Source: Sedimenticola selenatireducens (lineage in GTDB: Bacteria; Pseudomonadota; Gammaproteobacteria; Chromatiales; Chromatiaceae). From it: 64,000 nt of DNA. The translations under genes were made by a program, and so were the position numbers. Below, piece after piece: positions 1-64,000 of the stretch (the first letter of the stretch is position 1; each line of letters begins with the position of its first letter). A model generated the notes under the pieces. That model was not told where the DNA came from. It worked only from the letters and a program-made list of their open reading frames with translations, and ran no database searches. Location: assembly GCF_007625115.1 (NCBI RefSeq), contig NZ_VMNH01000004.1:301277-365276 (forward strand), given 5' to 3'.

Positions 1-2220
1 GTCATGGGCTCCCATGGACTCGGACGTCACACCCTGGTGCATGAAGCCCTTATCAAACAATCGATGGATGCACCCTGCCCGCTCGACTGGTGTTATGTCG
101 CGAACTTCCAACACCCAAACAACCCCACAGCGCTTGGTATTCTGGCGGGTACCGGACGTAAATTGCAACGTGATATGGCTCAGCTGATTGATAACCTGAT
201 CCAGGCCATACCAGCAGCCTTTCGTGGCGATGAGTACCAACGACGCGCCAAAGAGATCCAGGAAGATCTCAGCCAACGCGAACGAGAAATGGTGAAACGC
301 CTTGGAGAAAAGGCGGAAGGACTGGGCATCACCCTGATGCAAGGCCCTACAGGTTTTACCCTAGCCCCTTTTAAAGAAGGAAAGATGCTCTCAACGGAGC
401 AATTTGACGAATTACCGGAAGAAGAGCAGAAGAAGCTGAATGAAGGTCTTGAAACGATAAAAAAACAGCTCAAAGAGACGATGAGCCACATACCGGAATG
501 GCAGCGCGAGATGCAACAGCGGTTCAGTAAACTCAATCGAGAGACGATGGAGTTGACCGTCACAGAATTCATGGCGGAGCTGGAAAAGGAGTATCAGCAG
601 GATGAAAAAATCAGTGCCTATCTGACTCATATAAAACAAGACATTATTGAAAATGTTGATCAATTCCGGCTGGCAGGCGAGTCTGAAGAACACAATGTCA
701 CGGCACTTGATCCGGGGTTCACCCGCTATCGCGTCAACGTCCTGGTAGACAATGCAGATACCTTGGGGGCCCCCGTCATCTTTGAAGACAATCCGACCTA
801 CCAGAATCTCTTGGGACGTATTGAACACCTTGCACGCATGGGCACCTTGCAGACAGATTTCACCCTGATCAAGTTGGGTGCCCTGCACCGAGCCAATGGT
901 GGCTATCTTATTCTGGATGTGGAAAAAGTGCTGACCAACCCATTTGCCTGGGATGGCTTGAAACGCGCTATCAAGTCGCGCGAAATACGTATCGAGTCCC
1001 TTGAACGGCAACTCAGCCTGATCAGCACCATCTCGTTAGAACCTGAACCGATTCCAATGAATCTGAAAGTTGTCCTGGTAGGCAGCCGGGAACTGTTCTA
1101 TCTACTGAAAGAGTATGATCCAGAATTTGGATTACTGTTCAAGGTTGCCGCAGATTTCTCAGAACGATTCCCGCGGGACGACAATAATGAACTGCTGTAC
1201 GCACGGCTGATTGCCACGTTGCAGAAACGCGAAGGGATTCGTGACATCACGCGCGATGGTGTTGCCCGGATCATCGAGCACAACAGTCGCCTTGCCCAGG
1301 ACGGGGACAAAATATCGCTGCATATGAGCACCCTGCTGGATCTTTTACAGGAGGCCAATTACCACGCCGAGCAACAAAAAGAAAACAGGATCAGACAGAA
1401 AGATGTTGATGCGGCTATCGAGGCTCAGACATTCCGCGGCAACCAATATCAGCAACAACTCCAAGAGGCCATTCAAAAAGACATCATCAAGATTGAAACC
1501 AAAGGCGTGCAACTTGCTCAAGTGAACGGACTCTCATACTTGCAACTGGGCGATCATACTTTTGGGGCACCCACCTGTATCAGTGCAACAGCCCGTATCG
1601 GGGGCGGTGAGTTTATCGACATTGAGCGGGAAACCAAACAAGGCGGCCCAATTCACTCAAAAGGTGTATTGATCCTCACTTCTTACCTGGGGCAACGCTA
1701 TGCAAAAAATCAACCACTTTCAATGACTGCCAGCCTGGTATTTGAACAAACTTACGGCCAAATTGAAGGGGACAGTGCCTCAGCTGCCGAACTTTGCGCG
1801 ATACTCTCTGCTATTGGCGATATACCAATCAAACAGTCATTAGCCATAACCGGCTCAATCAATCAACACGGCGAGATGCAGGCCATTGGCGGAGTCTGCC
1901 AGAAGATTGAGGGATTTTTCGACATCTGCAAAGCCAGGGGTCTCAGCGGTGAACAAGGGGTCATCATCCCCCTTTCCAACGCAAAAGATCTCATGTTGAA
2001 ACAGGAGATTATTGAGGCGAGTGCCGCAGGGCTGTTCCATATCTTTGCAATAAAGCACGCAGAAGAAGCGATGGCGTTACTCTCTGGCCTGCCCGCAGGC
2101 ATACCTGATGAAGAGGGCATCTATCCAGAAGGGACATTCAACTTTCTTATTCAGGTCAAGTTGGCAGAGTGGATTGCACTTCGCCTACACTATGCGGGGG
2201 CCAGCATGAAAGAGGAATAA
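1..2220 (+). CDS. Lon-like AAA+ serine protease (LonB-type), 5' partial
   Basis: ATP-dependent protease-like protein of the family that joins a divergent AAA domain to a Lon-type Ser-Lys protease domain. The frame is open to the window edge, and the Met at base 4 lies inside the P-loop region, so the N-terminus (probably some tens of residues) is missing. The visible P-loop is GSHGLGRHT, with Arg where the Walker A Lys normally sits. A coiled-coil stretch lies at about residues 65-200. The protease domain fills the last ~200 residues: the catalytic Ser is in GDSASAAE (about residue 593, counting from the Met at base 4) and the Lys in GGVCQKIEG (about residue 634). A DNA-binding HhH gene follows after 42 bp, probably in the same operon. 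The protease assignment is strong; the substrates are unknown. Confidence 0.9.
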   Translation, partial: VMGSHGLGRHTLVHEALIKQSMDAPCPLDWCYVANFQHPNNPTALGILAGTGRKLQRDMAQLIDNLIQAIPAAFRGDEYQRRAKEIQEDLSQREREMVKRLGEKAEGLGITLMQGPTGFTLAPFKEGKMLSTEQFDELPEEEQKKLNEGLETIKKQLKETMSHIPEWQREMQQRFSKLNRETMELTVTEFMAELEKEYQQDEKISAYLTHIKQDIIENVDQFRLAGESEEHNVTALDPGFTRYRVNVLVDNADTLGAPVIFEDNPTYQNLLGRIEHLARMGTLQTDFTLIKLGALHRANGGYLILDVEKVLTNPFAWDGLKRAIKSREIRIESLERQLSLISTISLEPEPIPMNLKVVLVGSRELFYLLKEYDPEFGLLFKVAADFSERFPRDDNNELLYARLIATLQKREGIRDITRDGVARIIEHNSRLAQDGDKISLHMSTLLDLLQEANYHAEQQKENRIRQKDVDAAIEAQTFRGNQYQQQLQEAIQKDIIKIETKGVQLAQVNGLSYLQLGDHTFGAPTCISATARIGGGEFIDIERETKQGGPIHSKGVLILTSYLGQRYAKNQPLSMTASLVFEQTYGQIEGDSASAAELCAILSAIGDIPIKQSLAITGSINQHGEMQAIGGVCQKIEGFFDICKARGLSGEQGVIIPLSNAKDLMLKQEIIEASAAGLFHIFAIKHAEEAMALLSGLPAGIPDEEGIYPEGTFNFLIQVKLAEWIALRLHYAGASMKEE

Positions 2221-2262
2221 GGCCACTCATAACCTGTATCAAGTGATGATTAGGAGGCAACC

Positions 2263-3132
2263 ATGAGCAGTGAACTCAACAAAAGGATTGCCCAGAAACT
2301 GGATGAGATGGCTGAAATACTGGAGCAACAATCAGCCAATCCATTTCGTATCCGCGCGTATAGAAGAGCAGCAGAGACGCTGAATCAGCTGGAAAAAGAT
2401 GTCGGGGAGATTTTCAAGCAATCGGGTAGCAAGGGACTCATTGCTTTACCAAACATTGGTCAGGGTATCGCAACCACCATTGCCGAAATCATTCACACGG
2501 GCCACTGGTCTCAACTGGAACGCCTGCGTGGAAACCTGGATCCCATTCATCTTTTACAGACAGTTCCCGGCATTGGTGAAGAGCTTGCAAAGAATATCTA
2601 TCAGCAGTTGCATATTGACTCCCTGGAAGCCCTTGAAGTGGCTGCCTATAACAGCACACTTGACAGCACGAAAGGCATTGGTAAACGCAGACTGGCCGCA
2701 ATACGCGCTTCACTTACTGCCATACTTGGCCGCGCAAAAAGAACACATCAAGTCACCACCAGCACAGCGCCAAGCATTGCTCTTCTACTGGATATAGATC
2801 GCCTCTACCTGGAAAGCACGATAGCTGGAGCCTTGCCGCTGATTGCACCCAAGCGGTTTAATCCAACACATGAAGCGTGGCTACCGATCCTGCATACTGA
2901 CCAAGACGGCTGGCACTTCACAGCACTCTACTCCAATTCAGCGCTTGCTCATCAATTGAACAAACAGCGGGATTGGGTGGTCATTTACTTTTACGATGAC
3001 CACCATCAGGAAGGCCAGCATACGGTGGTCACAGAAACCCATGGCGACTTAAAGGGAAGACGGGTAGTGCGCGGCCGGGAAAGTGAGTGCAGTAATTTTT
3101 ACATTGAGCCATCAACAACATGTAAACAGTAG
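2263..3132 (+). CDS. Helix-hairpin-helix protein with PolX N-terminal-like domain
   Basis: 289 residues, preceded by a clear AGGAGG Shine-Dalgarno. Residues 1-160 resemble the N-terminal part of family X DNA polymerases: the 8-kDa-like segment (NPFRIRAYRRAAETL) and two HhH-type hairpins (LPNIGQGIA and VPGIGEELA), then a third GIGKRR turn. This implies DNA binding, perhaps at gaps or ends. The C-terminal ~125 residues do not show the polymerase palm or a PHP exonuclease domain, so it is probably not an active polymerase. It sits 42 bp behind the Lon-like protease and is likely co-transcribed with it. The function is unproven. Confidence 0.8.
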   Translation: MSSELNKRIAQKLDEMAEILEQQSANPFRIRAYRRAAETLNQLEKDVGEIFKQSGSKGLIALPNIGQGIATTIAEIIHTGHWSQLERLRGNLDPIHLLQTVPGIGEELAKNIYQQLHIDSLEALEVAAYNSTLDSTKGIGKRRLAAIRASLTAILGRAKRTHQVTTSTAPSIALLLDIDRLYLESTIAGALPLIAPKRFNPTHEAWLPILHTDQDGWHFTALYSNSALAHQLNKQRDWVVIYFYDDHHQEGQHTVVTETHGDLKGRRVVRGRESECSNFYIEPSTTCKQ

Positions 3133-3201
3133 TGAGTGGACTCATACTGCCCAGGTAAAAATCATAATTGTTTTACGTCAGTAGCCGATATAGATAGTTA
3201 G

Positions 3202-3501
3202 CTAGAGGTCAGTTGAGCGGATCAGAACCGATCCATCCTCTTCATAGGTATTACTTTCAATAAGCCTGCTTGCGGCCTCTTGTATAGCCATTCGATGTTG
3301 GGCTACGGATTGCATGGGGTCTTCGCGCGTGGCACCAAACTTATCAATCAAAATATCTAACGAAATTCGGCACAAAATGCGCTTTTTATCCACTTCAGCT
3401 GCAACAGTTGCCACTTTAGCAGTGGCATTCCAGCACTCTAATCGAGGGAACGAAACCTTTGTGCTTCCTGAAGCGGCTGATCCATGTCGGGTTAACTGCA
3501 T
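3202..3501 (-). CDS. DUF1488 family protein
   Basis: 99 residues, converging on the HhH gene. An AGGAG ribosome-binding site lies about 6 bases before the ATG. The sequence follows the DUF1488 pattern: a short N-terminal strand region with FPRLECWN, then ILCRISLDILIDKFGA, a helix with Q-H-R-M (about residues 70-75), and a C-terminal DGSVLIRSTDL. Members are small cytosolic proteins of unknown function, common in proteobacteria. Nothing in the context suggests a role. Confidence 0.75.
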   Translation of the reverse strand: MQLTRHGSAASGSTKVSFPRLECWNATAKVATVAAEVDKKRILCRISLDILIDKFGATREDPMQSVAQHRMAIQEAASRLIESNTYEEDGSVLIRSTDL

Positions 3502-3652
3502 ATTAACTCCTGTGTATTTTGATAAAATTGCGTTGTGATTTTAGGATTCGTCTACACACTCCTCCTCATTTGAGGAGGATAAAAAGGCGACATCAGCCCT
3601 CCCTGGAAGAGAGGGTTATCCCTTATCCCATACTGCCCCCAACCCCAAAAAC

Positions 3653-3784
3653 TCACCGTGTCCGATCATTACCAAGAAAAGGTGAAGAGGTCTCCTTCTT
3701 CGACTTTTTCGCGGCTCTTTTCTCCTGCAGTGTCATAGCTGGCTTTTTCTTCGCTTCTTTATTGCTCTGTTGTCCTTTACTCAT
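3653..3784 (-). CDS. Small lysine-rich conserved-type protein (43 aa)
   Basis: A short reading frame with an AAGAGG Shine-Dalgarno 8 bases before the ATG. The product begins MSKGQQSNKEAKKK and continues with a very basic, Ala/Lys/Glu-rich helix (EKRAAKKSKKE). This matches a recurrent pattern of tiny proteobacterial proteins that start M-x-K-G-Q-x-x-N-K-E-A-K-K-P. No function is known to me. The charge suggests nucleic acid or ribosome association, which is inference only. It lies behind the DUF1488 gene on the same strand but has its own spacing. Confidence 0.6.
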   Translation of the reverse strand: MSKGQQSNKEAKKKPAMTLQEKRAAKKSKKETSSPFLGNDRTR

Positions 3785-4508
3785 GGTGCATACCTCTTAC
3801 GGATTGTCTTGTTTCAGTCGGCCAATCTAGGCCAATACTCACTCCGAGGACGGTAATAGTGCATCCCGTGAAAATTGTTGGCATTCGGTCACAATACCGC
3901 CGCACGCAGTTCTCTTTGTAACATTATCGAGAAAAAAGTGACGGTTTTCGGCTCTATCACTGGTGATTTCATAACCGCTCAAGGCAGTTCGCGACTGCCG
4001 ATTGATGGCGTAATCTCGAATACAGCGCGGTTAAGAGTAATCATTTCAGGCTTTATCTGCCGGATTATCTGTGTCACCTGTCCTTCGGAGGTAACAGCAT
4101 GTTTTGCCATCAGAGAGGGGGGATATAGGTCCAATATAGCTTAATGAGCCTATAATAGCTGCTTTATTTTCTCACCATAAGGCAAGTGAACGGATTAGCA
4201 GAATAGTCTTACCATTCTTGACAGCCCCCTATAGAAGCGTTTCTGCCATCTTGTTTATTGCATCAAGAAGCTTACATTCATGGCAGCTTTATGAATCGCT
4301 AGGACTTACCAAGATTGTTGATATAATCGCCGTTGGTAATGAGGTTGTGGGATGATTTGCTGAGCCGATAATCAATATTGGACTTTCATTTAGGCTGCAG
4401 TGCCTTGTTAACCGTGCATCAGTCTAGCCAATGATTACACCCATAAAAGCCAGCCGTTTTGTAATGAACAAACAAAAAAATAACTGACCAAGTATTTTAT
4501 AGTTAAAC
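3785..4508. other. 724-bp stretch with no supported gene
   Basis: AT-rich intergenic DNA between the small Lys-rich gene and the acyltransferase. Short open frames occur on both strands (for example 3875-4144 on + and 3979-4110 on -), but none has a good ribosome-binding site and a recognisable product. A TATAAT hexamer occurs near 4320. I cannot tell decayed coding DNA from plain spacer here. Confidence 0.4.
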
Positions 4509-5489
4509 ATGAACCCAGCAAATAATAGCCCAGATTTGCCATCCGTCGAAAAAGGCGCAAAAAGCTCGCTCATCTATGACACTCGATTTAAGTCACACTA
4601 TTTATTGCCTAAATACTGGTCTACCTGGATCTTAGTATTGCTTTTATTTGTTGTCTCACGCCTCCCCGCCTCTGTTCAGGATACACTCTCGAATAAGCTG
4701 GGGGACCTGATGAGAAATTCAAATAAAAAGCGTCAACATATCGCACGCACAAATATTGAATTATGCTTCCCAGAGCTTGAGGCGGCAAAAAAAGAGGCCA
4801 TTCTAAAGAACTGCTTTCAACATTACGTCAGAAGCATGCTGCATTATGGCCTTATATGGTGGGGCTCAAAGACACAACTTAAAAAGCGTATCTTGATTGT
4901 AGGCGAAGAGAATATCGAACGTTCACTGGCCAATAATCGTGCCATTATTTTCATGACGGCCCATAGCATGGGGCTTGAGGCCGCAGTATCTGCAATAACA
5001 ATGAGACTCCCCATAACGGGTCCATTTAATCCCATGAAAAACAAACTGATAGACTGGTTTGTCGCCAAAGGTCGTGCGCGCCATGGCACGTTGATTTACA
5101 CCCGAGACTCTGGCTTACGACCAATAATAAAAGATGTGCGTGCTGGTTGCGCCATGTTTTACTTGCCGGATGAAGACCTGGGTAAAGAGCGCTGCATTTT
5201 CGCCCCATTTTTTGGCCAGCAAAAAGCCAGTGTTCCTGTGTTAGGCCGGTTATCAAAAACATGCAAAGCGGATATTTTGCCCTGTATCTCCTGTTACGAT
5301 GAGGAAACTCGACAATATCAGGTACATGTTTTACCGGCGATTAAGGATTTCCCCCAGGGGGATGATTTTGAAGATACGGTATTAATGAACCAATCACTTG
5401 AATCGATTATCCGGATATGCCCATCTCAATATTTATGGATAATGAAAATGTTTAAAACCCGGCCTGATGGCGCTGCCAATTTGTATTAG
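4509..5489 (+). CDS. LpxL/HtrB-family lipid A acyltransferase-like protein
   Basis: 326 residues with one N-terminal membrane helix (about residues 38-55), then the LPLAT acyltransferase fold. The catalytic signature is HSMGLE (H152, E157), the HX4E version of the family HX4D/E motif. Further family signs are NIELCFPEL near the N-terminus, PFNPMKN, the LPDEDLG block, and the C-terminal QYLWIMKMFKTRPDG. Members add a secondary acyl chain to Kdo2-lipid IVA at the inner face of the cytoplasmic membrane. There is no strong Shine-Dalgarno and no lipid A neighbour, so it may be an accessory paralogue. The acyl specificity cannot be read from the sequence. Confidence 0.88.
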   Translation: MNPANNSPDLPSVEKGAKSSLIYDTRFKSHYLLPKYWSTWILVLLLFVVSRLPASVQDTLSNKLGDLMRNSNKKRQHIARTNIELCFPELEAAKKEAILKNCFQHYVRSMLHYGLIWWGSKTQLKKRILIVGEENIERSLANNRAIIFMTAHSMGLEAAVSAITMRLPITGPFNPMKNKLIDWFVAKGRARHGTLIYTRDSGLRPIIKDVRAGCAMFYLPDEDLGKERCIFAPFFGQQKASVPVLGRLSKTCKADILPCISCYDEETRQYQVHVLPAIKDFPQGDDFEDTVLMNQSLESIIRICPSQYLWIMKMFKTRPDGAANLY

Positions 5490-5803
5490 TCAGTGTCTTA
5501 TCAAAATTTGGACCTCACCGCCAGATTGCGCACAACCCTCTCATTTTAATTTAACTACACTCTATTCCATCACTGTAAGGTGACTCTTTGTGAACTGAAA
5601 CGCCCCGCTTGGCTTTAAAACAGTTAAGCTTAACGGGCAAAGAAAAGTAATTTTGTTCTTATTCGTCAGCATATAGATAAGCATACATTCTCTGTGTTTT
5701 CACGCTACCTAATACTGGCTACTATCACATCTCCTATAAAATGGTGTACCCATCATCTGATACGGTAGATCACTAGATATCAGTGATACAACAAGGAGGA
5801 TGT
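5490..5803. other. 314-bp intergenic region
   Basis: AT-rich spacer between the acyltransferase and the DUF4399 gene. It presumably carries the promoter of the latter. I see no gene, repeat or clear terminator in it. Confidence 0.4.
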
Positions 5804-6229
5804 ATGCATTTGATTAAGCAAACTTTACTTTTCATAGCCGTTATATACTCCAGCATGGCTATCGCCAACGAGATGCCCAGATCGAAATCGCCTACAGGCG
5901 CATCTGTGTATATCGTGTCACCAACGAATGGCTCCACAGTATCCTCGACCTTCACCGTAATCTTTGGGCTTAAAGGCATGGGCGTGGCGCCAGCAGGTAC
6001 TGAAAAAGAGGCTACCGGACATCATCATCTGTTAGTCGACGGCAAGATGATGCCACCTCTTGATCAACCACTCGGAAAGGAGATCAAGCATTTTGGTGCC
6101 GGACAGACAGAAACGGAACTCACACTGAGCCCAGGACCGCATACCTTGCAGCTGATACTGGGAGACAAAGGCCATATCCCTCATGATCCGCCAGTGGTTT
6201 CGCAGATAGTAACTATTAATGTGCAGTAG
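5804..6229 (+). CDS. Exported DUF4399 protein
   Basis: 141 residues from the ATG at 5804, which follows an AAGGAGG Shine-Dalgarno; an ATG-less extension upstream is unlikely. A signal peptide (about residues 1-22, ending SMAIANE) targets it to the periplasm. The mature part matches DUF4399: a VYIVSPTNGSTV strand, the HHHLLVDG motif near the middle, an LGKEIKHFGAGQTET loop, and the C-terminal GPHTLQLILGDKGHIPH. The family is small, periplasmic and of unknown function; the clustered His residues suggest metal binding, which is inference. It is monocistronic and ends in a strong stem-loop. Confidence 0.8.
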   Translation: MHLIKQTLLFIAVIYSSMAIANEMPRSKSPTGASVYIVSPTNGSTVSSTFTVIFGLKGMGVAPAGTEKEATGHHHLLVDGKMMPPLDQPLGKEIKHFGAGQTETELTLSPGPHTLQLILGDKGHIPHDPPVVSQIVTINVQ

Positions 6230-6242
6230 ATAAGTTAAAGAT

Positions 6243-6275
6243 ACGTCCACTGCCTGAACATTAAGCAGTGGACGT
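6243..6275. terminator. Strong stem-loop after the DUF4399 gene
   Basis: Perfect 11-bp inverted repeat (arms 6243-6253 and 6265-6275, ACGTCCACTGC) with an 11-nt loop, between convergent genes. There is no clear T-run, so it may act as a bidirectional mRNA end or stabiliser rather than a textbook intrinsic terminator. Confidence 0.55.
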
Positions 6276-6317
6276 AAGCGACAAGCTCTATTGAATTACC
6301 AAAGACAGTACTCTGGT

Positions 6318-6668
6318 CTAGTGAAGTTCTTTTGCCTCTCTCAACAGGATTTGATCGGCATCCAGCGAGGCTATAGTCACATCCGGTTGATCCGGAATTT
6401 CACCACTTAATTGCAATGCGAGATAACGCATACAACAGACACGAAGGAACGAGGTAAAATTCCCCAAGTCATGGCCGGCGTCTATAGACTCGTGATAAAG
6501 CCGGGTGATCATTTGCGGGACATTCATCCCATCTCGCTGAGCAATCTCTTCCAGCGTGCTCCAAAAATAGTTCTCCAAACGCACACTGGTCACCATGCCA
6601 TCAATCCTTAATGACTTGGTACTACTGACCCAGTTATTCGCATTTGCATTGATGAAAAGTTTGCACAT
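6318..6668 (-). CDS. Ribbon-helix-helix domain protein (RHH_4 type)
   Basis: 116 residues. The N-terminal MCKLFINANANNW is followed by TKSLRIDGMVTSVRLENYFW, a ribbon-helix-helix strand and first helix, then LEEIAQRDGM and a second helix; FTSFLRVCCMRYLA completes the pattern of the RHH_4 family. Such proteins bind DNA as dimers through the beta ribbon (TSVRLE). It stands alone, convergent with the DUF4399 gene. No partner or target is evident. The Shine-Dalgarno is weak. Confidence 0.75.
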   Translation of the reverse strand: MCKLFINANANNWVSSTKSLRIDGMVTSVRLENYFWSTLEEIAQRDGMNVPQMITRLYHESIDAGHDLGNFTSFLRVCCMRYLALQLSGEIPDQPDVTIASLDADQILLREAKELH

Positions 6669-6777
6669 AGTTATCTCTGCAGGAAGTAGGATTTTGGTTT
6701 GATAGGCCTACACGCCCACCAAACCATCAATGATCTACCCTAGTTATAGTAGTCAGTCTGGAAATATTGCAAGCTGA

Positions 6778-7350
6778 CTATCGCTTATCAAGCAAATCCA
6801 TAAATTGTGCAAGCCAGGCGGGATGCGCAGGCCAGGCAGGTGCAGTGACCAGATTACCATCCGTTACTGCCGCATCAATAGCAATTTCAGCGTATTCACC
6901 ACCTGCCATTTTCACCTCTGGCATACAGGCTGGATAGGCCGAACAACGCTTACCTTCCAAGACACCGGCAGTCGCTAATAGTTGCGCCCCATGACAAATT
7001 GCGGCGACTGGCTTATTCTCAACAAAAAAGTGTCGCACCATGGCATTCACTTTCTCATTCAGACGTAAGTACTCGGGCGCACGCCCACCTGGTATTACCA
7101 GCGCATCATAGTCCGCAGGATTAATCTCATCAAAACTGGCGTTGAGCGTAAAGTTGTGGCCTCGCTTCTCGGTATAGGTCTGATCACCCTCAAAGTCATG
7201 TATTGAAGTCGCGACAGTATCACCGCTTTTTTTGTCAGGGCATACCGCATGTACTGTATGACCCACGGCCTGAAGTGCCTGGAATGGCACCATCGTTTCG
7301 TAATCTTCCGTAAAATCACCCGTGATCATCAGAATTTTTTTATTTTGCAT
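6778..7350 (-). CDS. DJ-1/PfpI family protein
   Basis: 190 residues from the ATG at 7350, chosen because AGGAGG lies 7 bases ahead of it. It has the class I glutamine amidotransferase-like fold: [13 protein letters not shown] with the conserved Glu (E18), [13 protein letters not shown], and the nucleophile elbow AAICHGAQ (C119-H120). Members include YhbO/PfpI-type glyoxalase- or deglycase-like stress proteins and isonitrile hydratases. The cytosolic location and catalytic Cys are clear; the precise reaction is not. It is monocistronic, about 110 bp upstream of the RHH gene. Confidence 0.88.
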
Positions 7351-7436
7351 ATCACTGCCTCCTATTGGTAATCGAGCCTGCAGACTAGCAGTTCGCTGCA
7401 CCCAGGAGGTATTAAGCGACTACTACATAAAACCTT

Positions 7437-7646
7437 ACTCTTAGGAGAGTGGCACTTACTTAAGCTCAAATGTAGGGTGGGTTAGCGTTTTTTGCGTAAC
7501 CCACCAAGCGTTGCGTAGCAACACAAGTCGTTTGTTTAAGGTGTGCCTGACGGCACGGTTGGTGGGTTACCGCGCAAACAACGCGCCTAACCCATCCTAC
7601 ATTGGATACGAATCTGCTTAAGTAAGTGCCATTCGACTCTTAGAGT
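7437..7646. repeat. REPIN/MITE-like double palindrome
   Basis: A 210-bp non-coding element with nested symmetry. The outer inverted repeats share 16 identical bases, TGGCACTTACTTAAGC (7450-7465 and 7616-7631), inside longer imperfect arms. The inner arms are two REP-like palindromes in inverted orientation, each of the form GTAGGGTGGGTTAGCG...CGTAACCCACC (about 7471-7506 and 7559-7602). The whole can fold back on itself like a REPIN. REP palindromes with the same GTAGGGTGGG start recur at 18013, 19200, 19852 and 21463. The flanks 7351-7436 and 7647-7852 show no gene; the latter must hold the promoter of the regulator at 7853. Confidence 0.75.
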
Positions 7647-7852
7647 TATTTTACTCCACTGGCATTTTCAATCTACACCATCATAAAGATCCGTCATAAA
7701 GCAGAATTTCACTAAACCCTCACCCTTGAGTCATGCTTCCAAGCCTAAGAATAACCCTATATGCTTAGTGCGAAGCCGATCTGTTGACAAAGTATCACTC
7801 TGCATAATCAACGTTTGGCCTATCTGGAAAGATACCTGCAAGGATATTCAGC

Positions 7853-9379
7853 ATGATAATTCGTTTTGCCGACATGGAGATCGACACCGAGCGCTATGAA
7901 TTGCGCAGGAAAGGCGAGCGAATCGCGATTGAACCATTGGTGTTTGACCTACTGGTCCATTTTGTAACACACCCAAATACTGTTTTCAGTCGTGACGATC
8001 TTATTGAAGTCGTATGGAGCGGGAGAATCGTATCCGACTCAACGGTGGCAAGTTGTATTAAGTCCGCTCGAAAGGCATTAGGCGATAGTGGTAAACGGCA
8101 GATATATATCAAGACGTTACAACGACGTGGCTTTCAGTTTATTGGCATAATCGATAAAGACCAAGAGCCGTTTGCAGCACAAACCCGTAAATCGACAGCG
8201 CTTCGAGCAAAATATATCGAACCTTCGTTAATTGTTCTGCCCTTCAAAGCTATAACTGACCATCCTGCCATACATGTCTTCGCTGAAGGGCTGGTAGCCA
8301 ACCTGGACGCGATACTGAATCGTATCCCCCTTTTACGTATCAGCTCACCAGCCTCCAGCTACGCTGATCGTGATGTTGCGCCGACCGCTCGAATAATCCA
8401 TGAAGAAACGGGTGTTGATTATGTGCTTGAAGGTAATGTGCAAACACTTGATAATCAAATCAGAACAAACATCCAATTGGTAGACGCCAAATCTGGGTTT
8501 CGATTGTGGGCGGGACAATTTGAACAGCCACAGAATGATAATAAAGGCAATATGGACAGTGCCGTTATAGCTATCATTGCTAAACTGGAACCACAATTAA
8601 ATCGCGCCATTTATAACAGCGTTAGAACCAACGAAGATGAGCCAAGCGCGCAAGCGTTATATCTCGAAGCCAGCGGTATTCTGGCACTGAAGGGTTGGCA
8701 CATAGACACGTTCTCAGAAGCGGCCGACTTGCTACGTAGAAGCGCAGCACTCGACATGGATTTCGCCTTGGCGCCCGCTTATTTATCCTTGATTTTGGCA
8801 TTAGGTCATCGCGTTGGACTGCTGGGTGAACGGGAGCAGACAAGGGAGGAAGCCATTCAAGCGGCCGAGCTTGCACTGCAACTGGATAATATGGATTCGA
8901 CCGTATTGGGCTTTGCCGGCTGCGCGATGGCCGATCTTGGCCTGGTTAGCCGCGCCCTACCTATACTCAAGAATGCCGTTGAACTCAATCCAAACAACGC
9001 CCAAGCCTGGGCCGCACTCGGCTCCGCTTGCCTGATCGATAACAACCCGGAACTCGCCGTTACTTACCTGACTCGTGGGATTGACATGAGCCCACTGGAT
9101 AATCGTCTAGCCGTATGGGAAGCGCTTCTGGCGTTGGCGTTGATGCTCACTCATGAGCTGGAGGCTGCTCAGGCTCGGGCGGAGCTTGCCTGTCAACGGG
9201 ATGATCGAACCTACTTATCACGTGTAGTACTCGCTGCTGTATTGCTGTGCCGCAGAATGCCCGAAGCCGCACAACAGGCGCTGGCTGAAGCTTACAGGAT
9301 CAAGCCCGACCTTTCAGACACAGAGATAGATGCGCTGATTACCGCCAAATTGGGAAAACAGTTACGGGCACTATGCTAA
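7853..9379 (+). CDS. Winged-helix (CadC/ToxR-type) regulator with TolB-like and TPR domains
   Basis: 508 residues. An OmpR/ToxR-type winged helix fills residues 1-100 (FDLLVHFV, FSRDDLIEVVWSGRIVSDSTV, YIKTLQRRGFQFIG). Residues ~120-235 resemble the TolB-N/FlgO-like domain of CadC-type proteins (SLIVLPFKAI...FAEGLVANLDAIL, VDYVLEGNVQ). The C-terminal ~250 residues are TPR-like helices. No membrane helix joins the domains, so unlike CadC it appears wholly cytosolic. It lacks a receiver domain. The methyltransferase and OsmC genes follow on the same strand and are plausible targets, by position only. Confidence 0.82.
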   Translation: MIIRFADMEIDTERYELRRKGERIAIEPLVFDLLVHFVTHPNTVFSRDDLIEVVWSGRIVSDSTVASCIKSARKALGDSGKRQIYIKTLQRRGFQFIGIIDKDQEPFAAQTRKSTALRAKYIEPSLIVLPFKAITDHPAIHVFAEGLVANLDAILNRIPLLRISSPASSYADRDVAPTARIIHEETGVDYVLEGNVQTLDNQIRTNIQLVDAKSGFRLWAGQFEQPQNDNKGNMDSAVIAIIAKLEPQLNRAIYNSVRTNEDEPSAQALYLEASGILALKGWHIDTFSEAADLLRRSAALDMDFALAPAYLSLILALGHRVGLLGEREQTREEAIQAAELALQLDNMDSTVLGFAGCAMADLGLVSRALPILKNAVELNPNNAQAWAALGSACLIDNNPELAVTYLTRGIDMSPLDNRLAVWEALLALALMLTHELEAAQARAELACQRDDRTYLSRVVLAAVLLCRRMPEAAQQALAEAYRIKPDLSDTEIDALITAKLGKQLRALC

Positions 9380-9545
9380 ATATTTGGCATGACACTGCCC
9401 TTTTAGCTCGTCTACACAAGATCCCCATAAAACCTCCACATTAGCCACAAGCACGCCCCGCTTACCCTCACTAGTATTTCACTCAGTTGGTTCACAGCAG
9501 AACAATTCGACACCAACACACAAGTAAAATACCGAGGAGAACGTC

Positions 9546-10379
9546 ATGACTAACACCGCTCACAATATCCAGCCACAAACACCAAATTACGATGTGATCA
9601 AGACCAAACAACAAATCGCCTGGGGTTCCGGTGATTATTCCCGGGTGGGTGTGACCCTGCAGATTTCAGGGGAACAGCTGTGTGAGGCCATGGATCTCCA
9701 TGCGGGACAGAGTGTCCTGGATGTTGCCGGTGGTAATGGGAATGCGAGCCTGGCTGCCGCACGACGTTTTTGTAAAGTAATTTCCACCGATTATGTTCCA
9801 ACACTTCTTGCTCACTCCCAACGGCGAGCTGAAGCAGATGGCCTGGCGATCGAATATCAGCAAGCCGATGCAGAAGCACTGCCCTTCTCGGACAATAGTT
9901 TTGACAATGTCATTTCAACCTTTGGCGTGATGTTTACACCCAATCAATCACAAGCGGCGTCTGAGTTGATTCGTGTTTGTAAACCTGGTGGAAAGATTGG
10001 CATGGCGAATTGGACACCTGGGGGGTTTATCGGCGAATTGTTTAAGATCATCGGTCAGTACATCTCACCACCCTCCGGTGTAAATTCACCCTCCACATGG
10101 GGAACGACAACATTTCTGGAAAACAACTTCGGTCCACATACGGCGCAGATAAAGAGTGAATCGCGCCATTTTACCTTTCGATATCAATCACCCCAACATT
10201 GGCTCGACTTGTTCGCCACCTATTACGGGCCCCTGTTGAAGACCTTTGAATCGCTTGATGAATCCACGGGTGCAAAGTTAAGCACCGATGTTTTGAACTT
10301 GATTCAGCGGTTCAACAAGGCTGATGACGGGACAATGGTGGTCCCATCAGAGTATCTGGAGATCGTAGCCGTTAAGTAA
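9546..10379 (+). CDS. Class I SAM-dependent methyltransferase
   Basis: 277 residues, preceded by GAGGAGA. The SAM-binding motif I is VLDVAGGNGN (residues 57-66), with an acidic motif II (STDYVP), motif III in AEALPFSDNSFDNVIS, and CKPGGKIGMANW after it, as in UbiE/Methyltransf_11 enzymes. Substrate unknown: a small molecule or lipid-like acceptor is typical. The OsmC-family gene follows 60 bp downstream, and the TPR regulator lies 166 bp upstream, making a likely three-gene unit. Confidence 0.85.
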   Translation: MTNTAHNIQPQTPNYDVIKTKQQIAWGSGDYSRVGVTLQISGEQLCEAMDLHAGQSVLDVAGGNGNASLAAARRFCKVISTDYVPTLLAHSQRRAEADGLAIEYQQADAEALPFSDNSFDNVISTFGVMFTPNQSQAASELIRVCKPGGKIGMANWTPGGFIGELFKIIGQYISPPSGVNSPSTWGTTTFLENNFGPHTAQIKSESRHFTFRYQSPQHWLDLFATYYGPLLKTFESLDESTGAKLSTDVLNLIQRFNKADDGTMVVPSEYLEIVAVK

Positions 10380-10439
10380 GCCTATGTGGCTGAAATCTAT
10401 CGAGCACACCCTTATCAAATTACTGTGAGGCGTAAAACA

Positions 10440-11000
10440 ATGACCCATCAAGACAACATGACCGTCCGTGATCGGCAGGACCCATTACGTGAACGTTATA
10501 ATGATAACCCCCAGGAAGCCGCTATCACCGACCGGGCTAAAACATCAGGAGGTAGCACAAGCGACCCCTTTCATGGAATGGTCCAGCCCGGCAAACCAGA
10601 CTATGGTGTGTCGTGGCCATTTGGTATTCACTATGCTGTAGGCGGTTACCACGACGCACCCAATCCGGGTGATCTGCTTTCCGCGGCCCTGGCGGCTTGC
10701 CTGGATTCGACGCTGCGTATTATTGCCAATCGAATGGGGGTATCGCTGACATCGCTAGAAGTAGAGGTCATAGCCGACATAGATGTGCGCGGCACACTTC
10801 TTGTTGACCGAAGCGTTCCCGTCGGTTTCCAGAAGATGCAATGCCGTGTTAATTTCCAGGCGGCAGAAGGTACTGATGCCAGGCTTATTGAAAAACTCGC
10901 AGCCGCTTCAGAGCACAGTTGTATTGTCCTGCAGACATTACGTACCGGAATTTCTGTTGAGACGAGCTTTAACGCAGCGTCACGGACAGACAGCTCGTAA
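10440..11000 (+). CDS. OsmC family peroxide-reducing-type protein
   Basis: 186 residues from the ATG at 10440 (GTGAGG ahead of it; an upstream in-frame ATG at 10386 has no such site). The OsmC fold is shown by GDLLSAALAACLDSTLR with the first conserved Cys (C87) and by SEHSCIVLQTLRTGI with the second (C161). These two Cys residues form the peroxidatic/resolving pair of OsmC/Ohr proteins, which reduce organic hydroperoxides. It differs from OsmC/Ohr proper in its longer N-terminus (~60 residues). It follows the methyltransferase gene and precedes a strong stem-loop. Confidence 0.85.
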   Translation: MTHQDNMTVRDRQDPLRERYNDNPQEAAITDRAKTSGGSTSDPFHGMVQPGKPDYGVSWPFGIHYAVGGYHDAPNPGDLLSAALAACLDSTLRIIANRMGVSLTSLEVEVIADIDVRGTLLVDRSVPVGFQKMQCRVNFQAAEGTDARLIEKLAAASEHSCIVLQTLRTGISVETSFNAASRTDSS

Positions 11001-11040
11001 AAGTTTTTGTAGCGGCATAATAGATTAATATCCTGCCATA

Positions 11041-11071
11041 GATAGCCGCCTTTATAGCATTGGCGGCTATC
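11041..11071 (+). terminator. Stem-loop terminator after the OsmC gene
   Basis: Perfect 10-bp inverted repeat (GATAGCCGCC / GGCGGCTATC) around an 11-nt loop, 40 bp past the OsmC stop and between convergent genes. There is no strong T-run, so efficiency is uncertain. Confidence 0.6.
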
Positions 11072-11149
11072 TGCAGGCCTATAGATCTATATATGATTAC
11101 TCATGCGATAGCAACACTACTACCTGATATTGCGCATCACTCAGTTCGC

Positions 11150-12556
11150 TCAGGTAAACCCCATCAGCCCCGGCAACCACAAAACAATACCCGGCAACAT
11201 GATGAGTACGGCAATCGTGATGACATCCGCCACGAAAAACGGCGTGCAGCCACGAAATACATCCTGCACAGAACATTCTGGCCGGACTCCGGCAACCACA
11301 AAACAGTTAAGACCGATGGGCGGTGTTATCAGGCAGAGCTCGGCCATCTTCACGACAATAATGCCAAACCAGATGGAGCAACCAACAGCTGACACCCCAA
11401 AGGCAGAATCGGCAGCTGTTACCGCATCACCCCCATTGAGTGCCATCACCGCCGGATAGACTACAGGCAGGGTAAGTAGCAGCATACCAATGGCATCCAT
11501 AAACATGCCCAGTACGGCATAGGCGCAAAGGATCATCAGAAAGGTGATCATAGGACTCTGATCCAGGCCAGTGATCCAATCTGAAAAGGCACTCGGTAGA
11601 TCTGCAAAGCCCAGGAAGCGGACATACAGGAGCACACCCCAGATAATGGTAAAGATCATCACCGTTAGCTTAGCCGTTTCCAATAGCGACTCTTTCAGGG
11701 CGTGCATGCGCATCCCTTTGTAGAGTGCGATAATCAAAATCATCAGGGCACCCAAAGAGCCGGCCTCAGTCGGTGTCCCTACACCGCCATAGATGCAGAT
11801 CACGATAATGGCCACAACAAAAAAGATGGGAAAGGAACCGGGAAGGGATTCAAAACGCTCCTTCCAGCTAAAACCGGTGACAGGTGGACCAAAGTCTTTT
11901 CGCGTCACTGCCAATAACACGACCAACCCACCATAAATCAAAGCCGATACCGCACCCGGGAGAAACCCTGCCATCAGCAGCGCACCTACATCCTGCTCAA
12001 CGATAATGGCGTAGATAACAAGAATGGCAGAAGGTGGAATCAAAGAGGCCAACGTACCACCTGCGGCAACCACCCCCGCAGCGAAACGTTTGTCGTAACC
12101 CAACTTCAGCATTTCGGGAATAGCAATACGGGCAAACACCGCTGAGGTCGCGACAGAGGCACCGGATACCGCTGCAAATCCGGCTGTTGAGAAAACCGTC
12201 GCCACACCCATTCCTCCGGGCAACCAACCAACCCAGCGTTTGGCCGCCTCAAACAGTGCACGAGTCAAGCCAGCGTGATAGGCGAGAAAACCAATCAGTA
12301 TAAAAGTTGGAATCAGTGACAACGCCAAGGTAGAGACCTTGGAATGAGGAATCGTTCCCGCCATTTTAACGGCAACCAGAAAGCCTTTTTCAAAACCCAT
12401 CTTGGCAGAAAAGATCCATACCAACCCGATAAAACCGGCAATAGCCGCGGCGAAGGCCACTCGCACACCGATCACAACCAATAAAAGCATCACACCAGTG
12501 ACCCAGATACCGATACTGATGTTGTCCATTGCACCCATCGTTTCAAAGAGACCCAT
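11150..12556 (-). CDS. dctM: TRAP transporter large permease DctM
   Basis: 468 residues with about a dozen membrane helices, the DctM/TRAP large permease. Typical stretches are the N-terminal VRVAFAAAIAGFIGLVW, ATSAVFARIAIPEM, LIPPSAILVIYAI in the middle, and ITPPIGLNCFVVAGV near the C-terminus. It forms the Na+-coupled transport channel with DctQ. Its ATG overlaps the DctQ stop codon (TAATG), so the two are translationally coupled. It is the last gene of the dctPQM operon, convergent with the OsmC gene. Confidence 0.95.
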   Translation of the reverse strand: MGLFETMGAMDNISIGIWVTGVMLLLVVIGVRVAFAAAIAGFIGLVWIFSAKMGFEKGFLVAVKMAGTIPHSKVSTLALSLIPTFILIGFLAYHAGLTRALFEAAKRWVGWLPGGMGVATVFSTAGFAAVSGASVATSAVFARIAIPEMLKLGYDKRFAAGVVAAGGTLASLIPPSAILVIYAIIVEQDVGALLMAGFLPGAVSALIYGGLVVLLAVTRKDFGPPVTGFSWKERFESLPGSFPIFFVVAIIVICIYGGVGTPTEAGSLGALMILIIALYKGMRMHALKESLLETAKLTVMIFTIIWGVLLYVRFLGFADLPSAFSDWITGLDQSPMITFLMILCAYAVLGMFMDAIGMLLLTLPVVYPAVMALNGGDAVTAADSAFGVSAVGCSIWFGIIVVKMAELCLITPPIGLNCFVVAGVRPECSVQDVFRGCTPFFVADVITIAVLIMLPGIVLWLPGLMGFT

Positions 12557-13185
12557 TACTTAGCCTCCTCTTCCGTCAATGAGCCCATGACAGCTTCGGC
12601 CTCTTTGGCAGCAACTGTGGCCGCATCTTCAATCAGTGGAACGGCAATCGGCTCATCGTCACCCTGTTTCACCGCCCTGAGATATCCCCAGATTTGTAGC
12701 ATCAGTCTTAATGCAAGAATACTCAACGCCACAGGCACAACAAGCTTTGCAGGCCAGGTGGGAAGATCAATATCTAATGAAGAGTCACCAATCTGAAAGG
12801 CACGATAAAAATGCAGATACGATCCATAGATTAATACCAGCGTTACTCCCAACATAAGCAGAACCGAGATGAACTCACTGAGCCAGAGTAGCCTACCCTT
12901 AAGATGACCCACTAACATATCCATGCGTATGTGCCCACCCATTCGCTGGGTATAGGCAATACCGAGAAAGGCAAAAAAGGCCATCGCTTGTTCTACCCAA
13001 TCGACATAACCATTAATCGGCAGATCAAACAGCCAGCGCCCCAACACATTGACTGAGGCAAGGAATACCAACAGTAGAATGACAATGCCCCCGAGCAGGG
13101 TCAGCACAGTCTCAAAACGAAACAAGGTACGATCGGCCCAACTCAGTCTGGAACCATCTTCCAGCACGGTAGAGGATGAAGACAT
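12556..13185 (-). CDS. dctQ: TRAP transporter small permease DctQ
   Basis: 209 residues with four membrane helices (about 25-45, 65-85, 105-125 and 155-175), matching the DctQ small subunit: the motif WVEQAMAFFAFLGIAY, then GGHIRMDML and the PTWPAKLVVP turn. The C-terminal tail is an acidic/Ala-rich extension. It scaffolds the DctM channel. It lies 107 bp downstream of dctP, with an intercistronic hairpin between, and overlaps dctM. Confidence 0.92.
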   Translation of the reverse strand: MSSSSTVLEDGSRLSWADRTLFRFETVLTLLGGIVILLLVFLASVNVLGRWLFDLPINGYVDWVEQAMAFFAFLGIAYTQRMGGHIRMDMLVGHLKGRLLWLSEFISVLLMLGVTLVLIYGSYLHFYRAFQIGDSSLDIDLPTWPAKLVVPVALSILALRLMLQIWGYLRAVKQGDDEPIAVPLIEDAATVAAKEAEAVMGSLTEEEAK

Positions 13186-13248
13186 GGCTTACTCACAGCA
13201 TTCAGTTAAAACAAATCTGCAACACGGCATTACCGCGATGATGAAGCA

Positions 13249-13273
13249 TCCGTGTCGAATGATGCGACACGGA
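13249..13273 (-). other. Intercistronic hairpin between dctP and dctQ
   Basis: Perfect 9-bp stem (TCCGTGTCG / CGACACGGA) with a 7-nt loop, in the gap between the binding-protein gene and the permease genes. Such stems often raise binding-protein mRNA levels relative to the permeases by blocking 3' decay; that role is inferred. Confidence 0.55.
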
Positions 13274-13292
13274 CGCCCATTACTTACAAACG

Positions 13293-14294
13293 CTATTTGG
13301 CAAACTGAGCCTTGGTAAAATCAAGCACGGCTTGTGCATCAAAATCACCACTATTTTCTTTCACCCACTCTGCTCTTACTGACTCAGCCAAGGTATTCAG
13401 TTCAGCGGTCTGTTCAGCTGTAAAAGTCACCTGGGTCAAGCCCGACTCCTTGATCGCCGCTTCATATTTCCCCGTCGTATTGTTGTCATAATTGTTCACA
13501 TAATAGGCCAACGCTTCATCCACCGAACCAAGCAAGGCCGCTTTATGTTCAGGACTCAGAGCATTCAGTGCATCGGTGTTAACAATGACAGGGCAATTGG
13601 CCGTACCCAGATTGAGATTGGTCGTTGCCCACTTGCCCACCTTGTAAGAGTTGGTTGCGAGATGAGCGTGTGGTGCAAAGGATGCTGCATCGATTACACC
13701 GGAGTCCATCGATTGGCGTACTTCGGTAAAGGGGACTCCTGTACTGACTGCACCCAGTTTTGAGAGTACCCCCATAATGCCACCCGGTCCCCTGACACGC
13801 AGACCTGAAAAATCAGCGAGTTGATTCAATGCATCACTCTTACTGACAATATTGTACTGAGGCATGGGAGTTGGCATCAGCAAGGTGGCATTCCATCTTG
13901 CCAGGTCTTTGACAACCAGCGGGTGTTTGAACAATTCCATGTAGATCTCGGTCATTCGAGTGAGCGTTACGTCACGAGAAAAAGGCAGTTCTGCAACAGT
14001 GATGGTTGGATTCTTTTTGCTGTGATAGAACGCGCAGGTCTGCGCCATTTCAAAAGCGCCAATAGAGATACCATCAAGATTCTCTTTAGCCTTTGATAAC
14101 CCTCCATAAGAGATATTCAGTTTAAAATCACCGTTGGTTTTCTGAGCAACCAGCTCTGCCAGCTTCTCCAGATTTTCGGTAAAGGCCCGGCGCTTACCCC
14201 AGGTTGATACATTCCATTCTGTCGCTGCTGCAACCTCACCCGCTACAAAACTTGCCGCCAGCGCACTGATCAGTGCCAGTTTCTTCATCTGCAT
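13293..14294 (-). CDS. dctP: TRAP transporter solute-binding protein DctP
   Basis: 333 residues starting at the ATG 7 bases behind GGAGGAG. A signal peptide ends near AGEVAAATE (about residue 24). The mature protein has the DctP fold, including the GLRVRGPGG segment with the Arg that usually salt-bridges the substrate carboxylate, PFTEVRQSMDSGVIDAA, and a C-terminal long helix. It captures an organic acid in the periplasm for DctQM. The divergent DctB/DctD pair suggests induction by that acid. The exact ligand is unknown. Confidence 0.93.
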   Translation of the reverse strand: MQMKKLALISALAASFVAGEVAAATEWNVSTWGKRRAFTENLEKLAELVAQKTNGDFKLNISYGGLSKAKENLDGISIGAFEMAQTCAFYHSKKNPTITVAELPFSRDVTLTRMTEIYMELFKHPLVVKDLARWNATLLMPTPMPQYNIVSKSDALNQLADFSGLRVRGPGGIMGVLSKLGAVSTGVPFTEVRQSMDSGVIDAASFAPHAHLATNSYKVGKWATTNLNLGTANCPVIVNTDALNALSPEHKAALLGSVDEALAYYVNNYDNNTTGKYEAAIKESGLTQVTFTAEQTAELNTLAESVRAEWVKENSGDFDAQAVLDFTKAQFAK

Positions 14295-14324
14295 CTCAAA
14301 TCTCCTCCGATCTATTTATGGATA

Positions 14325-14339
14325 GCCAGCGTGATACCA
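14325..14339 (-). promoter_or_regulatory. Candidate sigma-54 promoter of dctPQM
   Basis: On the minus strand TGGTATCACGCTGGC keeps the essential GG-N10-GC spacing of -24/-12 promoters, about 30 bp before the dctP start. Several other consensus positions differ, so it is only a candidate. It fits the sigma-54 activator DctD encoded next door. Confidence 0.35.
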
Positions 14340-14472
14340 GCCAAACTCCCGGAGGTTAGTTCAAGATTCAGGCCAGGAGTACCATAACTAGATTATCTTA
14401 TTGTTTTTACTGGTTTTTATATATCCGTCTCTCACAGGCATAGTGGGCAGCCCGGCGCTTCACATGGGATAC

Positions 14473-14488
14473 AGGCCAAATTTGGCCT
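14473..14488. promoter_or_regulatory. Perfect 16-bp palindrome in the dctP-dctB intergenic region
   Basis: AGGCCAAATTTGGCCT is exactly self-complementary and lies about 135 bp upstream of the sigma-54-like element, the distance expected of an upstream activator site. It is a plausible DctD-type binding site. The rest of 14295-14626 carries no gene. Confidence 0.5.
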
Positions 14489-14626
14489 ATCATATTTGAC
14501 GCTATGAGCCTAATCTTGCCGATGACGTCGTAATTACTCGGTCTAGAGGGTGGTTCAATTTGTGCATTCTTTTCTGCTGTTCGGAATTCTTACTAACACG
14601 CCAAAACAGCCACCGGGATCGTTTGG

Positions 14627-16483
14627 ATGAATCATTCAACAGCTGCAGTTGTGACTACTGAGGGTCACAAATCACCGCTGGGCAAGTATCTGCTGATACT
14701 GGTTACGACCTTGATATTGGGTTCACTTCTTTCAATTGGACTTACGCAATGGACTGAACAGCAACACTTCGAATCCCTTGACCAGCAAGGCAATGCACGA
14801 CTAGAGCTTTATGCTTCGACAGTGCAAGCGGCAAAACAACGTTTTGACTACCTGCCCTATATTGTCTCCCGCGATCAGCAGGTAGGCTTGCTGTTATCGG
14901 AAAGAAGAGATCAACTGGCGGTTAATAAAAAACTGAAATCCTGGCAGATCGAGTCAGGAGCTGCAGTGCTCTATCTCATGGATCAAACAGGTGAGGTAGT
15001 TGCATCGAGCAACTGGCAAGAGCAAAAAAGCTTTGTCGGTAACAATTATCACTTTCGCCCCTACTTTCAAGATGCGATTGCAGGTAACACAGGGCAGTTT
15101 TTTGCGGTAGGCGCCAGCACAGGTGAGCCAGGCCTCTTTCTCTCAAGACCCGTCTTTCAGGGCAAGCAGATCATTGGCGTCGCTGTCGTCAAAATCGACA
15201 TGACGCAATTAGAGCATGACTGGACGCGAGGAGGCGAACGGGTGCTGGTCGCTGATAATGACGGCATTATCTTTCTCTCCAGCAATCCACAGTGGAAGTA
15301 CAACAGTCTGAGCATGATTGATGCATCCACACTTGACCGACTGACCGCAGAAAAAAAATACGGCAGCAGTCTCATTACACCGCTGAATATTCTGGAGCAG
15401 AAAGTTTCACCACTAGGTCATCGCATCATAAAACTGGCTAGAGATAACCAATCTACCAGCGAAGACAAAAACTTCCTGCTACATCAGCGCCCAATCAGTG
15501 ATCTGAACTGGACCCTGTATTACCTCTCTGACCTGACTGACTTGGCTAGCAGAAAACGCTCTGCCCTCCTCATTGGCATGCTCTTCACCATCCTGCTCAT
15601 TCTACTGACTGTAATTATAGTTAATCGCTCACAGAGTAGACGCTTACTCGAAGTACGCGTTGCCAAACGTACTCAGGCGTTAAACGAAACCAATAGCCAA
15701 CTGATTAAAGAGATCAACAGTCGCATTCAAACTGAGGAGCAGTTAAGGCAGACGCATGAAGAGTTGATACAGGCTGAAAAACTGGCCGCTCTGGGTCAAA
15801 TGTCTGCGGGAATTGTACATGAAATCAGTCAACCGCTTTCGGCCATGCAGACCTTTGCGGCGAGCGCACGCCTGTTGCTACAGCGGGAAGATAAACAGAG
15901 TGCACTTGAGAATCTCGATGATATCAGCAACATGATTCGCCGAGTCTCTAGCATCGTGTCACATCTGAAAAACTTCGCCAGTAAATCACGTGACATTACG
16001 ACATCGATAGAAATCAACAACGTCATCAATAATGCCCTGCTGATACTGCGCCCCCGTCTTGATAAGGCCACACTTGTGCTCGACATCCAGCCGACAAAGT
16101 CTCCTTGTTTTGTAGTCGCAGATGAGATCAAGCTTGAACAGATACTGATTAATTTGATCCGCAATGCACTGGATGCCATGGAGCAATCTGGCCAAGAACC
16201 ACCACATCAACTGCGCATCTGGATAGAATCGAATGATGAAAAGACCGATCTGCTGATTGCGGATAACGGTCCCGGAATCGATCCCGATGATCTACCTCGT
16301 GTGTTTGATCCTTTCTTCACCACCAAGCCACCCGGAGAAGGATTGGGGCTCGGCCTCTCAGTATCTTATGGCATTGCCAAGGCCTTTGGTGGCGACCTCA
16401 CTGTGGTCGAGCACACAGCAGAAGGCACCTTATTTAAATTATCTCTGGACACTGCACCCGCACCGGAAAGCCTCCATGATTAA
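14627..16483 (+). CDS. dctB: DctB-like membrane sensor histidine kinase
   Basis: 618 residues. Membrane helices at about 20-42 and 312-333 enclose a ~270-residue periplasmic double-Cache-like sensor (NYHFRPYFQDAIAGN, GEPGLFLSRPV). Next come a coiled coil, the HisKA box GIVHEISQPLSAM with phospho-acceptor H398, and the HATPase with LINLIRNALDAM (N box), DNGPGID and GLGLGLS. This is the DctB architecture for sensing C4-dicarboxylates or related acids. It is divergent from dctPQM, and its end overlaps the start of the response regulator by 8 bp. Confidence 0.9.
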   Translation: MNHSTAAVVTTEGHKSPLGKYLLILVTTLILGSLLSIGLTQWTEQQHFESLDQQGNARLELYASTVQAAKQRFDYLPYIVSRDQQVGLLLSERRDQLAVNKKLKSWQIESGAAVLYLMDQTGEVVASSNWQEQKSFVGNNYHFRPYFQDAIAGNTGQFFAVGASTGEPGLFLSRPVFQGKQIIGVAVVKIDMTQLEHDWTRGGERVLVADNDGIIFLSSNPQWKYNSLSMIDASTLDRLTAEKKYGSSLITPLNILEQKVSPLGHRIIKLARDNQSTSEDKNFLLHQRPISDLNWTLYYLSDLTDLASRKRSALLIGMLFTILLILLTVIIVNRSQSRRLLEVRVAKRTQALNETNSQLIKEINSRIQTEEQLRQTHEELIQAEKLAALGQMSAGIVHEISQPLSAMQTFAASARLLLQREDKQSALENLDDISNMIRRVSSIVSHLKNFASKSRDITTSIEINNVINNALLILRPRLDKATLVLDIQPTKSPCFVVADEIKLEQILINLIRNALDAMEQSGQEPPHQLRIWIESNDEKTDLLIADNGPGIDPDDLPRVFDPFFTTKPPGEGLGLGLSVSYGIAKAFGGDLTVVEHTAEGTLFKLSLDTAPAPESLHD

Positions 16484-17873
16484 TCATAACGATCATTCTC
16501 AAACAGAATACAGTGACCAACCGCAGATCATACTGGTGGATGATGATGCAGCCGTACTCAAAGCGACCAGCCAGTGGCTGCGTCTGGCCGGCATGTCGGT
16601 AGAAACCTTTGCTCGTGCAGAAACGGCCCTGGAGCAAATTGCCACTAAATCACCGGATGTTATTGTCTCTGATATAAAAATGCCCGGCATGGATGGATTG
16701 ACGCTAGCCAGAAGATGCGCCGATATCGATCCAGACTTGCCTGTAATACTCATTACGGCTCATGGCGACATAAAGATGGCTGTTAAAGCGATACGCGATG
16801 GAGCCTATGATTTTATGGAAAAACCGGTTGAACCGGAACTGCTGACTGACCGCATTCAAAGAGCCTGGGAAAAACGTCAGCTGATCTTAGAGAACCAAAA
16901 ACTAAAGCGGATTGTTGATCGAGGGGCCAGCCTGGAACACCGACTACTTGGACGCTCTCCCGTTATTCGACAATTACGTCAGCAGATTGTGCAACTCGCC
17001 GCCACGCCTGTAGACACAGTCATCAACGGAGCTACCGGAACGGGCAAAGAGCTCGTCGCCCAGTGCCTGCACGAATGGAGTCCTCGCTCTGAAGGTCCCT
17101 TTGTTGCAGTTAACTGCGGTGCTATTCCAGACACCTTGTTCGAGAGCGAACTGTTCGGCCATGAAAAAGGAGCCTTTACCGGCGCCTCAGAAAAACGTAT
17201 TGGAAAAATAGAATACGCCATGGGCGGCACCCTGTTTCTGGATGAGATCGAGAGCATGCCACTCAACTTTCAGATCAAGTTATTGAGGGTTCTACAAGAG
17301 CGGAAACTGGAACGGCTCGGCTCCAACAAAACAATCGATCTCGACATCTGGATTATTGCTGCGACCAAGGTAAACCTGGAAAGCGCTTCAGCCGAGGGAG
17401 ATTTCAGGGAAGATCTCTACTACCGATTCAATGTCGCAGAACTGTTTATACCCAGGCTGAGCGAACGACAGCAGGACATACCCCTGCTCTTTAGTCACTT
17501 CGCCCAGAAGGCCGCCTATCAATTTGAACGACCCTATATGCCACCTACAGATGATGACCTGACCAGCCTGATCGAATACCCCTGGCAAGGCAATGTGCGC
17601 CAATTAAAAAACATCGCAGAGCGTTACGTTCTGGGTGTTGGCGCCACCCGCAGTATCCGTTCGTTGTTAGGAGGAAATGATGCGACGATCAATACGCCCT
17701 CAAGTAACGGACTCAATGAGCGGGTACAACAATTCGAAGCGCAACTCATCATCCAGTCCCTGCAAAAACACAAAGGCAACATCAGTGAAGTGATGGAGGA
17801 TCTCACCCTTCCCCGCCGAACCTTAAATAACAAAATGATCCAGTATGAGATCAAGCGAAAGGATTATCTCTAG
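16476..17873 (+). CDS. dctD: DctD-like sigma-54-dependent response regulator
   Basis: 465 residues from the ATG at 16476, which overlaps the dctB stop (the frame is open further upstream, but only as an antiphase of dctB). Receiver domain: DDDAAV and DVIVSDIKMPGMDG with phospho-acceptor D66. AAA+ domain: Walker A GATGTGKE (from 185), the sigma-54 contact loop GAFTGA (232-237), Walker B GGTLFLDEIES. The C-terminal Fis-type helix-turn-helix includes LPRRTLNNKM. It should activate a sigma-54 promoter, most simply that of the divergent TRAP genes. Confidence 0.93.
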   Translation: MINHNDHSQTEYSDQPQIILVDDDAAVLKATSQWLRLAGMSVETFARAETALEQIATKSPDVIVSDIKMPGMDGLTLARRCADIDPDLPVILITAHGDIKMAVKAIRDGAYDFMEKPVEPELLTDRIQRAWEKRQLILENQKLKRIVDRGASLEHRLLGRSPVIRQLRQQIVQLAATPVDTVINGATGTGKELVAQCLHEWSPRSEGPFVAVNCGAIPDTLFESELFGHEKGAFTGASEKRIGKIEYAMGGTLFLDEIESMPLNFQIKLLRVLQERKLERLGSNKTIDLDIWIIAATKVNLESASAEGDFREDLYYRFNVAELFIPRLSERQQDIPLLFSHFAQKAAYQFERPYMPPTDDDLTSLIEYPWQGNVRQLKNIAERYVLGVGATRSIRSLLGGNDATINTPSSNGLNERVQQFEAQLIIQSLQKHKGNISEVMEDLTLPRRTLNNKMIQYEIKRKDYL

Positions 17874-17902
17874 TTGATGAGTCACACAGGGCACATACAT
17901 TA

Positions 17903-17934
17903 AAGAAAGGGGTTCTTATAACTCCTTTTCTTTG
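17903..17934 (+). terminator. Probable terminator after dctD
   Basis: AAAGAAAGGGGTT pairs with AACTCCTTTTCTTT across a 5-nt loop (one bulge, one G-U), with T-rich 3' sequence, 30 bp after the dctD stop. Confidence 0.5.
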
Positions 17935-18012
17935 ATAATCTATAAACACTTTAAGGACTATTCAATTGAGGCAGGATGCTATTCACCCACACCCCTATTC
18001 ATAACCGTGGAA

Positions 18013-18076
18013 AGTGGGCACATTATCTCTGTCCACGCGGGGTTAGTGGCAACGTGGGCACGGAAACGCGCCCACC
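18013..18076. repeat. Two REP-like palindromes
   Basis: Adjacent degenerate palindromes of the GTGGGCAC...GTGCCCAC class: about 18013-18040 (GTGGGCAC ... GTCCACGCGG) and 18051-18075 (CGTGGGCACG ... CGCGCCCACC). They occupy the middle of the 331-bp gap between dctD and the lipoprotein gene; the rest of that gap is AT-rich promoter-like spacer. Confidence 0.55.
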
Positions 18077-18204
18077 TATCGGATACGTAAACCTCTTTAT
18101 GCCAGCCTTGCTATATCAAATATGCATCAAATCATTAACCACTAGAGCTTGATCTAAAATTGTAAACCTTATATTTACTAGAATTTAATTCATGAGGATG
18201 ATCT

Positions 18205-19170
18205 ATGTTAGTTTTTCGATTAATTGGCTTGATACTTATTTCCACCATATTGGCAGGATGCGCAAGTATCACCTCATCTGAAATGCAGTCAATTTCTCTC
18301 TCCACTACCAATAAGGATGGCAGCAAGGTAGTAGCTGCTCAATGCGCACTACGAAATGACAAAGGAGATTGGAGTACTGAAACACCTTCAGTGGTTTCAA
18401 TTCATAAATCGTCAAACGACTTACTGATCGAGTGCAAAAAAGAGGGTATTGATAATGGTGATGTTAGAGCAATCTCACGTGCTGCTGCAGGACTGTACGG
18501 CAATATTATCTTTGGCGGAGTAATTGGTGCCGTTATCGACCACTCTAAAGGCACTGGATATAATTACCCAGAAAACTTATCTGTGATCATGGGGGAAAGC
18601 ATAGTTGTAGATGCATCAACTGGGCAGGTTATCCAACCGGTAGCATCAGCAGCACCTAAGTACTCAACACATATAACAGCGAACAACACTGATAGCTCTC
18701 CTGATTCAACGAAGGTACAAATATTAAATAGCTGTTCATCCTGTGCCGGAAACCCTAGTTGCCCTTATAGTGATAATGGCGATGGCACCATCACGGACAG
18801 AAGAAATAATAAAACTTGGATGCGCTGCAGTTATGGTCAACAGTGGGATGGCCAAACATGTGTAGGAAACCCGCGTGAAATTACAGCCCCAGATGCAATA
18901 GTTATAGGCAGAAAAACATACCTAGCCAATAAAACAAAATGGCGGTTACCTTATAAAAGCGAATTTAGTATATTGCTGTCAAAAGACTGCATGCCGATGA
19001 TTAATGCTGAGGTATTTCCCAATACGCCGTTGGGGGAATATGCCGCCTTTGATTTTTCCCAAACTGATAGAGCACCGCGTTACTTCAATCTCAGAACGGG
19101 TGATTCTTACATGCCAATTCAATTGAATCCTGGAATTAATAAATCATACGTTAGATTTATTCATGACTAG
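18205..19170 (+). CDS. Lipoprotein with C-terminal DUF1566 (Lcl_C)-like domain
   Basis: 321 residues behind a GAGG site. A lipobox signal (LISTILAGC, Cys at about 19) makes it a lipoprotein. Residues 20-145 are of unknown type with a glycine-rich, possibly membrane-inserting segment (GLYGNIIFGGVIGAVI). From about 185, NGDGTITDRRNNKTWMRC, then W-R-L-P-Y-K and the Cys-containing LSKDC, match the Lcl_C/DUF1566 domain of surface proteins. The gene is clearly more AT-rich than its neighbours and is flanked by REP elements and a decayed transposase, so it may have been acquired. Function unknown. Confidence 0.72.
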   Translation: MLVFRLIGLILISTILAGCASITSSEMQSISLSTTNKDGSKVVAAQCALRNDKGDWSTETPSVVSIHKSSNDLLIECKKEGIDNGDVRAISRAAAGLYGNIIFGGVIGAVIDHSKGTGYNYPENLSVIMGESIVVDASTGQVIQPVASAAPKYSTHITANNTDSSPDSTKVQILNSCSSCAGNPSCPYSDNGDGTITDRRNNKTWMRCSYGQQWDGQTCVGNPREITAPDAIVIGRKTYLANKTKWRLPYKSEFSILLSKDCMPMINAEVFPNTPLGEYAAFDFSQTDRAPRYFNLRTGDSYMPIQLNPGINKSYVRFIHD

Positions 19171-19199
19171 TACCATAATGGCTTGGCGAAGTTTGCCAA

Positions 19200-19230
19200 G
19201 TAGGGCAGGAACGATATCCATGTCCACGCG
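19200..19230. repeat. Degenerate REP palindrome upstream of the RAYT remnant
   Basis: GTAGGGCAGGAACG...TGTCCACGCG resembles the intact REP at 19852 with substitutions. It sits 33 bp before the start of the RAYT pseudogene. Confidence 0.45.
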
Positions 19231-19262
19231 AAATCAACAGCCATAAACAAAGGTGGACAAGG

Positions 19263-19775
19263 ATGTCCAACTACCGACACCCCAACACAATCGGTACAAC
19301 CGATTTTATGTGATTAGAAGATTCGCCATGCATTGTGACAGGCCATCCATCCTGTTCGCACAAAACTCCCCTTCAAAATAGATGCCTGGGCTTTACCGCC
19401 CGGTCATCTGCATTGTATCTGGACACTGCCACAGGACGATGAAAACTATTCTACGCTATGGAGTATGTGATTAAACGATCCGTTAACTTGGCCTGCGGGA
19501 CGGATTATAAACGGCCTAAATAGATCACTGTGTCAAAGTACAAACATCGGGAATCAACAATCTGGCAACGCCGTTACTGGGAACACCAGATACGAGATGA
19601 ACAGGATTTTCAACGGCATATGGATTGCATTCACTACGACCCCGTCTGACATAGATTGTGCGAGCAGGTAATTGCTTGACCCTACTCAACTTTTCATAAG
19701 CCGATGTCGCTTGGTAGTTATGATGAGGACTGGGGTGCAAATGATAGCCAAGTGGTAGCACGTGATTTTGGTGAG
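19263..19775 (+). pseudogene. Decayed REP-associated tyrosine transposase (RAYT, TnpA-REP)
   Basis: Translated piecewise, the DNA gives the hallmarks of a Y1-type RAYT in order: start MSNYRHPNTIGTT at 19263; IDAWALPPGHLHCIWTLP near 19385-19425 with the HUH-like His pair; ESTIWQRRYWEHQIRDEQ then MDCIHYDPV near 19550-19646; PYSTFHK and YDEDWG near 19680-19735. These blocks lie in at least three frames, and the last is interrupted by TGA at 19647-19649 and 19677-19679. Compared with the usual ~170 codons, a segment is also missing after the N-terminus. It cannot make a functional enzyme. REP palindromes flank it, as expected for such loci. Confidence 0.8.
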
Positions 19776-19851
19776 GGAGTGATATTTAAACAGGAAATGA
19801 TGAATTTACTGAGCATGTATCTACTCACCTTTATACCTCTGATATACATCT

Positions 19852-19882
19852 GTAGGGTGGGCACGCCTTTGTGCCCACGCGG
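19852..19882. repeat. REP palindrome downstream of the RAYT remnant
   Basis: GTAGGGTGGGCACGCC...GTGCCCACGCGG, the best-preserved REP of this window: 8-10 bp stem around a short loop. A related half follows at about 19889-19920. Confidence 0.65.
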
Positions 19883-19975
19883 ATCTCGTAAAGGCGTGGG
19901 TACTCAAATCGTGACACCCAACTCAGTTAGCATATAAAAGTGTTGCACCCTATAAATTCACTATAAAATGGCACC

Positions 19976-21457
19976 ATGAATCGCCTAGCCAAACAGCACG
20001 TCTCGCTCATAGCTTTGCTATGTCTTTTTGTCCCTCTACTCAACCAGGCATCAACTCTTGAGTATCTGGCACTGCAGGGTCAGGCACATCCCGGAAAAAG
20101 TGGCATTATTGTTCTTGAACAGGGCGAGCAGGCCCTGCTGAACCGGGCGCTGCTTACCGATCAGGCCCAGTCTAGTATTGAGGTGCAGTACTTCATCTGG
20201 AGCAGTGACAATGTTGGCACACTTGCGTCGGAAGCATTACTACGGGCGGCGGAGCGCGGCGTTACCGTACGCATTATTGTGGATGATTTTCTGATAGACG
20301 CTGAACCAGAGACGCTGTTATCCCTTGCAGCCCATCCGAACATTCATATCCGGATCTATAACCCGCGCCATTCGGTCGGTGTTTCTTTGTGGGAACGCCT
20401 GTGGGGATTTGTCACAGATTTCCGCGCGTCTAATCAACGCATGCATGACAAGAGCGTTATCTTTGATGGTACAGCAGCTATTACCGGCGGACGTAATATG
20501 GCTGATGAGTATTACGACTACGACCATGCCTATAACTTCAGAGATCGTGATGTGCTCCTGACTGGATCCGTTGTCAAGGCGATGAGCAAGAGCTTTCAAC
20601 GCTTCTGGAATGATCCACTGACCGTTCCTGTCGAGCAATTACTGATCGATGAGTTTAAGACACTGAAAGAGAGTCAAGTCAGTGACTATCAATCCTGGCT
20701 ACACGCCTATGCAGAAGATCAAGAAAACTTTGCACCGGAAGTCAGACTCGCACTGCAGACTATGCAGCAACAGTTTGATGACTCGATGACTCTTCTACGG
20801 TGGGGAGATATCCAGTTCATTAGTGATCTGCCCGGCAAGAATGCAGGCACTGATGGATTGGGAGGTGGAGGTGCCACTACTTCAGCGTTGATAGATCTGC
20901 TAAGCCGTGCCCAAAAGAGTATCACCCTACAAAGTCCTTATTTGGTAATACCGGAGGGTGGACTGACACTGTTCACCGATCTGATCGATCGCGGCGTGAA
21001 GATTCGAATCGTGACCAACTCATTGTCCTCCACCGATAACTTGCAAGCTTTCTCGGGTTATCACAAACAGCGCAAACAGTTATTAGCCAGCGGAATCGAG
21101 ATTTATGAGTTCAGGCCCGATGCCACCGTTGCCAGGAAACTCATGCAACGCTCCGTAGCCCTACCCAACAAGATGCCGGTCTTTGCCATACATGCCAAGA
21201 GCCTGGTCATTGATAATCAAACGGCCTATGTCGGGACGTTCAATCTTGATCCACGTTCAACTCATCTCAATACGGAGGTAGGTGTGGTGATCCGGGATGC
21301 AGATATTGTGCAGCAGATAAGCGAATCCATTACGCAGGATATGGCGCCAGAAAACAGTTGGCTGGCCGGTAGAGATGATGCGGATATCGAGGCTAACCTG
21401 CTAAAGCGGATCAAGCTCTGGTTCTGGAAGCTATTTCCATTGGATCCGATTCTTTAG
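19976..21457 (+). CDS. ClsC-like phospholipase D/cardiolipin synthase family protein
   Basis: 493 residues with an N-terminal hydrophobic signal/anchor (about 8-26). It carries two HKD active-site motifs: HDKSVIFDGTAAITGGRN and HAKSLVIDNQTAYVGTFN, each followed by the downstream Asn and Asp/Ser residues of the family. VQYFIWSSDNVG and the FRDRDV/TGSVV region match the YmdC/ClsC group, which condenses phospholipids to cardiolipin at the membrane; other PLD activities are possible. It is monocistronic with weak ribosome-binding sequence and ends directly at a REP palindrome. Confidence 0.87.
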   Translation: MNRLAKQHVSLIALLCLFVPLLNQASTLEYLALQGQAHPGKSGIIVLEQGEQALLNRALLTDQAQSSIEVQYFIWSSDNVGTLASEALLRAAERGVTVRIIVDDFLIDAEPETLLSLAAHPNIHIRIYNPRHSVGVSLWERLWGFVTDFRASNQRMHDKSVIFDGTAAITGGRNMADEYYDYDHAYNFRDRDVLLTGSVVKAMSKSFQRFWNDPLTVPVEQLLIDEFKTLKESQVSDYQSWLHAYAEDQENFAPEVRLALQTMQQQFDDSMTLLRWGDIQFISDLPGKNAGTDGLGGGGATTSALIDLLSRAQKSITLQSPYLVIPEGGLTLFTDLIDRGVKIRIVTNSLSSTDNLQAFSGYHKQRKQLLASGIEIYEFRPDATVARKLMQRSVALPNKMPVFAIHAKSLVIDNQTAYVGTFNLDPRSTHLNTEVGVVIRDADIVQQISESITQDMAPENSWLAGRDDADIEANLLKRIKLWFWKLFPLDPIL

Positions 21458-21462
21458 TGACG

Positions 21463-21494
21463 GCGTGGGCACGTAAATCGTGCCCACCCTACAG
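21463..21494. repeat. REP palindrome after the PLD gene
   Basis: GCGTGGGCACGTAAATCGTGCCCACCCTAC, inverted relative to the copy at 19852, lies in the 40-bp gap between convergent genes, where it may also stop transcription. Confidence 0.6.
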
Positions 21495-21497
21495 TGT

Positions 21498-22352
21498 TTA
21501 TTTATTCTTCAGCAGGCCACTCAGAAAGGTATCTTTTGGGTAGTGTTCAAGTTCTTGATGATAGAATTGTTGAAGCCCTTCTATCATTCGGCTCTGTTCT
21601 TTGAGTTGCGCCAGCATGTATGCCATGTAATCGACATCTTTACTGGCATTTTCAAGTGTAAAGCGATGACCATCATAGCTTCCTGCCAGCGCACTGGGCA
21701 TCAACTTGGACAGTGTTTTTGAACTGGCGCCGCCTTGACTCAGCACTTCATAGAGTTGGGCACGATCAAGTCCCGCTTTATCACAACAACGCATCGCTTC
21801 TACAATCAAAGCCACCTGACCGGTAGTGATAAAATTATGAATCAGTTTAGCCTTGTTACCTGAACCGGATGTACCAAAATAGACTACGCTCTCCGAATAG
21901 CAGTTAATCAATGAAAGGGCTCGTTGGTAGTCGGGCTCATAGCCACCAACCATTGAAGTCAAGGTCCCCGCTGCAGCGCCTTCTGGGCCACCCGTTACTG
22001 GCGCATCAACAAAACCCACACCACGATCACGCAAGCGCGCAGCCAATTCAGAAGAGCGCTCGGGGAGTGATGTTGAGGTATCGATCACCAGTGCTCCAAT
22101 GCGTAAGGCAGGCATTATCTGATTCATAACCGATAACACAGTATCCGCATTTGGCAGACAGAGAAACAGGACATCGACCGATTCCGCCACAGCAGTAGCA
22201 TCAGCAACTTCTTCAGCACCTAGCAAGATCAATTGTTCTATCGGCTTGTGATTTGAATGCGCGGATACAACCAGTGCATGGCCAGCTTTTAGTAGACATT
22301 CAGCCATGCCCTGCCCCATAAGGCCCACACCTATAAAACCCATACGCATCAT
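21498..22352 (-). CDS. Beta-hydroxyacid dehydrogenase family NAD(P)-dependent oxidoreductase
   Basis: 284 residues. The N-terminal Rossmann motif is GFIGVGLMGQGMA; the substrate loop DAPVTGGPEGAAAGTL and the catalytic Lys segment GSGNKAKLIHNF are those of 3-hydroxyisobutyrate/tartronate-semialdehyde/L-threonate dehydrogenases. It should oxidise or reduce the hydroxyl group of a small hydroxyacid. It lies at the end of the minus-strand arm of a sugar-acid island with OtnK- and OtnC-like enzymes, so an LtnD-like role (tetronate oxidation) is attractive but not proven. Confidence 0.85.
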   Translation of the reverse strand: MMRMGFIGVGLMGQGMAECLLKAGHALVVSAHSNHKPIEQLILLGAEEVADATAVAESVDVLFLCLPNADTVLSVMNQIMPALRIGALVIDTSTSLPERSSELAARLRDRGVGFVDAPVTGGPEGAAAGTLTSMVGGYEPDYQRALSLINCYSESVVYFGTSGSGNKAKLIHNFITTGQVALIVEAMRCCDKAGLDRAQLYEVLSQGGASSKTLSKLMPSALAGSYDGHRFTLENASKDVDYMAYMLAQLKEQSRMIEGLQQFYHQELEHYPKDTFLSGLLKNK

Positions 22353-22388
22353 TTCACCCTGCCCTGTATAGCGTTGACAAACAGTAAA

Positions 22389-23093
22389 CTAGAGTTGATT
22401 CAGGCCGTGCCCCTTCAACAGCTCAACCATCATTTTTCCACTCTGTTCCCGATGTTTTCTATGCGTTTGTCGTGCAGCATCGGCATCACCCCGGATAATC
22501 GCCTCTAGGGTCTCGCGATGATCTTTATTGGAGTTAACCGGTTTGGGTCGTAGGCGCAGTGTCAACATGCGGAAACGATGGGACTGATCATAGTAGGTAT
22601 CTACCAGTGCAGCCAGACGCTCATTACCACTCAGACTCACCAGCAATTTGTGAAACCGCTCATCGGCTTTGGCCCAGGCATCAAGGTCATCCTTATCCAG
22701 TGCCTTGTCCATATCAACAACGGCCTGTTTCATTCTTTCAATATCGGTTTCACTCAGGTTACGCTTTGCTGTAAGTGCAGCCGCCGTGGACTCAAGCGAG
22801 GTCAACACCTCACAAATCTCTGCCATATCTTTGAGTGAAACCGGTTTAATGCGCATACCATGACGTGGCCGGATCTCGACCAGCCCTTCATTGGCCAGTT
22901 TGATCAAGGCTTCACGTACAGGTGTACGACTCATGTTCAGCAGTTCAGCGACTTCCTGCTCCATGTACTGATTGCCCATACTGATCTCATTTTCCAGAAT
23001 ACGGCGTTTCAGTTCCGAATAGGCATGATCGGAAAATGACTGTTTACTGCTCTTTTTTTGTTGTTCCACTTTTTTTGTCATACCTTTTTCCAT
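22389..23093 (-). CDS. GntR-family (FadR/FCD) transcriptional regulator
   Basis: 234 residues. The winged helix lies at about residues 18-85 (AYSELKRRIL, VAELLNMSRTPVREAL, EGLVEIRPRHGMRI). The C-terminal FCD ligand-binding domain has the expected Asp/His metal-type residues (ADERFHKLL, DHRETLEAI, QTHRKHRE). Such regulators usually repress the neighbouring acid-sugar genes until the substrate or an intermediate binds. It sits within the minus-strand arm, so it is probably autoregulated from the divergent promoter region at 25223-25510. Confidence 0.9.
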   Translation of the reverse strand: MEKGMTKKVEQQKKSSKQSFSDHAYSELKRRILENEISMGNQYMEQEVAELLNMSRTPVREALIKLANEGLVEIRPRHGMRIKPVSLKDMAEICEVLTSLESTAAALTAKRNLSETDIERMKQAVVDMDKALDKDDLDAWAKADERFHKLLVSLSGNERLAALVDTYYDQSHRFRMLTLRLRPKPVNSNKDHRETLEAIIRGDADAARQTHRKHREQSGKMMVELLKGHGLNQL

Positions 23094-23119
23094 AAATACG
23101 GCCGACAGATCAGCACGAC

Positions 23120-24175
23120 TTACGACTCAACTGTTATTGGCAAGGCTACCTTCATACCAGTTGCCGCAGATTTATAGATCGCCTCTTCTATATAAAGATT
23201 TCGCAGATAAGCCTGGGCACTGTTTGTAATTGCTGAACCGTGCTGGAGATGATCAACCACGTGTTTCTGCAATCGATAGACACAATCTCCGCCAAAATCT
23301 CTATTCTCCCAATGATACTCGATCTGTATCCACTCGTTCGACGAATGTTTTCGAAGATGTATTGCGCCATCGCCATCCAGCATCAATGTTCCTTCAGCGC
23401 CTTCGATACACATCTCCCCCATGGTCAGACGCCGATTCTCTGCCTTGTGATCGACCAGACGGTTGCCATCGAATAGCCCTCGGGTGCCACCTTCAAAATC
23501 AAAGATAATCAGCCCGGCATCCTCGCCTGCAATCACCGGGTTCAGTTTCGAGAGTGATGCATAGACCGCACTTACCTCACCAAACAGATAGCGGAAGGTG
23601 TCAATCAGATGAATGGCTGTTTCATGTACCAGGAACCGCTCCATCTGTTGGAAATAGGGTTGCCTATCCAGATAGGCCTCTGCTCCTTGACCATCTCCCG
23701 GCCGCAATCGAAAGGCAACTTGGTAGGGCTCGCCAATCGCCCCGGCTGATAGCTGTCGGTGCAATTCAGCATACCAGGGTTGAAAGCGGAAATTTTCATG
23801 AATAACTACCTGAGCATTCTGCTGATCAATGTAGTTCACCAAATCAGTGGCTTCAGCAAGGGATGGGGTGAAGGGTTTCTGACAGATTGCCGGGATTCCG
23901 TGGTCAACGGCCAAACGCACATAATCAGGATGTGTAACAGGCGGTGTGATGATATCCACCAGATCAGGTTGCGTACGATTCAACATGGTTTCAAAATCGT
24001 TGAAGGCCTCTTTAGCGCCATAGCGTTGAATAAACTGCTCGGCCTCCGTCACGGTGCGATTGCAGATGGCAACCAGCTCAACTCTGCCCTGCTCAGCAAG
24101 ACGCTGCCAAGCCGCATATTGAAACTGACTGAAATAACCTGTGCCAACGGTGGCGATGCGTAACTTTCGATCCAT
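23120..24175 (-). CDS. Gfo/Idh/MocA family dehydrogenase
   Basis: 351 residues. The N-terminal NAD(P)-binding motif is IATVGTGYFSQFQY; the catalytic-type motif is CQKPFTPS (EKP-like, with Gln for Glu), followed by VVIHENFRFQPWY. The C-terminal domain has the HETAIHLIDTFRYLFG segment. Family members oxidise sugars or polyols, often to lactones; some relatives with a QKP motif oxidise branched or short aldoses such as apiose, which I recall but cannot verify. It lies between the lactonase and the GntR gene, which fits oxidation to a lactone followed by hydrolysis. Confidence 0.85.
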   Translation of the reverse strand: MDRKLRIATVGTGYFSQFQYAAWQRLAEQGRVELVAICNRTVTEAEQFIQRYGAKEAFNDFETMLNRTQPDLVDIITPPVTHPDYVRLAVDHGIPAICQKPFTPSLAEATDLVNYIDQQNAQVVIHENFRFQPWYAELHRQLSAGAIGEPYQVAFRLRPGDGQGAEAYLDRQPYFQQMERFLVHETAIHLIDTFRYLFGEVSAVYASLSKLNPVIAGEDAGLIIFDFEGGTRGLFDGNRLVDHKAENRRLTMGEMCIEGAEGTLMLDGDGAIHLRKHSSNEWIQIEYHWENRDFGGDCVYRLQKHVVDHLQHGSAITNSAQAYLRNLYIEEAIYKSAATGMKVALPITVES

Positions 24176-24220
24176 TTATATCTTCCCGTCCTCTCTGTGC
24201 AATACGTCAAGTACCAAGTA

Positions 24221-25222
24221 CTAAAGCTGATCGGGCCGTTTCGGGCCACTGAAGTGCCAATGGGCAGGCGGATGCCCAGCAATCGGACTTTTAAAACTCG
24301 CCAGGCTCTCACCTAACAGACAGCCCAAATAAGCCGTTCTAAGATCCGGACCACCAAAGGCGAGGCTGGAGATATTCTGCAGCCGCTGACTCTTAACATT
24401 ATCCAGATGAGGACGGTTCATCTCCCCTGCTTGGAAAGCCGTTTCAACCCAGGCCACATGCGCTGGGTCATTATCTTCTAACACCAGATGCTGCTGTCCT
24501 TCTGGATCTACCCGTATCACCCGATTGCTGACAATACTGGTTATCCAGACGCCGCCTTCGGCATCAAACGTCAGACCATCGGGATAGGTTCCTGCACCAA
24601 ACTCCGCAATGGTTTGTTTGTTAATCAACTCACCCTGTTCGGTGATATCAAACGCGGTGAGTTTTCGTGTGAAGGTCTCATTAACATACAACCGCTTTCC
24701 ATCCGGATGCACCACACACTCATTGGTATAACCCAAATTATCCGAAACGATCCTTGCACCTTGGTTATCCAGCAAGATGACATAACCATCGGCATTATCC
24801 GGGCGATATCCTTTTGCTCTTGGCATGAGACGCGTGCTAACTGTGATCCAATAACGACCTTGCCGGTCCAGATGAATATAGTTGGTGGGCGGCAGTGGTT
24901 CGCCATTGATCTCTATCAGGAAAGGGGTCAGCTCACCCGATTCACTCAGATGGTAGACACCGCCCTCCTCAGCACCGAGGTGTGTCAGCAGAAAACTGCC
25001 ATCTTCCAACAGGCAAATTCCGTTCGGTTTTATTTCAAAATCAGCATCCCTTGCTAACAGCAGCCACTCATTTCCATCGGGTTCGAGCACGGCCACGCCA
25101 CCGCGCCAGTCCGCCATGAAAAGCCGTCCTGAGGCGTTAGCCAAGACACATTCTGGCCGATTCAAATTCGATCCAACAAGAGTTATCTCATTGATATCTA
25201 TATTTATTTTATTTTCACTCAT
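24221..25222 (-). CDS. SMP-30/gluconolactonase-like hydrolase
   Basis: 333 residues forming a six-bladed beta-propeller. Metal ligands expected of SMP-30/LRE proteins are present: Glu in LNRPECVL (about residue 24), Asn/Glu in YTNECVVHPDG, and Asp in TYPDGLTFD. It probably opens the aldonolactone made by the adjacent Gfo/Idh enzyme. No signal peptide is seen, so it is cytosolic. It is the first gene of the minus arm, divergent from tctC. Confidence 0.85.
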   Translation of the reverse strand: MSENKINIDINEITLVGSNLNRPECVLANASGRLFMADWRGGVAVLEPDGNEWLLLARDADFEIKPNGICLLEDGSFLLTHLGAEEGGVYHLSESGELTPFLIEINGEPLPPTNYIHLDRQGRYWITVSTRLMPRAKGYRPDNADGYVILLDNQGARIVSDNLGYTNECVVHPDGKRLYVNETFTRKLTAFDITEQGELINKQTIAEFGAGTYPDGLTFDAEGGVWITSIVSNRVIRVDPEGQQHLVLEDNDPAHVAWVETAFQAGEMNRPHLDNVKSQRLQNISSLAFGGPDLRTAYLGCLLGESLASFKSPIAGHPPAHWHFSGPKRPDQL

Positions 25223-25302
25223 GCTACCAGATCACCCCTCTAGCCTATTTATTAATCAGCGCTCGAGCACCCTTATTAACGCTTAAGATAGCCCGTTCTG
25301 AT

Positions 25303-25359
25303 ACGTATTGTAAAACATATTATTTTCCGTATTGATTTATCAATGCATTAATGTATACA
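25303..25359. promoter_or_regulatory. Candidate GntR/FCD operator region
   Basis: The 288-bp gap between divergent arms contains two self-complementary 8-mers, ATACGTAT (25303-25310) and TGTATACA (25352-25359, in AATGTATACACTATT). TGTATACA is the core of many FadR-subfamily operators. It is a reasonable site for the regulator at 22389. Confidence 0.45.
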
Positions 25360-25510
25360 CTATTTCCGTCGCTCATTTGGCATTTTTCTCCCGACCGGAA
25401 CCAGAAGAATTGCACTGCTGGATGCCAACAAGTGAACCCAAGCCCCTTGATTACCCCATTGAACGGTGCTTTCGAGGGGCTGCTCTTAAACTAAGATCTG
25501 GAGGATTTCG

Positions 25511-26509
25511 ATGAAAAAGGTTTTCACTGCACTCTCAGCACTGCTGATTGCAAGTACAACGGCCTTTGCAGGCTCTTTTCCTGAACGCGATATTACCAAT
25601 GTGGTGGTTTGGTCTGCGGGTGGTGGCACCGATGTCAGTAATCGTGTGGTCTCTGCTGAACTGGCAAAAGCCCTGGGCGTCAACGTCAACGTTATCAACA
25701 AACCCGGCGGTGTTGCCGGTTCAATCGGAATGAGCCATGTCGCTCAGAAACCAGCTGATGGCTATACCATTGTCGGCCTCTCAGAATCCTGTGTTACTGC
25801 AGGCGTCCAAGGCGGCTGGGACAAGAAGATGGATATCTGGTATCCCTTCATCATCGGCGGCTCACCCGATTTGATCTCTGTATCCGCTAACTCACCCTAC
25901 AATACACTCACCGAACTGGTTGAGGCTGCAAAAAAGAATCCACGCGCTATCAAGGCTTCTGCTGGTGGGGCCGGATCCATTCATCACCTGAACCTTTTAG
26001 CGGTGATGAAAGGTACGGGTGCTGAATTTAACTTCATTCCTTATGCAGGTTCTGCACCTGCACAGACGGCAGCGATGACGGGTGAAGTGACCGTCGTTGT
26101 TACTTCTCTGGCGGAACAGCAACAGTTGCTCAAGGGTGGCAAACTACGTGCCCTGGCAACCCTGACTAATTCAGGACAAAACCTTGAAGGCGTCGGTGAT
26201 ATTCCCTCTGCATTTTCAGCCTACAGTTCACTGTCCGAGCATCTGCCAATCTCGCAAGCCATCGGCATGGCCGTACGCAATGACGCACCTGACGCGGTAA
26301 AAGAGAAACTCTCCATGGCATTCAAGACCGCTTTAGACAGCGCAGCGGTTAAAGAGTGGGCGGCTAAAAACTACTACGTACTCTCCGGCAAGACGGGTGC
26401 AGAGGCGCGTAAAGAGTTTGCCAATCTGGAGTCTCTGTTTGGCTGGACCCTGCATGACCTGGGCGCAGCCAAGATCAGCCCAGAAAAGCTGGCTATCGCA
26501 AAACCCTGA
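25511..26509 (+). CDS. tctC: Tripartite tricarboxylate transporter binding protein (TctC family)
   Basis: 332 residues with a signal peptide (LLIASTTAFAG, cleavage near 20) behind a TCTGGAGG site. The mature protein has the Bug/TctC fold: VVVWSAGGGTDVSNR, VINKPGGVAGSIGM, and KASAGGAGSIHHL. It binds an organic acid in the periplasm and hands it to TctBA. As first gene of the plus-strand arm it is presumably induced with the catabolic genes. The ligand is likely the tetronate-type acid degraded here. Confidence 0.92.
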   Translation: MKKVFTALSALLIASTTAFAGSFPERDITNVVVWSAGGGTDVSNRVVSAELAKALGVNVNVINKPGGVAGSIGMSHVAQKPADGYTIVGLSESCVTAGVQGGWDKKMDIWYPFIIGGSPDLISVSANSPYNTLTELVEAAKKNPRAIKASAGGAGSIHHLNLLAVMKGTGAEFNFIPYAGSAPAQTAAMTGEVTVVVTSLAEQQQLLKGGKLRALATLTNSGQNLEGVGDIPSAFSAYSSLSEHLPISQAIGMAVRNDAPDAVKEKLSMAFKTALDSAAVKEWAAKNYYVLSGKTGAEARKEFANLESLFGWTLHDLGAAKISPEKLAIAKP

Positions 26510-26531
26510 TAACGCGTTAGCAATTGGGCAA

Positions 26532-26563
26532 GGGGTGGCCAATAAAACATGATTGGTCACTCC
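26532..26563 (+). other. Intercistronic hairpin between tctC and tctB
   Basis: GGGGTGGCCAAT pairs with ATTGGTCACTCC (12 positions, two of them G-U) across an 8-nt loop, just after the binding-protein gene. This parallels the hairpin after dctP and probably protects the tctC message. Confidence 0.5.
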
Positions 26564-26605
26564 AGCCCCATCATTTTCGGTATTCGACACAGAGGTGCAT
26601 GTGCC

Positions 26606-27352
26606 ATGGAAAATGACAAAGGCAAACTCAGAAGAGACGATTTCAAGACAGGCATACTACTCATACTGCTGTCACTGGGCGTTTTGTGGGAGGCGTCCAC
26701 CTACCCTATGACAGACTCCTACGGTGGTGTGCAGAATGTCTGGTATGTATCACCCGCGCTGTTTCCACTCATCATTGGACTGCTGCTCTTTATCCTGGCA
26801 CTGGTGCTCGTGGGTAATGCCTTAGTATTTCATGGTTGGTCTGCCGTATGGCGTGACAAAAATGTTATTCAGACCAGACAAGGTCGTGGAGATCTTCGCT
26901 TTATTGGCGTTGTCGTCTTTTTCAGTGCCTTTGTTTACGCCTACATTCCCAACGTCGACTTCTTTATTGCCAGCGTACTCTTTTTGTTTACCTTTATCAG
27001 TGGCTATTACCTTGAACGAAAAGATGTACTCATCATCAACATTATTTTTTACACACTCATTGCCGGTGCACTTTTACTTATCACCAAGATTACAGGTGAA
27101 CCGACCAATCACTGGCTAACAGATGGTCTCACTACCTTTGGATTATTCAGTCTCTTTCTGATCTCCCAGAATGCCCGTAATGAGGATGAGACGTACGTAA
27201 AAAAACTAAGAGTGGCGCTTTTAGTATCGATCTTGGTACCAGCCATTCTCTGTCCCATTTTCAAGTTTGGTCTTTTAGTGCCACTCCCCTCTGAAGGGAT
27301 CTACATCGAACTGATGGAACAGATCAAGTATCTCTTCCGTACCCATAGCTAA
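26606..27352 (+). CDS. tctB: Tripartite tricarboxylate transporter small membrane subunit (TctB family)
   Basis: 248 residues from the ATG at 26606 (AGAGG ahead); an upstream in-frame start at 26549 lies in the hairpin. It contains the TctB pattern: a first helix TGILLILLSLGVLWEAS, the loop with WYVSPALFPLIIGLLL, and four or more further helices. It is longer than typical TctB proteins (about 150-170 residues) because of extra C-terminal helices. It works with TctA in the cytoplasmic membrane. Confidence 0.85.
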   Translation: MENDKGKLRRDDFKTGILLILLSLGVLWEASTYPMTDSYGGVQNVWYVSPALFPLIIGLLLFILALVLVGNALVFHGWSAVWRDKNVIQTRQGRGDLRFIGVVVFFSAFVYAYIPNVDFFIASVLFLFTFISGYYLERKDVLIINIIFYTLIAGALLLITKITGEPTNHWLTDGLTTFGLFSLFLISQNARNEDETYVKKLRVALLVSILVPAILCPIFKFGLLVPLPSEGIYIELMEQIKYLFRTHS

Positions 27353-27364
27353 CAGGTCAACCGC

Positions 27365-28906
27365 ATGGATCTCTTTAACGATTTCGGTATTTTTTTTAGC
27401 ACCCTCTTCAGCTTGATGTCGTCACCTTCGAATATCCTGCTGCTATTTGGCTGTAGTTTTTTAGGTATCATCTTTGGCGCACTCCCCGGTCTGACAGCAA
27501 CCTTAGGCGTCGCTCTGCTGACAACATTGACCTATGGCATGGGCGTTAATACAGCATTGATTGCTCTGCTGGGTATGTATGTGGGTGCAATCTATGGCGG
27601 CTCTTATCCAGCGATTCTGATCAACATACCAGGTACTGCTGCCGCCGCGGCCACGGCCATGGATGGTTACCCACTGGCTTTGAAAGGAGAAGGTGGTCGC
27701 GCACTGGGCCTGACAACTACCGCGTCATTTATCGGTACGGTTATCGGTATGATTGCGCTGGTCATGGCAGCGCCATTGATTACCGGAATCGCCCTGCAAT
27801 TCACCTCTTACGAATTTTTCCTGCTGGCCATATTTGGCATTGTCATCAGTGGCACACTGACCAGCAAAGACCTTGTCTATAAAGGGTGGATAGCCGGACT
27901 ATTAGGATTACTTCTGGCTTGCATAGGGCGTGACCGGCTGCAATTTTTTCCTCGCTTTACTTTTGATATGCCTGAACTGGATGGTGGGATTGAAGTAGTG
28001 CCGGTGCTGATTGGTGCATTTGGCATTCCCCAGATTATCAAAGTGCTTCGTGATCGAATCAAGTTATCCCAGCCGAAAGACTTTGGGCGCATTCTGCCAG
28101 AGTTCAGTACAGTGCTTCATAATATGAAACATATCTTCCGCTCTGCCATGATCGGTATCGGCATTGGCACAGTGCCGGGTGTAGGTGAAGATATCGCGGG
28201 CTGGGTCTCCTATGGCACAGCGAAGAACACATCGAAGAATCCTGAAAATTTTGGCAAAGGCGAACCAGCCGGGATAGTTTCATCTGAAACGGCAAACAAC
28301 GCTTGCATTGGCGGTGCGCTCATCCCCTTACTCACACTGGGCATTCCTGGTAGCCCACCAGCGGCGATGTTGTTGGGGGCCTTGATGTTACATGGCGTGA
28401 CACCTGGCCCCATGATTGGCCTGGAGAATCCCTCTTTCTTTATTGAGATCTGTGCAATTCTGCTGCTTGCTTCACTGGCGATGTGGATCAACGGTATTTT
28501 TCTCGCCCGCCAAGTCGTTAAATTGTTACAAATACCGACGGCCGTATTCCTACCCATTGTTGGTGTCCTCTGCGTGATTGGCTCTTATGCCCTGGGACTC
28601 AATATCTTCAATCTCTATCTGATGGTACCCATAGGTATTGTTGCCTACTTCTTGACTGAGATGAAATATCCGATTGCCCCGCTGGTGATCGGCGTCATCC
28701 TGGGTCCGATGGCCGATGAGAATCTTCGTCGCGCACTGATGGTATCCGACGGCAGCTTCATGCCCTTTTTTGAGCGCCCTGTTGCCATTTTACTCATTCT
28801 TGTAATCGTACTCACGGTGCTGACACGCCTGCCCATATACCAGCGTCTGAAATCCAGCATTTGGACTCGCATCAGCTCAAAGCAAGGACAACAGAGTGAA
28901 AAATAA
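27365..28906 (+). CDS. tctA: Tripartite tricarboxylate transporter large membrane subunit (TctA family)
   Basis: 513 residues with about twelve membrane helices. Diagnostic TctA segments are GALPGLTATLGVALL, YVGAIYGGSYPAILINIPG (N-terminal repeat), and the second repeat IGTVPGVGEDIAGWVSYGTAK with LTLGIPGSPPAAMLLGALM. It is the ion-coupled permease that takes substrate from TctC. It follows tctB by 12 bp. Confidence 0.95.
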   Translation: MDLFNDFGIFFSTLFSLMSSPSNILLLFGCSFLGIIFGALPGLTATLGVALLTTLTYGMGVNTALIALLGMYVGAIYGGSYPAILINIPGTAAAAATAMDGYPLALKGEGGRALGLTTTASFIGTVIGMIALVMAAPLITGIALQFTSYEFFLLAIFGIVISGTLTSKDLVYKGWIAGLLGLLLACIGRDRLQFFPRFTFDMPELDGGIEVVPVLIGAFGIPQIIKVLRDRIKLSQPKDFGRILPEFSTVLHNMKHIFRSAMIGIGIGTVPGVGEDIAGWVSYGTAKNTSKNPENFGKGEPAGIVSSETANNACIGGALIPLLTLGIPGSPPAAMLLGALMLHGVTPGPMIGLENPSFFIEICAILLLASLAMWINGIFLARQVVKLLQIPTAVFLPIVGVLCVIGSYALGLNIFNLYLMVPIGIVAYFLTEMKYPIAPLVIGVILGPMADENLRRALMVSDGSFMPFFERPVAILLILVIVLTVLTRLPIYQRLKSSIWTRISSKQGQQSEK

Positions 28907-28971
28907 TTACGGATGCCATGCATCACATCATCGATTAATAAAAACCTTCTTACCCCTCTCGGGAGTTTTCT

Positions 28972-30087
28972 ATGTCGTTAACATCTGAACTGCGTATTGC
29001 CGTCATCCCGGGTGATGGCATAGGCCAGGAGATTATGGCTGCCTGCCTGACTATTCTGGAGACCATTCAAAATCGTACCCAAGGTTTTAAACTGGTGTTT
29101 GACCACTATGAAATTGGTGCGGGACTCTATCAGCGTACCGGCGTTGATATGCGCGATGAGGATTTCAAAGCGATTGGCAAGGCCGATGCGATCCTGCTTG
29201 GCTCCATCGGACTGCCAGGCATTCGTTACGAAGATGGTACCGAGATATCACCGCATCTGCGCATCCGCGATGAATTTGGTCTCTATGCCGGTATTCGCCC
29301 GGTCAAATACTATCCGAATGTTCCCCGTCGATTACTGGATGATCGTTCAGCACTCATCGATTTTGTAGTGATACGCGAATCCACAGAGGGACTCTTCTAC
29401 ACCCATGGCCGCGGTGAAATCATTGATGACCTGGAAGCCAGAGAAACCCTGCGTATTACCCGCCCGGTTTCTGAAAAGCTGTTCGATACGGCGTTTAAAG
29501 TTGCACGGCAACGAAAAACACGTGGCGGCAAAGGCACGGTGACCTGTGTTGACAAGGCCAACGTCTTTCGCGCCTTTGCATTCTTCCGCAAGATTTTTAA
29601 TGAACGGGCTGCACTGAATCCTGACATCCAGGTGAACTACAACTATGTCGACGCGCAAGCGTTAGACCTGATTCGTCGACCCTGGGACTTCGATGTACTG
29701 GTCATGGAGAATATGTTCGGTGACATCATCTCTGACCTGGGCGGCGGACTAGTGGGTGGCATGGGTATGGCCCCCTGTGCTGAGTTGGGCGATCACCACG
29801 GGCTTTTCCAACCAGCGCACGGCAGTGCCCCCGATATCATGGGACAAGACAAGGCCAATCCGTTGGCCATGTTTCTCTCTGCCGCCATGATGCTCGACTG
29901 GCTGGCAGAACGGCATGGCATTCCGCAGTTAGCAGAAGCTGCAAGCCTATTACATGATGCGGTCTATGAAGGCTTTGAATCCGGCCGGCTCAGCCCAATG
30001 GAGTTTGGCGGTCATCAGGGAATGACTGACTGCACCCGCACACTCCTGGATATTCTCCAGACACCGCTTGTGGAGAAGGTATCGTGA
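28972..30087 (+). CDS. Isocitrate/isopropylmalate dehydrogenase family oxidoreductase
   Basis: 371 residues behind a GGGAG site. Family signatures are IPGDGIGQEI at the N-terminus, the Arg pair in PHLRIRDEFGLYAGIRP, the catalytic Lys in DKANVFR, YVDAQALDL with the metal Asp region, and NMFGDIISDLGGGLVGGMGM. Members are NAD- and Mn/Mg-dependent and oxidise a 2-hydroxyacid, often with decarboxylation (tartrate, malate, isopropylmalate). In this operon it could act on a tetronate or its oxidised product. It overlaps the kinase start (GTGA). Confidence 0.88.
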   Translation: MSLTSELRIAVIPGDGIGQEIMAACLTILETIQNRTQGFKLVFDHYEIGAGLYQRTGVDMRDEDFKAIGKADAILLGSIGLPGIRYEDGTEISPHLRIRDEFGLYAGIRPVKYYPNVPRRLLDDRSALIDFVVIRESTEGLFYTHGRGEIIDDLEARETLRITRPVSEKLFDTAFKVARQRKTRGGKGTVTCVDKANVFRAFAFFRKIFNERAALNPDIQVNYNYVDAQALDLIRRPWDFDVLVMENMFGDIISDLGGGLVGGMGMAPCAELGDHHGLFQPAHGSAPDIMGQDKANPLAMFLSAAMMLDWLAERHGIPQLAEAASLLHDAVYEGFESGRLSPMEFGGHQGMTDCTRTLLDILQTPLVEKVS

Positions 30088-31349
30088 CGATCGCGCTAGG
30101 CTGTATTGCTGATGACTTTACCGGCGCTACCGACCTTGCCAGCACCCTGGTAAAACAGGGAATGTCGGTGATCCAGATCAACGGCATTCCCAAACAGCCC
30201 ATTGCACTGAACGAAGCCGAAGCGGTGGTCATTGCTTTAAAGTCGCGCACTACACCCGTTGAGCAGGCCATTACTGAATCATTGGAAGCCTTGCAGTGGT
30301 TACTAAATCAGGGTGCCATGCAGATATTCTTCAAGTACTGCTCAACCTTTGACTCTACTGATCAGGGGAATATCGGGCCCGTCACCGAGGCCTTAATGTA
30401 TGCCTTGGAAGAGACCTTTACCATCGCCTGTCCGGCCTTCCCGACGAATGGGCGTACCCTCTATCAAGGTCACCTCTTTGTTGGCAACTGTCTGCTTTCA
30501 GAATCAGGTATGCGTGATCACCCACTGACGCCGATGCGGGATGCCAATCTTGTATCCGTCCTTGATCGTCAGACGAAAGGTAATGTAGGTCTAATCCCCT
30601 GGACAACCGTCAATCAAGGGGTGACTGCGATACAAGATGCAATTAAAAAGTTAAAGCAGGATAACATTCAGCATGCCATCGTAGATGCCATAACAGATCA
30701 GGACCTGATAAATATTGGTCACGCCTGTGCAGACTTAAAACTGATCACCGGAGGTTCAGGTATCGCCATGGGCTTACCTGACAACTTTCGAAGAAAAAAA
30801 TCTGTCGGCAATAGTGAAGCACACTTCCCACTCAACCTACCCGGCAATACCGCTGTTCTGGCCGGCAGTTGTTCACTGGCGACTATTGAACAAGTAGCGA
30901 CCGCACGGAAACAGTGGCCGGCCTTTCCAATTGATGCGATTTCGTTGGCGGATAACGATCGACTGGTTGATGAGATACTTCAGTGGTCGGAACAGCACGT
31001 GGAGAATAGTCCCATCCTAATCTACTCCACCGCCTCTGCGACTGAAGTCACCCATATTCAATCCGTCCTGGGCAGAGCGGAAGCCGGCGAGATGGTTGAA
31101 GTCGCTATGGGAAAAATAGCACAGGGATTGCTGGAACGGGGTGTGCGAAAACTGGTTGTCGCGGGCGGAGAAACCTCTGGTGCCGTGGTACAGGCGCTGG
31201 GGGTAAATGCCATGGAAATCGGGCCCGAGATTGCACCCGGTGTTCCCTGGTGCCGTACATTGGGGGATCCCAATATTCTGTTGGCACTCAAATCCGGTAA
31301 TTTTGGTGACAAGCACTTTTTTCTAAAAGCCGTGGAGCAGTTGAAATGA
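30084..31349 (+). CDS. otnK: DUF1537 four-carbon acid sugar kinase (OtnK-like)
   Basis: 421 residues with a GTG start overlapping the previous stop. The N-terminal IADDFTGATDLAS, the FFKYCSTFDSTDQGNIG block, PAFPTNGRTLYQGHLFV, and the C-terminal nucleotide site VVAGGETSGAVVQALG and GPEIAPGVPW define the DUF1537 acid-sugar kinases. The OtnK subgroup phosphorylates 3-oxo-tetronate at C4. The neighbouring OtnC-like decarboxylase supports that assignment over D-threonate kinase, which pairs with PdxA2. Confidence 0.88.
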   Translation: MTIALGCIADDFTGATDLASTLVKQGMSVIQINGIPKQPIALNEAEAVVIALKSRTTPVEQAITESLEALQWLLNQGAMQIFFKYCSTFDSTDQGNIGPVTEALMYALEETFTIACPAFPTNGRTLYQGHLFVGNCLLSESGMRDHPLTPMRDANLVSVLDRQTKGNVGLIPWTTVNQGVTAIQDAIKKLKQDNIQHAIVDAITDQDLINIGHACADLKLITGGSGIAMGLPDNFRRKKSVGNSEAHFPLNLPGNTAVLAGSCSLATIEQVATARKQWPAFPIDAISLADNDRLVDEILQWSEQHVENSPILIYSTASATEVTHIQSVLGRAEAGEMVEVAMGKIAQGLLERGVRKLVVAGGETSGAVVQALGVNAMEIGPEIAPGVPWCRTLGDPNILLALKSGNFGDKHFFLKAVEQLK

Positions 31350-31975
31350 GCGAAACCAAACTGCGGGATCAAATCACCGCTATCGCACGCTCCCTGTTTG
31401 AACGCGGACTCACCTTTGGGTCATCCGGCAACATCAGCGTTCGGCACGAAGATGGCTGGCTAATGACACCTACCGGATCATCCATGGGTGATCTCGATCC
31501 TGCAGCTATTTCGTTATTAGATGACAAGGGCCACTGGGTCTCGGGTGACAAACCGACCAAAGAGAGCCTGTTACACCTAGCCATGTACGAAGAGCGGCCG
31601 CAAACGGGGGCCGTTGTACATCTCCATTCAACCCACTCTGTTGCGGTAAGTTGTCTAGACGGCATTGACCACAACAACGTCCTGCCACCAATCACCGCTT
31701 ATTACGTGATGAAAATCGGCAAGCTACCTTTGATCCCCTATCATCCTCCAGGCGACATCAATCTCGCCAAGGCGGTGAAAGAGATGGCGTCTAAACACCA
31801 TGCGGTGCTATTGGCCAATCACGGGCCCGTGGTTGCAGGAAAATCGTTGTTGGATGCAGTGTATGCCACTGAAGAACTGGAAGAGACCGCCCGGCTTTTC
31901 CTGATGTTGCGCCAGGAAAGGTGTCGCTTTCTATCAGACAATGAAGCCGATCACCTGATAAATAAATCACATTGA
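31346..31975 (+). CDS. otnC: Class II aldolase-family 3-oxo-tetronate 4-phosphate decarboxylase-like (OtnC)
   Basis: 209 residues, start overlapping the otnK stop (ATGA). The class II aldolase/adducin fold shows GLTFGSSGNISVR, the PTGSSMGDL loop, GDKPTKESLLHL, the metal His pair in VVHLHSTHSVAV, and LLANHGPVVAG with a further His. OtnC enzymes decarboxylate 3-oxo-tetronate 4-phosphate to dihydroxyacetone phosphate, feeding glycolysis. This and otnK give the island its most secure chemistry. Confidence 0.88.
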   Translation: MSETKLRDQITAIARSLFERGLTFGSSGNISVRHEDGWLMTPTGSSMGDLDPAAISLLDDKGHWVSGDKPTKESLLHLAMYEERPQTGAVVHLHSTHSVAVSCLDGIDHNNVLPPITAYYVMKIGKLPLIPYHPPGDINLAKAVKEMASKHHAVLLANHGPVVAGKSLLDAVYATEELEETARLFLMLRQERCRFLSDNEADHLINKSH

Positions 31976-32014
31976 ACAGATGACAAAACAACACTTTTAC
32001 TCAGAAGGTAAGCC

Positions 32015-32299
32015 ATGTTTATTGTTACTGTGGTTTTTGAAATAAAGCCGGAAAAGTTGCAAAATTTTATGACTGAAATGCTATTGCAGGCGGACAATTC
32101 ACTGCTGCTCGAACCTGACTGTCATCAGTTTGATGTCTGCCAGGAGACGGATGAACCTAACCGGGTCTTTCTCTACGAGGTCTACAGCAATGAACCGGCC
32201 TTTCAGGTGCACCTGGCGAGTGAGCACTTTGCTACATTCTCCGCTCATACCCATGAGTGGATTAATGAAAAGACCGTCAATACCTGGTTACGATCATAA
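32015..32299 (+). CDS. Antibiotic biosynthesis monooxygenase (ABM)-domain protein
   Basis: 94 residues behind GAAGG. It has the ferredoxin-like ABM fold of YgiN-type proteins: FIVTVVFEIKPEKLQNF, SLLLEPDCHQFDVCQE, FLYEVYSNEPAFQVHLAS, and HFATFSAH. Such proteins serve as quinol monooxygenases or small isomerase/mutarotase-like helpers in catabolic operons. It is the last gene of the plus arm and stops 8 bp before the convergent photoreceptor gene. Confidence 0.78.
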   Translation: MFIVTVVFEIKPEKLQNFMTEMLLQADNSLLLEPDCHQFDVCQETDEPNRVFLYEVYSNEPAFQVHLASEHFATFSAHTHEWINEKTVNTWLRS

Positions 32300-32307
32300 T
32301 GACTCGG

Positions 32308-33195
32308 TTAAACCGAAACCGGATGAGTCTGGCGCCATTCAAGTAACGCCTGCTCCACACTGTGCAGGCCCTGTAACCGTTCAATCCCCTCTGGGATCGA
32401 CGCCACATCCTGCAAGGCCGCGCCACCGGCCCAGATGCCAATGGAGGGTTCAATCATCTGCCGTAAACCACTGAGCATGACAACCGCATCATCCCCTTTG
32501 AAACTGCCGCTGAATGAAAGCCCGATAATATCAACCGTGTGACTGATAGCCGCCTGTTGAATATCCTTGAACGGCATTTCTGGACCAAACGGAATCACCT
32601 CGGCACCCCCCATGCGCAATAACGCCTCGACCATCAGCAAGCCCATGCTGTGCTTTTCGCCGGGAACCGTGGTCAACATGATCCGGGGCTGTCCACCCAC
32701 CTGGTAGTGTTCAGAGAGCGACTGACGTACCAGCGTCTTCATCAGTTCGGTAAAGAGGTGTTCTTCATAAGTCGCCAGCTCACCCCGTGACCAGGCATCC
32801 CCAACCGCATAGGTTGCCGGTACCATGACACGATGGATGAAGCTGCGAAGACCATTACTGATGAGTTGGCCGTGCAACCAATTGCGTAAGGCTGAGATAT
32901 CGCCCGATTTGAGATAACCAATGAGCTCAGAAGGATCAAATTCCGGTGCGGGAGCCTGTAGCAATGATTTGAGCTCCGTGACTTCCAGCTCAATCAGTTT
33001 TCCAGGTCGCTTACCCTGATCCTGTAGCTGCCTGATGAGTACCAGTTTATCCAGCTGGTCATCACTGTACACCCGGTCACCGTTATCATCGCGTATCGGG
33101 TCGGGATAACCGTAACGACGCTCCCACATGCGTAGCAGATCTTTCGGTATACCCGAAATTCGCGAAACATCACTGATATTGTATTGCTCACTCAT
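32308..33195 (-). CDS. litR: MerR-family B12-binding photoreceptor regulator (CarH/LitR-like)
   Basis: 295 residues. The N-terminal MerR helix-turn-helix (ISDVSRISGIP, LRMWERRYGYPDP) is followed by a helical bundle and a Rossmann-like cobalamin domain. The photoreceptor signatures of CarH are complete: W135-x9-E145-H146 above the upper axial face, and E180-x-H182-x2-G185, whose His ligates cobalt from below. Known members bind DNA as adenosylcobalamin tetramers in the dark and release it when light cleaves the Co-C bond. It is the last gene of a nine-gene operon, suggesting autoregulation. Confidence 0.92.
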   Translation of the reverse strand: MSEQYNISDVSRISGIPKDLLRMWERRYGYPDPIRDDNGDRVYSDDQLDKLVLIRQLQDQGKRPGKLIELEVTELKSLLQAPAPEFDPSELIGYLKSGDISALRNWLHGQLISNGLRSFIHRVMVPATYAVGDAWSRGELATYEEHLFTELMKTLVRQSLSEHYQVGGQPRIMLTTVPGEKHSMGLLMVEALLRMGGAEVIPFGPEMPFKDIQQAAISHTVDIIGLSFSGSFKGDDAVVMLSGLRQMIEPSIGIWAGGAALQDVASIPEGIERLQGLHSVEQALLEWRQTHPVSV

Positions 33196-33206
33196 AACTC
33201 ATCATC

Positions 33207-33632
33207 TTATACAGTATGGCTTTGCGGTAGACGCATTTTTTTCTTCAACTGTCTTAATATTGTACCCACCAGCGGAAACTCAAGAAACAGATCGGCACTG
33301 TCCCAGTAGTCACGATGCAGAGACACTCGCCCATCCCTACCGAATTCAAGCCGTGTTACGCCCTCAATAGTGATCTTTTTTCCTCGGATGCCGCAGTTGA
33401 ACACCCAGGTAACCCATGCAACACTGCCTGTCGACTGACTCTCAATAACATGAAAAACCGGGGCATCCGTGGTCTCAAACATATGCCTGAATAATGCAAC
33501 AATCTCATCCTGTCCCTGCAGTTGATTAAACGGGTCACGAAATACGGCCTGCTCATGGTAGATCTCTGAGAGCGCCCCGACAGTTTGAGGCGTTAGGGTA
33601 CTATACCAGTTAACCAGCGCCTTGAGTTTCAT
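33207..33632 (-). CDS. NTF2-like (SnoaL-fold) protein
   Basis: 141 residues with the cone-shaped NTF2-like pattern: LVNWYSTLTPQTVGALSEIYHEQAVFRDPFNQLQG, then HVIESQSTGSVAWVTW, EGVTRLEFGRDGRVSLHRDYWDSAD. Such proteins are often found as the second-last gene of light-induced lipid clusters next to MerR/LitR. Function unknown; it could bind or isomerise a small lipid. Its start overlaps the SDR stop by 4 bp and it lies 11 bp before litR. Confidence 0.78.
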   Translation of the reverse strand: MKLKALVNWYSTLTPQTVGALSEIYHEQAVFRDPFNQLQGQDEIVALFRHMFETTDAPVFHVIESQSTGSVAWVTWVFNCGIRGKKITIEGVTRLEFGRDGRVSLHRDYWDSADLFLEFPLVGTILRQLKKKMRLPQSHTV

Positions 33633-34399
33633 GAGCTCACCGCCTTGTTGACCAGGTAAAATCGTAGCCGGTCAGGAAGCCGGGCCAACCAGCGCATCGG
33701 CAAGGTGAATCGCTTTGGAAAGTGTATCTCAAACCGCCCCTTCGACATCCCGGTGATTATGGACTGGGCGGCCTGATCTGGTGAGATCAGGGCAGGCATG
33801 CTGAAGTCATTCTGCTGGGTCAGACGTGTCTCGACAAAGCCCGGATTGACCAGATAGACCCCGACCCCCCGACTGGAAAGGTCGCTATAAAGTATCTGGG
33901 CCAGATTGATAATGGCCGCCTTGGTCGGGCCATAGGCCAGCGCTTTGGGCAAGCCACTGAAGCCGGCCACACTGGCGAGCAGGCAGAGACCACCGGATCC
34001 CGTCCGAAGGTAGTGCGGTACAATCGTCGCCAACAGGTGATAAACCCCCTGCAGATTGGTCATGAGCGTGTCATCGACACACTCCAGGTCAATCTCCCAG
34101 GCTCGCATGGGTGAATAAACCCCTGCGCAATAGATCACCATATCAATCGCGCCCCAGGTCTCAATCAACTCATCGCAGGCACGGGCTACCGCTTCTGCAT
34201 CCGTGACCGTCAGGGACAACAAAAGGTCCTGCTGATGGGCAATCGCCTGCAATCCCCCCTCACTGCGGGCGCTCAGAGCAAGGTGGGCACCCGCCTCCCT
34301 GAGTTGTCCTGTCAGGGCCGCACCAATACCACTGCTTGCACCAATCACCCAGACCCGTCGTCCCTGCCAGTCCGTAATGGGGGGATTAAGGGGTTTCAT
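33629..34399 (-). CDS. Short-chain dehydrogenase/reductase
   Basis: 256 residues. The cofactor motif VIGASSGIGAAL, the NNAG-like YCAGVYS, the catalytic Ser in LLASVAGFS and Tyr-Lys in YGPTKAAI define a classical SDR. The C-terminus (KRFTLPMRWLARLPDRLRF) is membrane-leaning, as in SDRs acting on lipids. It is translationally coupled to its neighbours on both sides (ATGA-type overlaps) in the light operon. Confidence 0.88.
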   Translation of the reverse strand: MKPLNPPITDWQGRRVWVIGASSGIGAALTGQLREAGAHLALSARSEGGLQAIAHQQDLLLSLTVTDAEAVARACDELIETWGAIDMVIYCAGVYSPMRAWEIDLECVDDTLMTNLQGVYHLLATIVPHYLRTGSGGLCLLASVAGFSGLPKALAYGPTKAAIINLAQILYSDLSSRGVGVYLVNPGFVETRLTQQNDFSMPALISPDQAAQSIITGMSKGRFEIHFPKRFTLPMRWLARLPDRLRFYLVNKAVSS

Positions 34400-34923
34400 G
34401 ACCGTTTCCTGAAAAACAGCGTGACTTCACCCAACCGGAAACCGAACTTTTTCATCACGGAACGATTGAACATGACACCGTCCTCCTGCAGATACATCCA
34501 GTCATCAAAGGCGACCTCATACTCCTTGCCATCCACCGGCAGTTTCAGGGTATAAACCCAGTGCAGCGCGTTACCCGAGACACGCCCCTCGGCCACACCC
34601 ACCACATCATCAGCTTCACCCTGATACAGGCCGTCACCGATTCGGGTTAGCCGCCAGACACGCCGTTGCGTGGTGCCATCACTGTAGGTAAAACGTTCAT
34701 CCAGCACCCCTTTGTCGCCATTCCATTCAGCATCAATCACCACTTTGAAGCGCTTGACCACTTCGCCATTGCGTTTCTGGAACATGCCCCAGGCATCCAG
34801 CTGACCATTGAAATATGCTTCCATTTTCAATTCAGGTTGCTCGGCCTGATAGTTGTTCACATCAATCCCGGCGCAGCCCGTCAAGCTCACGGCAGAGAGA
34901 AACAGTAAGGGTTTAATTAGCAT
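34396..34923 (-). CDS. DUF3833 lipoprotein
   Basis: 175 residues with a lipobox (AVSLTGCAG, Cys at about 17). The mature part matches DUF3833: LKMEAYFNGQLDAWGMFQKR, a set of long strands with RVWRLTRIGDGLYQGEADDVVG, and MYLQEDGVMFNRSVMKKFG near the end. The beta-rich, lipocalin-like form suggests lipid handling in the periplasm, which is inference. It overlaps the transporter gene by 11 bp. Confidence 0.85.
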   Translation of the reverse strand: MLIKPLLFLSAVSLTGCAGIDVNNYQAEQPELKMEAYFNGQLDAWGMFQKRNGEVVKRFKVVIDAEWNGDKGVLDERFTYSDGTTQRRVWRLTRIGDGLYQGEADDVVGVAEGRVSGNALHWVYTLKLPVDGKEYEVAFDDWMYLQEDGVMFNRSVMKKFGFRLGEVTLFFRKRS

Positions 34924-36169
34924 TTTGAACCTCCAGGCTGGGACGCCAACGCAACAACAACCCAGCAGAAAAGAGTTTGATCACACAGGGCACTCCGGCA
35001 TAGAAAATGGCCAGCGCACCCAATCCGGCGGTATCCCCCGGTTGATAGCCAAAGCCGGACAACAACGGCAGTGACAGGCCTGCTGCCAGGGCCAGAACCA
35101 GTTTGTTAATCAGGCTCCAGATACCAAAATAGCTGGCCGTACGATCTCGCTCCGATTCGGGTATCAGGTCAGTGGCAATCGCTGCCGGCATGGCCAGGTC
35201 AGCCCCCAGTGCCGCACCTGACATCAGACAGATCATGGCGAACGGAACCAAATCCCCTGCACCCAGTTGAATAGCCCAGACAAAACCGCCTATCGCAACC
35301 AGGCTACCCACAAGCCAGGTCATGGGACGACCCACCCGTTTGGACAACGAGAGCCAAAGCGGCAACGAGCAGGCACCACTGACAAAGTAAATGGCAAGCA
35401 GATAACCGCTGGCCGCCTCCAGCTTGAGGACATCAGCGATATAAAACAGTGACAGGGTAGCGGCAATCGCCACCGCCAGACCATTTAGCAGGAACAGCGT
35501 GGCAAGGCGACGAAACGGCCTGTAGCGAAGTGGCTGCAGCATGTCTGATTCTGTCGCATTGGAAACTAACTGAGTCAATGGCGCCTTGGACATCAGCAAC
35601 CAGACCGCCGGTATCAGCACACAGCAGAACAGCACGCTGAACCACCACCAGCCTTGAGCCAGACCAAACCACTCAACAAATAGCATGGGCAGCAGGCTGG
35701 CAAGAATTACACCCAACAAGGCAAAGCCTTCACGATACGCAACCAGACGGGTACGCTCATGGGAGTGTTCACTGGCCCGGGCACCCCAGGCAAGATAGGT
35801 GATATTCAGCGCACTGTGCGCGGTGTAAACCAGTATCAGGGATATCGCCAACCAGATACCCAACCAGCCACCCGCTGCAACCGGCGGATTAAACAAGGCC
35901 ACATAGGCGATCAGCAATAACCCTGTTGCCAAGGCAACCAATACACCCCAACCACCCCGTCGGTGCTGTGCCAGATCAGCCAGTCGTCCCAGCCAGGGAT
36001 CTTGCAGTGTGTCCACTGCGCGGGAGAGCAGCAGGATCAGACCAGTCAGGGTGAGTCCCAGCCCCAGCTCATCACCGTAGAGTTTTGGTGCATGGATATA
36101 GACCGGCAGTGCGGCCATCGCCAGTGGCGCACCTAACAGGCCATAAGAGAGACGCTGGGCGATCCTCAT
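34913..36169 (-). CDS. GPH/MFS-type transporter
   Basis: 418 residues with twelve predicted membrane helices. SRAVDTLQDPWLGRLADLAQHR between helices 2 and 3 is the GPH (glycoside-pentoside-hexuronide:cation symporter) form of the MFS loop motif, and DLIPESERDRTASYFGIWSLINKL is the second-half equivalent. Members of this subgroup in similar light/singlet-oxygen lipid clusters have no known substrate; a lipid-derived compound is possible. Confidence 0.85.
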   Translation of the reverse strand: MRIAQRLSYGLLGAPLAMAALPVYIHAPKLYGDELGLGLTLTGLILLLSRAVDTLQDPWLGRLADLAQHRRGGWGVLVALATGLLLIAYVALFNPPVAAGGWLGIWLAISLILVYTAHSALNITYLAWGARASEHSHERTRLVAYREGFALLGVILASLLPMLFVEWFGLAQGWWWFSVLFCCVLIPAVWLLMSKAPLTQLVSNATESDMLQPLRYRPFRRLATLFLLNGLAVAIAATLSLFYIADVLKLEAASGYLLAIYFVSGACSLPLWLSLSKRVGRPMTWLVGSLVAIGGFVWAIQLGAGDLVPFAMICLMSGAALGADLAMPAAIATDLIPESERDRTASYFGIWSLINKLVLALAAGLSLPLLSGFGYQPGDTAGLGALAIFYAGVPCVIKLFSAGLLLRWRPSLEVQNAN

Positions 36170-36687
36170 CTCACCTGACCCAGCAAGCGTGCGCGCAAGT
36201 CCGGTTCCCGGGTTCGGGGATCTAACCAGATAGAAAAGAAGGCCGCCGCAACAGCCGGATCATGCAACCGACCGATTAGCTGGCCGTTACTGTAGAACAC
36301 GGCACCCTCATCCGGATGGTGAACACCCGTGATCTGGTCACCGGCCTCAACATCCCGCAGTACGGCACTGAGCTGCTGGTACAATGACTGGCGGTCCACG
36401 TAACTTTCCAACAGGGGTTCCATGTGATTGACTGAGGCCCAGGTCAACTGGTTACGGGAAAAGCTTGACTGATAGTCAATCTGTAGCGCGTGAAGCTGAT
36501 CAGCCTGGTATCGACCCTCCGGGGCCAGCAGGGTCGCACGGTAGATCGTCATACCCCAGAACGAAAGCTCCCCGGAACCAACAGGCTTAACTTGGCCCAA
36601 CAGATTCTCAAACTTTGTAGCTGACGCTGAACCCGTCAAAACCAGCAACAAAATCCCGAACAAACATTCTCTCGCGAACCGGCTCAT
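36166..36687 (-). CDS. Chalcone isomerase-like secreted protein
   Basis: 173 residues with a signal peptide (LLVLTGSASATK). The mature chain fits the bacterial chalcone-isomerase-like family: VGSGELSFWGMTIYRATLL, ALQIDYQSSFSRNQLTWASV, and FSIWLDPRTREPDLRARLLG at the C-terminus. The plant catalytic residues are not conserved in this group, which is thought to bind fatty acids or other lipids. It overlaps the transporter start by 4 bp. Confidence 0.82.
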   Translation of the reverse strand: MSRFARECLFGILLLVLTGSASATKFENLLGQVKPVGSGELSFWGMTIYRATLLAPEGRYQADQLHALQIDYQSSFSRNQLTWASVNHMEPLLESYVDRQSLYQQLSAVLRDVEAGDQITGVHHPDEGAVFYSNGQLIGRLHDPAVAAAFFSIWLDPRTREPDLRARLLGQVR

Positions 36688-36689
36688 GA

Positions 36690-37892
36690 TCAGCCCTCCC
36701 GCTCGAGTTGCAGCTGTACCACATCAATCCGGCCTTCATCGAAACCGGCCTCACAGTACGCCAGGTAGAAGCGCCAGAGACGAATAAACGCTTCATCAAA
36801 GCCCAATGCCTGAACCGCCGGTAACTGCTGTTCAAAACGATGGGCCCAGCGTCTCAGTGTCTCTGCATAATCGGCGCCAAAATCCTCTCTTACACCAACC
36901 TGAAACCCCGCCTCTGAAGCAATCTGCTGCATCCGTTCCGTTGAAGGCAACATGCCACCCGGGAAGATATATTGCTGGATAAAGTCAGTTCCCTGGCTAT
37001 AGCGTTCAAAATGTTCTTCGTCGATAACTATGGATTGAATCGCCACACGCCCGCCCGGCTTAAGCAGACGGTGAAGCTGATCAAAATAGGTCTGCCAGTA
37101 ATCCTGACCCACGGCCTCCAGCATTTCGATGGAGACCACATGATCATAGCGACCTTTAGCCGCCCGATAGTCACGCAACTCAAATGTGGCCCACGCTTCC
37201 AGACCCGCTTCCTGAATGCGTTTGCGCGCAAACGCCAGTTGCTCATGAGAGAGCGTTAAACCATGCACTCGGATACCCTGGCTTGCGGCGAATTCCGCAA
37301 AGCCACCCCAGCCACAGCCCACTTCCAGGATCTGCTCACCCGGCTTGGCACCGACCAGATCCAGCATGCGTTGATACTTCGTCTCCTGTGCCTGCAACAG
37401 GCCACCCTGTCGACCACACTCAAATCTTGCACTGGAATAGGTCATGCTGCTGTCCAGCCAGAGTGAGTAGAAGTCATTGCCAAGGTCGTAGTGTGCCTGG
37501 ATGTTTCTGGCGCTCCCTTTCGGTGTATTTCTGCGTAACAGATGGCGTAATCGATAACCCAGATTAAGCAGTGGATTGCCGTGTATGGCACGCTCCAGTA
37601 CCGCCTGGTTACGAATACCCAGCCGTATCAGTGCGGTGAGATCATTGGTTTTTATCAAACCGTCCCGATAGCATTCCGCCAAGCCGATATCACCATTTCT
37701 AAATACACGACGCAGCGCACGCCAATCCAGAATCTCCAGTTGGACACGGGGACCGGACTCGCTGCCCAGATTAAGTCGATAACCTTCTGGGGTTATGAGT
37801 CGTAGTTTTCCCTCCCTGATCCGTCCGATTCGATTGATAATCGGGCGAATACGCAGAGGCAGAGTTTGTGCCTCAAGTGTCATGCTGTTCAT
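36690..37892 (-). CDS. Cyclopropane-fatty-acyl-phospholipid synthase family methyltransferase
   Basis: 400 residues from the ATG at 37892 (ATGA overlap with the DUF1365 stop, GAGGAGA ahead). The SAM site is ILEVGCGWGGFAEFAA; the flanking AHYDLGNDFYSLWLD, GLTLSHEQLAFA, and FIQQYIFPGGMLPS blocks define the CFA synthase family. Members methylate unsaturated acyl chains of membrane lipids to cyclopropane or, in relatives in clusters like this one (UfaM type), to methylated precursors of furan fatty acids. Which of these applies is not decidable by sequence alone. Confidence 0.92.
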   Translation of the reverse strand: MNSMTLEAQTLPLRIRPIINRIGRIREGKLRLITPEGYRLNLGSESGPRVQLEILDWRALRRVFRNGDIGLAECYRDGLIKTNDLTALIRLGIRNQAVLERAIHGNPLLNLGYRLRHLLRRNTPKGSARNIQAHYDLGNDFYSLWLDSSMTYSSARFECGRQGGLLQAQETKYQRMLDLVGAKPGEQILEVGCGWGGFAEFAASQGIRVHGLTLSHEQLAFARKRIQEAGLEAWATFELRDYRAAKGRYDHVVSIEMLEAVGQDYWQTYFDQLHRLLKPGGRVAIQSIVIDEEHFERYSQGTDFIQQYIFPGGMLPSTERMQQIASEAGFQVGVREDFGADYAETLRRWAHRFEQQLPAVQALGFDEAFIRLWRFYLAYCEAGFDEGRIDVVQLQLEREG

Positions 37893-38647
37893 CTCGAGAT
37901 CTCCTCGCTGGATGGTGTCGGACGTTGATGAAAGGTGGCCCCCTTGAGCCAAAGCCGCAGTGCCTGCCAATGGATACGCACCATTACACCGACCGTCAGC
38001 AAGGGCTGTTTCAACAAGGCGGTGAATAAGGCCGAAACGGTTAAGGGTTTGGATTTACCCCAGATGGCGGTATTGAGTTGCAGCTCACCTGACTGTAAGT
38101 AGTCAATCCACACATGCGGCGCATCAAAATCCATCTTGAATTTAAACTGGTACTCACCCTCAACGGGATAGAAGGGTGAGACATGCATCTGTTTGATCGC
38201 CTGCAGCGTCTGATCTTCGGCACGCTCAGCATCCAGGCGCAGCAGGTAACAGTGTCTGTCACCGAAGGTGTTGTTTACCTCGGCCACCACCGCCCCAATC
38301 GAACCATCGGCACGCTCGCAGTACCAGAAATTGACCGGATTAAACGCATATCCAAACACCCTCGGAAAGCTGTGAAGCCAGATCGTCCCAGGACAATCCG
38401 TCACGCCCTGCTGCTTAAGCAACGCCCTCAGCCACAGCCTGGGATCACCACCGTCACCATAATCCTCGAAATGGAGGGAGAGCGGCCGGCGTCGGTTCAC
38501 ACCAAACAGCCAGCTGTTGTGTTTATCGAACTCATCACAGTTGAACAGCAAGTAAAACACTGGATAGACAAAACGGTTTTCAAACGGACGCCGCCTGAAA
38601 TGCATCACCTTGCCCTGTACGATTCGACTCAGAGCACGACAGGCCAT
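37889..38647 (-). CDS. DUF1365 protein
   Basis: 252 residues. Typical DUF1365 segments: VMHFRRRPFENRFVYPVFYLLFN, SWLFGVNRRRPLSLH, WLHSFPRVFGYAFNPVNFWYCE, EVNNTFGDRHCYLL, and a C-terminal amphipathic region. The family always accompanies the FAD oxidoreductase and CFA synthase genes in lipid-modifying clusters tied to light and singlet oxygen responses. It overlaps both neighbours (19 bp with the FAD gene). Biochemical role unassigned to my knowledge. Confidence 0.9.
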   Translation of the reverse strand: MACRALSRIVQGKVMHFRRRPFENRFVYPVFYLLFNCDEFDKHNSWLFGVNRRRPLSLHFEDYGDGGDPRLWLRALLKQQGVTDCPGTIWLHSFPRVFGYAFNPVNFWYCERADGSIGAVVAEVNNTFGDRHCYLLRLDAERAEDQTLQAIKQMHVSPFYPVEGEYQFKFKMDFDAPHVWIDYLQSGELQLNTAIWGKSKPLTVSALFTALLKQPLLTVGVMVRIHWQALRLWLKGATFHQRPTPSSEEISR

Positions 38648-39891
38648 GGGGCCTCCACATCAAAATCAGCAGTCACACGCAGGGCTGACTTCAAACCGTC
38701 TTCATGAAAACCATAACCACACCAGGCACCGCAGAACCAGGCCCGATTTCGTCCCTGTATCTGTGGCAAGGCAGATTGCGCCGCGATTGCTACCTGATCA
38801 AAAACGGGATGATCGTAGTGATAGCGCGCAATCTCATGTTCTGGCTGCATCGTTTCCGGCGGATTGAGCGTCACCATCACTGGCGAGTTGAACGGCAGCC
38901 GCTGCAACTTGTTCAACAGGTAAGTGACGCAAACCGTCTGATCGCTCTCACCCGTCGATAGATAATTCCAGGCCGACCAGAGTGATTCACGTTCCGGTAG
39001 GAAGCGTGCATCGGTGTGAAGCACAGCGGTATTCGCCTGATATCCCACCGCACCCAGTACCTGTTTCTCCTGCTCATCCGCATCGGCCAGCATGCGCAAG
39101 GTGTCTGGAGCATGGGTCGCAAAGATCACTGCATCGAATTGATGCGCCACACCACCACTGGTAAGCTCCACGCCCTTCTCTGATCGTGTCACGCGTTCGA
39201 TGACATGATTGAGTCTGGTGTCGATGGACGCCGCCATGCGTTTGACATAGGCACGCCCTCCTCCTGCTATTGTCCGCCACTGAGGCCTTCCCTCCACCTG
39301 CAGCAGGCGATGGTTGATACAGAAGTTGAGGAAGGTTTCGGCAGGAAAACGCAGGATCTCTTCCGGCGAGCAGGACCAGATCGCCGCCGCCATCGGCAGC
39401 AGATACCAGTCACGCAGTACGCTTGAGTAGCCCTCCTGGTCCAGTAGCTCACCCAAGGCAAGCCCTTTCTGTCGGGAAACCAACAGATGCTGCTGCGCTC
39501 GACTATTGAATCGCAGCAAATCTATCAGCATGCGCAGGAATGCAAGCCTTATAAGGTTTCGCTTCTGTCCGAATACCGTGGAGAGCGAGCTGCCTGCCCA
39601 CTCCACATTGTGATCAGGCAGTTTGACGCTAAAGGACATCTCGGTGTCATAGGTTTCCACATCCAGATGCTTGAACAGCTGTATCAGGTTGGGATAGGTA
39701 AGATCGTTATGCACCAGAAAGCCGGTATCAACCGGATGGGTGACCCCTTCGAGAGTGACATCGACCGTGTTGGTATGGCCACCCAGATAGTTGGCTGCTT
39801 CAAACAGCGTCACCTCATGCTTCTGGTTAAGCAACCAGGCCGAAGCCAGACCACTGATACCACTCCCCACGACTGCTATTTTCATATCCAT
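38629..39891 (-). CDS. FAD-dependent amine-oxidase-like oxidoreductase
   Basis: 420 residues from the ATG at 39891; a Met two codons on (39885) is an equally good start, and 39912 is unlikely because it would precede the inferred transcription start. Dinucleotide site: IAVVGSGISGLASAWLL, with the LFEAANYLGGHTNTV second strand. The C-terminal FAD site includes NRAWFCGAWCGYGFHEDGLKSA. It belongs to the flavin amine oxidase/desaturase superfamily and should oxidise lipid acyl chains together with DUF1365 and the CFA synthase. It is the first gene of the nine-gene operon. Confidence 0.9.
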   Translation of the reverse strand: MDMKIAVVGSGISGLASAWLLNQKHEVTLFEAANYLGGHTNTVDVTLEGVTHPVDTGFLVHNDLTYPNLIQLFKHLDVETYDTEMSFSVKLPDHNVEWAGSSLSTVFGQKRNLIRLAFLRMLIDLLRFNSRAQQHLLVSRQKGLALGELLDQEGYSSVLRDWYLLPMAAAIWSCSPEEILRFPAETFLNFCINHRLLQVEGRPQWRTIAGGGRAYVKRMAASIDTRLNHVIERVTRSEKGVELTSGGVAHQFDAVIFATHAPDTLRMLADADEQEKQVLGAVGYQANTAVLHTDARFLPERESLWSAWNYLSTGESDQTVCVTYLLNKLQRLPFNSPVMVTLNPPETMQPEHEIARYHYDHPVFDQVAIAAQSALPQIQGRNRAWFCGAWCGYGFHEDGLKSALRVTADFDVEAPWPVVL

Positions 39892-39898
39892 TGGCCTA

Positions 39899-39966
39899 TT
39901 TGTACTATACATATCTACGATAATAGCGAATGTCAGCGGTAATGCAAGCTATTTGTACAGCACAAT
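39899..39966 (-). promoter_or_regulatory. Promoter and candidate CarH/LitR operators of the nine-gene operon
   Basis: On the minus strand TTGCAT (39942-39947), a 16-bp spacer and TATTAT (39920-39925) form a promoter-like pair. It is bracketed by TTTGTACTATACAT (39899-39912) and TTTGTACAGCACAAT (39952-39966, + strand reading). The same two motif types occur upstream of the photolyase operon and cbiX. A repressor bound here would cover the promoter on both sides. Confidence 0.5.
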
Positions 39967-40276
39967 ATGGGGATGCAGGCCAAAAAAACACTGAAAGGCG
40001 GTTTTATCCTGTTTTCGTACAGGACAAAAACCGTCACTCTGGCGTGCCAAATCAAAAACGAACGCACACTGAACGCATCACGCACTAAGCGGCGGTACCT
40101 GATGGATCAGCCAGCGGGAGGGCTGAAGAACGGCATAGAGGGAAGGGAATTAAAGACAATAAGCCTTTCTTGAGTGGCCAGGTCTATTACGACCGACTGT
40201 CTCGGAAATAGGCTGCTGAGATGTATAGAGGTGTAACGGGTATTGTTAGGCGAACCCTGCTGATGGCTGCTTGTAT
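39967..40276. other. 310-bp stretch without a gene, with a hairpin
   Basis: Between the operon promoter and the end of the zinc locus. It holds an imperfect hairpin (39999-40011 with 40020-40033, CGGTTTT...AAAACCG) whose loop side contains TTTTCGTACAGGACAAAAA, similar to the TTTGTACAGCACAA motif. Read on the minus strand, the stem is followed by a T7 run after 11 bases and may terminate the zinc operon. No protein-coding frame is convincing. Confidence 0.45.
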
Positions 40277-40576
40277 TCAGGGTAACTGTCTGTTTAAACC
40301 CTTGCCAGGCGATATCAGATAATCCCTATCCGGAAAAACGGGTCGGCCCACATCCGGGAAAGAGCCAAACCCACAATGACACCTGCCCAGGCCTGAAAAT
40401 CGTTGTTCATTATCCTGAGCACACGCGGTGTTACTCTCGTAAGACCTCATCGGCTGTGATGGGATTTTTTGATTCCCTGAGACCGGCGAGTGAAGATGAC
40501 AGCTCAGCACAGATGCGGTTGACCCCCACAGAGGCCATAAAAGCAGGCCCGTCATCAGGTAGCAAACAGACCGCAT
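40277..40576 (-). CDS. Small secreted Cys-containing protein, possible ZrgE-like member of the zinc locus
   Basis: 99 residues starting 5 bp after the DUF3299 stop. The N-terminus (MRSVCYLMTGLLLWPLWGSTAS) is a signal peptide. The mature part has SCHLHSPVSG, then ACAQDNEQRFSGLGRCHCG, a Cys/His-rich pattern suited to metal binding. I do not recognise a family. Vibrio Zrg operons also end in a small periplasmic protein, so this may be its counterpart; that is inference from position. Confidence 0.5.
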   Translation of the reverse strand: MRSVCYLMTGLLLWPLWGSTASVLSCHLHSPVSGNQKIPSQPMRSYESNTACAQDNEQRFSGLGRCHCGFGSFPDVGRPVFPDRDYLISPGKGLNRQLP

Positions 40577-40581
40577 GGGGT

Positions 40582-41133
40582 TTATTCGTAAGGTTCTACT
40601 TTTGTTGCATCAATGGTGTAACCGGCATCGGCAAGATCTGAGCTGAATTGCTCAACGTCTATTACACCGGTCACCCACACCACATCAAAGAGTTGACGGA
40701 TGGCTGCCCCCTTCTTGTCACGTGTGGTGACATGGATGGTCTGGTTAGCAGGTGGTGGTGGCACATGGATACAGGCACCATAGTAAGGAACCAGCAAAAA
40801 TTCAGAGGATTTCTCCCCGTCAGTTTCAAGCGGCACAACAAAGCCAGGGAGTCTAACGGTCTTGCCCGCCAGACTGTCATTAACAGGCGCGTCCTTCATG
40901 AGCGCTTCCAGTTTTTTTGTAAGTTCTGCGATACGTGGGTCATCGTCGGACAAATTGTCAATATCGTACTCTTTCTGATACTGCGCCAACACTTCATCAG
41001 GATTGAAGCCCTGTGGGATAAGGTCCGTCCACTCCAGCTCTTGAGGGCTCTCTGCCGCATGAACATGACTGATAAAGAGACCAGACAGGACAGCAAGCGT
41101 GATGATTAAGACAAATATTCTCTTTATAAACAT
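40582..41133 (-). CDS. Exported DUF3299 protein (Zrg-type zinc locus)
   Basis: 183 residues with a signal peptide (VLSGLFISHVHAAE). DUF3299 features: ELEWTDLIPQGFNPDE near the start, VRLPGFVVPLETDGEK, the FLLVPYYGACIHVPPPPANQ block with one Cys, and VWVTGVIDVEQFSS near the end. The family is periplasmic and typically follows a LolCDE/MacB-like ABC pair with a DUF2796 protein in zinc-uptake operons. The AGGAA site and 16-bp gap indicate co-transcription with the permease. Confidence 0.85.
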   Translation of the reverse strand: MFIKRIFVLIITLAVLSGLFISHVHAAESPQELEWTDLIPQGFNPDEVLAQYQKEYDIDNLSDDDPRIAELTKKLEALMKDAPVNDSLAGKTVRLPGFVVPLETDGEKSSEFLLVPYYGACIHVPPPPANQTIHVTTRDKKGAAIRQLFDVVWVTGVIDVEQFSSDLADAGYTIDATKVEPYE

Positions 41134-41149
41134 TTCAGTGTTTCCTGCG

Positions 41150-42409
41150 TTAAAGTCGGATGGTCATGCCATCGGCCAGAGAGTAGCGATACGCGCGATA
41201 GGCAGGTATTAATCCAACCAACAGTCCCGTTCCAATAGCCGCCGCCAACAAAAACAGTTCGTGTGACGAAGGGGGGTGTATAGGGAGAAAGAGTCCAAGC
41301 TGCGTTTGAATGATAGGCCGGGCGATCAGCTGTGCTAAATAGAGCGCAGCAACGCCTGTAACTGATGCAATAGTCATAACGGCACCCGCCTCCCCCATAA
41401 ACAAGACAAAAATGTGCCAGGGTCGAGCCCCCACAGAACGTAAGACCGCCATCTCGCGCCGCCGTTCATTGAGGCTGGTAAGAATCGCGGTCGCCATACC
41501 ACTTATACCTACCAGCACAACCAATATCGAAATCGCCAGCAACGCCTGCTGGGCAATGGCCATGGTATCCCATAGCTCCTGCAAGGCCACACCGGGGAGT
41601 GCAGCTAATAGCGGTTCTTTCGGATATTCATTGATGTAACGTTGAACACGAAAGACGGCCAGGCGCGACTTCAAACCCACAAGGACGGCGGTAATGGTCT
41701 TCGGCTGCAGATCCAGGAGCGACGTCTTGTCCACGGTTTTAGGTTGTTTTAGATCCAGTGCGCCATCTTTCCAGCCTACATGAATCGCTTCAATGCCTTC
41801 CAGACTGACATGCACGGTTCGATCAACAGGGGTACCGGTTTTACGCAGGATACCCACAATACGGAAGGGCTTGTCGGCGTGCTGAACAAAGCTCACCTTA
41901 CCCGTTCCATGGGCGAGTACAATCTCCTGCTCCAGCGAATAGCCGAGCTCTTTGGCGACATCGGCACCTACTACGGCATGGTAAACAGTGGAAAAGGGTT
42001 TGCCCTGAGAAAACTCAAGCGGCTGCTGATCGCCATATTGATAGTGGTTGAAATAATCGAGATTGGTGCCCAGCACCCGAAAGCCCTGATGGGAATCACC
42101 CAACGAGAACGGAATGGTCCATGCAACGAGTCGGTGATCTTTGATCTCCTCATAACTCTTCCATGACACATTGTTGGTCGGATTGCCGATTCGAAAAACC
42201 GAGTAAAGCAAAAGTTGAACGGGACCGCTTCGTGCGCCAATAATCAGATCCGTACCTGAGATCGTACTGGCAAAGCTTTCACGCGCATCATTGCGTATAC
42301 GCTCCACACCGAGTAACAGCATGATACTCAGTGCAATCGAAAAGACCGTAAGGGCAATGGTAAATTTTCGGTTTACTATACTTTTAAAGGCCAGCATAAG
42401 GATGTGCAT
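41150..42409 (-). CDS. FtsX/LolCE-type ABC transporter permease (Zrg-type)
   Basis: 419 residues. The first membrane helix is near 18-38 (FTIALTVFSIALSIMLLLG), followed by a ~230-residue periplasmic MacB-like domain. Three C-terminal helices hold the FtsX motif ILTSLNERRREMAVLRSVGARPWHIFVLF. With the next ATPase it forms an ABC machine of the MacB/LolCDE mechanotransmission type. In this locus it probably powers zinc handling at the envelope rather than lipoprotein release. Confidence 0.88.
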   Translation of the reverse strand: MHILMLAFKSIVNRKFTIALTVFSIALSIMLLLGVERIRNDARESFASTISGTDLIIGARSGPVQLLLYSVFRIGNPTNNVSWKSYEEIKDHRLVAWTIPFSLGDSHQGFRVLGTNLDYFNHYQYGDQQPLEFSQGKPFSTVYHAVVGADVAKELGYSLEQEIVLAHGTGKVSFVQHADKPFRIVGILRKTGTPVDRTVHVSLEGIEAIHVGWKDGALDLKQPKTVDKTSLLDLQPKTITAVLVGLKSRLAVFRVQRYINEYPKEPLLAALPGVALQELWDTMAIAQQALLAISILVVLVGISGMATAILTSLNERRREMAVLRSVGARPWHIFVLFMGEAGAVMTIASVTGVAALYLAQLIARPIIQTQLGLFLPIHPPSSHELFLLAAAIGTGLLVGLIPAYRAYRYSLADGMTIRL

Positions 42410-42420
42410 AGTAATTCTCG

Positions 42421-43125
42421 CTAATTCACGCTGTTGTTAATGTCGGCAAGCTGGACACTGCGATCAAACTGGGGCTCCAGCGCTGAGTCGTGACTAACAA
42501 AGACAAGGGTCGTGTTTTGCTCAGCACACTCGTTCAGCAACAACTTGAGAAAACTGGCACGGCGATCTGCATCCAGGGCCGAGGTCGGTTCATCGGCAAT
42601 CACCAGTTCCGGGCTGCCAATCAGCGCCCGGGCGGCCGCCACACGCTGCTGTTGACCGACACTCAACTCGGTAACAGACCGATGCAACAGTTCCCTTGGG
42701 AGATCGAGATGATTCAGCAGACGCTCTGCTTCGTCTTGAAGCGAGTGGCCACGGTTTTCGATATTCTGTTTGCGTCGCCTTGAAAATCGACAGGGTAACA
42801 GCACATTTTCAACAACAGAGAGATAGGGAATCAGATTGAACATCTGAAAGATAAAACCAATATGCTCCGCACGAAATGAATCACGTTGGGCATTACTCAA
42901 GCCATTCAGCTGCTGACCCAACACCGTAACCGTCCCTTTCTGTGGTAGCAAGACACCACCAATCAAACTAAGCAATGTACTTTTACCACTACCGCTGGAT
43001 CCCATTATAAAGACCCGCTCACCACGCTTGATCTGCAGCACTGGCAAGTTGAGTACAGGTGCCGCGTCCTTGCGCCATTGGAACGCAAGATTTTGAATAG
43101 TGATGGCATCAGTTTCCATCATCAT
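42421..43125 (-). CDS. ABC transporter ATP-binding protein (Zrg-type)
   Basis: 234 residues. Walker A GSSGSGKST, Q-loop at FQMFNLIPYLSV, signature LSVGQQQRVAAARAL, Walker B LVIADEPTSALD, and the switch His in VFVSHD are all intact, so it should be an active ATPase. It is of the LolD/MacB subfamily and pairs with the FtsX-type permease 11 bp downstream. It sits between that gene and the DUF2796 (ZrgA-like) gene. Confidence 0.92.
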   Translation of the reverse strand: MMMETDAITIQNLAFQWRKDAAPVLNLPVLQIKRGERVFIMGSSGSGKSTLLSLIGGVLLPQKGTVTVLGQQLNGLSNAQRDSFRAEHIGFIFQMFNLIPYLSVVENVLLPCRFSRRRKQNIENRGHSLQDEAERLLNHLDLPRELLHRSVTELSVGQQQRVAAARALIGSPELVIADEPTSALDADRRASFLKLLLNECAEQNTTLVFVSHDSALEPQFDRSVQLADINNSVN

Positions 43126-43182
43126 TTTGAATACTCCCTGTAGGCAGGAGGCTGAAAAACAGCCTCCCCGCTACTGCCGGGC

Positions 43183-43722
43183 CTACTGAAGATTAAGAAT
43201 AGGGTTATCGCTTTCCAGCTCCGTTCCGGTCTGACCGGCTGGGGTAATCATCTGGACCTGCAGATGCTCCGTTAACGGGAACATCTTAAATAGCGTTAGC
43301 GTCAAGGACTTTAGCTGCATCGGTTCAGCACAGGCAAAGAGATATGAAACATCAAAGTCCGCATGACCTTCTTCAGCATCATGATTGGCGTGTGTTTCCA
43401 GCAGCGCTGATTCAATCTTTACCTGTTCCAAAACACATTTTGCTGACGGACTGGGCATAAAAATTCGACTGCCGTCACGCAGCAAGTCGCTACTGTGTTC
43501 CAGCTGTTTCTGTTCGTCATCATTTCTGGCGGGATGTTCAAAACCCACAACATTCATAGCCGGAATCGACAGGTCCATCATCAAGGTGTTTTTTTCGACG
43601 ACCACGTTGAGTTGGCCGCCACCGTGTTCATGTACACCATGCTGACGGTTTTCTTCTGAATGTACAGACAACACCATGCCAAAGGTCAGCAACAGTAGCA
43701 GGGTAATTTTGGAATAACGCAT
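43183..43722 (-). CDS. zrgA: DUF2796 zinc-uptake protein (ZrgA-like)
   Basis: 179 residues from the ATG at 43722 (GGAG 7 bases ahead). After a signal peptide (about 1-23) comes HGVHEHGGGQLNVVV, the hallmark of DUF2796, then DLSIPAMNVVGFEHPA, a His/Asp-rich HANHDAEEGHADF segment for metal binding, and LFKMFPLTEHLQVQMITP. ZrgA of Vibrio cholerae is the periplasmic zinc-binding part of a Zur-controlled ABC system. The Zur-type box upstream supports the same role here. Confidence 0.88.
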   Translation of the reverse strand: MRYSKITLLLLLTFGMVLSVHSEENRQHGVHEHGGGQLNVVVEKNTLMMDLSIPAMNVVGFEHPARNDDEQKQLEHSSDLLRDGSRIFMPSPSAKCVLEQVKIESALLETHANHDAEEGHADFDVSYLFACAEPMQLKSLTLTLFKMFPLTEHLQVQMITPAGQTGTELESDNPILNLQ

Positions 43723-43809
43723 TTTGTATCTCCGATTCAAACAACATCTTAACTCTTTCATTTAAGGCTAAGAATGTGTCTAGGAACTAATAATTTCAAA
43801 TGTTGACGA

Positions 43810-44124
43810 TCAGGAGATAAACGGCGGGGCACGTGCATCAAGCAAACGAACATGGGGAAGAATAAGAATAAGGTCATGACCTACCAGAGAAAACGCGCTC
43901 GACAGGATTGGAATGGCCGGGAACCCAACAGGGATGATACTTGTACTGTTCAGTGCGCCAAATTCGCATATCTGACACGCCACATCATCGCCCAATCCCT
44001 CATCATGATGGGGGGCATGTAACGCGAAGGCCGCCATGCCCCATAGCAGCAGAAAGATTAGCACAGGAATAACCGTGCGACGGCGCGCGACTATAGCGCT
44101 CTGACCAAACCGGTGTATCTGCAT
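43810..44124 (-). CDS. DUF2946-like small membrane-anchored protein
   Basis: 104 residues: one N-terminal membrane helix (VIPVLIFLLLWGMAAFAL), then HAPHHDEGLGDDVACQICEFG, with a His-rich stretch and a CxxC pair, and a C-terminal LLDARAPPF. The CxxC-plus-RAPP pattern is that of DUF2946 proteins, which accompany metal uptake or copper/zinc genes. It is the first gene after the Zur-type box and likely opens the zinc operon. Confidence 0.7.
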   Translation of the reverse strand: MQIHRFGQSAIVARRRTVIPVLIFLLLWGMAAFALHAPHHDEGLGDDVACQICEFGALNSTSIIPVGFPAIPILSSAFSLVGHDLILILPHVRLLDARAPPFIS

Positions 44125-44176
44125 ATAGAGGGTAATCTCGTATACCGAATAACAGCCATCAGTAGGAATCGGTTAA

Positions 44177-44191
44177 TGTTATAATATAACA
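44177..44191. promoter_or_regulatory. Zur box
   Basis: TGTTATAATATAACA is a perfect palindrome (odd centre) identical to the core of the gammaproteobacterial Zur operator. It is 52 bp before the DUF2946-like start codon, so zinc-loaded Zur should repress the whole minus-strand locus 44124-40277. Confidence 0.85.
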
Positions 44192-44274
44192 CATACTATC
44201 AGATAAATATGCGCAATTATTTTGTCTCTGTATTGCGGCACGCTCCAAACTACCCTCAGAACTTGCAAGCGCCT

Positions 44275-44637
44275 TTATCCCGACACACCGCTGATTAAAA
44301 AATCAGGCATGGATGGATTAGCCCCGATGTGGGGCAGGCAGTTGATCTTCACGTCGGCGTGTTCAGAGACTGCTTTGTTGATCTCCCTGGGTATATCCTC
44401 AGCCACATGCCGGCCCGCTGAGAGAAAATAGGGCACGATGGTGATCGCTGTAGCACCCGCCTCAATACAGCGGCGAATTCCTGTTGGTATATCCGGCTCG
44501 GCGATCTCCAGAAAGGCACTGGAAACAGAGTCAAATTGACTACCCGCAATGGCCTCAATCTTCCTGGCCAAATCCTGAACTTCCTGATTAGAGGCTGTCC
44601 TTCGACTTCCGTGCGCAATGAGCAAGAGTGCATGCAT
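44275..44637 (-). CDS. cbiX: Small CbiX-type sirohydrochlorin cobaltochelatase
   Basis: 120 residues, the single-domain form of CbiX/SirB chelatases. Metal-site His residues are present: H9 in LLIAHGSRR and H77 in FLSAGRHVAEDIP; SSAFLEIAEPDIPTGI is also typical. It inserts Co2+ (or Fe2+ in SirB/siroheme use) into sirohydrochlorin, an early step of anaerobic cobalamin synthesis. It stands alone, with AGGAG ahead and a striking palindrome in its leader. The B12-type photoreceptor encoded 11 kb away makes cobalt insertion the more interesting option. Confidence 0.85.
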   Translation of the reverse strand: MHALLLIAHGSRRTASNQEVQDLARKIEAIAGSQFDSVSSAFLEIAEPDIPTGIRRCIEAGATAITIVPYFLSAGRHVAEDIPREINKAVSEHADVKINCLPHIGANPSMPDFLISGVSG

Positions 44638-44667
44638 TTAATAATCTCCTGAATTCACGATGAGATG

Positions 44668-44710
44668 TAATCCAGGTCATTTATTGTACTGTACAAAATG
44701 ACCTGGATTA
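44668..44710. promoter_or_regulatory. Perfect 15-bp inverted repeat with TTGTAC core in the cbiX leader
   Basis: Arms TAATCCAGGTCATTT (44668-44682) and its exact complement (44696-44710) enclose TTGTACTGTACAA, itself a palindrome (44684-44696). It starts 31 bp before the cbiX ATG. It can be an operator for a dimer/tetramer or an RNA hairpin in the 5' leader; both readings are open. Confidence 0.65.
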
Positions 44711-44735
44711 GGCTAATCGTGACATAAATATTATA

Positions 44736-44814
44736 TTTGTACTAGACATTTATGAGTTTATGCCTATAATACGACTCATGCAGCGCCGAAACGGCCTGTT
44801 TTGTACAACACAAA
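44736..44814 (+). promoter_or_regulatory. Promoter and candidate operators of the photolyase operon
   Basis: TAGACA (44743-44748), 16 bp, then a perfect TATAAT (44765-44770) precede the 54-residue gene. TTTGTACTAGACAT (44736-44749) covers the -35, and TTTTGTACAACACAAAT (44799-44815) lies in the leader. Both repeat motifs found at 39899 and 39952. Confidence 0.6.
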
Positions 44815-44828
44815 TTAGGAGAGAGATC

Positions 44829-44993
44829 ATGTCACGCTTTGAACTGCAACTGCTGGAAACCGAACGTCAAAACGATCAGATGATGAAAGATATCGAGAGC
44901 CAAGGGAGTGAAATTCTCCACTCGGTTGTACCTGGTAGCCGTCTGCACCAGATCATCCATAACCCAATTACAGAAGGTATCGATGAGGGCTAG
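44829..44993 (+). CDS. Small protein opening the photoprotection operon (54 aa)
   Basis: Starts at 44829 behind TAGGAGAG; an upstream in-frame start would precede the inferred transcription start. The product MSRFELQLLETERQND... is an acidic amphipathic helix followed by a Pro-containing tail (VVPGSRLHQIIHNPITEG). No family recognised. It is the first gene after a promoter carrying the candidate photoreceptor motifs and lies 46 bp before the glutathione peroxidase gene. Confidence 0.6.
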   Translation: MSRFELQLLETERQNDQMMKDIESQGSEILHSVVPGSRLHQIIHNPITEGIDEG

Positions 44994-45039
44994 TCGTACT
45001 TGACGGCCAATACTTCGTCACAAATCTTGAGGTGTCACC

Positions 45040-45636
45040 ATGTTCATACGCAGCACGATTGCAACTGCCCTCGCCCTGACCGCACTGGTCGGTTTCTCGA
45101 CCGGCTGGCAGGCCACGGCTTCCGAGACAAACCATCCGAAAGTATCCGGAAGAACGATCTGCGGTGATCATGGATCCTTCAAGATCAGACGCCTGAGCAG
45201 TGACCAGGTGGATGACGTGTGTGAGGTGTATAAAGGCAAGGTGATGCTGGTCGTCAATACAGCCAGCCGCTGCGCCTACACGGATCAGTACGACGGACTT
45301 GAAAAACTCTACAAAAACTATCAAGGCAAAGGGCTTGTTGTAATCGGTTTCCCTTCCAATGACTTCGCCGGGCAAGAGCCGGGTACAGAGAAGGCGATCA
45401 AAGATTTCTGTCGCCTGACCTACGGTGTTCAGTTTCCGATGTATGAGAAGACCCGTGTTGTCGGTAAAGAGGCAGCGCCAATCTACCAGGCACTCTATCG
45501 TGCCACAGAGAGCGCACCACGCTGGAACTTCCACAAATATCTGATTGATCGTAACGGTACAGTTATTGAGAGCTATGGCTCATCTATTGAGCCACAAAGC
45601 AAACAGCTGATCGGTGCAATCGAACGGTTGCTCTGA
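45040..45636 (+). CDS. Exported glutathione peroxidase-family protein
   Basis: 198 residues. The N-terminal ~28 residues are a signal peptide (ALTALVGFSTGWQATAS). The GPx fold shows VVNTASRCAYTDQYDGL with the peroxidatic Cys (C78), FPSNDFAGQEPG with the catalytic Gln region, and PRWNFHKYLID with the Trp/Asn pair. It reduces lipid or organic peroxides, here in the periplasm. It is placed in a light/oxidative-stress operon with photolyase, consistent with a role against singlet-oxygen damage. Confidence 0.88.
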   Translation: MFIRSTIATALALTALVGFSTGWQATASETNHPKVSGRTICGDHGSFKIRRLSSDQVDDVCEVYKGKVMLVVNTASRCAYTDQYDGLEKLYKNYQGKGLVVIGFPSNDFAGQEPGTEKAIKDFCRLTYGVQFPMYEKTRVVGKEAAPIYQALYRATESAPRWNFHKYLIDRNGTVIESYGSSIEPQSKQLIGAIERLL

Positions 45637-45650
45637 AAGGAGAAATGATC

Positions 45651-46070
45651 ATGGCAACTCAACAGATTATTCTTAGAGAGCGGGCTTATTGGCTGGGTTA
45701 TCTTGGCCTGTTACCGATTGTTGCAGGCGCAGGTTTGCTGGCGATACAGGTAGACAGTCCGGTTGTGACCACGGGGATCCAGACTTATGCCGCTGTTATT
45801 CTCACCTTTGTAGGCGCCGTTCATTGGGGACGCTCACTGGAAAATCTGGAGATAGAGACCCTGATTCCCTCAGTGGCACCCTCCCTACTGGCCTGGTGCA
45901 CGCTGTTTATGACGCCACTGATTGCACTGCCGCTACTGGTGCTTGGTTTTTTCAGCCAGTACATTTTTGACGCGAGGCAATCACAACTCAAACACTGGTA
46001 TAAAAACTTGCGGCTACAGTTAACGCTGATTATTTGCGCGCTGCTGAGTCTGAGCTGGTTACTGATCTAA
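45651..46070 (+). CDS. DUF3429 membrane protein
   Basis: 139 residues from the ATG at 45651, preferred because AAGGAG is 8 bases ahead of it, while the ATG at 45645 is too close. Four membrane helices, with the DUF3429 pattern of WLGYLGLLPIVAGAG, TYAAVILTFVGAVHWG, and PSLLAWCTLFM. Members are often found in light-induced operons beside photolyase and the TIGR01777 epimerase. Function unknown. Confidence 0.8.
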   Translation: MATQQIILRERAYWLGYLGLLPIVAGAGLLAIQVDSPVVTTGIQTYAAVILTFVGAVHWGRSLENLEIETLIPSVAPSLLAWCTLFMTPLIALPLLVLGFFSQYIFDARQSQLKHWYKNLRLQLTLIICALLSLSWLLI

Positions 46071-46082
46071 CGGGAGTAGACA

Positions 46083-47012
46083 ATGAAGATTGCCATAACA
46101 GGTGCCACTGGTTTTATCGGACAGCATCTAACCCGTGCCTTCAAAAGCGAGGGTTATCACATGATTCAGATCGGGCGGAATGATTTCGCCCAGGGCACAG
46201 ATTATCTGGTTGACAAGATTCGTGGTGTACAGGTGTTAATCAACCTGGCAGGTGCACCAATCAACCGCCGCTGGACAGCCGCTTACAAGCGGGAAATCTC
46301 TGCAAGCCGAGTGGAGACAACCAAGCAGTTGGTGGATGCCATCGAAACACTTAGTCATGAGCCTGGAAAGCCTGTGCCTGAACAGTTTATCTCCACCTCA
46401 GCCATTGGTGCATTCGATTGCGAAGGACATTACACCGAGGCGGACACACCCAATGCCAACGACTTTCTTGGCGAGGTATCCAAACAGTGGGAAGCCGAGG
46501 CGAAGCGGGCAATAACCTTTGGCGTACCAACGAATATATTTCGATTTGGTCTTGTGCTGGGACAAGACGGTGGACTAATGAAACAGCTGATGCTCCCCTT
46601 CAAACTGGGGCTGGGTGGACCACTGGGCGATGGTCAGCAACACTTTTCCTGGATTCACATTGATGATCTGGTCGGGGCCTATTTTTTCATCATAAAGCAC
46701 CAGCCAAACGCAGATATGTTTCATCTCTGCGCCCCAAACCCTGTCACCAATGAACGATTCACCCAGACACTCGGCAAAGCACTGCATCGATCCACGCGAT
46801 TCAGAGTACCCGGCCTATTTCTCAAGCTGGTCTATGGAAAAGGTTCCGAGGTGATGTTGTCAGGCCAGTCGGTGACCTCCAGCCGATTGACGGAAAGTGG
46901 TTTCTGCTTCCGCTATCCAGACATCACCTCGGCTATTTGTGCCCTGGTTGATGAATCAGCTCATCCACGGACTGAGGCTGATCTCGACCGTTCAATACAG
47001 CGGCACGGATAA
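46083..47012 (+). CDS. TIGR01777-type NAD-dependent epimerase/dehydratase (YfcH-like)
   Basis: 309 residues. The N-terminal motif is ITGATGFIGQHL; NLAGAPINRRW and KREISASRVETT are the marks of the TIGR01777 group, an extended SDR. The C-terminal DUF1731-like part (LSGQSVTSSRLTESGFCFRYP) is complete. The substrate is unknown. It starts 12 bp after the DUF3429 gene and ends 31 bp before photolyase, in one operon. Confidence 0.88.
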   Translation: MKIAITGATGFIGQHLTRAFKSEGYHMIQIGRNDFAQGTDYLVDKIRGVQVLINLAGAPINRRWTAAYKREISASRVETTKQLVDAIETLSHEPGKPVPEQFISTSAIGAFDCEGHYTEADTPNANDFLGEVSKQWEAEAKRAITFGVPTNIFRFGLVLGQDGGLMKQLMLPFKLGLGGPLGDGQQHFSWIHIDDLVGAYFFIIKHQPNADMFHLCAPNPVTNERFTQTLGKALHRSTRFRVPGLFLKLVYGKGSEVMLSGQSVTSSRLTESGFCFRYPDITSAICALVDESAHPRTEADLDRSIQRHG

Positions 47013-47043
47013 ACAGTGGAGAGCCACAAGAGAACTGATAACC

Positions 47044-48495
47044 GTGAGTAAACAAGGAACCGCCATCGTATGGTTCAGAAGAGACCTACGACTGTGTGAC
47101 AACCCCGCACTCTGCGAAGCGGTGAATAACTGTAAATCAGTTATTCCTGTTTATATTCATGCGCCCGAAGAGGAAGCGCCCTGGCTGCCAGGCCAAGCGA
47201 GTAATTGGTGGTTGCACAAAAGCCTGAGCGCACTGTCTGATTCACTCCAGCACGCTGGTTCTGAACTGATCATCGCCAAAGGACCGTCTTTGACACGCTT
47301 GCAGGAAATCGCATCAAAAACCGGTGCAACCCATCTCTACTGGAACCGTCTCTATGACCCCATGACCCAGGCTCGTGACAGTGAGATCAAGCAAGGCATG
47401 GGTGAGCAGGGCCTCCACTGCCACTCTTTTAGCAGTCAATTACTGATTGAGCCAACAACGCTCAAAAATAAGCAAGGAACACCTTACAAGGTATTTACCG
47501 CCTTTTGGAAAGTGGCTAGACAACGGTTACAGGAGATGACCCCACCCTTGCCGCCAATCAATAAACTGTCAGCGCCAAAAATCCCCTTTCCATCCCTGCC
47601 CTTATCGTCACTTGAGTTGCTCTCCAAATCCGCCTGGTACAATAAATTTGAAACATTCTGGCAACCCGGTGAACGCGGCGCCCATAAGCAGTGGGAGCAG
47701 TTTCTATACAACAGTCTGCCCTACTATGATGAGCAGCGAAACTTCCCGGCAGAGGAGCACACAACCCGCCTTTCACCCCATCTGCATTTTGGTGAGATCA
47801 CACCTAAACAACTGTTCTGGACACTGCAACACGAAAACGACCAATCACCCGGCCTCAGTCAATCACTGGATCGATTGAGCGCCCAATTAGGCTGGCGGGA
47901 ATTTGCCCACTACACCCTGTTTCATTTTCCACACACCGCAACTGAATCAATGGATAGCCGATTCACAAAGGATCACTGGAATAACAGCCCGGATAGCCGG
48001 GAACAACTCGAACGGTGGCAACGAGGTGAGACAGGGATACCGATTGTGGATGCGGGCATGAAGCAACTCTGGCAGACCGGCTGGATGCATAACCGGGTGC
48101 GTATGATAGTCGCATCACTATTGACCAAGAATCTGGGAATACATTGGCTGGAAGGCGCTCGCTGGTTCTGGGACACCCTGGTGGATGCTGACCTGGCAAA
48201 CAACACGCTCGGTTGGCAGTGGACAGCCGGTTGTGGTGTAGATGCTGCTCCCTACTTTCGTGTATTCAATCCGGCACGGCAAGCCGAAAGATTTGATCCT
48301 GCAGGTCGCTACATAAAAACCTGGTTACCAGAGTTTTCATCTGCAGACAGTCATGAATTAATAAACGGACGACAGCCAGCCAACAATCGGTTGAGCTACC
48401 CATTACCCATGCTTGATTTGCAAAAGACACGCAAGCAGACGCTTGAACGCTGGCAGCGGATAAAAACAATGCCTAAGCCACCTGCACCACACTGA
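47044..48495 (+). CDS. phrB: Deoxyribodipyrimidine photolyase (class I CPD type)
   Basis: 483 residues from a GTG at 47044, 31 bp behind the epimerase stop; upstream ATG/GTG codons in frame lie within that gene. The N-terminal antenna domain begins AIVWFRRDLRLCDNPAL. The FAD domain shows SRLxPHLHFGEI-type sequence (TTRLSPHLHFGEI), LGWREFAHYTLFHFP, GIPIVDAGMKQLWQTGWMHN, and the QWTAGCGVDAAPYFRVFNP signature. It repairs UV pyrimidine dimers using blue light. As the last gene of the operon it fits light induction through the CarH/LitR-like regulator. Confidence 0.95.
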   Translation: MSKQGTAIVWFRRDLRLCDNPALCEAVNNCKSVIPVYIHAPEEEAPWLPGQASNWWLHKSLSALSDSLQHAGSELIIAKGPSLTRLQEIASKTGATHLYWNRLYDPMTQARDSEIKQGMGEQGLHCHSFSSQLLIEPTTLKNKQGTPYKVFTAFWKVARQRLQEMTPPLPPINKLSAPKIPFPSLPLSSLELLSKSAWYNKFETFWQPGERGAHKQWEQFLYNSLPYYDEQRNFPAEEHTTRLSPHLHFGEITPKQLFWTLQHENDQSPGLSQSLDRLSAQLGWREFAHYTLFHFPHTATESMDSRFTKDHWNNSPDSREQLERWQRGETGIPIVDAGMKQLWQTGWMHNRVRMIVASLLTKNLGIHWLEGARWFWDTLVDADLANNTLGWQWTAGCGVDAAPYFRVFNPARQAERFDPAGRYIKTWLPEFSSADSHELINGRQPANNRLSYPLPMLDLQKTRKQTLERWQRIKTMPKPPAPH

Positions 48496-48514
48496 GCAAT
48501 TTTAGTTTTATAGT

Positions 48515-50194
48515 CTATTGGTTCAGCAGCCCTTGTACTGAAACAAGTAAACCGATCAACACCATTATGATCAATGCCACAGACCAGCGGTTGAGTGAAC
48601 GTTCATACCAGCTGAAATGACTCAATACGAATTTTGGCGAGAAGCGCTTTGTTATACCCTTGCGTAAACGGGTTGAGTAGATATCCAGATACTGAGTCGC
48701 CTCCATTATCGCCGAACTGCCCTGTTTAAACTGTTGCACGATAAAACCGGATGTCAATTGTGAAGGCTCAGTCGGTTTATAGAAGCGACTCAACCAAGCT
48801 ATCAAGAGCATACTGGCGAATAGCAGGAGGAAACTAAATGCAGTGATCGCTGAGAGGAACTTCAGATTTGGAACAGCCGTCACCAAGGCAACCGCTACCA
48901 AGCCAGGAAAGAGATACCGATTAACACTTCTGCCCTTATGACTTGTTTTCAGGACTTTTGAATATGAAGAATCTTCAGCGGAAGCCAGCAACAGAAAATG
49001 AGTGCGCCATAACAAGAACATCATTATTCCTGCACCAATCCAGAGTGATGTCACTGTTAGGCTATTTGCTGAATCAAAATGTCTAATCAAACTGACAGGT
49101 GCCACTGCCAGGAGAAAAATAGCCAAACAAACGGTTAATGCATAGCTGTGTTTCAATGTTGGCTTATGCTTAAGCAGACCTTGTCCAATCAACAGTGCAG
49201 ACATCACTAATCCCATTTGTATGACTGCCAAAACAAGACTCCTGCTCATCGACAACCAGAGTTCTGGCTGGATCAGTAAAGCTGCCACGATCGACAGCCA
49301 AAGCGCAGTCACTGTCATAAGAATAACGGCTAAAACACCGCGCCGATGAGTCTGACGCACGCCTAATAGCAAGGCGTAGCCCAACATCAGCCATGCACCC
49401 CACTGTAGAAGCGCTCCAATTGCCGGATAGTAAACCTCACCCAAAGGGAAAAGTCGCAACCAGGCAATAAAACCGGCACTAAAAATAAAACTGATCAATG
49501 CAGGCCGTAAGGCCAAATGTGATGTGATAAAGACGGGAATCAACCAAAAATGTAAACCAAGCAAACCCATCTTTGCACCTAGCCCAAACAGCAACAGACC
49601 AAACTGTACATTCATCTGTTCCGTCATTACAAAAGCTTGGCGCATCGCGTCAAAGTCAACGGAGACGGCATGCATTCCCAGCAGTTGTAGCAATTCAAAC
49701 AGCACAATATCGCCAACAACCAGTACAACCAGCATGACGTTGACCGCTTCCCGTGTGGTTCTATTTTTCTCCTGGGCAAGCAGCCCATACAGTGAATAAC
49801 CCGCCAGGGTTGTTGCAGCCATAAACATCAGCACATCACCGGCCAGAGGCATCAAGAAACAGCCGGCCATGGCTAATAGCTTAAATACGACTTTCTGTTG
49901 TGCGTACAGAGCCCCCGAATACGCCTGATGCAAAAGACCGGTTGCCAGCCAGAGCATTGCGCTCATCAGGAGAAATAACCTTCCGGTGTTGTCAAATAGC
50001 AGATAACTATTGATGAGCATGCCTGGCAGTTGCAGCTTGCCATCATCCAACAGCAAACCAGCCAGTAATGCCGGCAGTGCGGCCCACGGTGCTATTTTTA
50101 TTGCGACTCTTTGGGTGACACGTATAACCACGCCCAAGGCCAACAATAGCGGCACGATGATGATGAGCGGCAGCAAAAAGGGAGCCTCAATCAT
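48515..50194 (-). CDS. NuoL/MrpA-like proton-conducting membrane protein of the Mrp locus
   Basis: 559 residues from the ATG at 50194 (ATGA overlap with the upstream stop). It has about fourteen membrane helices. The antiporter-family core is divergent but visible: FMAATTLAGYSLYGLLAQEKN, FGLGAKMGLLGLHFWLIP with the key Lys, and SALLIG later. The last ~120 residues include a soluble segment and a final helix. It would be the third large antiporter-like subunit of the complex and may replace the N-terminal part of MrpA. It is the last gene of the operon. Confidence 0.72.
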   Translation of the reverse strand: MIEAPFLLPLIIIVPLLLALGVVIRVTQRVAIKIAPWAALPALLAGLLLDDGKLQLPGMLINSYLLFDNTGRLFLLMSAMLWLATGLLHQAYSGALYAQQKVVFKLLAMAGCFLMPLAGDVLMFMAATTLAGYSLYGLLAQEKNRTTREAVNVMLVVLVVGDIVLFELLQLLGMHAVSVDFDAMRQAFVMTEQMNVQFGLLLFGLGAKMGLLGLHFWLIPVFITSHLALRPALISFIFSAGFIAWLRLFPLGEVYYPAIGALLQWGAWLMLGYALLLGVRQTHRRGVLAVILMTVTALWLSIVAALLIQPELWLSMSRSLVLAVIQMGLVMSALLIGQGLLKHKPTLKHSYALTVCLAIFLLAVAPVSLIRHFDSANSLTVTSLWIGAGIMMFLLWRTHFLLLASAEDSSYSKVLKTSHKGRSVNRYLFPGLVAVALVTAVPNLKFLSAITAFSFLLLFASMLLIAWLSRFYKPTEPSQLTSGFIVQQFKQGSSAIMEATQYLDIYSTRLRKGITKRFSPKFVLSHFSWYERSLNRWSVALIIMVLIGLLVSVQGLLNQ

Positions 50195-51690
50195 GGTTGA
50201 TAGAACTCCCGTTCCGCGATTATTTTCGCCCACTCCAGCGGACTAAACGGTAGCCCCGTCAACAAGCCGGCTGCCAACGCCATAAGCGCCGTGATCAGAG
50301 GTGGCAATAACAAGGCCCAGGCAGTCTCCTGTCTGCCAAAATGGTGCTCTTCAGGCCAGCTTTTCGGCGTGGGCTTGAACCAGGCAGAATACAGAATGGG
50401 TAGAAAATAGGCACAATTTAACAAGCTGCTGCCCATAAGCACCAACAGCACCCAATCCTGACCTGCTTCCAGTGCACCAACCCCCAGATACCATTTACTG
50501 ATAAAACCGGCTACCGGTGGCGCGCCTATCATACCAAGCGCACCGATTGTGAATGCCGCCATGGTCCAAGGCATTCGTCGCCCTACCCCGTTCATTTCAC
50601 TGACCTTGTGAATACCCAGCGTCTCAGCCAGATTACCGGCACAAAAGAACAATGTAATTTTCATCAGTCCCTGATGTACCAGATGCACCACGCCTCCGAT
50701 CGTCGCGATAGGACCTGCAATGGCGACGCCCAGCGCAATATATGAGACTTGGCTGACGGTTGAAAAAGCCAGCCTACGTTTCAGATCATCCTGGAACAGC
50801 GCACGCAATGAGCCATAGATAATAGTAAACGCCGCTATCCAGGCTAATGGTGTAGTAACACCGAGATCGGCTGAAAACTCCACACCAAATACATCATATA
50901 TCACCCGTACAATCCCAAACGCACCAGCCTTAACCACGGCGACTGCATGTAACAACGCACTGACAGGCGCAGGAGCCACCATCGCCTGAGGTAACCAGCC
51001 ATGCAGTGGAAACAGCGCTGCTTTCACACCGAGTCCGGCTATCAGTAAAGCAAAAATGATTTTCAATGCCGGATAGTGCTGGGGATCTATTTGGCTGAGA
51101 AAACCACGGGGGGTAAATTCCAGAGTACCCGTTAACTGATACAACCAGACCGTCCCTAACAAAATCAGTGCACCGCCAAAGATGGTATAGCGCAGATAGG
51201 TTTGACCAGCGCGACGCGCTGTATCTGTGCCACGATGGACAATCAAAGGATAGGTTGCCAGCGTCAGCAACTCATAAAACAGCAGAAAGGTAATCAGGTT
51301 TCCTGCCAGGGCCACACCCACCGTGGCGGTCACACAGAGACTGAAGAAACCAAAAAAGCGACTGCGATTAGGCGAACCTTCTAAATAGCCGATGGCATAG
51401 ACTGTTGTCACCAACCAGAGAATCGTCGACAACGCCACAAAAAACAGTGACAAGGGACCGGCCCGCAAAACAAGGTCGAGATCAGGTAACAGTGCCAGGC
51501 GGGTTTCAAAATGATCACCCTGGTAAACACCCCAGATCATCCAACTGACCAACAGCAGTTTAATCACTGCGCCGGTCAAGTTAAGGAGCGTACGCCATCC
51601 CACCCGTTCTTCTGGCAGGCCAAAAATAATAAGACCGGGCAGCAGTGAACTGACGACCACAAACAATGGAATCCAGGCATGCCAGTTCAC
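50191..51690 (-). CDS. Mrp/NuoN-type proton-conducting subunit (MnhD-like, second copy)
   Basis: 499 residues, about fourteen helices. The antiporter module motifs are intact: LLFYELLTLATYPLIVH with the conserved Glu, GLGVKAALFPLHGWLPQAM with the Lys, and HQGLMKITLFFCAGN with the second Lys. It overlaps both neighbours by 4 bp. It should be one of the ion-translocating subunits of an Mrp-like cation/proton antiporter. Confidence 0.88.
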   Translation of the reverse strand: MNWHAWIPLFVVVSSLLPGLIIFGLPEERVGWRTLLNLTGAVIKLLLVSWMIWGVYQGDHFETRLALLPDLDLVLRAGPLSLFFVALSTILWLVTTVYAIGYLEGSPNRSRFFGFFSLCVTATVGVALAGNLITFLLFYELLTLATYPLIVHRGTDTARRAGQTYLRYTIFGGALILLGTVWLYQLTGTLEFTPRGFLSQIDPQHYPALKIIFALLIAGLGVKAALFPLHGWLPQAMVAPAPVSALLHAVAVVKAGAFGIVRVIYDVFGVEFSADLGVTTPLAWIAAFTIIYGSLRALFQDDLKRRLAFSTVSQVSYIALGVAIAGPIATIGGVVHLVHQGLMKITLFFCAGNLAETLGIHKVSEMNGVGRRMPWTMAAFTIGALGMIGAPPVAGFISKWYLGVGALEAGQDWVLLVLMGSSLLNCAYFLPILYSAWFKPTPKSWPEEHHFGRQETAWALLLPPLITALMALAAGLLTGLPFSPLEWAKIIAEREFYQP

Positions 51691-53147
51691 TGCCCTGCTC
51701 CCATGAGTTCAACAGTCTCTCCGATACCCAGTATCAGCATCAGGGGCGACGCGAGAAAACCGACGACAATGGCGGCGACTGCTAATAGCAAGGCAGACCA
51801 CTCCATGACAGCGGGCACCCCTTTGGGCTCATGGGTCACGGGGGCTTGAGTAAAGGCAAAACCCAGAACCTTGAAGATATAGGCTGCCGCTAACACTCCG
51901 CCGATCATCATCACAAACACCAAGTCCCAGCGGCCTTGATTTAGCGCTTCATTCAGCAATAACCATTTACCAATGAAACCACCACTCGGTGGCAGCCCCA
52001 TGATACTGACCCCGGCGAGCGCAAACGCGCCAACGGTTATCGGCAGTCGCTGCACAGCCCGATCCAGATCAGCAATGCGATCATGGCCACCAAAATGCAT
52101 CAGATTCCCCGCCACCAGAAACATGGCCGATTTGGCCAACGCATGTGAAAGTACCAGATAGGCCACGGCACTCCAGGCAGAAAAAGTCCCTATCGCAGCA
52201 AGTGGAAATACCAAAAACAGATACCCCACTTGGGAAACCGTTGAGTAGGCAATCATTAATTTCAGGCGTGTCTGTTGCAGGGCCTGTAATGAGCCCCAAA
52301 TGATGGCCGCCATGCCTAAAGCCCCAAGCAGGTCATCAACCCCTTCCGTACGCACCGAAAAGATCTCCAACCACAACCGTAGAAAAATATAAAAAGATGC
52401 CTTTACAACCAATGCAGAGAGCAATGCACTGACCGGTGCCGATGCACTGGCATGAGCCTTGGGTAGCCAGAAGTGAAGCGGAAACAATGCCGTCTTAAGT
52501 GCCAAGCCCGCACAGATTAATCCCAGTGCAGCCCACACTGGCGGAGTAGATTCCAGTCGTTCTGCTAACAAAGGAATATCGACCGTACCTGCGGAGTGAT
52601 AAAGCAATGCCACTCCGAGCAGATAGCAGAGTGATCCAAGCAGCGTGGCCATCAGGTAGCGCATGGCACCGTCCAGTGCCGCCCCACCCCCAGACAGTGA
52701 AGCGAGTCCCACCCCTGCCAGCCCGACTATTTCTAACGTCACGTAAAGATTGAATATATCGGCAGAGAGGAACAGGGCATTAAGGCCGCCCAAGAGCAGC
52801 AGCCAGAGCGGCCAAAAACGACGCGCCTCATCCTGATCAAAATAATCCAGGGCATAAATACTGACGCCTAGCCCCACCAGGGCAGTGACCATCAGCATAA
52901 ACAGACTCAATCCATCCGCGTACAGATCAATTCCCAGCGGTGCGCCCCACCCTCCCACGGCATGATGATAAACACCCGTGGCCAGCAACTGATCGCCCAA
53001 GCCAACTACAGATAGGGCAACTGCGCTAACCGTTGCAAGGCCAATAAACTTTACTGCACTAGGCCATAAGAAACTGCACAGACCACCGAACAGTGGCAGG
53101 AGAATAAGCAATACACCCCAATGCGCATCTGTTAATAGATCACCCAT
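51687..53147 (-). CDS. mnhD: Mrp antiporter subunit D-like (MnhD)
   Basis: 486 residues, about fourteen helices. Conserved elements: LYVTLEIVGLAGVGLASL with Glu, CAGLALKTALFPLHFWLPKAH with the proton-path Lys, STVSQVGYLFLVFPL, and HALAKSAMFLVAGN. The ATG overlaps the mnhC stop (TGATG). Its position behind mnhC matches subunit D of Mrp systems. Confidence 0.88.
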   Translation of the reverse strand: MGDLLTDAHWGVLLILLPLFGGLCSFLWPSAVKFIGLATVSAVALSVVGLGDQLLATGVYHHAVGGWGAPLGIDLYADGLSLFMLMVTALVGLGVSIYALDYFDQDEARRFWPLWLLLLGGLNALFLSADIFNLYVTLEIVGLAGVGLASLSGGGAALDGAMRYLMATLLGSLCYLLGVALLYHSAGTVDIPLLAERLESTPPVWAALGLICAGLALKTALFPLHFWLPKAHASASAPVSALLSALVVKASFYIFLRLWLEIFSVRTEGVDDLLGALGMAAIIWGSLQALQQTRLKLMIAYSTVSQVGYLFLVFPLAAIGTFSAWSAVAYLVLSHALAKSAMFLVAGNLMHFGGHDRIADLDRAVQRLPITVGAFALAGVSIMGLPPSGGFIGKWLLLNEALNQGRWDLVFVMMIGGVLAAAYIFKVLGFAFTQAPVTHEPKGVPAVMEWSALLLAVAAIVVGFLASPLMLILGIGETVELMGAGQ

Positions 53148-53461
53148 CAGCTGCGATCTTTGGGTGCATCATGCAGCACCGCACTGCCGCTCGCTTCCAC
53201 CAGCTTAAGCATTAATGTCAGTGCTAATGCCGTTGCAGAAACGGCCACCACAATACCGGTAATCACCATGGCATGGGGTACGGGATCAGGCAGTTCTCCT
53301 GCACTCCTTTTTCCCAGCGCCACCAGCATAAGAAAAATACCACTACCCATTATGTTGAGCGCCAGTATTTTTCTTAACAGGTGTTCCCTGACAATCAATC
53401 CATACAAACCAACTGAGAAAAGGGTGATACCCAATAGGGCATAGATCATTGGGCTATTCAT
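53147..53461 (-). CDS. mnhC: Mrp antiporter subunit C (NuoK-like)
   Basis: 104 residues with three membrane helices. IYALLGITLFSVGLYGLIV and KILALNIMGSGIFLMLVALG match MnhC/NuoK; DPVPHAMVITGIVVAVSATALAL contains the family DP-H-A-L-V-I-T-type motif. It joins the large subunits to the smaller ones in the membrane. The start overlaps the MnhB stop (ATGA). Confidence 0.93.
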   Translation of the reverse strand: MNSPMIYALLGITLFSVGLYGLIVREHLLRKILALNIMGSGIFLMLVALGKRSAGELPDPVPHAMVITGIVVAVSATALALTLMLKLVEASGSAVLHDAPKDRS

Positions 53462-54417
53462 TGATCCACCCTCGACTTGGGAACTCCGCCGAGAAAGAGT
53501 GCGGCAAGGGTCGCCCCTATCGAAAGTGTGGCCGCACTCTCAAGTAACAGAATCATCCAACCGGCCTGCGCAACAGGATAGGTCAGTAGACCTCCCTGTA
53601 TCAATAACAGTACTGCAGCCATAATGATGAAGACACCGGAGCCCAGTATGAGAATAAAGCGCAGCGGCCAGAGCAAGTATTTTTGTTCGACGTGCCAACC
53701 GGAAAGCAGTAACAGAACACCAGCTGCACCCAATACGGAGCCAGCCTGAAATGCGCCCCCCGGGGCATCTGCCCCAACCCATAATAAATAACATGAGACC
53801 AAAATCAGAACTGGCACCAACACGCGACAGAGTGAACCTAAAATAGGGTTAGTGCTTCTGGGTGAAAGCTTTCTTTCTCCACCCAACGACCAGACAGATA
53901 ACAGGGCCAGCAGTAAAACGACCATCTCCAGCAGCGTGTCATAACCACGAAAGTTCAGCAGGACGGCCGTGACTGGATTTTTAACCCCGCTTTGGGCCAT
54001 GTTCTCCTTAACATTCGGAGTCAAACCATCCGCTATCTCAGGTAAAGATAAAAGCGCATACCCCAAACCCAGGACTATCAATACCAATGCAATCAAGGGC
54101 AACACTTTGGAAGAAAGGCTCAATTGCTTACGTTGAGCCGATGCTGCAACCTTCTGTATCGGTTTTACCGAGCTCAATCGGTCTAACGCCGCCATCATCA
54201 GCGCACCCGTTAGCCCCGCACCAATGGCGGCTTCAGCCAATGCAATATCAGGCGCCTCCAGCCTGACCCACACCAAGGCCATGAGAAGTCCAAATGCCAC
54301 GAATAAAACAATGGCCCTGAACAGATCCTCTGAACTCATAACCAGCCATGCCAGCGAGAGCACTAAAAAGACGAGTAGTATGTCAAACAGACCCAAGGCA
54401 AAATCTAACGCTTCCAA
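53458..54417 (-). CDS. mnhB: Fused MbhD/MbhE-MnhB subunit of the Mrp complex
   Basis: 319 residues from a TTG at 54417, with GAGG 9 bases ahead and a 13-bp overlap with mnhG; the upstream ATG is deep inside that gene. Three modules in order: a DUF4040/MbhD part (residues ~1-80, RLEAPDIALAEAAIGAGL), an MbhE-like part (~110-180, VTAVLLNFRGYDTLLEM), and MnhB (~190-319, ILVSCYLLWVGADAPGGAFQAGS split over this region). In classical Mrp systems the first two form the tail of MrpA; here they are attached to MrpB instead. Confidence 0.85.
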   Translation of the reverse strand: MEALDFALGLFDILLVFLVLSLAWLVMSSEDLFRAIVLFVAFGLLMALVWVRLEAPDIALAEAAIGAGLTGALMMAALDRLSSVKPIQKVAASAQRKQLSLSSKVLPLIALVLIVLGLGYALLSLPEIADGLTPNVKENMAQSGVKNPVTAVLLNFRGYDTLLEMVVLLLALLSVWSLGGERKLSPRSTNPILGSLCRVLVPVLILVSCYLLWVGADAPGGAFQAGSVLGAAGVLLLLSGWHVEQKYLLWPLRFILILGSGVFIIMAAVLLLIQGGLLTYPVAQAGWMILLLESAATLSIGATLAALFLGGVPKSRVDQ

Positions 54418-54698
54418 GGTAAGACGCCTCGAAGCAACGCACCCCGCGCAATCAGGTAAGCCACACTGGCTCCTGCCAGCAAAACCAGCCCCCAAATCAG
54501 CACAAGCTTTCCAGCAACACTTAAAGACTCCGCCTGCAATGCCAGTCCAGTAATCATCAAGCCAAGCCCCACATTGTCGGCCTTGGTCAATGCGTGCAGG
54601 CGAGTATAGAGATCAGGAAAACGTAGTAAACCAACCGTTCCAGCCAAAAAGAACAGAGCCCCTGCCAAAAGAAACAGCATTGAAAAGAAATCAATCAA
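54405..54698 (-). CDS. mnhG: Mrp antiporter subunit G
   Basis: 97 residues from a TTG at 54698, chosen because GGAGG lies 9 bases ahead and the product then begins IDFFSMLFLLAG like other MnhG proteins; a GTG at 54704 is the alternative. Three helices; the family motif GTVGLLRFPDLYTRLHALTK is complete. It overlaps mnhF and mnhB on either side. Confidence 0.88.
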   Translation of the reverse strand: MIDFFSMLFLLAGALFFLAGTVGLLRFPDLYTRLHALTKADNVGLGLMITGLALQAESLSVAGKLVLIWGLVLLAGASVAYLIARGALLRGVLPWKR

Positions 54699-54966
54699 TA
54701 TCACGCGCCTCCGGCATCGACCAGGCACGTTTCACAAATGCAACGGCCGTTACTGCAGCCAACAGAGCAAACACCAACGCCACATCACGCAAGGCATTAC
54801 TCTTAGCAGCTTCCGCAAGAAGTAACAGAATTGCTACAGCGGTTGTACCAAAAAGCTGCGCGGCCAGCATGCGATCGGCAACCCCAGGTCCCCGTAATAC
54901 CCGCCACATCCCCACTGCCAGATTTGCCAGGAGAAATAGGGCTAAGGAAATGTAAAGCATCTGCAT
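54691..54966 (-). CDS. mnhF: Mrp antiporter subunit F
   Basis: 91 residues, three helices. The central motif VLRGPGVADRMLAAQLFGT is that of MnhF/MrpF (R-G-P-x-x-x-D-R). It follows the universal stress gene by 6 bp and overlaps mnhG by 8 bp. It is a small structural subunit of the antiporter membrane complex. Confidence 0.92.
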   Translation of the reverse strand: MQMLYISLALFLLANLAVGMWRVLRGPGVADRMLAAQLFGTTAVAILLLLAEAAKSNALRDVALVFALLAAVTAVAFVKRAWSMPEARDID

Positions 54967-54972
54967 CTGTTA

Positions 54973-55956
54973 TTAATCCACCAACTGGACCGGCGTAACA
55001 AAACCCGGAGGTTTGACGGCAAGAACAGAGCAATCAATTTGATTCAAGATAGTCTCAGCCGTATTACCCATGATAAACCCAGGTATGCCAGTCCGTCCGA
55101 CCGTACCCATAATAACTAACTCAGCATCAATCTCTTTGGCAAGGAGGGGGATCTCCTTACTGGGCCACCCTTTAATCAAGTGTTTCTTTGGTTTTAAAAA
55201 GTCAGTAGCGCTGTCACCCAGTTGATCTACCATCTCCTTCACATTCTGATCCAGTGCTTTTGCATGTTGCCCTCGAACCTGCTCAACATAGGCCGTGATC
55301 TTTTCCTCTTCGGTATTCATGAACGCTCCGCGTAATGCGCTCTCCCCAATAGGATGCCACACATGAACAATATTCAACTCTGCAAAATCAGAGAGTGCCA
55401 ATGAGCCAGCCATATCTAAAATCTGCTTATTTAGCGCATGCTCAGAAACCTGCTCATCATCTGGCTTATCCTCTTCCGTATCGATGGCCGCAAGAATCCG
55501 TTTATAACTCTTTGGGGCCTGAGACTTTATAAGCCATACTGGGCAAGGGCACTTGCGCAGCAGATGCATGTCATCACTGCACAACAGGCGATCAACCCAG
55601 CTCTGACGAAGTGGTGTTTTAACAACCAGATCGTAGTTGTTTTTCAAGACTTCCCTGATGATTTCTAGAAAAGGGGTTCCAACCAATAGCTTGGTTTGAA
55701 TTGCGAGTTGTTTGCGAAAAGGGGCCACCCGCTTCTCCAATGCCAACTGATGAGCTTGGTTAATTGTTGCTTGGAGATCAATTGATATCGGACCAGCATC
55801 TGGCATACCGATCCCAACCGTCATCTTATCAACCACATCCACCACTGTTAGGTTGGCTTGATTATTTTTAGCCAGTGAGACAGCACGCTCGAGAGCACGA
55901 CAGCATGACTCCCTATTTTTTTCAATGATACATAAAATGTTCTTAAATCGATTCAT
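54973..55956 (-). CDS. Tandem universal stress protein embedded in the Mrp operon
   Basis: 327 residues, two UspA domains (about 1-145 and 155-310). The second carries the nucleotide-binding pattern GTVGRTGIPGFIMGNTAE. The size and two-domain form match UspE. It sits between mnhE and mnhF, overlapping mnhE (ATGA) and 6 bp from mnhF, so it is made with the antiporter and may sense ATP/AMP to tune it; that link is inference. No membrane segment is present. Confidence 0.9.
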   Translation of the reverse strand: MNRFKNILCIIEKNRESCCRALERAVSLAKNNQANLTVVDVVDKMTVGIGMPDAGPISIDLQATINQAHQLALEKRVAPFRKQLAIQTKLLVGTPFLEIIREVLKNNYDLVVKTPLRQSWVDRLLCSDDMHLLRKCPCPVWLIKSQAPKSYKRILAAIDTEEDKPDDEQVSEHALNKQILDMAGSLALSDFAELNIVHVWHPIGESALRGAFMNTEEEKITAYVEQVRGQHAKALDQNVKEMVDQLGDSATDFLKPKKHLIKGWPSKEIPLLAKEIDAELVIMGTVGRTGIPGFIMGNTAETILNQIDCSVLAVKPPGFVTPVQLVD

Positions 55957-56459
55957 AGTAATTCACCTGCGCCAGTATTCTGTACCGGAACCGAAAATAG
56001 CTCGGCCACCTTTTCCTCAAGTAGCAAATAATCTTTCATGTAACTGCTTTGCTGATCAAGTACGTGCATTTTCAATCGATTGTTTTCCAGTGTTGCGCTT
56101 AGAGTCCCAGGCAACAGACTCACCATATTGGTCATAAAGACCTGAGGCGATCCGGGTGGAAGTCTTAGCGGACACTCAACTAGAATGGGATCAATCGGCA
56201 TACTCGGCTGTAAGGCGCGTCTTGCTACATCGACACCGCCAAGGATAGATTGTTTCAAAAAAAACGGGATCAACATCACCAGTTTAAAATAACGAATAGT
56301 GAAATGTGTGGCAGGCTTCTTTGCGGCCAGTGTTGCGAGCACAATTGCTCCCCCTCCGATCAGCCATGACTGAAGTGCACCATTAGTCATTACCCACCAG
56401 ACAAGTGCAAACACCAACACTTTCATAAACATGGGAATTATGCCTTTTATCCAGCTCAT
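55953..56459 (-). CDS. mnhE: Mrp antiporter subunit E
   Basis: 168 residues from the ATG at 56459; the frame is open further upstream but without family similarity. Two N-terminal helices (MKVLVFALVWWVMTNG and LIGGGAIVLATLAA), then the MnhE pattern YFKLVMLIPFFLKQSILGGVDVA and FMTNMVSLLPGTLSATLEN. It is the first gene of the Mrp-type operon. Upstream, 56460-56768 is a short spacer with no second gene. Confidence 0.9.
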   Translation of the reverse strand: MSWIKGIIPMFMKVLVFALVWWVMTNGALQSWLIGGGAIVLATLAAKKPATHFTIRYFKLVMLIPFFLKQSILGGVDVARRALQPSMPIDPILVECPLRLPPGSPQVFMTNMVSLLPGTLSATLENNRLKMHVLDQQSSYMKDYLLLEEKVAELFSVPVQNTGAGELL

Positions 56460-56768
56460 AGTTATGATCCTAGAATAAATCCATCGTAATGTGTAGCTCA
56501 AGAAAAGATAAATCAAAGCTACCATTGGTGCCATCGATTATGGATAGCTTCAAGTTCAGGTAACTCCGATTAACTGCACTTATCCGCCAGCCGATCCACA
56601 ACTAACCAACAGAATCAGATATTAATGACGAAGATCAGACTTCGCATGGAACTATTAGAAGATAATGGCTCTAATAGAGTAAGCCGTAATCGTGACGCTC
56701 ACTGCTCATACGAACGGTTGATTAAGGTCTGTGCACTAGCTGCAGCATTGGTCTATGGGGAGGCCGGA

Positions 56769-57239
56769 ATGAACATGTATTACCGCTTTTTTATCATCCT
56801 GGTTGCACTCACCACGCTGGCCGGCTGTGCCAGTAGCGGTCTTACGGGAACAACTTATTCCCGCAGCGATGCGCGAAAAGTACAAACAGTGAAGTACGGA
56901 ACGATTGAGTCCGTTACCCCTGTCACTATCGAAGGGCGAACAGATGGCATCGTAGGTACTGGCTCTGGTGCCATTATTGGTGGTATTGCCGGAAGCACTG
57001 TCGGTGGCGGAAAAGGCCGTAGCATTGCTACGGTTGTGGGTGCTGTAGCAGGTGGCTTGGCAGGTCAGGCAGCCGAGAAAAAACTCACCACAAAACAGGG
57101 ACAGGAACTGACGATTAGATTGGAGTCAACGGGGGATATCATCTCGGTTGTACAAGAGGTTGAAAATGACCAGTTTTTCAACCCTGGGGATCGTATTCGA
57201 CTGTTACAGCATGGAGGAAATACCCGAGTCACTTATTAG
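56769..57239 (+). CDS. slyB: SlyB/OmlA-type glycine zipper lipoprotein
   Basis: 156 residues from the ATG at 56769 (GGGGAGG 5 bases ahead); an in-frame start 144 bp upstream lacks a site. A lipobox (LTTLAGCAS, Cys ~18) marks an outer-membrane lipoprotein. The glycine zipper GAIIGGIAGSTVGGGKG and AVAGGLAGQAAEK are characteristic of the SlyB/Rickettsia 17-kDa antigen group. Such proteins stabilise the outer membrane. It stands alone, divergent from the Mrp operon. Confidence 0.85.
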   Translation: MNMYYRFFIILVALTTLAGCASSGLTGTTYSRSDARKVQTVKYGTIESVTPVTIEGRTDGIVGTGSGAIIGGIAGSTVGGGKGRSIATVVGAVAGGLAGQAAEKKLTTKQGQELTIRLESTGDIISVVQEVENDQFFNPGDRIRLLQHGGNTRVTY

Positions 57240-57324
57240 TCGTAAGTGGCTATCAATAATTTTTCCTTGAATGGCTACACCCTCTCATGGGTCTCATAGC
57301 AGGACAATCAAGTAAGGTTATCCA

Positions 57325-57654
57325 ATGAAAATAATACAGGCGATCATTACAACTACCAGCATTCTGCTATTGACCGGGTGCGCATGGGTAAAACCCACAC
57401 CTGAAGGAGAGAAAGTGAGGGTATTAGATGCTGATGAGGTGACAAGCTGCAAAGAACTTGGCACCACAAATGTATCCTTGATCGATAAGATAGCGGGCAT
57501 CAACAGAAATGCGGAAAAAGTCCAGAAAGAACTCGAGACACTGGCCCGCACCAGTGCAGCCAAAATTGGTGGTGACACTGTTGTTGCTGATTCGCCCGTC
57601 GAAGATGGTCAGCAGCGTTTTATTGTCTATAGATGCGTCGGAGTCACCAAGTGA
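57325..57654 (+). CDS. DUF4156 lipoprotein
   Basis: 109 residues. The lipobox is ILLLTGCAW (Cys ~17). The DUF4156 pattern follows: P-T-P-E-G-E-K-V-R-V near the start, SCKELGTTNVS, a helix with NAEKVQKELETLARTSAAKIGGDTV split between residues 62 and 88, and two Cys residues (in SCKEL and YRCVGV) likely to form a disulfide. Function unknown; outer-membrane or periplasmic. Confidence 0.82.
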   Translation: MKIIQAIITTTSILLLTGCAWVKPTPEGEKVRVLDADEVTSCKELGTTNVSLIDKIAGINRNAEKVQKELETLARTSAAKIGGDTVVADSPVEDGQQRFIVYRCVGVTK

Positions 57655-57671
57655 TTAACACTACTCTCCCC

Positions 57672-58307
57672 TCATACAACAAGGATAGGAAATAGCTGTT
57701 TAATACCATTGGCTATTACTTCAACCGCAATAGCTGCAAGTATTAACCCAAAGATACGATTAAGAATATTCAGACCGATATCACCCAGCCGCTTTCCGAT
57801 CGGCACAGCAAGACTCAGGACTAACCATAAAATGGCAGCCACCAAGAGTATGCTCGCCACAACCATCGCCGCATGGTAGGGTGCAGTGGAGCGGTGCATG
57901 CCAATAATAACTGTACTCATGGCGCCCGGGCCCGCAAGTAAAGGGATAGCCAGTGGCACTACACCCACTGAGGTAAGACTGGCAGCCACCTCCTCTTCAT
58001 GTGGCGTTGAGCGTACGGGATCAATTCGCGCCTGAAGCATAGCTAACGCCATCAGAAAAAGAACAATTCCCCCGCCTACACGAAATGATCCCAGACTGGT
58101 TCCCATAAAGGCCAACAGTCCCTCACCTGCAAATGCGGTGACGATAAGCGTGGCAGCGACGGTAAAGATGGCAATTCGCACCACACGGGCACGATTCTGA
58201 TGGGAGTACCCTTTGGTCATACTCAAAAAGATGGGTATCGCCATAAAAGGGTCCATAATGACCACCAGGGAGGTGATAAAGCGGGAATACTCTGTCCAGT
58301 TTTCCAT
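57672..58307 (-). CDS. MarC/NAAT family membrane protein
   Basis: 211 residues from the ATG at 58307; a longer open frame upstream (to 58457) is not similar to the family. Six membrane helices in the MarC pattern: TSLVVIMDPFMAIPIFLSMT at the N-terminus, FRVGGGIVLFLMALAML, and PLAIPLLAGPGAMSTVII in the middle. Despite the name, the family has no proven role in resistance. It is convergent with the DUF4156 gene. Confidence 0.9.
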   Translation of the reverse strand: MENWTEYSRFITSLVVIMDPFMAIPIFLSMTKGYSHQNRARVVRIAIFTVAATLIVTAFAGEGLLAFMGTSLGSFRVGGGIVLFLMALAMLQARIDPVRSTPHEEEVAASLTSVGVVPLAIPLLAGPGAMSTVIIGMHRSTAPYHAAMVVASILLVAAILWLVLSLAVPIGKRLGDIGLNILNRIFGLILAAIAVEVIANGIKQLFPILVV

Positions 58308-58464
58308 ATTTCTAAACCCTTTAAACGAATCAGCACGAAATTGTCTGATTCTGGTCATTTTTGAACTTTCTTTTGATTGACTTAATCTGACTGTGTATGG
58401 GGATGATGTCATCAGCCCTATCAAAACAGAACAACTTAATAGCAAAAAGGATAACACTCTTCAC

Positions 58465-60222
58465 ATGAACCCTGAATGCAGCTTGCCCAAGCAGTTCCTG
58501 TATAGGCATTGGGTTCTGATATTGATGAGTTGGTTTTCACTGAATGCTACAGCACTCAACGCCGCTGAACCGCTGATTGAGCTAAAAGGTGTGTCCGCAG
58601 AACTGCAAACCAACCTGCGAGCCGGCCTTTCTTTGACAACTGAAACCTGTGATGCCCCTGCCTGGAGAGTCAAGCGACTGTTCCGCCGGGCAGACAATGA
58701 ACTGGATCAAGCTGCCAGGGCACTCGGCTATTATCAGATAAAGGTTGAGAAAAACCTGCAATTCCAAACAGATTGCTGGCAAGCCAATTTTGATATTAAT
58801 CCAGGGAATCCGGTTTATCTCAATGAAGTTGAGATCACCATCCTGGGTGAAGCACAGAGTGATGCGACCTTCGGTAAATTGCTGCAAGCCTCACCGGTAA
58901 AAAAGGGCAGCAAAGTACACCATGGACAGTATGAAGCACTGAAAGGCGATATTGAACGTATCGCTGCGGAGCACGGATATTTTGATGGCCGTTTCATCCG
59001 CAGCGAACTTAAAATAGACCCACAGGCAAACCAGGCATCCATTGTACTCCACTATCAATCTGGCCAACGTTTTCGTATCGGACAACTGGAGATAAACCAG
59101 CAGACATATGATCCCGAACTCTTGGAACGCTATATCAAGATTCACGCTGGCGACCCCTATGATTCCACAGCACTGTCCAATACCCATCGCGGCCTCGCAG
59201 ATAGCGGCTACTTTCAAAACGTCTCGGTTAAACCGGACTTCAAAGGCGCAAAGGATGGGACAATTGACGTGCGGGTTGAATTGGAGCCAGTTAAGCGGAT
59301 GGCCTATCGAATTGGTCTGGGTGCCGCCACCGACACAGGCCCTCGATTTAGTCTCGGTTATGAGCGACGGCGCCTGAACCGCCTGGGTCATCGACTGGAA
59401 TCTAAGATTGTCTTATCCCAGGTAGATAGTTCTCTGGGACTGGAGTATCTGATTCCCGTCCAGCAACCCCATATTGATCAGATCAGTTTTCGTACAGGCT
59501 ATCGACACCTGGATACCGATACCACCACCAGTAACACGGCAACCATCGGCGTACGGGCCGTGGGTAGCCGAAACGGCTGGAGTGAGACACGTTATCTGGA
59601 CTGGATCTCCGAAGAATCCGACATAGGCAACGAGACAACTAAGGCCACACTGCTCGTCCCAGGGATCAGTTGGTCGCAGACCAAGGCAGATAATAGGATG
59701 CTGCCACGCAAAGGCTATCGACTAAGCCTGGAACTTAAAGGCGCTGAAGAGGCGCTCTTTTCCGATGTACGATTCTTTCAACTCCAGGCAGCCGCTAAAT
59801 GGATTTATCCCTTGGGTGCGGGGCGCCTGTTAATACGTGGTGATACAGGACTTACATTAACAGAAGAGTTTAACCAACTCCCCGCCTCCTACCGTTTCTT
59901 TGCCGGTGGTGATCAGAGTGTTCGGGGTTATGGTTATCAGGCACTTGGCCCAAAAGATTCCGACGGAGAGGTTGTGGGTGGGCGCTATCTGCTCAGTGGC
60001 AGTATAGAGTATGAGTATCCGATCAAGGACGACTGGTCTGCCGCACTTTTCGTTGACGCAGGCAATGCGGTCGACGGATGGGATGAAGGGTTGAAACGAT
60101 CAGCAGGCATGGGTCTTCGCTGGCGCTCGCCAGTCGGTCCTATACGCCTGGATCTTGCCATACCAGAAGATACCAGCGAGGACAGCTTTCGTATTCACTT
60201 CTCCATGGGGGCGGATTTGTGA
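58465..60222 (+). CDS. tamA: TamA, outer-membrane Omp85 translocation factor
   Basis: 585 residues from the ATG at 58465. After a signal peptide (SLNATALNAAE) come three POTRA domains (about 35-260), of which ARALGYYQIKVEK and NPGNPVYLNEVEI are visible landmarks. The 16-stranded Omp85 barrel follows and contains the lid-loop motif SVRGYGY and ends FRIHFSMGADL with the terminal aromatic pattern. TamA with TamB helps insert or supply lipids and proteins to the outer membrane. The stop overlaps the tamB GTG start. Confidence 0.93.
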   Translation: MNPECSLPKQFLYRHWVLILMSWFSLNATALNAAEPLIELKGVSAELQTNLRAGLSLTTETCDAPAWRVKRLFRRADNELDQAARALGYYQIKVEKNLQFQTDCWQANFDINPGNPVYLNEVEITILGEAQSDATFGKLLQASPVKKGSKVHHGQYEALKGDIERIAAEHGYFDGRFIRSELKIDPQANQASIVLHYQSGQRFRIGQLEINQQTYDPELLERYIKIHAGDPYDSTALSNTHRGLADSGYFQNVSVKPDFKGAKDGTIDVRVELEPVKRMAYRIGLGAATDTGPRFSLGYERRRLNRLGHRLESKIVLSQVDSSLGLEYLIPVQQPHIDQISFRTGYRHLDTDTTTSNTATIGVRAVGSRNGWSETRYLDWISEESDIGNETTKATLLVPGISWSQTKADNRMLPRKGYRLSLELKGAEEALFSDVRFFQLQAAAKWIYPLGAGRLLIRGDTGLTLTEEFNQLPASYRFFAGGDQSVRGYGYQALGPKDSDGEVVGGRYLLSGSIEYEYPIKDDWSAALFVDAGNAVDGWDEGLKRSAGMGLRWRSPVGPIRLDLAIPEDTSEDSFRIHFSMGADL

Positions 60223-63200
60223 GGCGCCCTCTGCTTACCCTGACCACGTTAGTGCTTCTGGGTTTACTGGCGACGAGTGCCTGGCTACTCGGCACTCAGG
60301 CCGGTAATCAGCGCCTGTTGAATTGGACAATGGGCGACACACTACAGATCCAATCCTATCAAGGGAGTCTGCTTGAGGGTGTCACACTGGGCGAACTCAA
60401 TTACCGCGATAAAGATCAACAACTGACCATTCAATCACTGCAATTTCAATGGCGCCCCCACGCACTGTTCCGTGGTCTGTTGCATGTTGAACAACTGCAG
60501 GCTTCCGGCATTCACTACACTGCAATAAATCCGTCCACAGAGCGCAAAACGACTGCCCCACCCTCTCTTCCCGTCGCGATCCAACTTGATCAACTTGAGC
60601 TTGCGGATATTCAGATCACATCCGCAACAGATACCGAACACATTGATCTGGTTGCCTTACGTGTCGAGACAACTGAGAAAACGCTCAAGCTCTCCGAACT
60701 AAAACTCAACTATGCCGGCTTTACCGCTAGCGGTGATGGTCAACTGAAACTGATAGAGAACTACCCCTTTCAAGTCAGTATCCAGTGGCAGGGTGAATTA
60801 CCGGAACTGGGGAAAGCCAACGGTGCAGGAACAATCAAAGGGGATCTCAATAGTGTCACGATTGATCACAGCACAGATACCCCTTTCACGCTCAGCACTC
60901 GTGGCCAGATTACACTCGCAGGCAACGAACCCACCCTGCAACTGGAAGGCGATTGGCAACAGGCACAATGGCCACTCCAGGCAGCCAGATTAAAAAGCGT
61001 TACTGGGAATTACCGGCTGAGTGGCGCACTCAGCGAGCCACTGCTTGAAAGTGGAGCCGATCTATACTTTCCCGGGACCGAAACACCCCCTGTAACACTG
61101 AAGCTCAAAACTCAACTGTCAACTGCAGGGCTTAACGATCTCAGTGCGACCCTGCTCGAACAAGGGGACAGATCAACTCCCGCCCTATCGCTCAACGTGC
61201 AGGGGACAATCAAGCTACAAGGCGATGCAGCTGAACTGGATATCAAGGGCAACTGGGAAAAAGCCCGCTGGCCACTGCTGAGCGCGCCCCAGGCGATCAG
61301 CCCCAGGGGTGATTTCACCATTCAGGGTCCACTGCAACAGCTTCGACTGGATAGCAACAGCACACTCCAGTTCCCACAAAAACAGGCACCTGACATGGCG
61401 GCTCGTCTGCAGGGTCTATTGAGCCCCACGGGCATGCAAGCGTTGCAACTTGATGCCACTCTTCTGGGGGGGAATACCCGCGCGACAGGTCAGCTGAGCT
61501 GGGCCCCTGCACTTAACTGGGATCTCGCTTTCACTGGCGAGTCCCTCAATCCTGCGCAACAGTGGCCGGAGTGGCCGGGCAAGCTGGCGCTGGAAGCCGC
61601 GATCAAGGGAGGGGAAGACCCACAGGGAATCTGGCTGGATGCCGATTTGAAGAGCCTTACCGGCATCCTGCAACAACAGCCGATCAGTGCCAGCGGCCAA
61701 GGACACTATGATCAGTCGGGACTCAAGCTGCAGCACATAAAACTCAACAGCGGACCTAACCAACTCTCAGCCGAGGGGTCAGTAGGCGACACGCTGGATC
61801 TCGACTATCAGCTCGATGCACCGGACCTGAACGCCTTCTGGACCGCATTAAAAGGCTCCCTATCGGCACAGGGCCAACTGACGGGAAAAATCTCCGCACC
61901 TGAAGTTAATGCCACACTGAGGGGCCAGGGCCTCGCTTATGAGGCGCACAAAGTCGATCAGATTGATGGGCACCTGGTCTGGAAAAAAGGTCAGGCAACG
62001 GGAGCACTCACAACGAAAGGGCTGCACAGCGGAGACTGGCAAGGGCGATCACTCGCATTGACACTCAAAGGCCGACCCGATGCCCACCGACTCGAACTGT
62101 CACTGGACGCACAAACAATCTCCGTAAACACATCACTTCAGGGCGGTTGGCAGAATCATCAATGGCAAGGAGAGCTTGCCACACTCTCCATCACCCAACC
62201 ACAGTTAGGCCGATGGATAACCCAATCACCATCACAACTACTGGCCAGCACCTCACAGGTAAAATTGACCAAGACCTGTCTCACCCAGGGCAACGCACAC
62301 TTCTGTACCAGTGGTGCCTGGACACCTGATACCAGCCGCTTTGAGGGTAATCTCTCCGCACTACCACTGAAACAGATACTGCACTGGCTCCCGCAAGAGG
62401 TGGCCGTAGAAGGCAATCTTGATGGTGATTTCCAACTGGCCGGCCCACTCTCAGCACTACAAGGCGAGGCCAAGCTCTTACTTGCTCAAGGGGTACTGCT
62501 GCTTGAAGCAACAGAGGAACAACCGGTTCGATTGGCCCTACAGGATGGTCTGCTGTCACTTCGCATGTCACCGCAGGAAAACCAGGCCGAGTTGCAACTC
62601 CAGGCCGGAGAAGGACAGGTAACCCTCTCGGCAAGGACGGGGCCACTCTCCAGCGACCGGCCCATACCACTCGCAGGCCGATTGAATGCAGAGATACCCG
62701 ATTTAAAACCCATCGGCTTGCTGGTTCCTGGACTAACTGACATTCGCGGAAAGCTAGAGACAGAGGCCACGCTTGGTGGGCACCTTCTACAACCGGAGAT
62801 ACAGGGCTTTTTAAAACTCAGTGAGGGATCTGCCAATCTCCCACAACTGGGGCTGGAACTCAGGGAGATTCAGCTTACCGCCAGAAACGAAGGGACTGAG
62901 CGCCTGCTTTTGCAGGGAGAGCTGACATCGGGTGGTGGGCCACTCAAGCTAAACGGTGATCTGCTGCTGCAAGCAGAACAGGGCTGGCCTCTAGCCCTTA
63001 CACTCAAGGGCGAAAACGTCCAGGTGGTACGTCTACCCGAGGCGGAAGCCTATGCCACCCCCGATATGGAGATCAAACTGAAAAAGGATCTGCTGACGCT
63101 AAAAGGGACGCTCCTGCTACCCAAAGCCACCATTCAGTTGAGAGAACTGCCAAAGAGCGCGGTGAGCCTGTCGGACGATGAGATCATCGTCGGCCGGATT

Positions 63201-63932
63201 GAGCAGACAGCCAAATCGTCACCTTTGGTAATCGATGCAGAGGTCTCGGTTGAAGTCGGCAACCAAGTACAATTCAATGGATTTGGACTCAATACCCGGT
63301 TGGAAGGCCAGGTTGATCTTCGCAGTAAACAGGGCCGCAATCAGGCCCAGGGTGAACTCGCGCTTAAAGAGGGACGCTACAAGGCTTACGGTCAGGATCT
63401 CACCATCACCCAGGGGCGCCTGTTATTTAACGGCCCACCCGAAAATCCAAACCTCGATATCAAGGCAACCCGCCTCTCTCTCGATCGATCTGTCACCGCA
63501 ACACTGGGAGTGAGCGGCAATCTTCGCGTACCCCAGGTGCAGGTCTCAAGCACACCCGTGTTACCCGAGGAAGAAGCCCTCTCTTACCTGATCACCGGCC
63601 AGGGACTTTCCGCAGAAGGCCCGGGTAAGGCCGCACTGCTACGTCAGGCGGTAGCCACAAAGGGACTGGAAAAGAGCCAGGAGATCCTGGACCGTATCGC
63701 CACAGGATTGGGTGTTGATGAAGTGAGAATCCAGGAAGGAAGCAGCCTTGAAGACACCGCCCTGCTATTGGGAAAATACCTGTCACCCGATCTCTATGTC
63801 AGCTATGCGGTAGGCCTGTTTGATAACCAGGGTGCACTGATCACACGTTACCGATTGAGTGAACGTTTGCGACTGGAAGTTCAATCAGGAAAAGGCCAGA
63901 GTATGGATCTTATTTATGATGTGGAGCGCTAA
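60219..63932 (+). CDS. tamB: TamB, inner-membrane-anchored AsmA/DUF490 family protein
   Basis: 1237 residues from a GTG that overlaps the tamA stop (GTGA). A single N-terminal helix (LLTLTTLVLLGLLATSAWLL) anchors it; the rest is repetitive beta-structure spanning the periplasm. The DUF490 domain occupies roughly the last 350 residues, with YKAYGQDLTITQGRLLFNG, and EALSYLITGQGLS near the end. It bridges to TamA and probably moves phospholipid to the outer membrane. The next gene begins just outside the window, after AAGGAGAG at about 63988. Confidence 0.95.
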   Translation: MRRPLLTLTTLVLLGLLATSAWLLGTQAGNQRLLNWTMGDTLQIQSYQGSLLEGVTLGELNYRDKDQQLTIQSLQFQWRPHALFRGLLHVEQLQASGIHYTAINPSTERKTTAPPSLPVAIQLDQLELADIQITSATDTEHIDLVALRVETTEKTLKLSELKLNYAGFTASGDGQLKLIENYPFQVSIQWQGELPELGKANGAGTIKGDLNSVTIDHSTDTPFTLSTRGQITLAGNEPTLQLEGDWQQAQWPLQAARLKSVTGNYRLSGALSEPLLESGADLYFPGTETPPVTLKLKTQLSTAGLNDLSATLLEQGDRSTPALSLNVQGTIKLQGDAAELDIKGNWEKARWPLLSAPQAISPRGDFTIQGPLQQLRLDSNSTLQFPQKQAPDMAARLQGLLSPTGMQALQLDATLLGGNTRATGQLSWAPALNWDLAFTGESLNPAQQWPEWPGKLALEAAIKGGEDPQGIWLDADLKSLTGILQQQPISASGQGHYDQSGLKLQHIKLNSGPNQLSAEGSVGDTLDLDYQLDAPDLNAFWTALKGSLSAQGQLTGKISAPEVNATLRGQGLAYEAHKVDQIDGHLVWKKGQATGALTTKGLHSGDWQGRSLALTLKGRPDAHRLELSLDAQTISVNTSLQGGWQNHQWQGELATLSITQPQLGRWITQSPSQLLASTSQVKLTKTCLTQGNAHFCTSGAWTPDTSRFEGNLSALPLKQILHWLPQEVAVEGNLDGDFQLAGPLSALQGEAKLLLAQGVLLLEATEEQPVRLALQDGLLSLRMSPQENQAELQLQAGEGQVTLSARTGPLSSDRPIPLAGRLNAEIPDLKPIGLLVPGLTDIRGKLETEATLGGHLLQPEIQGFLKLSEGSANLPQLGLELREIQLTARNEGTERLLLQGELTSGGGPLKLNGDLLLQAEQGWPLALTLKGENVQVVRLPEAEAYATPDMEIKLKKDLLTLKGTLLLPKATIQLRELPKSAVSLSDDEIIVGRIEQTAKSSPLVIDAEVSVEVGNQVQFNGFGLNTRLEGQVDLRSKQGRNQAQGELALKEGRYKAYGQDLTITQGRLLFNGPPENPNLDIKATRLSLDRSVTATLGVSGNLRVPQVQVSSTPVLPEEEALSYLITGQGLSAEGPGKAALLRQAVATKGLEKSQEILDRIATGLGVDEVRIQEGSSLEDTALLLGKYLSPDLYVSYAVGLFDNQGALITRYRLSERLRLEVQSGKGQSMDLIYDVER

Positions 63933-64000
63933 TACGTGCTCTTCGTCAGCGGCTATAATCGGGTTAAGGGAAACACTATCTGTCTCAAGGAGAGCGAACA

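What the first reader, a model, noticed from the sequence alone, without database searches (positions are those of the whole stretch)
32308..39966. Nine-gene lipid/photoprotection operon ending in a fully equipped CarH/LitR photoreceptor
All nine genes overlap or nearly touch. The terminal MerR regulator has both W135-x9-EH and E180-x-H182-x2-G185, so it should bind adenosylcobalamin and respond to light, unlike class II LitR proteins of Pseudomonas that, as I recall, work without B12. The cargo (FAD oxidase, DUF1365, CFA-type methyltransferase, chalcone-isomerase-like, GPH transporter, DUF3833, SDR, NTF2) resembles clusters tied to furan or cyclopropane fatty acids under singlet oxygen. A light-gated acyl-chain modification pathway in a non-phototroph-like context is a good target.
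Basis: partly seen in the sequence, partly recalled or inferred. Interest (0 to 1): 0.78.

Follow-up and report, generated by a model that had tools for sequence, protein, structure and literature searches.

The report
B12 light switch for furan lipids
A Sedimenticola-like, apparently non-photosynthetic bacterium carries a nine-gene operon whose gene families and order match the known furan-fatty-acid genes and which ends in a regulator predicted to sense light with vitamin B12; the same rare pair of DNA sites lies in front of this operon and of a nearby photolyase operon, so light would likely switch on membrane and DNA protection together.

Summary
The nine-gene operon is real and conserved. 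Its first three genes belong to the families of the furan-fatty-acid enzymes UfaD, UfaO and UfaM, so a furan acyl chain is likelier than plain cyclopropane. The last gene encodes a MerR protein with both B12 subdomains and the residues known to hold adenosylcobalamin. It is not a CarH equivalog: the His that caps cobalt after illumination in Thermus CarH is Ser136 here, and His in only 1 of 120 listed family members.

TGTAYNRTACA dyads sit 53 bp apart around the ufaD promoter. This pair (up to 1 mismatch) occurs at two places in the 4.03-Mb genome; the other, 4.8 kb away, lies between a cbiX gene and a glutathione-peroxidase/photolyase operon. In both Craterilacuibacter genomes the exact dyad occurs once, at the ufa promoter. 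Spacings in relatives are close to whole DNA turns.

Best reading: a B12-dependent repressor, released by light, of membrane and DNA photoprotection. LitR and ChrR control of such genes is published; a B12-type LitR inside a furan operon did not appear in my searches. Binding, light response and product are untested.

The parts
38629..39885 (-). ufaD-type FAD-dependent oxidoreductase (predicted acyl desaturase); listed ORF begins at 39912, likely start 39885
   Evidence: Pfam Amino_oxidase/NAD_binding_8; homologues start MKIAVV or similar; kind of protein described for R. sphaeroides RSP1091/UfaD in PMC7380195
37889..38647 (-). ufaO-type DUF1365 protein (predicted furan-forming oxygenase)
   Evidence: PF07103 258.7 bits; UfaO holds DUF1365 in PMC7380195
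36690..37892 (-). ufaM-type SAM-dependent acyl methyltransferase (CMAS family); ORF listed from TTG 37970
   Evidence: PF02353 282.3 bits; below the cut-offs of the NCBIfam cyclopropane-synthase models matched
36166..36687 (-). chalcone-isomerase-like protein
   Evidence: PF16036 38.2 bits
34913..36169 (-). GPH/MFS_2 transporter
   Evidence: PF13347 197.2 bits
34396..34923 (-). DUF3833 protein (lipobox-like N-terminus by eye)
   Evidence: PF12915 238.4 bits
33629..34399 (-). short-chain dehydrogenase
   Evidence: PF00106 119.5 bits
33207..33632 (-). SnoaL/NTF2-like protein
   Evidence: PF12680 60.8 bits
32308..33195 (-). LitR/CarH-type MerR regulator with B12-binding_2 and B12-binding domains (predicted AdoCbl photoreceptor-repressor)
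   Evidence: Pfam; best solved relatives are Thermus LitR/CarH by sequence and by fold (AlphaFold pLDDT 87.0, Foldseek 5c8e 1.4e-18); ligand residues 120 of 120 in the listed family members aligned
39954..39964 (-). upstream operator dyad of the ufa operon, TGTGCTGTACA
   Evidence: 53 bp from the next dyad; pair with <=1 mismatch at two places of the genome
39920..39947 (-). predicted sigma-70-like promoter of the ufa operon: TTGCAT (39942-39947), 16 nt, TATTAT (39920-39925), between the two dyads
   Evidence: read by eye from the aligned promoters; not flagged by the stricter consensus scan
39901..39911 (-). downstream operator dyad of the ufa operon, TGTATAGTACA
44685..44695 (.). operator dyad on the cbiX side, TGTACTGTACA, within a longer inverted repeat CCAGGTCATTT...AAATGACCTGG
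44738..44748 (.). middle operator dyad, TGTACTAGACA; contains the -35-like TAGACA of a promoter-like site of the photolyase operon (44743-44770, TAGACA-16-TATAAT, 11 of 12)
   Evidence: the scan as a whole found 6 sites where shuffles give 6.8, so the promoter match alone is weak
44802..44812 (.). third operator dyad (1 mismatch), TGTACAACACA, 64 bp from the middle one, just before the 54-aa ORF
44275..44637 (-). CbiX-type chelatase (cobalt for B12, or iron for siroheme)
   Evidence: PF01903 101.4 bits
44829..44993 (+). 54-aa protein of unknown function, first gene of the photolyase operon; 65-89% identical in three relatives
   Evidence: no Pfam match; tblastn in L030, L031, L002
45040..45636 (+). 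glutathione-peroxidase family protein
   Evidence: PF00255 105.7 bits
45645..46070 (+). DUF3429 protein
   Evidence: PF11911 99.5 bits
46083..47012 (+). NAD-dependent epimerase/DUF1731 protein
   Evidence: PF01370, PF08338
47044..48495 (+). DNA photolyase
   Evidence: PF03441 249.8 bits, PF00875 166.4 bits

Best explanation
The operon encodes, by gene families and order, the furan-fatty-acid pathway plus its own LitR/CarH-type regulator, which is predicted to hold adenosylcobalamin and, in the dark, would likely clamp two operator dyads 53 bp apart around the ufaD promoter and let go in light. Shown: the genes, their conservation, the B12-ligand residues, the dyad pairs and their near-uniqueness in the genome. 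Inferred: that this regulator binds the dyads; that an AdoCbl-bound oligomer (tetramer or pair of dimers) bridges two dyads lying on one face of the DNA and blocks sigma-70 RNA polymerase; that light breaks the Co-C bond and releases it; that UfaM methylates cis-vaccenoyl phospholipid, UfaD desaturates it and UfaO inserts oxygen to make a methylfuran chain that scavenges singlet oxygen. The same dyads in front of the glutathione-peroxidase/photolyase operon and of cbiX would put lipid, peroxide and DNA-damage defence, and perhaps a cofactor gene, under one light switch. As litR is the last gene of the operon, light would also refill the repressor pool (negative feedback). Because Thermus His132 is Ser here, release cannot rest on that bis-His cobalt; a water- or Glu145-based light state, as reported for CtMerR, is the likelier route.
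For: Regulator: both B12 subdomains; nearest solved relatives Thermus LitR/CarH by sequence and fold; G132, W135, E145, H146, G179, E180, H182, G185, G204 and P208 each 120 of 120 in the listed family members (119 relatives plus the window's own protein, of 1808 found); this is the GxxW/EH/GxxH/GxxxP signature of tested AdoCbl photoreceptors (PMC11796333). Genome has a BtuR/CobO adenosyltransferase, a MetH-like protein by my reading (L010) and no ChrR match. Operators: TGTAYNRTACA-N42-TGTAYNRTACA with <=1 mismatch at 2 places in 4.03 Mb, next best 3 mismatches, reversed control 0; a simple base-composition estimate expects 0.003. With <=1 mismatch the pair occurs in 5 of 55 relatives, each time at ufaD, and in G000 also at cbiX/orf54; G007's pair at cbiX/orf54 has 2 mismatches. 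In 369 genomes of the class it occurs in 2, both carrying this operon. TTGTAYNRTACAA occurs once in each of two Craterilacuibacter genomes, at the ufa promoter, reversed control 0. Linkage of regulator and operon persists in two layouts: terminal and divergent. In G014 the ufa and orf54-gpx-epimerase operons diverge from one three-dyad region; in G007 the start of ufaD, cbiX and the photolyase operon lie within 4.5 kb. Dyad spacings 53, 62, 63, 64, 74 and 21 bp fall near whole turns of 10.5 bp (R 0.93; 1 of 20000 random draws as good). Enzymes: UfaM, UfaD and UfaO suffice for furan fatty acid in R. sphaeroides; R. palustris RPA2571, 2570, 2569 = ufaD, ufaO, ufaM, the order seen here (PMC7380195 passages). 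Precedent: LitR controls ufaM and phrB by light in Pseudomonas (PMC9758184).
Against: No experiment. Thermus His132 is Ser136; in one study most Thermus H132A protein stayed tetrameric in light, against an earlier report of disassembly (PMC10442372), so light release is not assured. The third element of the classic B12 motif is SFS, not SxT/V. NCBIfam's CarH equivalog cut-off is missed. The dyads differ from the tandem 11-bp direct repeats of known CarH operators (PMC9304148). The single flanked dyad TGTAYNRTACAAA is not rare enough by itself: 2 in the genome, reversed control 1. LitR-family copies occur without ufa genes in the stretches fetched (G031:C40, 60%; G021:C549, 36%; L083, L084, L086, 35-36%), so the family is not tied to this cargo alone. 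11 of the 16 DUF1365-bearing relatives have ufa-type genes without this regulator. One pair with 2 mismatches occurs in a genome without this LitR (G036). The four genomes of the class draw with distant LitR lack the 53-bp pair. I did not align the enzymes with R. sphaeroides or R. palustris proteins themselves; orthology rests on family and gene order. The ufaD promoter is weak by consensus.
Confidence: 0.6

Rival explanations
1. The regulator binds B12 but reports cobalamin status or redox/oxygen rather than light; the ufa and photolyase genes are derepressed when AdoCbl is scarce or oxidised.
For: The residue at Thermus His132 is His in only 1 of 120 listed family members; H132A Thermus protein largely stays tetrameric in light in one study (PMC10442372); a cbiX gene carries the same operators.
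Against: Target set is photolyase, peroxidase and furan lipids, a photo-oxidative set, as in light-induced LitR regulons; W and EH, which contact the photolabile adenosyl group, are invariant; CtMerR lacks the His and still falls to monomers in light (PMC11796333).
Confidence: 0.17
2. A separate light sensor (for example a LOV or BLUF protein) acts on this regulator, as PmSB-LOV acts on class II PmlR2, and the B12 domain is structural.
For: LOV-LitR coupling is shown in P. mendocina for the same kind of target genes (PMC9758184).
Against: Class II LitRs lack a working Rossmann B12 domain, whereas here its ligand residues are invariant; none of the 19 window proteins scanned with Pfam is a LOV or BLUF protein. 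I did not search the genome for LOV or BLUF proteins.
Confidence: 0.1
3. The operon is controlled mainly by an ECF sigma factor/ChrR-type singlet-oxygen response, and the regulator only modulates something else.
For: Furan-fatty-acid genes are core sigma-E/ChrR targets elsewhere (PMC6852236; PMC7380195); V. cholerae uses ChrR plus a MerR protein (PMC5241685); ChrR is present in G014, which also has this operon.
Against: No ChrR match in this genome, nor in G017 and G018, which have the operon and its dyads; G031 has only matches under the cut-off; the promoter read between the dyads is sigma-70-like.
Confidence: 0.06
4. The lipid product is a cyclopropane or 10-methyl/methylene acyl chain rather than a furan.
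For: The methyltransferase is of the CMAS family and family name alone does not tell UfaM from Cfa.
Against: UfaD- and UfaO-family genes directly precede it in the published furan gene order; its scores are below the cut-offs of the NCBIfam cyclopropane-synthase models matched.
Confidence: 0.2

Closest known systems
Thermus thermophilus CarH/LitR (and CtMerR, Bacillus and Myxococcus CarH)
   Same: MerR + four-helix + Rossmann B12 domains, Wx9EH, ExHx2G lower-ligand motif, GxxW/EH/GxxH/GxxxP signature; in Thermus HB8 a photolyase gene is one gene away from carH
   Different: 22-28% identity in the 50 Foldseek rows shown; no His132; SFS instead of SxT/V; paired dyads instead of tandem direct repeats (PMC9304148 passages); cargo is furan lipid genes, not carotenoid genes
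Class II LitR of Pseudomonas (PplR, PmlR) with short LOV proteins
   Same: controls ufaM, phrB and a cluster with SDR and FAD-oxidoreductase genes by light (PMC9758184); sites contain TGTACA
   Different: class II lacks a working B12 domain and needs a LOV partner; its sites are TGTACA-N12-TGTACA repeats, here TGTAYNRTACA dyads in pairs 53-64 bp apart
R. sphaeroides RSP1091-1087 + ufaM and the sigma-E/ChrR regulon
   Same: UfaD, UfaO, UfaM kinds of protein (PMC7380195 passages); a photolyase is sigma-E-dependent there (title in the reference list of PMC6852236)
   Different: regulated there by ChrR/sigma-E; no ChrR match in this genome; here all genes and litR lie in one operon. That RSP1089-1087 are GPH, DUF3833 and SDR proteins is recalled, not read in a call

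Membership tests
LitR/CarH family, B12-type (class I-like) | MerR HTH + B12-binding_2 + B12-binding domains | tested here: met
   Pfam over cut-off for PF13411, PF02607, PF02310; fold match to 5c8e
LitR/CarH family, B12-type (class I-like) | Wx9EH and lower-ligand ExHx2G | tested here: met
   W135/E145/H146 and E180/H182/G185; 120 of 120 listed family members
LitR/CarH family, B12-type (class I-like) | SxT/V-x22-27-GG of the classic B12 motif (as given in PMC9304148) | tested here: inconclusive
   S227-F-S229 and G257-G258: spacing fits, Ser replaces Thr/Val; S229 in 120 of 120
LitR/CarH family, B12-type (class I-like) | position in a tree of LitR classes I-V | not tested
   named members of classes II-V were not fetched
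LitR/CarH family, B12-type (class I-like) | AdoCbl binding and light-dependent oligomer/DNA binding | not testable with these tools
   needs protein
CarH proper (NCBIfam NF052513 equivalog) | score at or above 400 bits | tested here: not met
   125.9 bits; therefore not filed as a CarH equivalog
CarH proper (Thermus mechanism) | His132 for bis-His cobalt in the light state | tested here: not met
   Ser136 here; His in 1 of 120 listed family members
CarH proper (Thermus/Bacillus operators) | tandem 11-bp TnnACA direct repeats | tested here: not met
   dyads 53-64 bp apart, judged by eye and pattern; binding sites themselves not mapped
Class II LitR | only the four-helix B12 subdomain kept; LOV partner | tested here: not met
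   Rossmann B12 domain present with ligand His; LOV genes not searched genome-wide
Furan fatty acid (ufa) operon | UfaD-, UfaO- and UfaM-family genes together, in that order | tested here: met
   order compared with RPA2571-2570-2569 by locus number in PMC7380195
Furan fatty acid (ufa) operon | methylfuran acyl product | not testable with these tools
   needs lipid analysis
Sigma-E/ChrR singlet-oxygen regulon | ChrR anti-sigma factor in the genome | tested here: not met
   TIGR02451: no match in G000

The most novel reading that the evidence does not exclude
A B12 photoreceptor family without the bis-His light switch clamps pairs of operator dyads set whole helical turns apart around sigma-70 promoters, and thereby ties furan-lipid synthesis, peroxide and DNA repair, and a chelatase gene for its own cofactor, to sunlight in non-phototrophic sulfur oxidisers and clam symbionts: a compact light-defence regulon with a cofactor feedback loop.
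Probability: 0.3. Interest if true: 0.76.

Novelty: new variant of a known kind. Interest (0 to 1): 0.58.

Why it matters
Furan fatty acids are singlet-oxygen scavengers whose making is known under ChrR/sigma-E and, through ufaM, under LOV-driven class II LitR control. A B12-type receptor placed inside the pathway operon would be a third, one-component light switch for the same lipid, and it occurs in named Betaproteobacteria (Craterilacuibacter; Azoarcus sp. KH32C) where it could be tested. It would also test how CarH-like proteins without His132 release DNA, and give a two-dyad promoter design for green-light gene control. Close relatives of the regulator are annotated in Candidatus Thiodiazotropha and a Ctena orbiculata symbiont (their operons were not examined), which would suggest that chemosynthetic sediment bacteria and clam symbionts guard against daylight.

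Tried and rejected
Considered and dropped: plain cyclopropane operon (UfaD and UfaO families precede the methyltransferase); ChrR control (no ChrR match); a cobalamin riboswitch at cbiX (no Rfam match at gathering score in the window); the second CarH-like gene of the genome as the regulator (L009: 27% identity, Trp of Wx9EH replaced by Cys, about 150 kb away); phototrophy (no PF00124 match). A BLAST with two query proteins in the wrong frame was repeated correctly. Residue numbers printed for the Thermus chain are 5 too high; corrected with the full protein. A 1-mismatch 11-mer that overlaps a better site (44797) and the 2-mismatch hits (which would give 59 and 5 bp in the window, 31, 22, 6 and 57 bp in G014) were left out of the spacings. 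For the phase test I collapsed lineages by hand to 8 spacings (G017's 54 bp was folded into the 53 of its family); lineages are not fully independent and I had seen the spacings before testing, so 1 of 20000 is indicative; the analytic p printed for the 8 came out negative and is not used, that for 7 without Comamonas is 0.0003. Of 13 distant or Craterilacuibacter loci scanned, 7 gave a pair; L083, L090, L034, L032 and the two Craterilacuibacter loci gave none. Literature: nine searches listed no paper on a B12-type LitR/CarH in a furan-fatty-acid operon; several lists were cut (20 of 340, 12 of 23, 10 of 35), only open-licence PMC papers are held, and the key P. putida paper (PMC7515241) was not held.

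Full report
ANATOMY. Nine minus-strand ORFs at 32308-39912 overlap or lie within 11 bp of each other. In transcription order: amine-oxidase-type FAD protein, DUF1365, CMAS methyltransferase, chalcone-isomerase-like, GPH/MFS_2 transporter, DUF3833, SDR, SnoaL_2, and a MerR protein with B12-binding_2 and B12-binding domains. The FAD protein probably starts at ATG 39885 (MKIAVV), since homologues start there and the upstream in-frame ATG at 39912 reaches into an operator. The window lies in a 4.03-Mb, 99.99%-complete genome. A genome of the same genus (G005) has its LitR (72%) on a 5,589-base contig, apparently the contig of that length that the named collection lists as a Sedimenticola MAG (LitR 71%), so the source is a Sedimenticola-like gammaproteobacterium.

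PATHWAY. PMC7380195 (passages) reports that R. sphaeroides UfaM (RSP2144), UfaD (RSP1091, an NAD/FAD-binding desaturase) and UfaO (RSP1090, DUF1365) suffice to turn cis-vaccenoyl chains into a methylfuran fatty acid, that R. palustris has them as RPA2569, RPA2571 and RPA2570, and that RSP1087, RSP1088 and RSP1089 are not needed for the product. The window's first three genes are these kinds of protein in the R. palustris order (by locus number). The methyltransferase scores below the cut-offs of the NCBIfam cyclopropane-synthase models it matches. I did not align the proteins with the Rhodobacter sequences, so orthology is inferred from family and order.

CONSERVATION. The nine-gene order with the regulator last recurs in G014, G017, G018 and G031 (family of the window), partly in G005 (contig end), and in two Craterilacuibacter genomes of the Betaproteobacteria (regulator 42-43% identical). 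In Azoarcus sp. KH32C plasmid pAZKH and in G343 the eight cargo genes are the same and the regulator is divergent from ufaD. LitR at E <= 1e-30 is found in 7 of 55 relatives; one of them (G021) has no ufa genes on its 11.6-kb contig, and G031 has a second copy without ufa genes on its 17.4-kb contig. DUF1365 is found in 16 of 55 relatives; 5 are the LitR operons, the other 11 have ufa-type genes at lower identity in the 7.5-20 kb fetched, without a close LitR (one stretch, L068, holds a 23% match 8 kb off); two of the 11 (G035, G043) share more of the cargo. In a draw of 369 genomes of the class, LitR at E <= 1e-50 is found in 6.

REGULATOR. By sequence the best solved relatives are Thermus LitR/CarH (E 4.8e-28); the AlphaFold model (pLDDT 87.0, pTM 0.73) matches Thermus CarH with DNA and AdoCbl first (Foldseek E 1.4e-18, rmsd 12.2 over the whole chain, 2.6-2.8 for the best matches to the B12 part alone). 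Numbered on the full Thermus protein, W131, E141, H142, E175, H177 and G180 correspond to W135, E145, H146, E180, H182 and G185. All are invariant in the 120 proteins listed (119 relatives and the window's own, of 1808 found), as are G132, G179, G204 and P208, which complete the GxxW/EH/GxxH/GxxxP signature described for tested AdoCbl photoreceptors (PMC11796333, passages and one section). Thermus His132 is Ser136 here: Ser 59, Ala 32, Asn 13, His 1, others 15 of 120. In PMC10442372 (passages) H132A protein mostly stayed tetrameric in light, with an earlier report of disassembly noted; [quoted passage not shown] So B12 binding is well supported, and light release is likely but must differ from the Thermus route. 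NCBIfam's CarH equivalog is matched at 125.9 bits against a cut-off of 400. The genome encodes a BtuR/CobO adenosyltransferase and, by my reading, a MetH-like protein (L010).

OPERATORS. The promoters of ufaD in the window, L002 and L003 each carry two 11-bp dyads TGTAYNRTACA (up to 1 mismatch) exactly 53 bp apart, with a TTGNNN...TATNAT-like promoter between them in most. A single flanked dyad TGTAYNRTACAAA occurs twice in the genome, its reversed control once, so it is not telling alone. The pair with up to 3 mismatches occurs three times: two with 1 mismatch (ufaD; window 44685-44748) and one with 3 (C13), reversed control 0. Base composition predicts 0.003 occurrences with <=1 mismatch. 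Across 55 relatives with <=2 mismatches the pair is found in 6 genomes: G000, G007, G014, G018 and G031 at ufaD (G000 and G007 also at cbiX/orf54, G007's with 2 mismatches), and G036 (2 mismatches, no LitR); with <=1 mismatch in 5 of 55. G017 has the pair at 54 bp and G005's promoter is not on its contig. A Fisher test of close LitR against the 53-bp pair gives 4 of 6 versus 1 of 49, p 0.0002; the 1 is G007, where only the start of ufaD is on the contig. Across 369 genomes of the class the pair with <=1 mismatch is found in 2, both with this operon; the four genomes there with distant LitR lack it. In both Craterilacuibacter genomes TTGTAYNRTACAA occurs once, next to a TTGAC-type -35 of the ufa promoter, reversed control 0.

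SECOND OPERON. The other pair in the window lies between cbiX (minus) and an operon of a 54-aa ORF, glutathione peroxidase, DUF3429, NAD-epimerase and DNA photolyase (plus). A third dyad sits 64 bp further, and a promoter-like TAGACA-16-TATAAT (11 of 12) has its -35 inside the middle dyad (the scan gave 6 sites where shuffles give 6.8). In G014 ufaD and the 54-aa ORF/peroxidase operon diverge from one region with three dyads (53 and 63 bp); in G031 the 54-aa ORF also faces ufaD; in G007 the start of ufaD, cbiX and the photolyase operon sit within 4.5 kb, with dyads at both control regions. In the window about 4 kb of other genes (DUF3299, FtsX-type and ABC proteins, ZrgA) separate cbiX from ufaD. 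CbiX could serve siroheme instead of B12.

SPACING. In more distant LitR loci the dyad core changes to TTGTCNNNGACAA-like, again in pairs near litR in 7 of 13 loci scanned: 62 (Eleftheria), 63 (G184, G296, G240), 64 (G343), 74 (Azoarcus), 21 bp (Comamonas). With 53 and 64 these are close to whole turns of 10.5-bp DNA (collapsed to 8 spacings, R 0.93, 1 of 20000 random draws as good; caveats in Tried and rejected). This fits one oligomer holding two dyads on one DNA face. Known CarH operators are tandem 11-bp repeats (PMC9304148, passages); PmlR2 sites are TGTACA-N12-TGTACA (PMC9758184, section 7).

MECHANISM. Dark: AdoCbl-bound regulator on both dyads, promoter closed. Light: Co-C cleavage, release, transcription of ufa, photolyase and possibly cbiX; litR made last restores repression. 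Steps of binding, light and product are inferred. Rivals are a B12 or redox sensor, a separate photoreceptor partner, ChrR-type control and a non-furan product.

NOVELTY. Light control of ufaM and phrB by class II LitR with LOV is published, as are ChrR control of furan genes (PMC6852236, passages) and a joint ChrR/MerR blue-light response with induction of a CFA-synthase gene in V. cholerae (PMC5241685, passages). A B12-type LitR in a furan operon, with phased dyad pairs, was not listed in the nine searches named in Tried and rejected. I rate it a new variant of a known kind.

Noticed in passing
G000:C24:179009-179824 (L009): A second MerR/B12 protein of the same genome keeps EH and the lower-ligand His but has Cys in place of the Trp of Wx9EH (as B12-independent CarA lacks the Trp), and is divergent from what reads like a fasciclin-domain gene; the LitR of the Eleftheria terrae plasmid (L088) is also divergent from an annotated fasciclin gene.
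   Followed up: partly
G000:C26:271505-274855 (L011): A 343-aa B12-binding-type protein followed directly by a diguanylate-cyclase-like gene (read by eye): possible light- or B12-sensing input to c-di-GMP.
   Followed up: no
L033 (G017:C3) 798-1658: The litR of this otherwise complete nine-gene operon has two in-frame TAG codons, both where relatives have Glu; decay, sequence error or recoding not distinguished.
   Followed up: no
window 44670-44710: The dyad at 44685 lies in a longer inverted repeat CCAGGTCATTT...AAATGACCTGG just upstream of cbiX.
   Followed up: no
window 40277-44124: DUF3299, FtsX-type permease, ABC ATPase and ZrgA-type zinc-uptake genes separate the two operons here and are absent between ufaD and cbiX in G007, so they look inserted.
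   Followed up: partly
window 27365-32299: Genes that read like a TctA transporter, isocitrate/tartrate dehydrogenase, DUF1537-type kinase and class II aldolase, and an ABM-domain gene, lie next to litR on the other strand: a likely organic-acid catabolic cluster.
   Followed up: no
L089 (Comamonas endophytica plasmid) 4363-8903: A LitR relative with two dyads 21 bp apart upstream of it has a BLUF-domain gene about 3 kb away.
   Followed up: no
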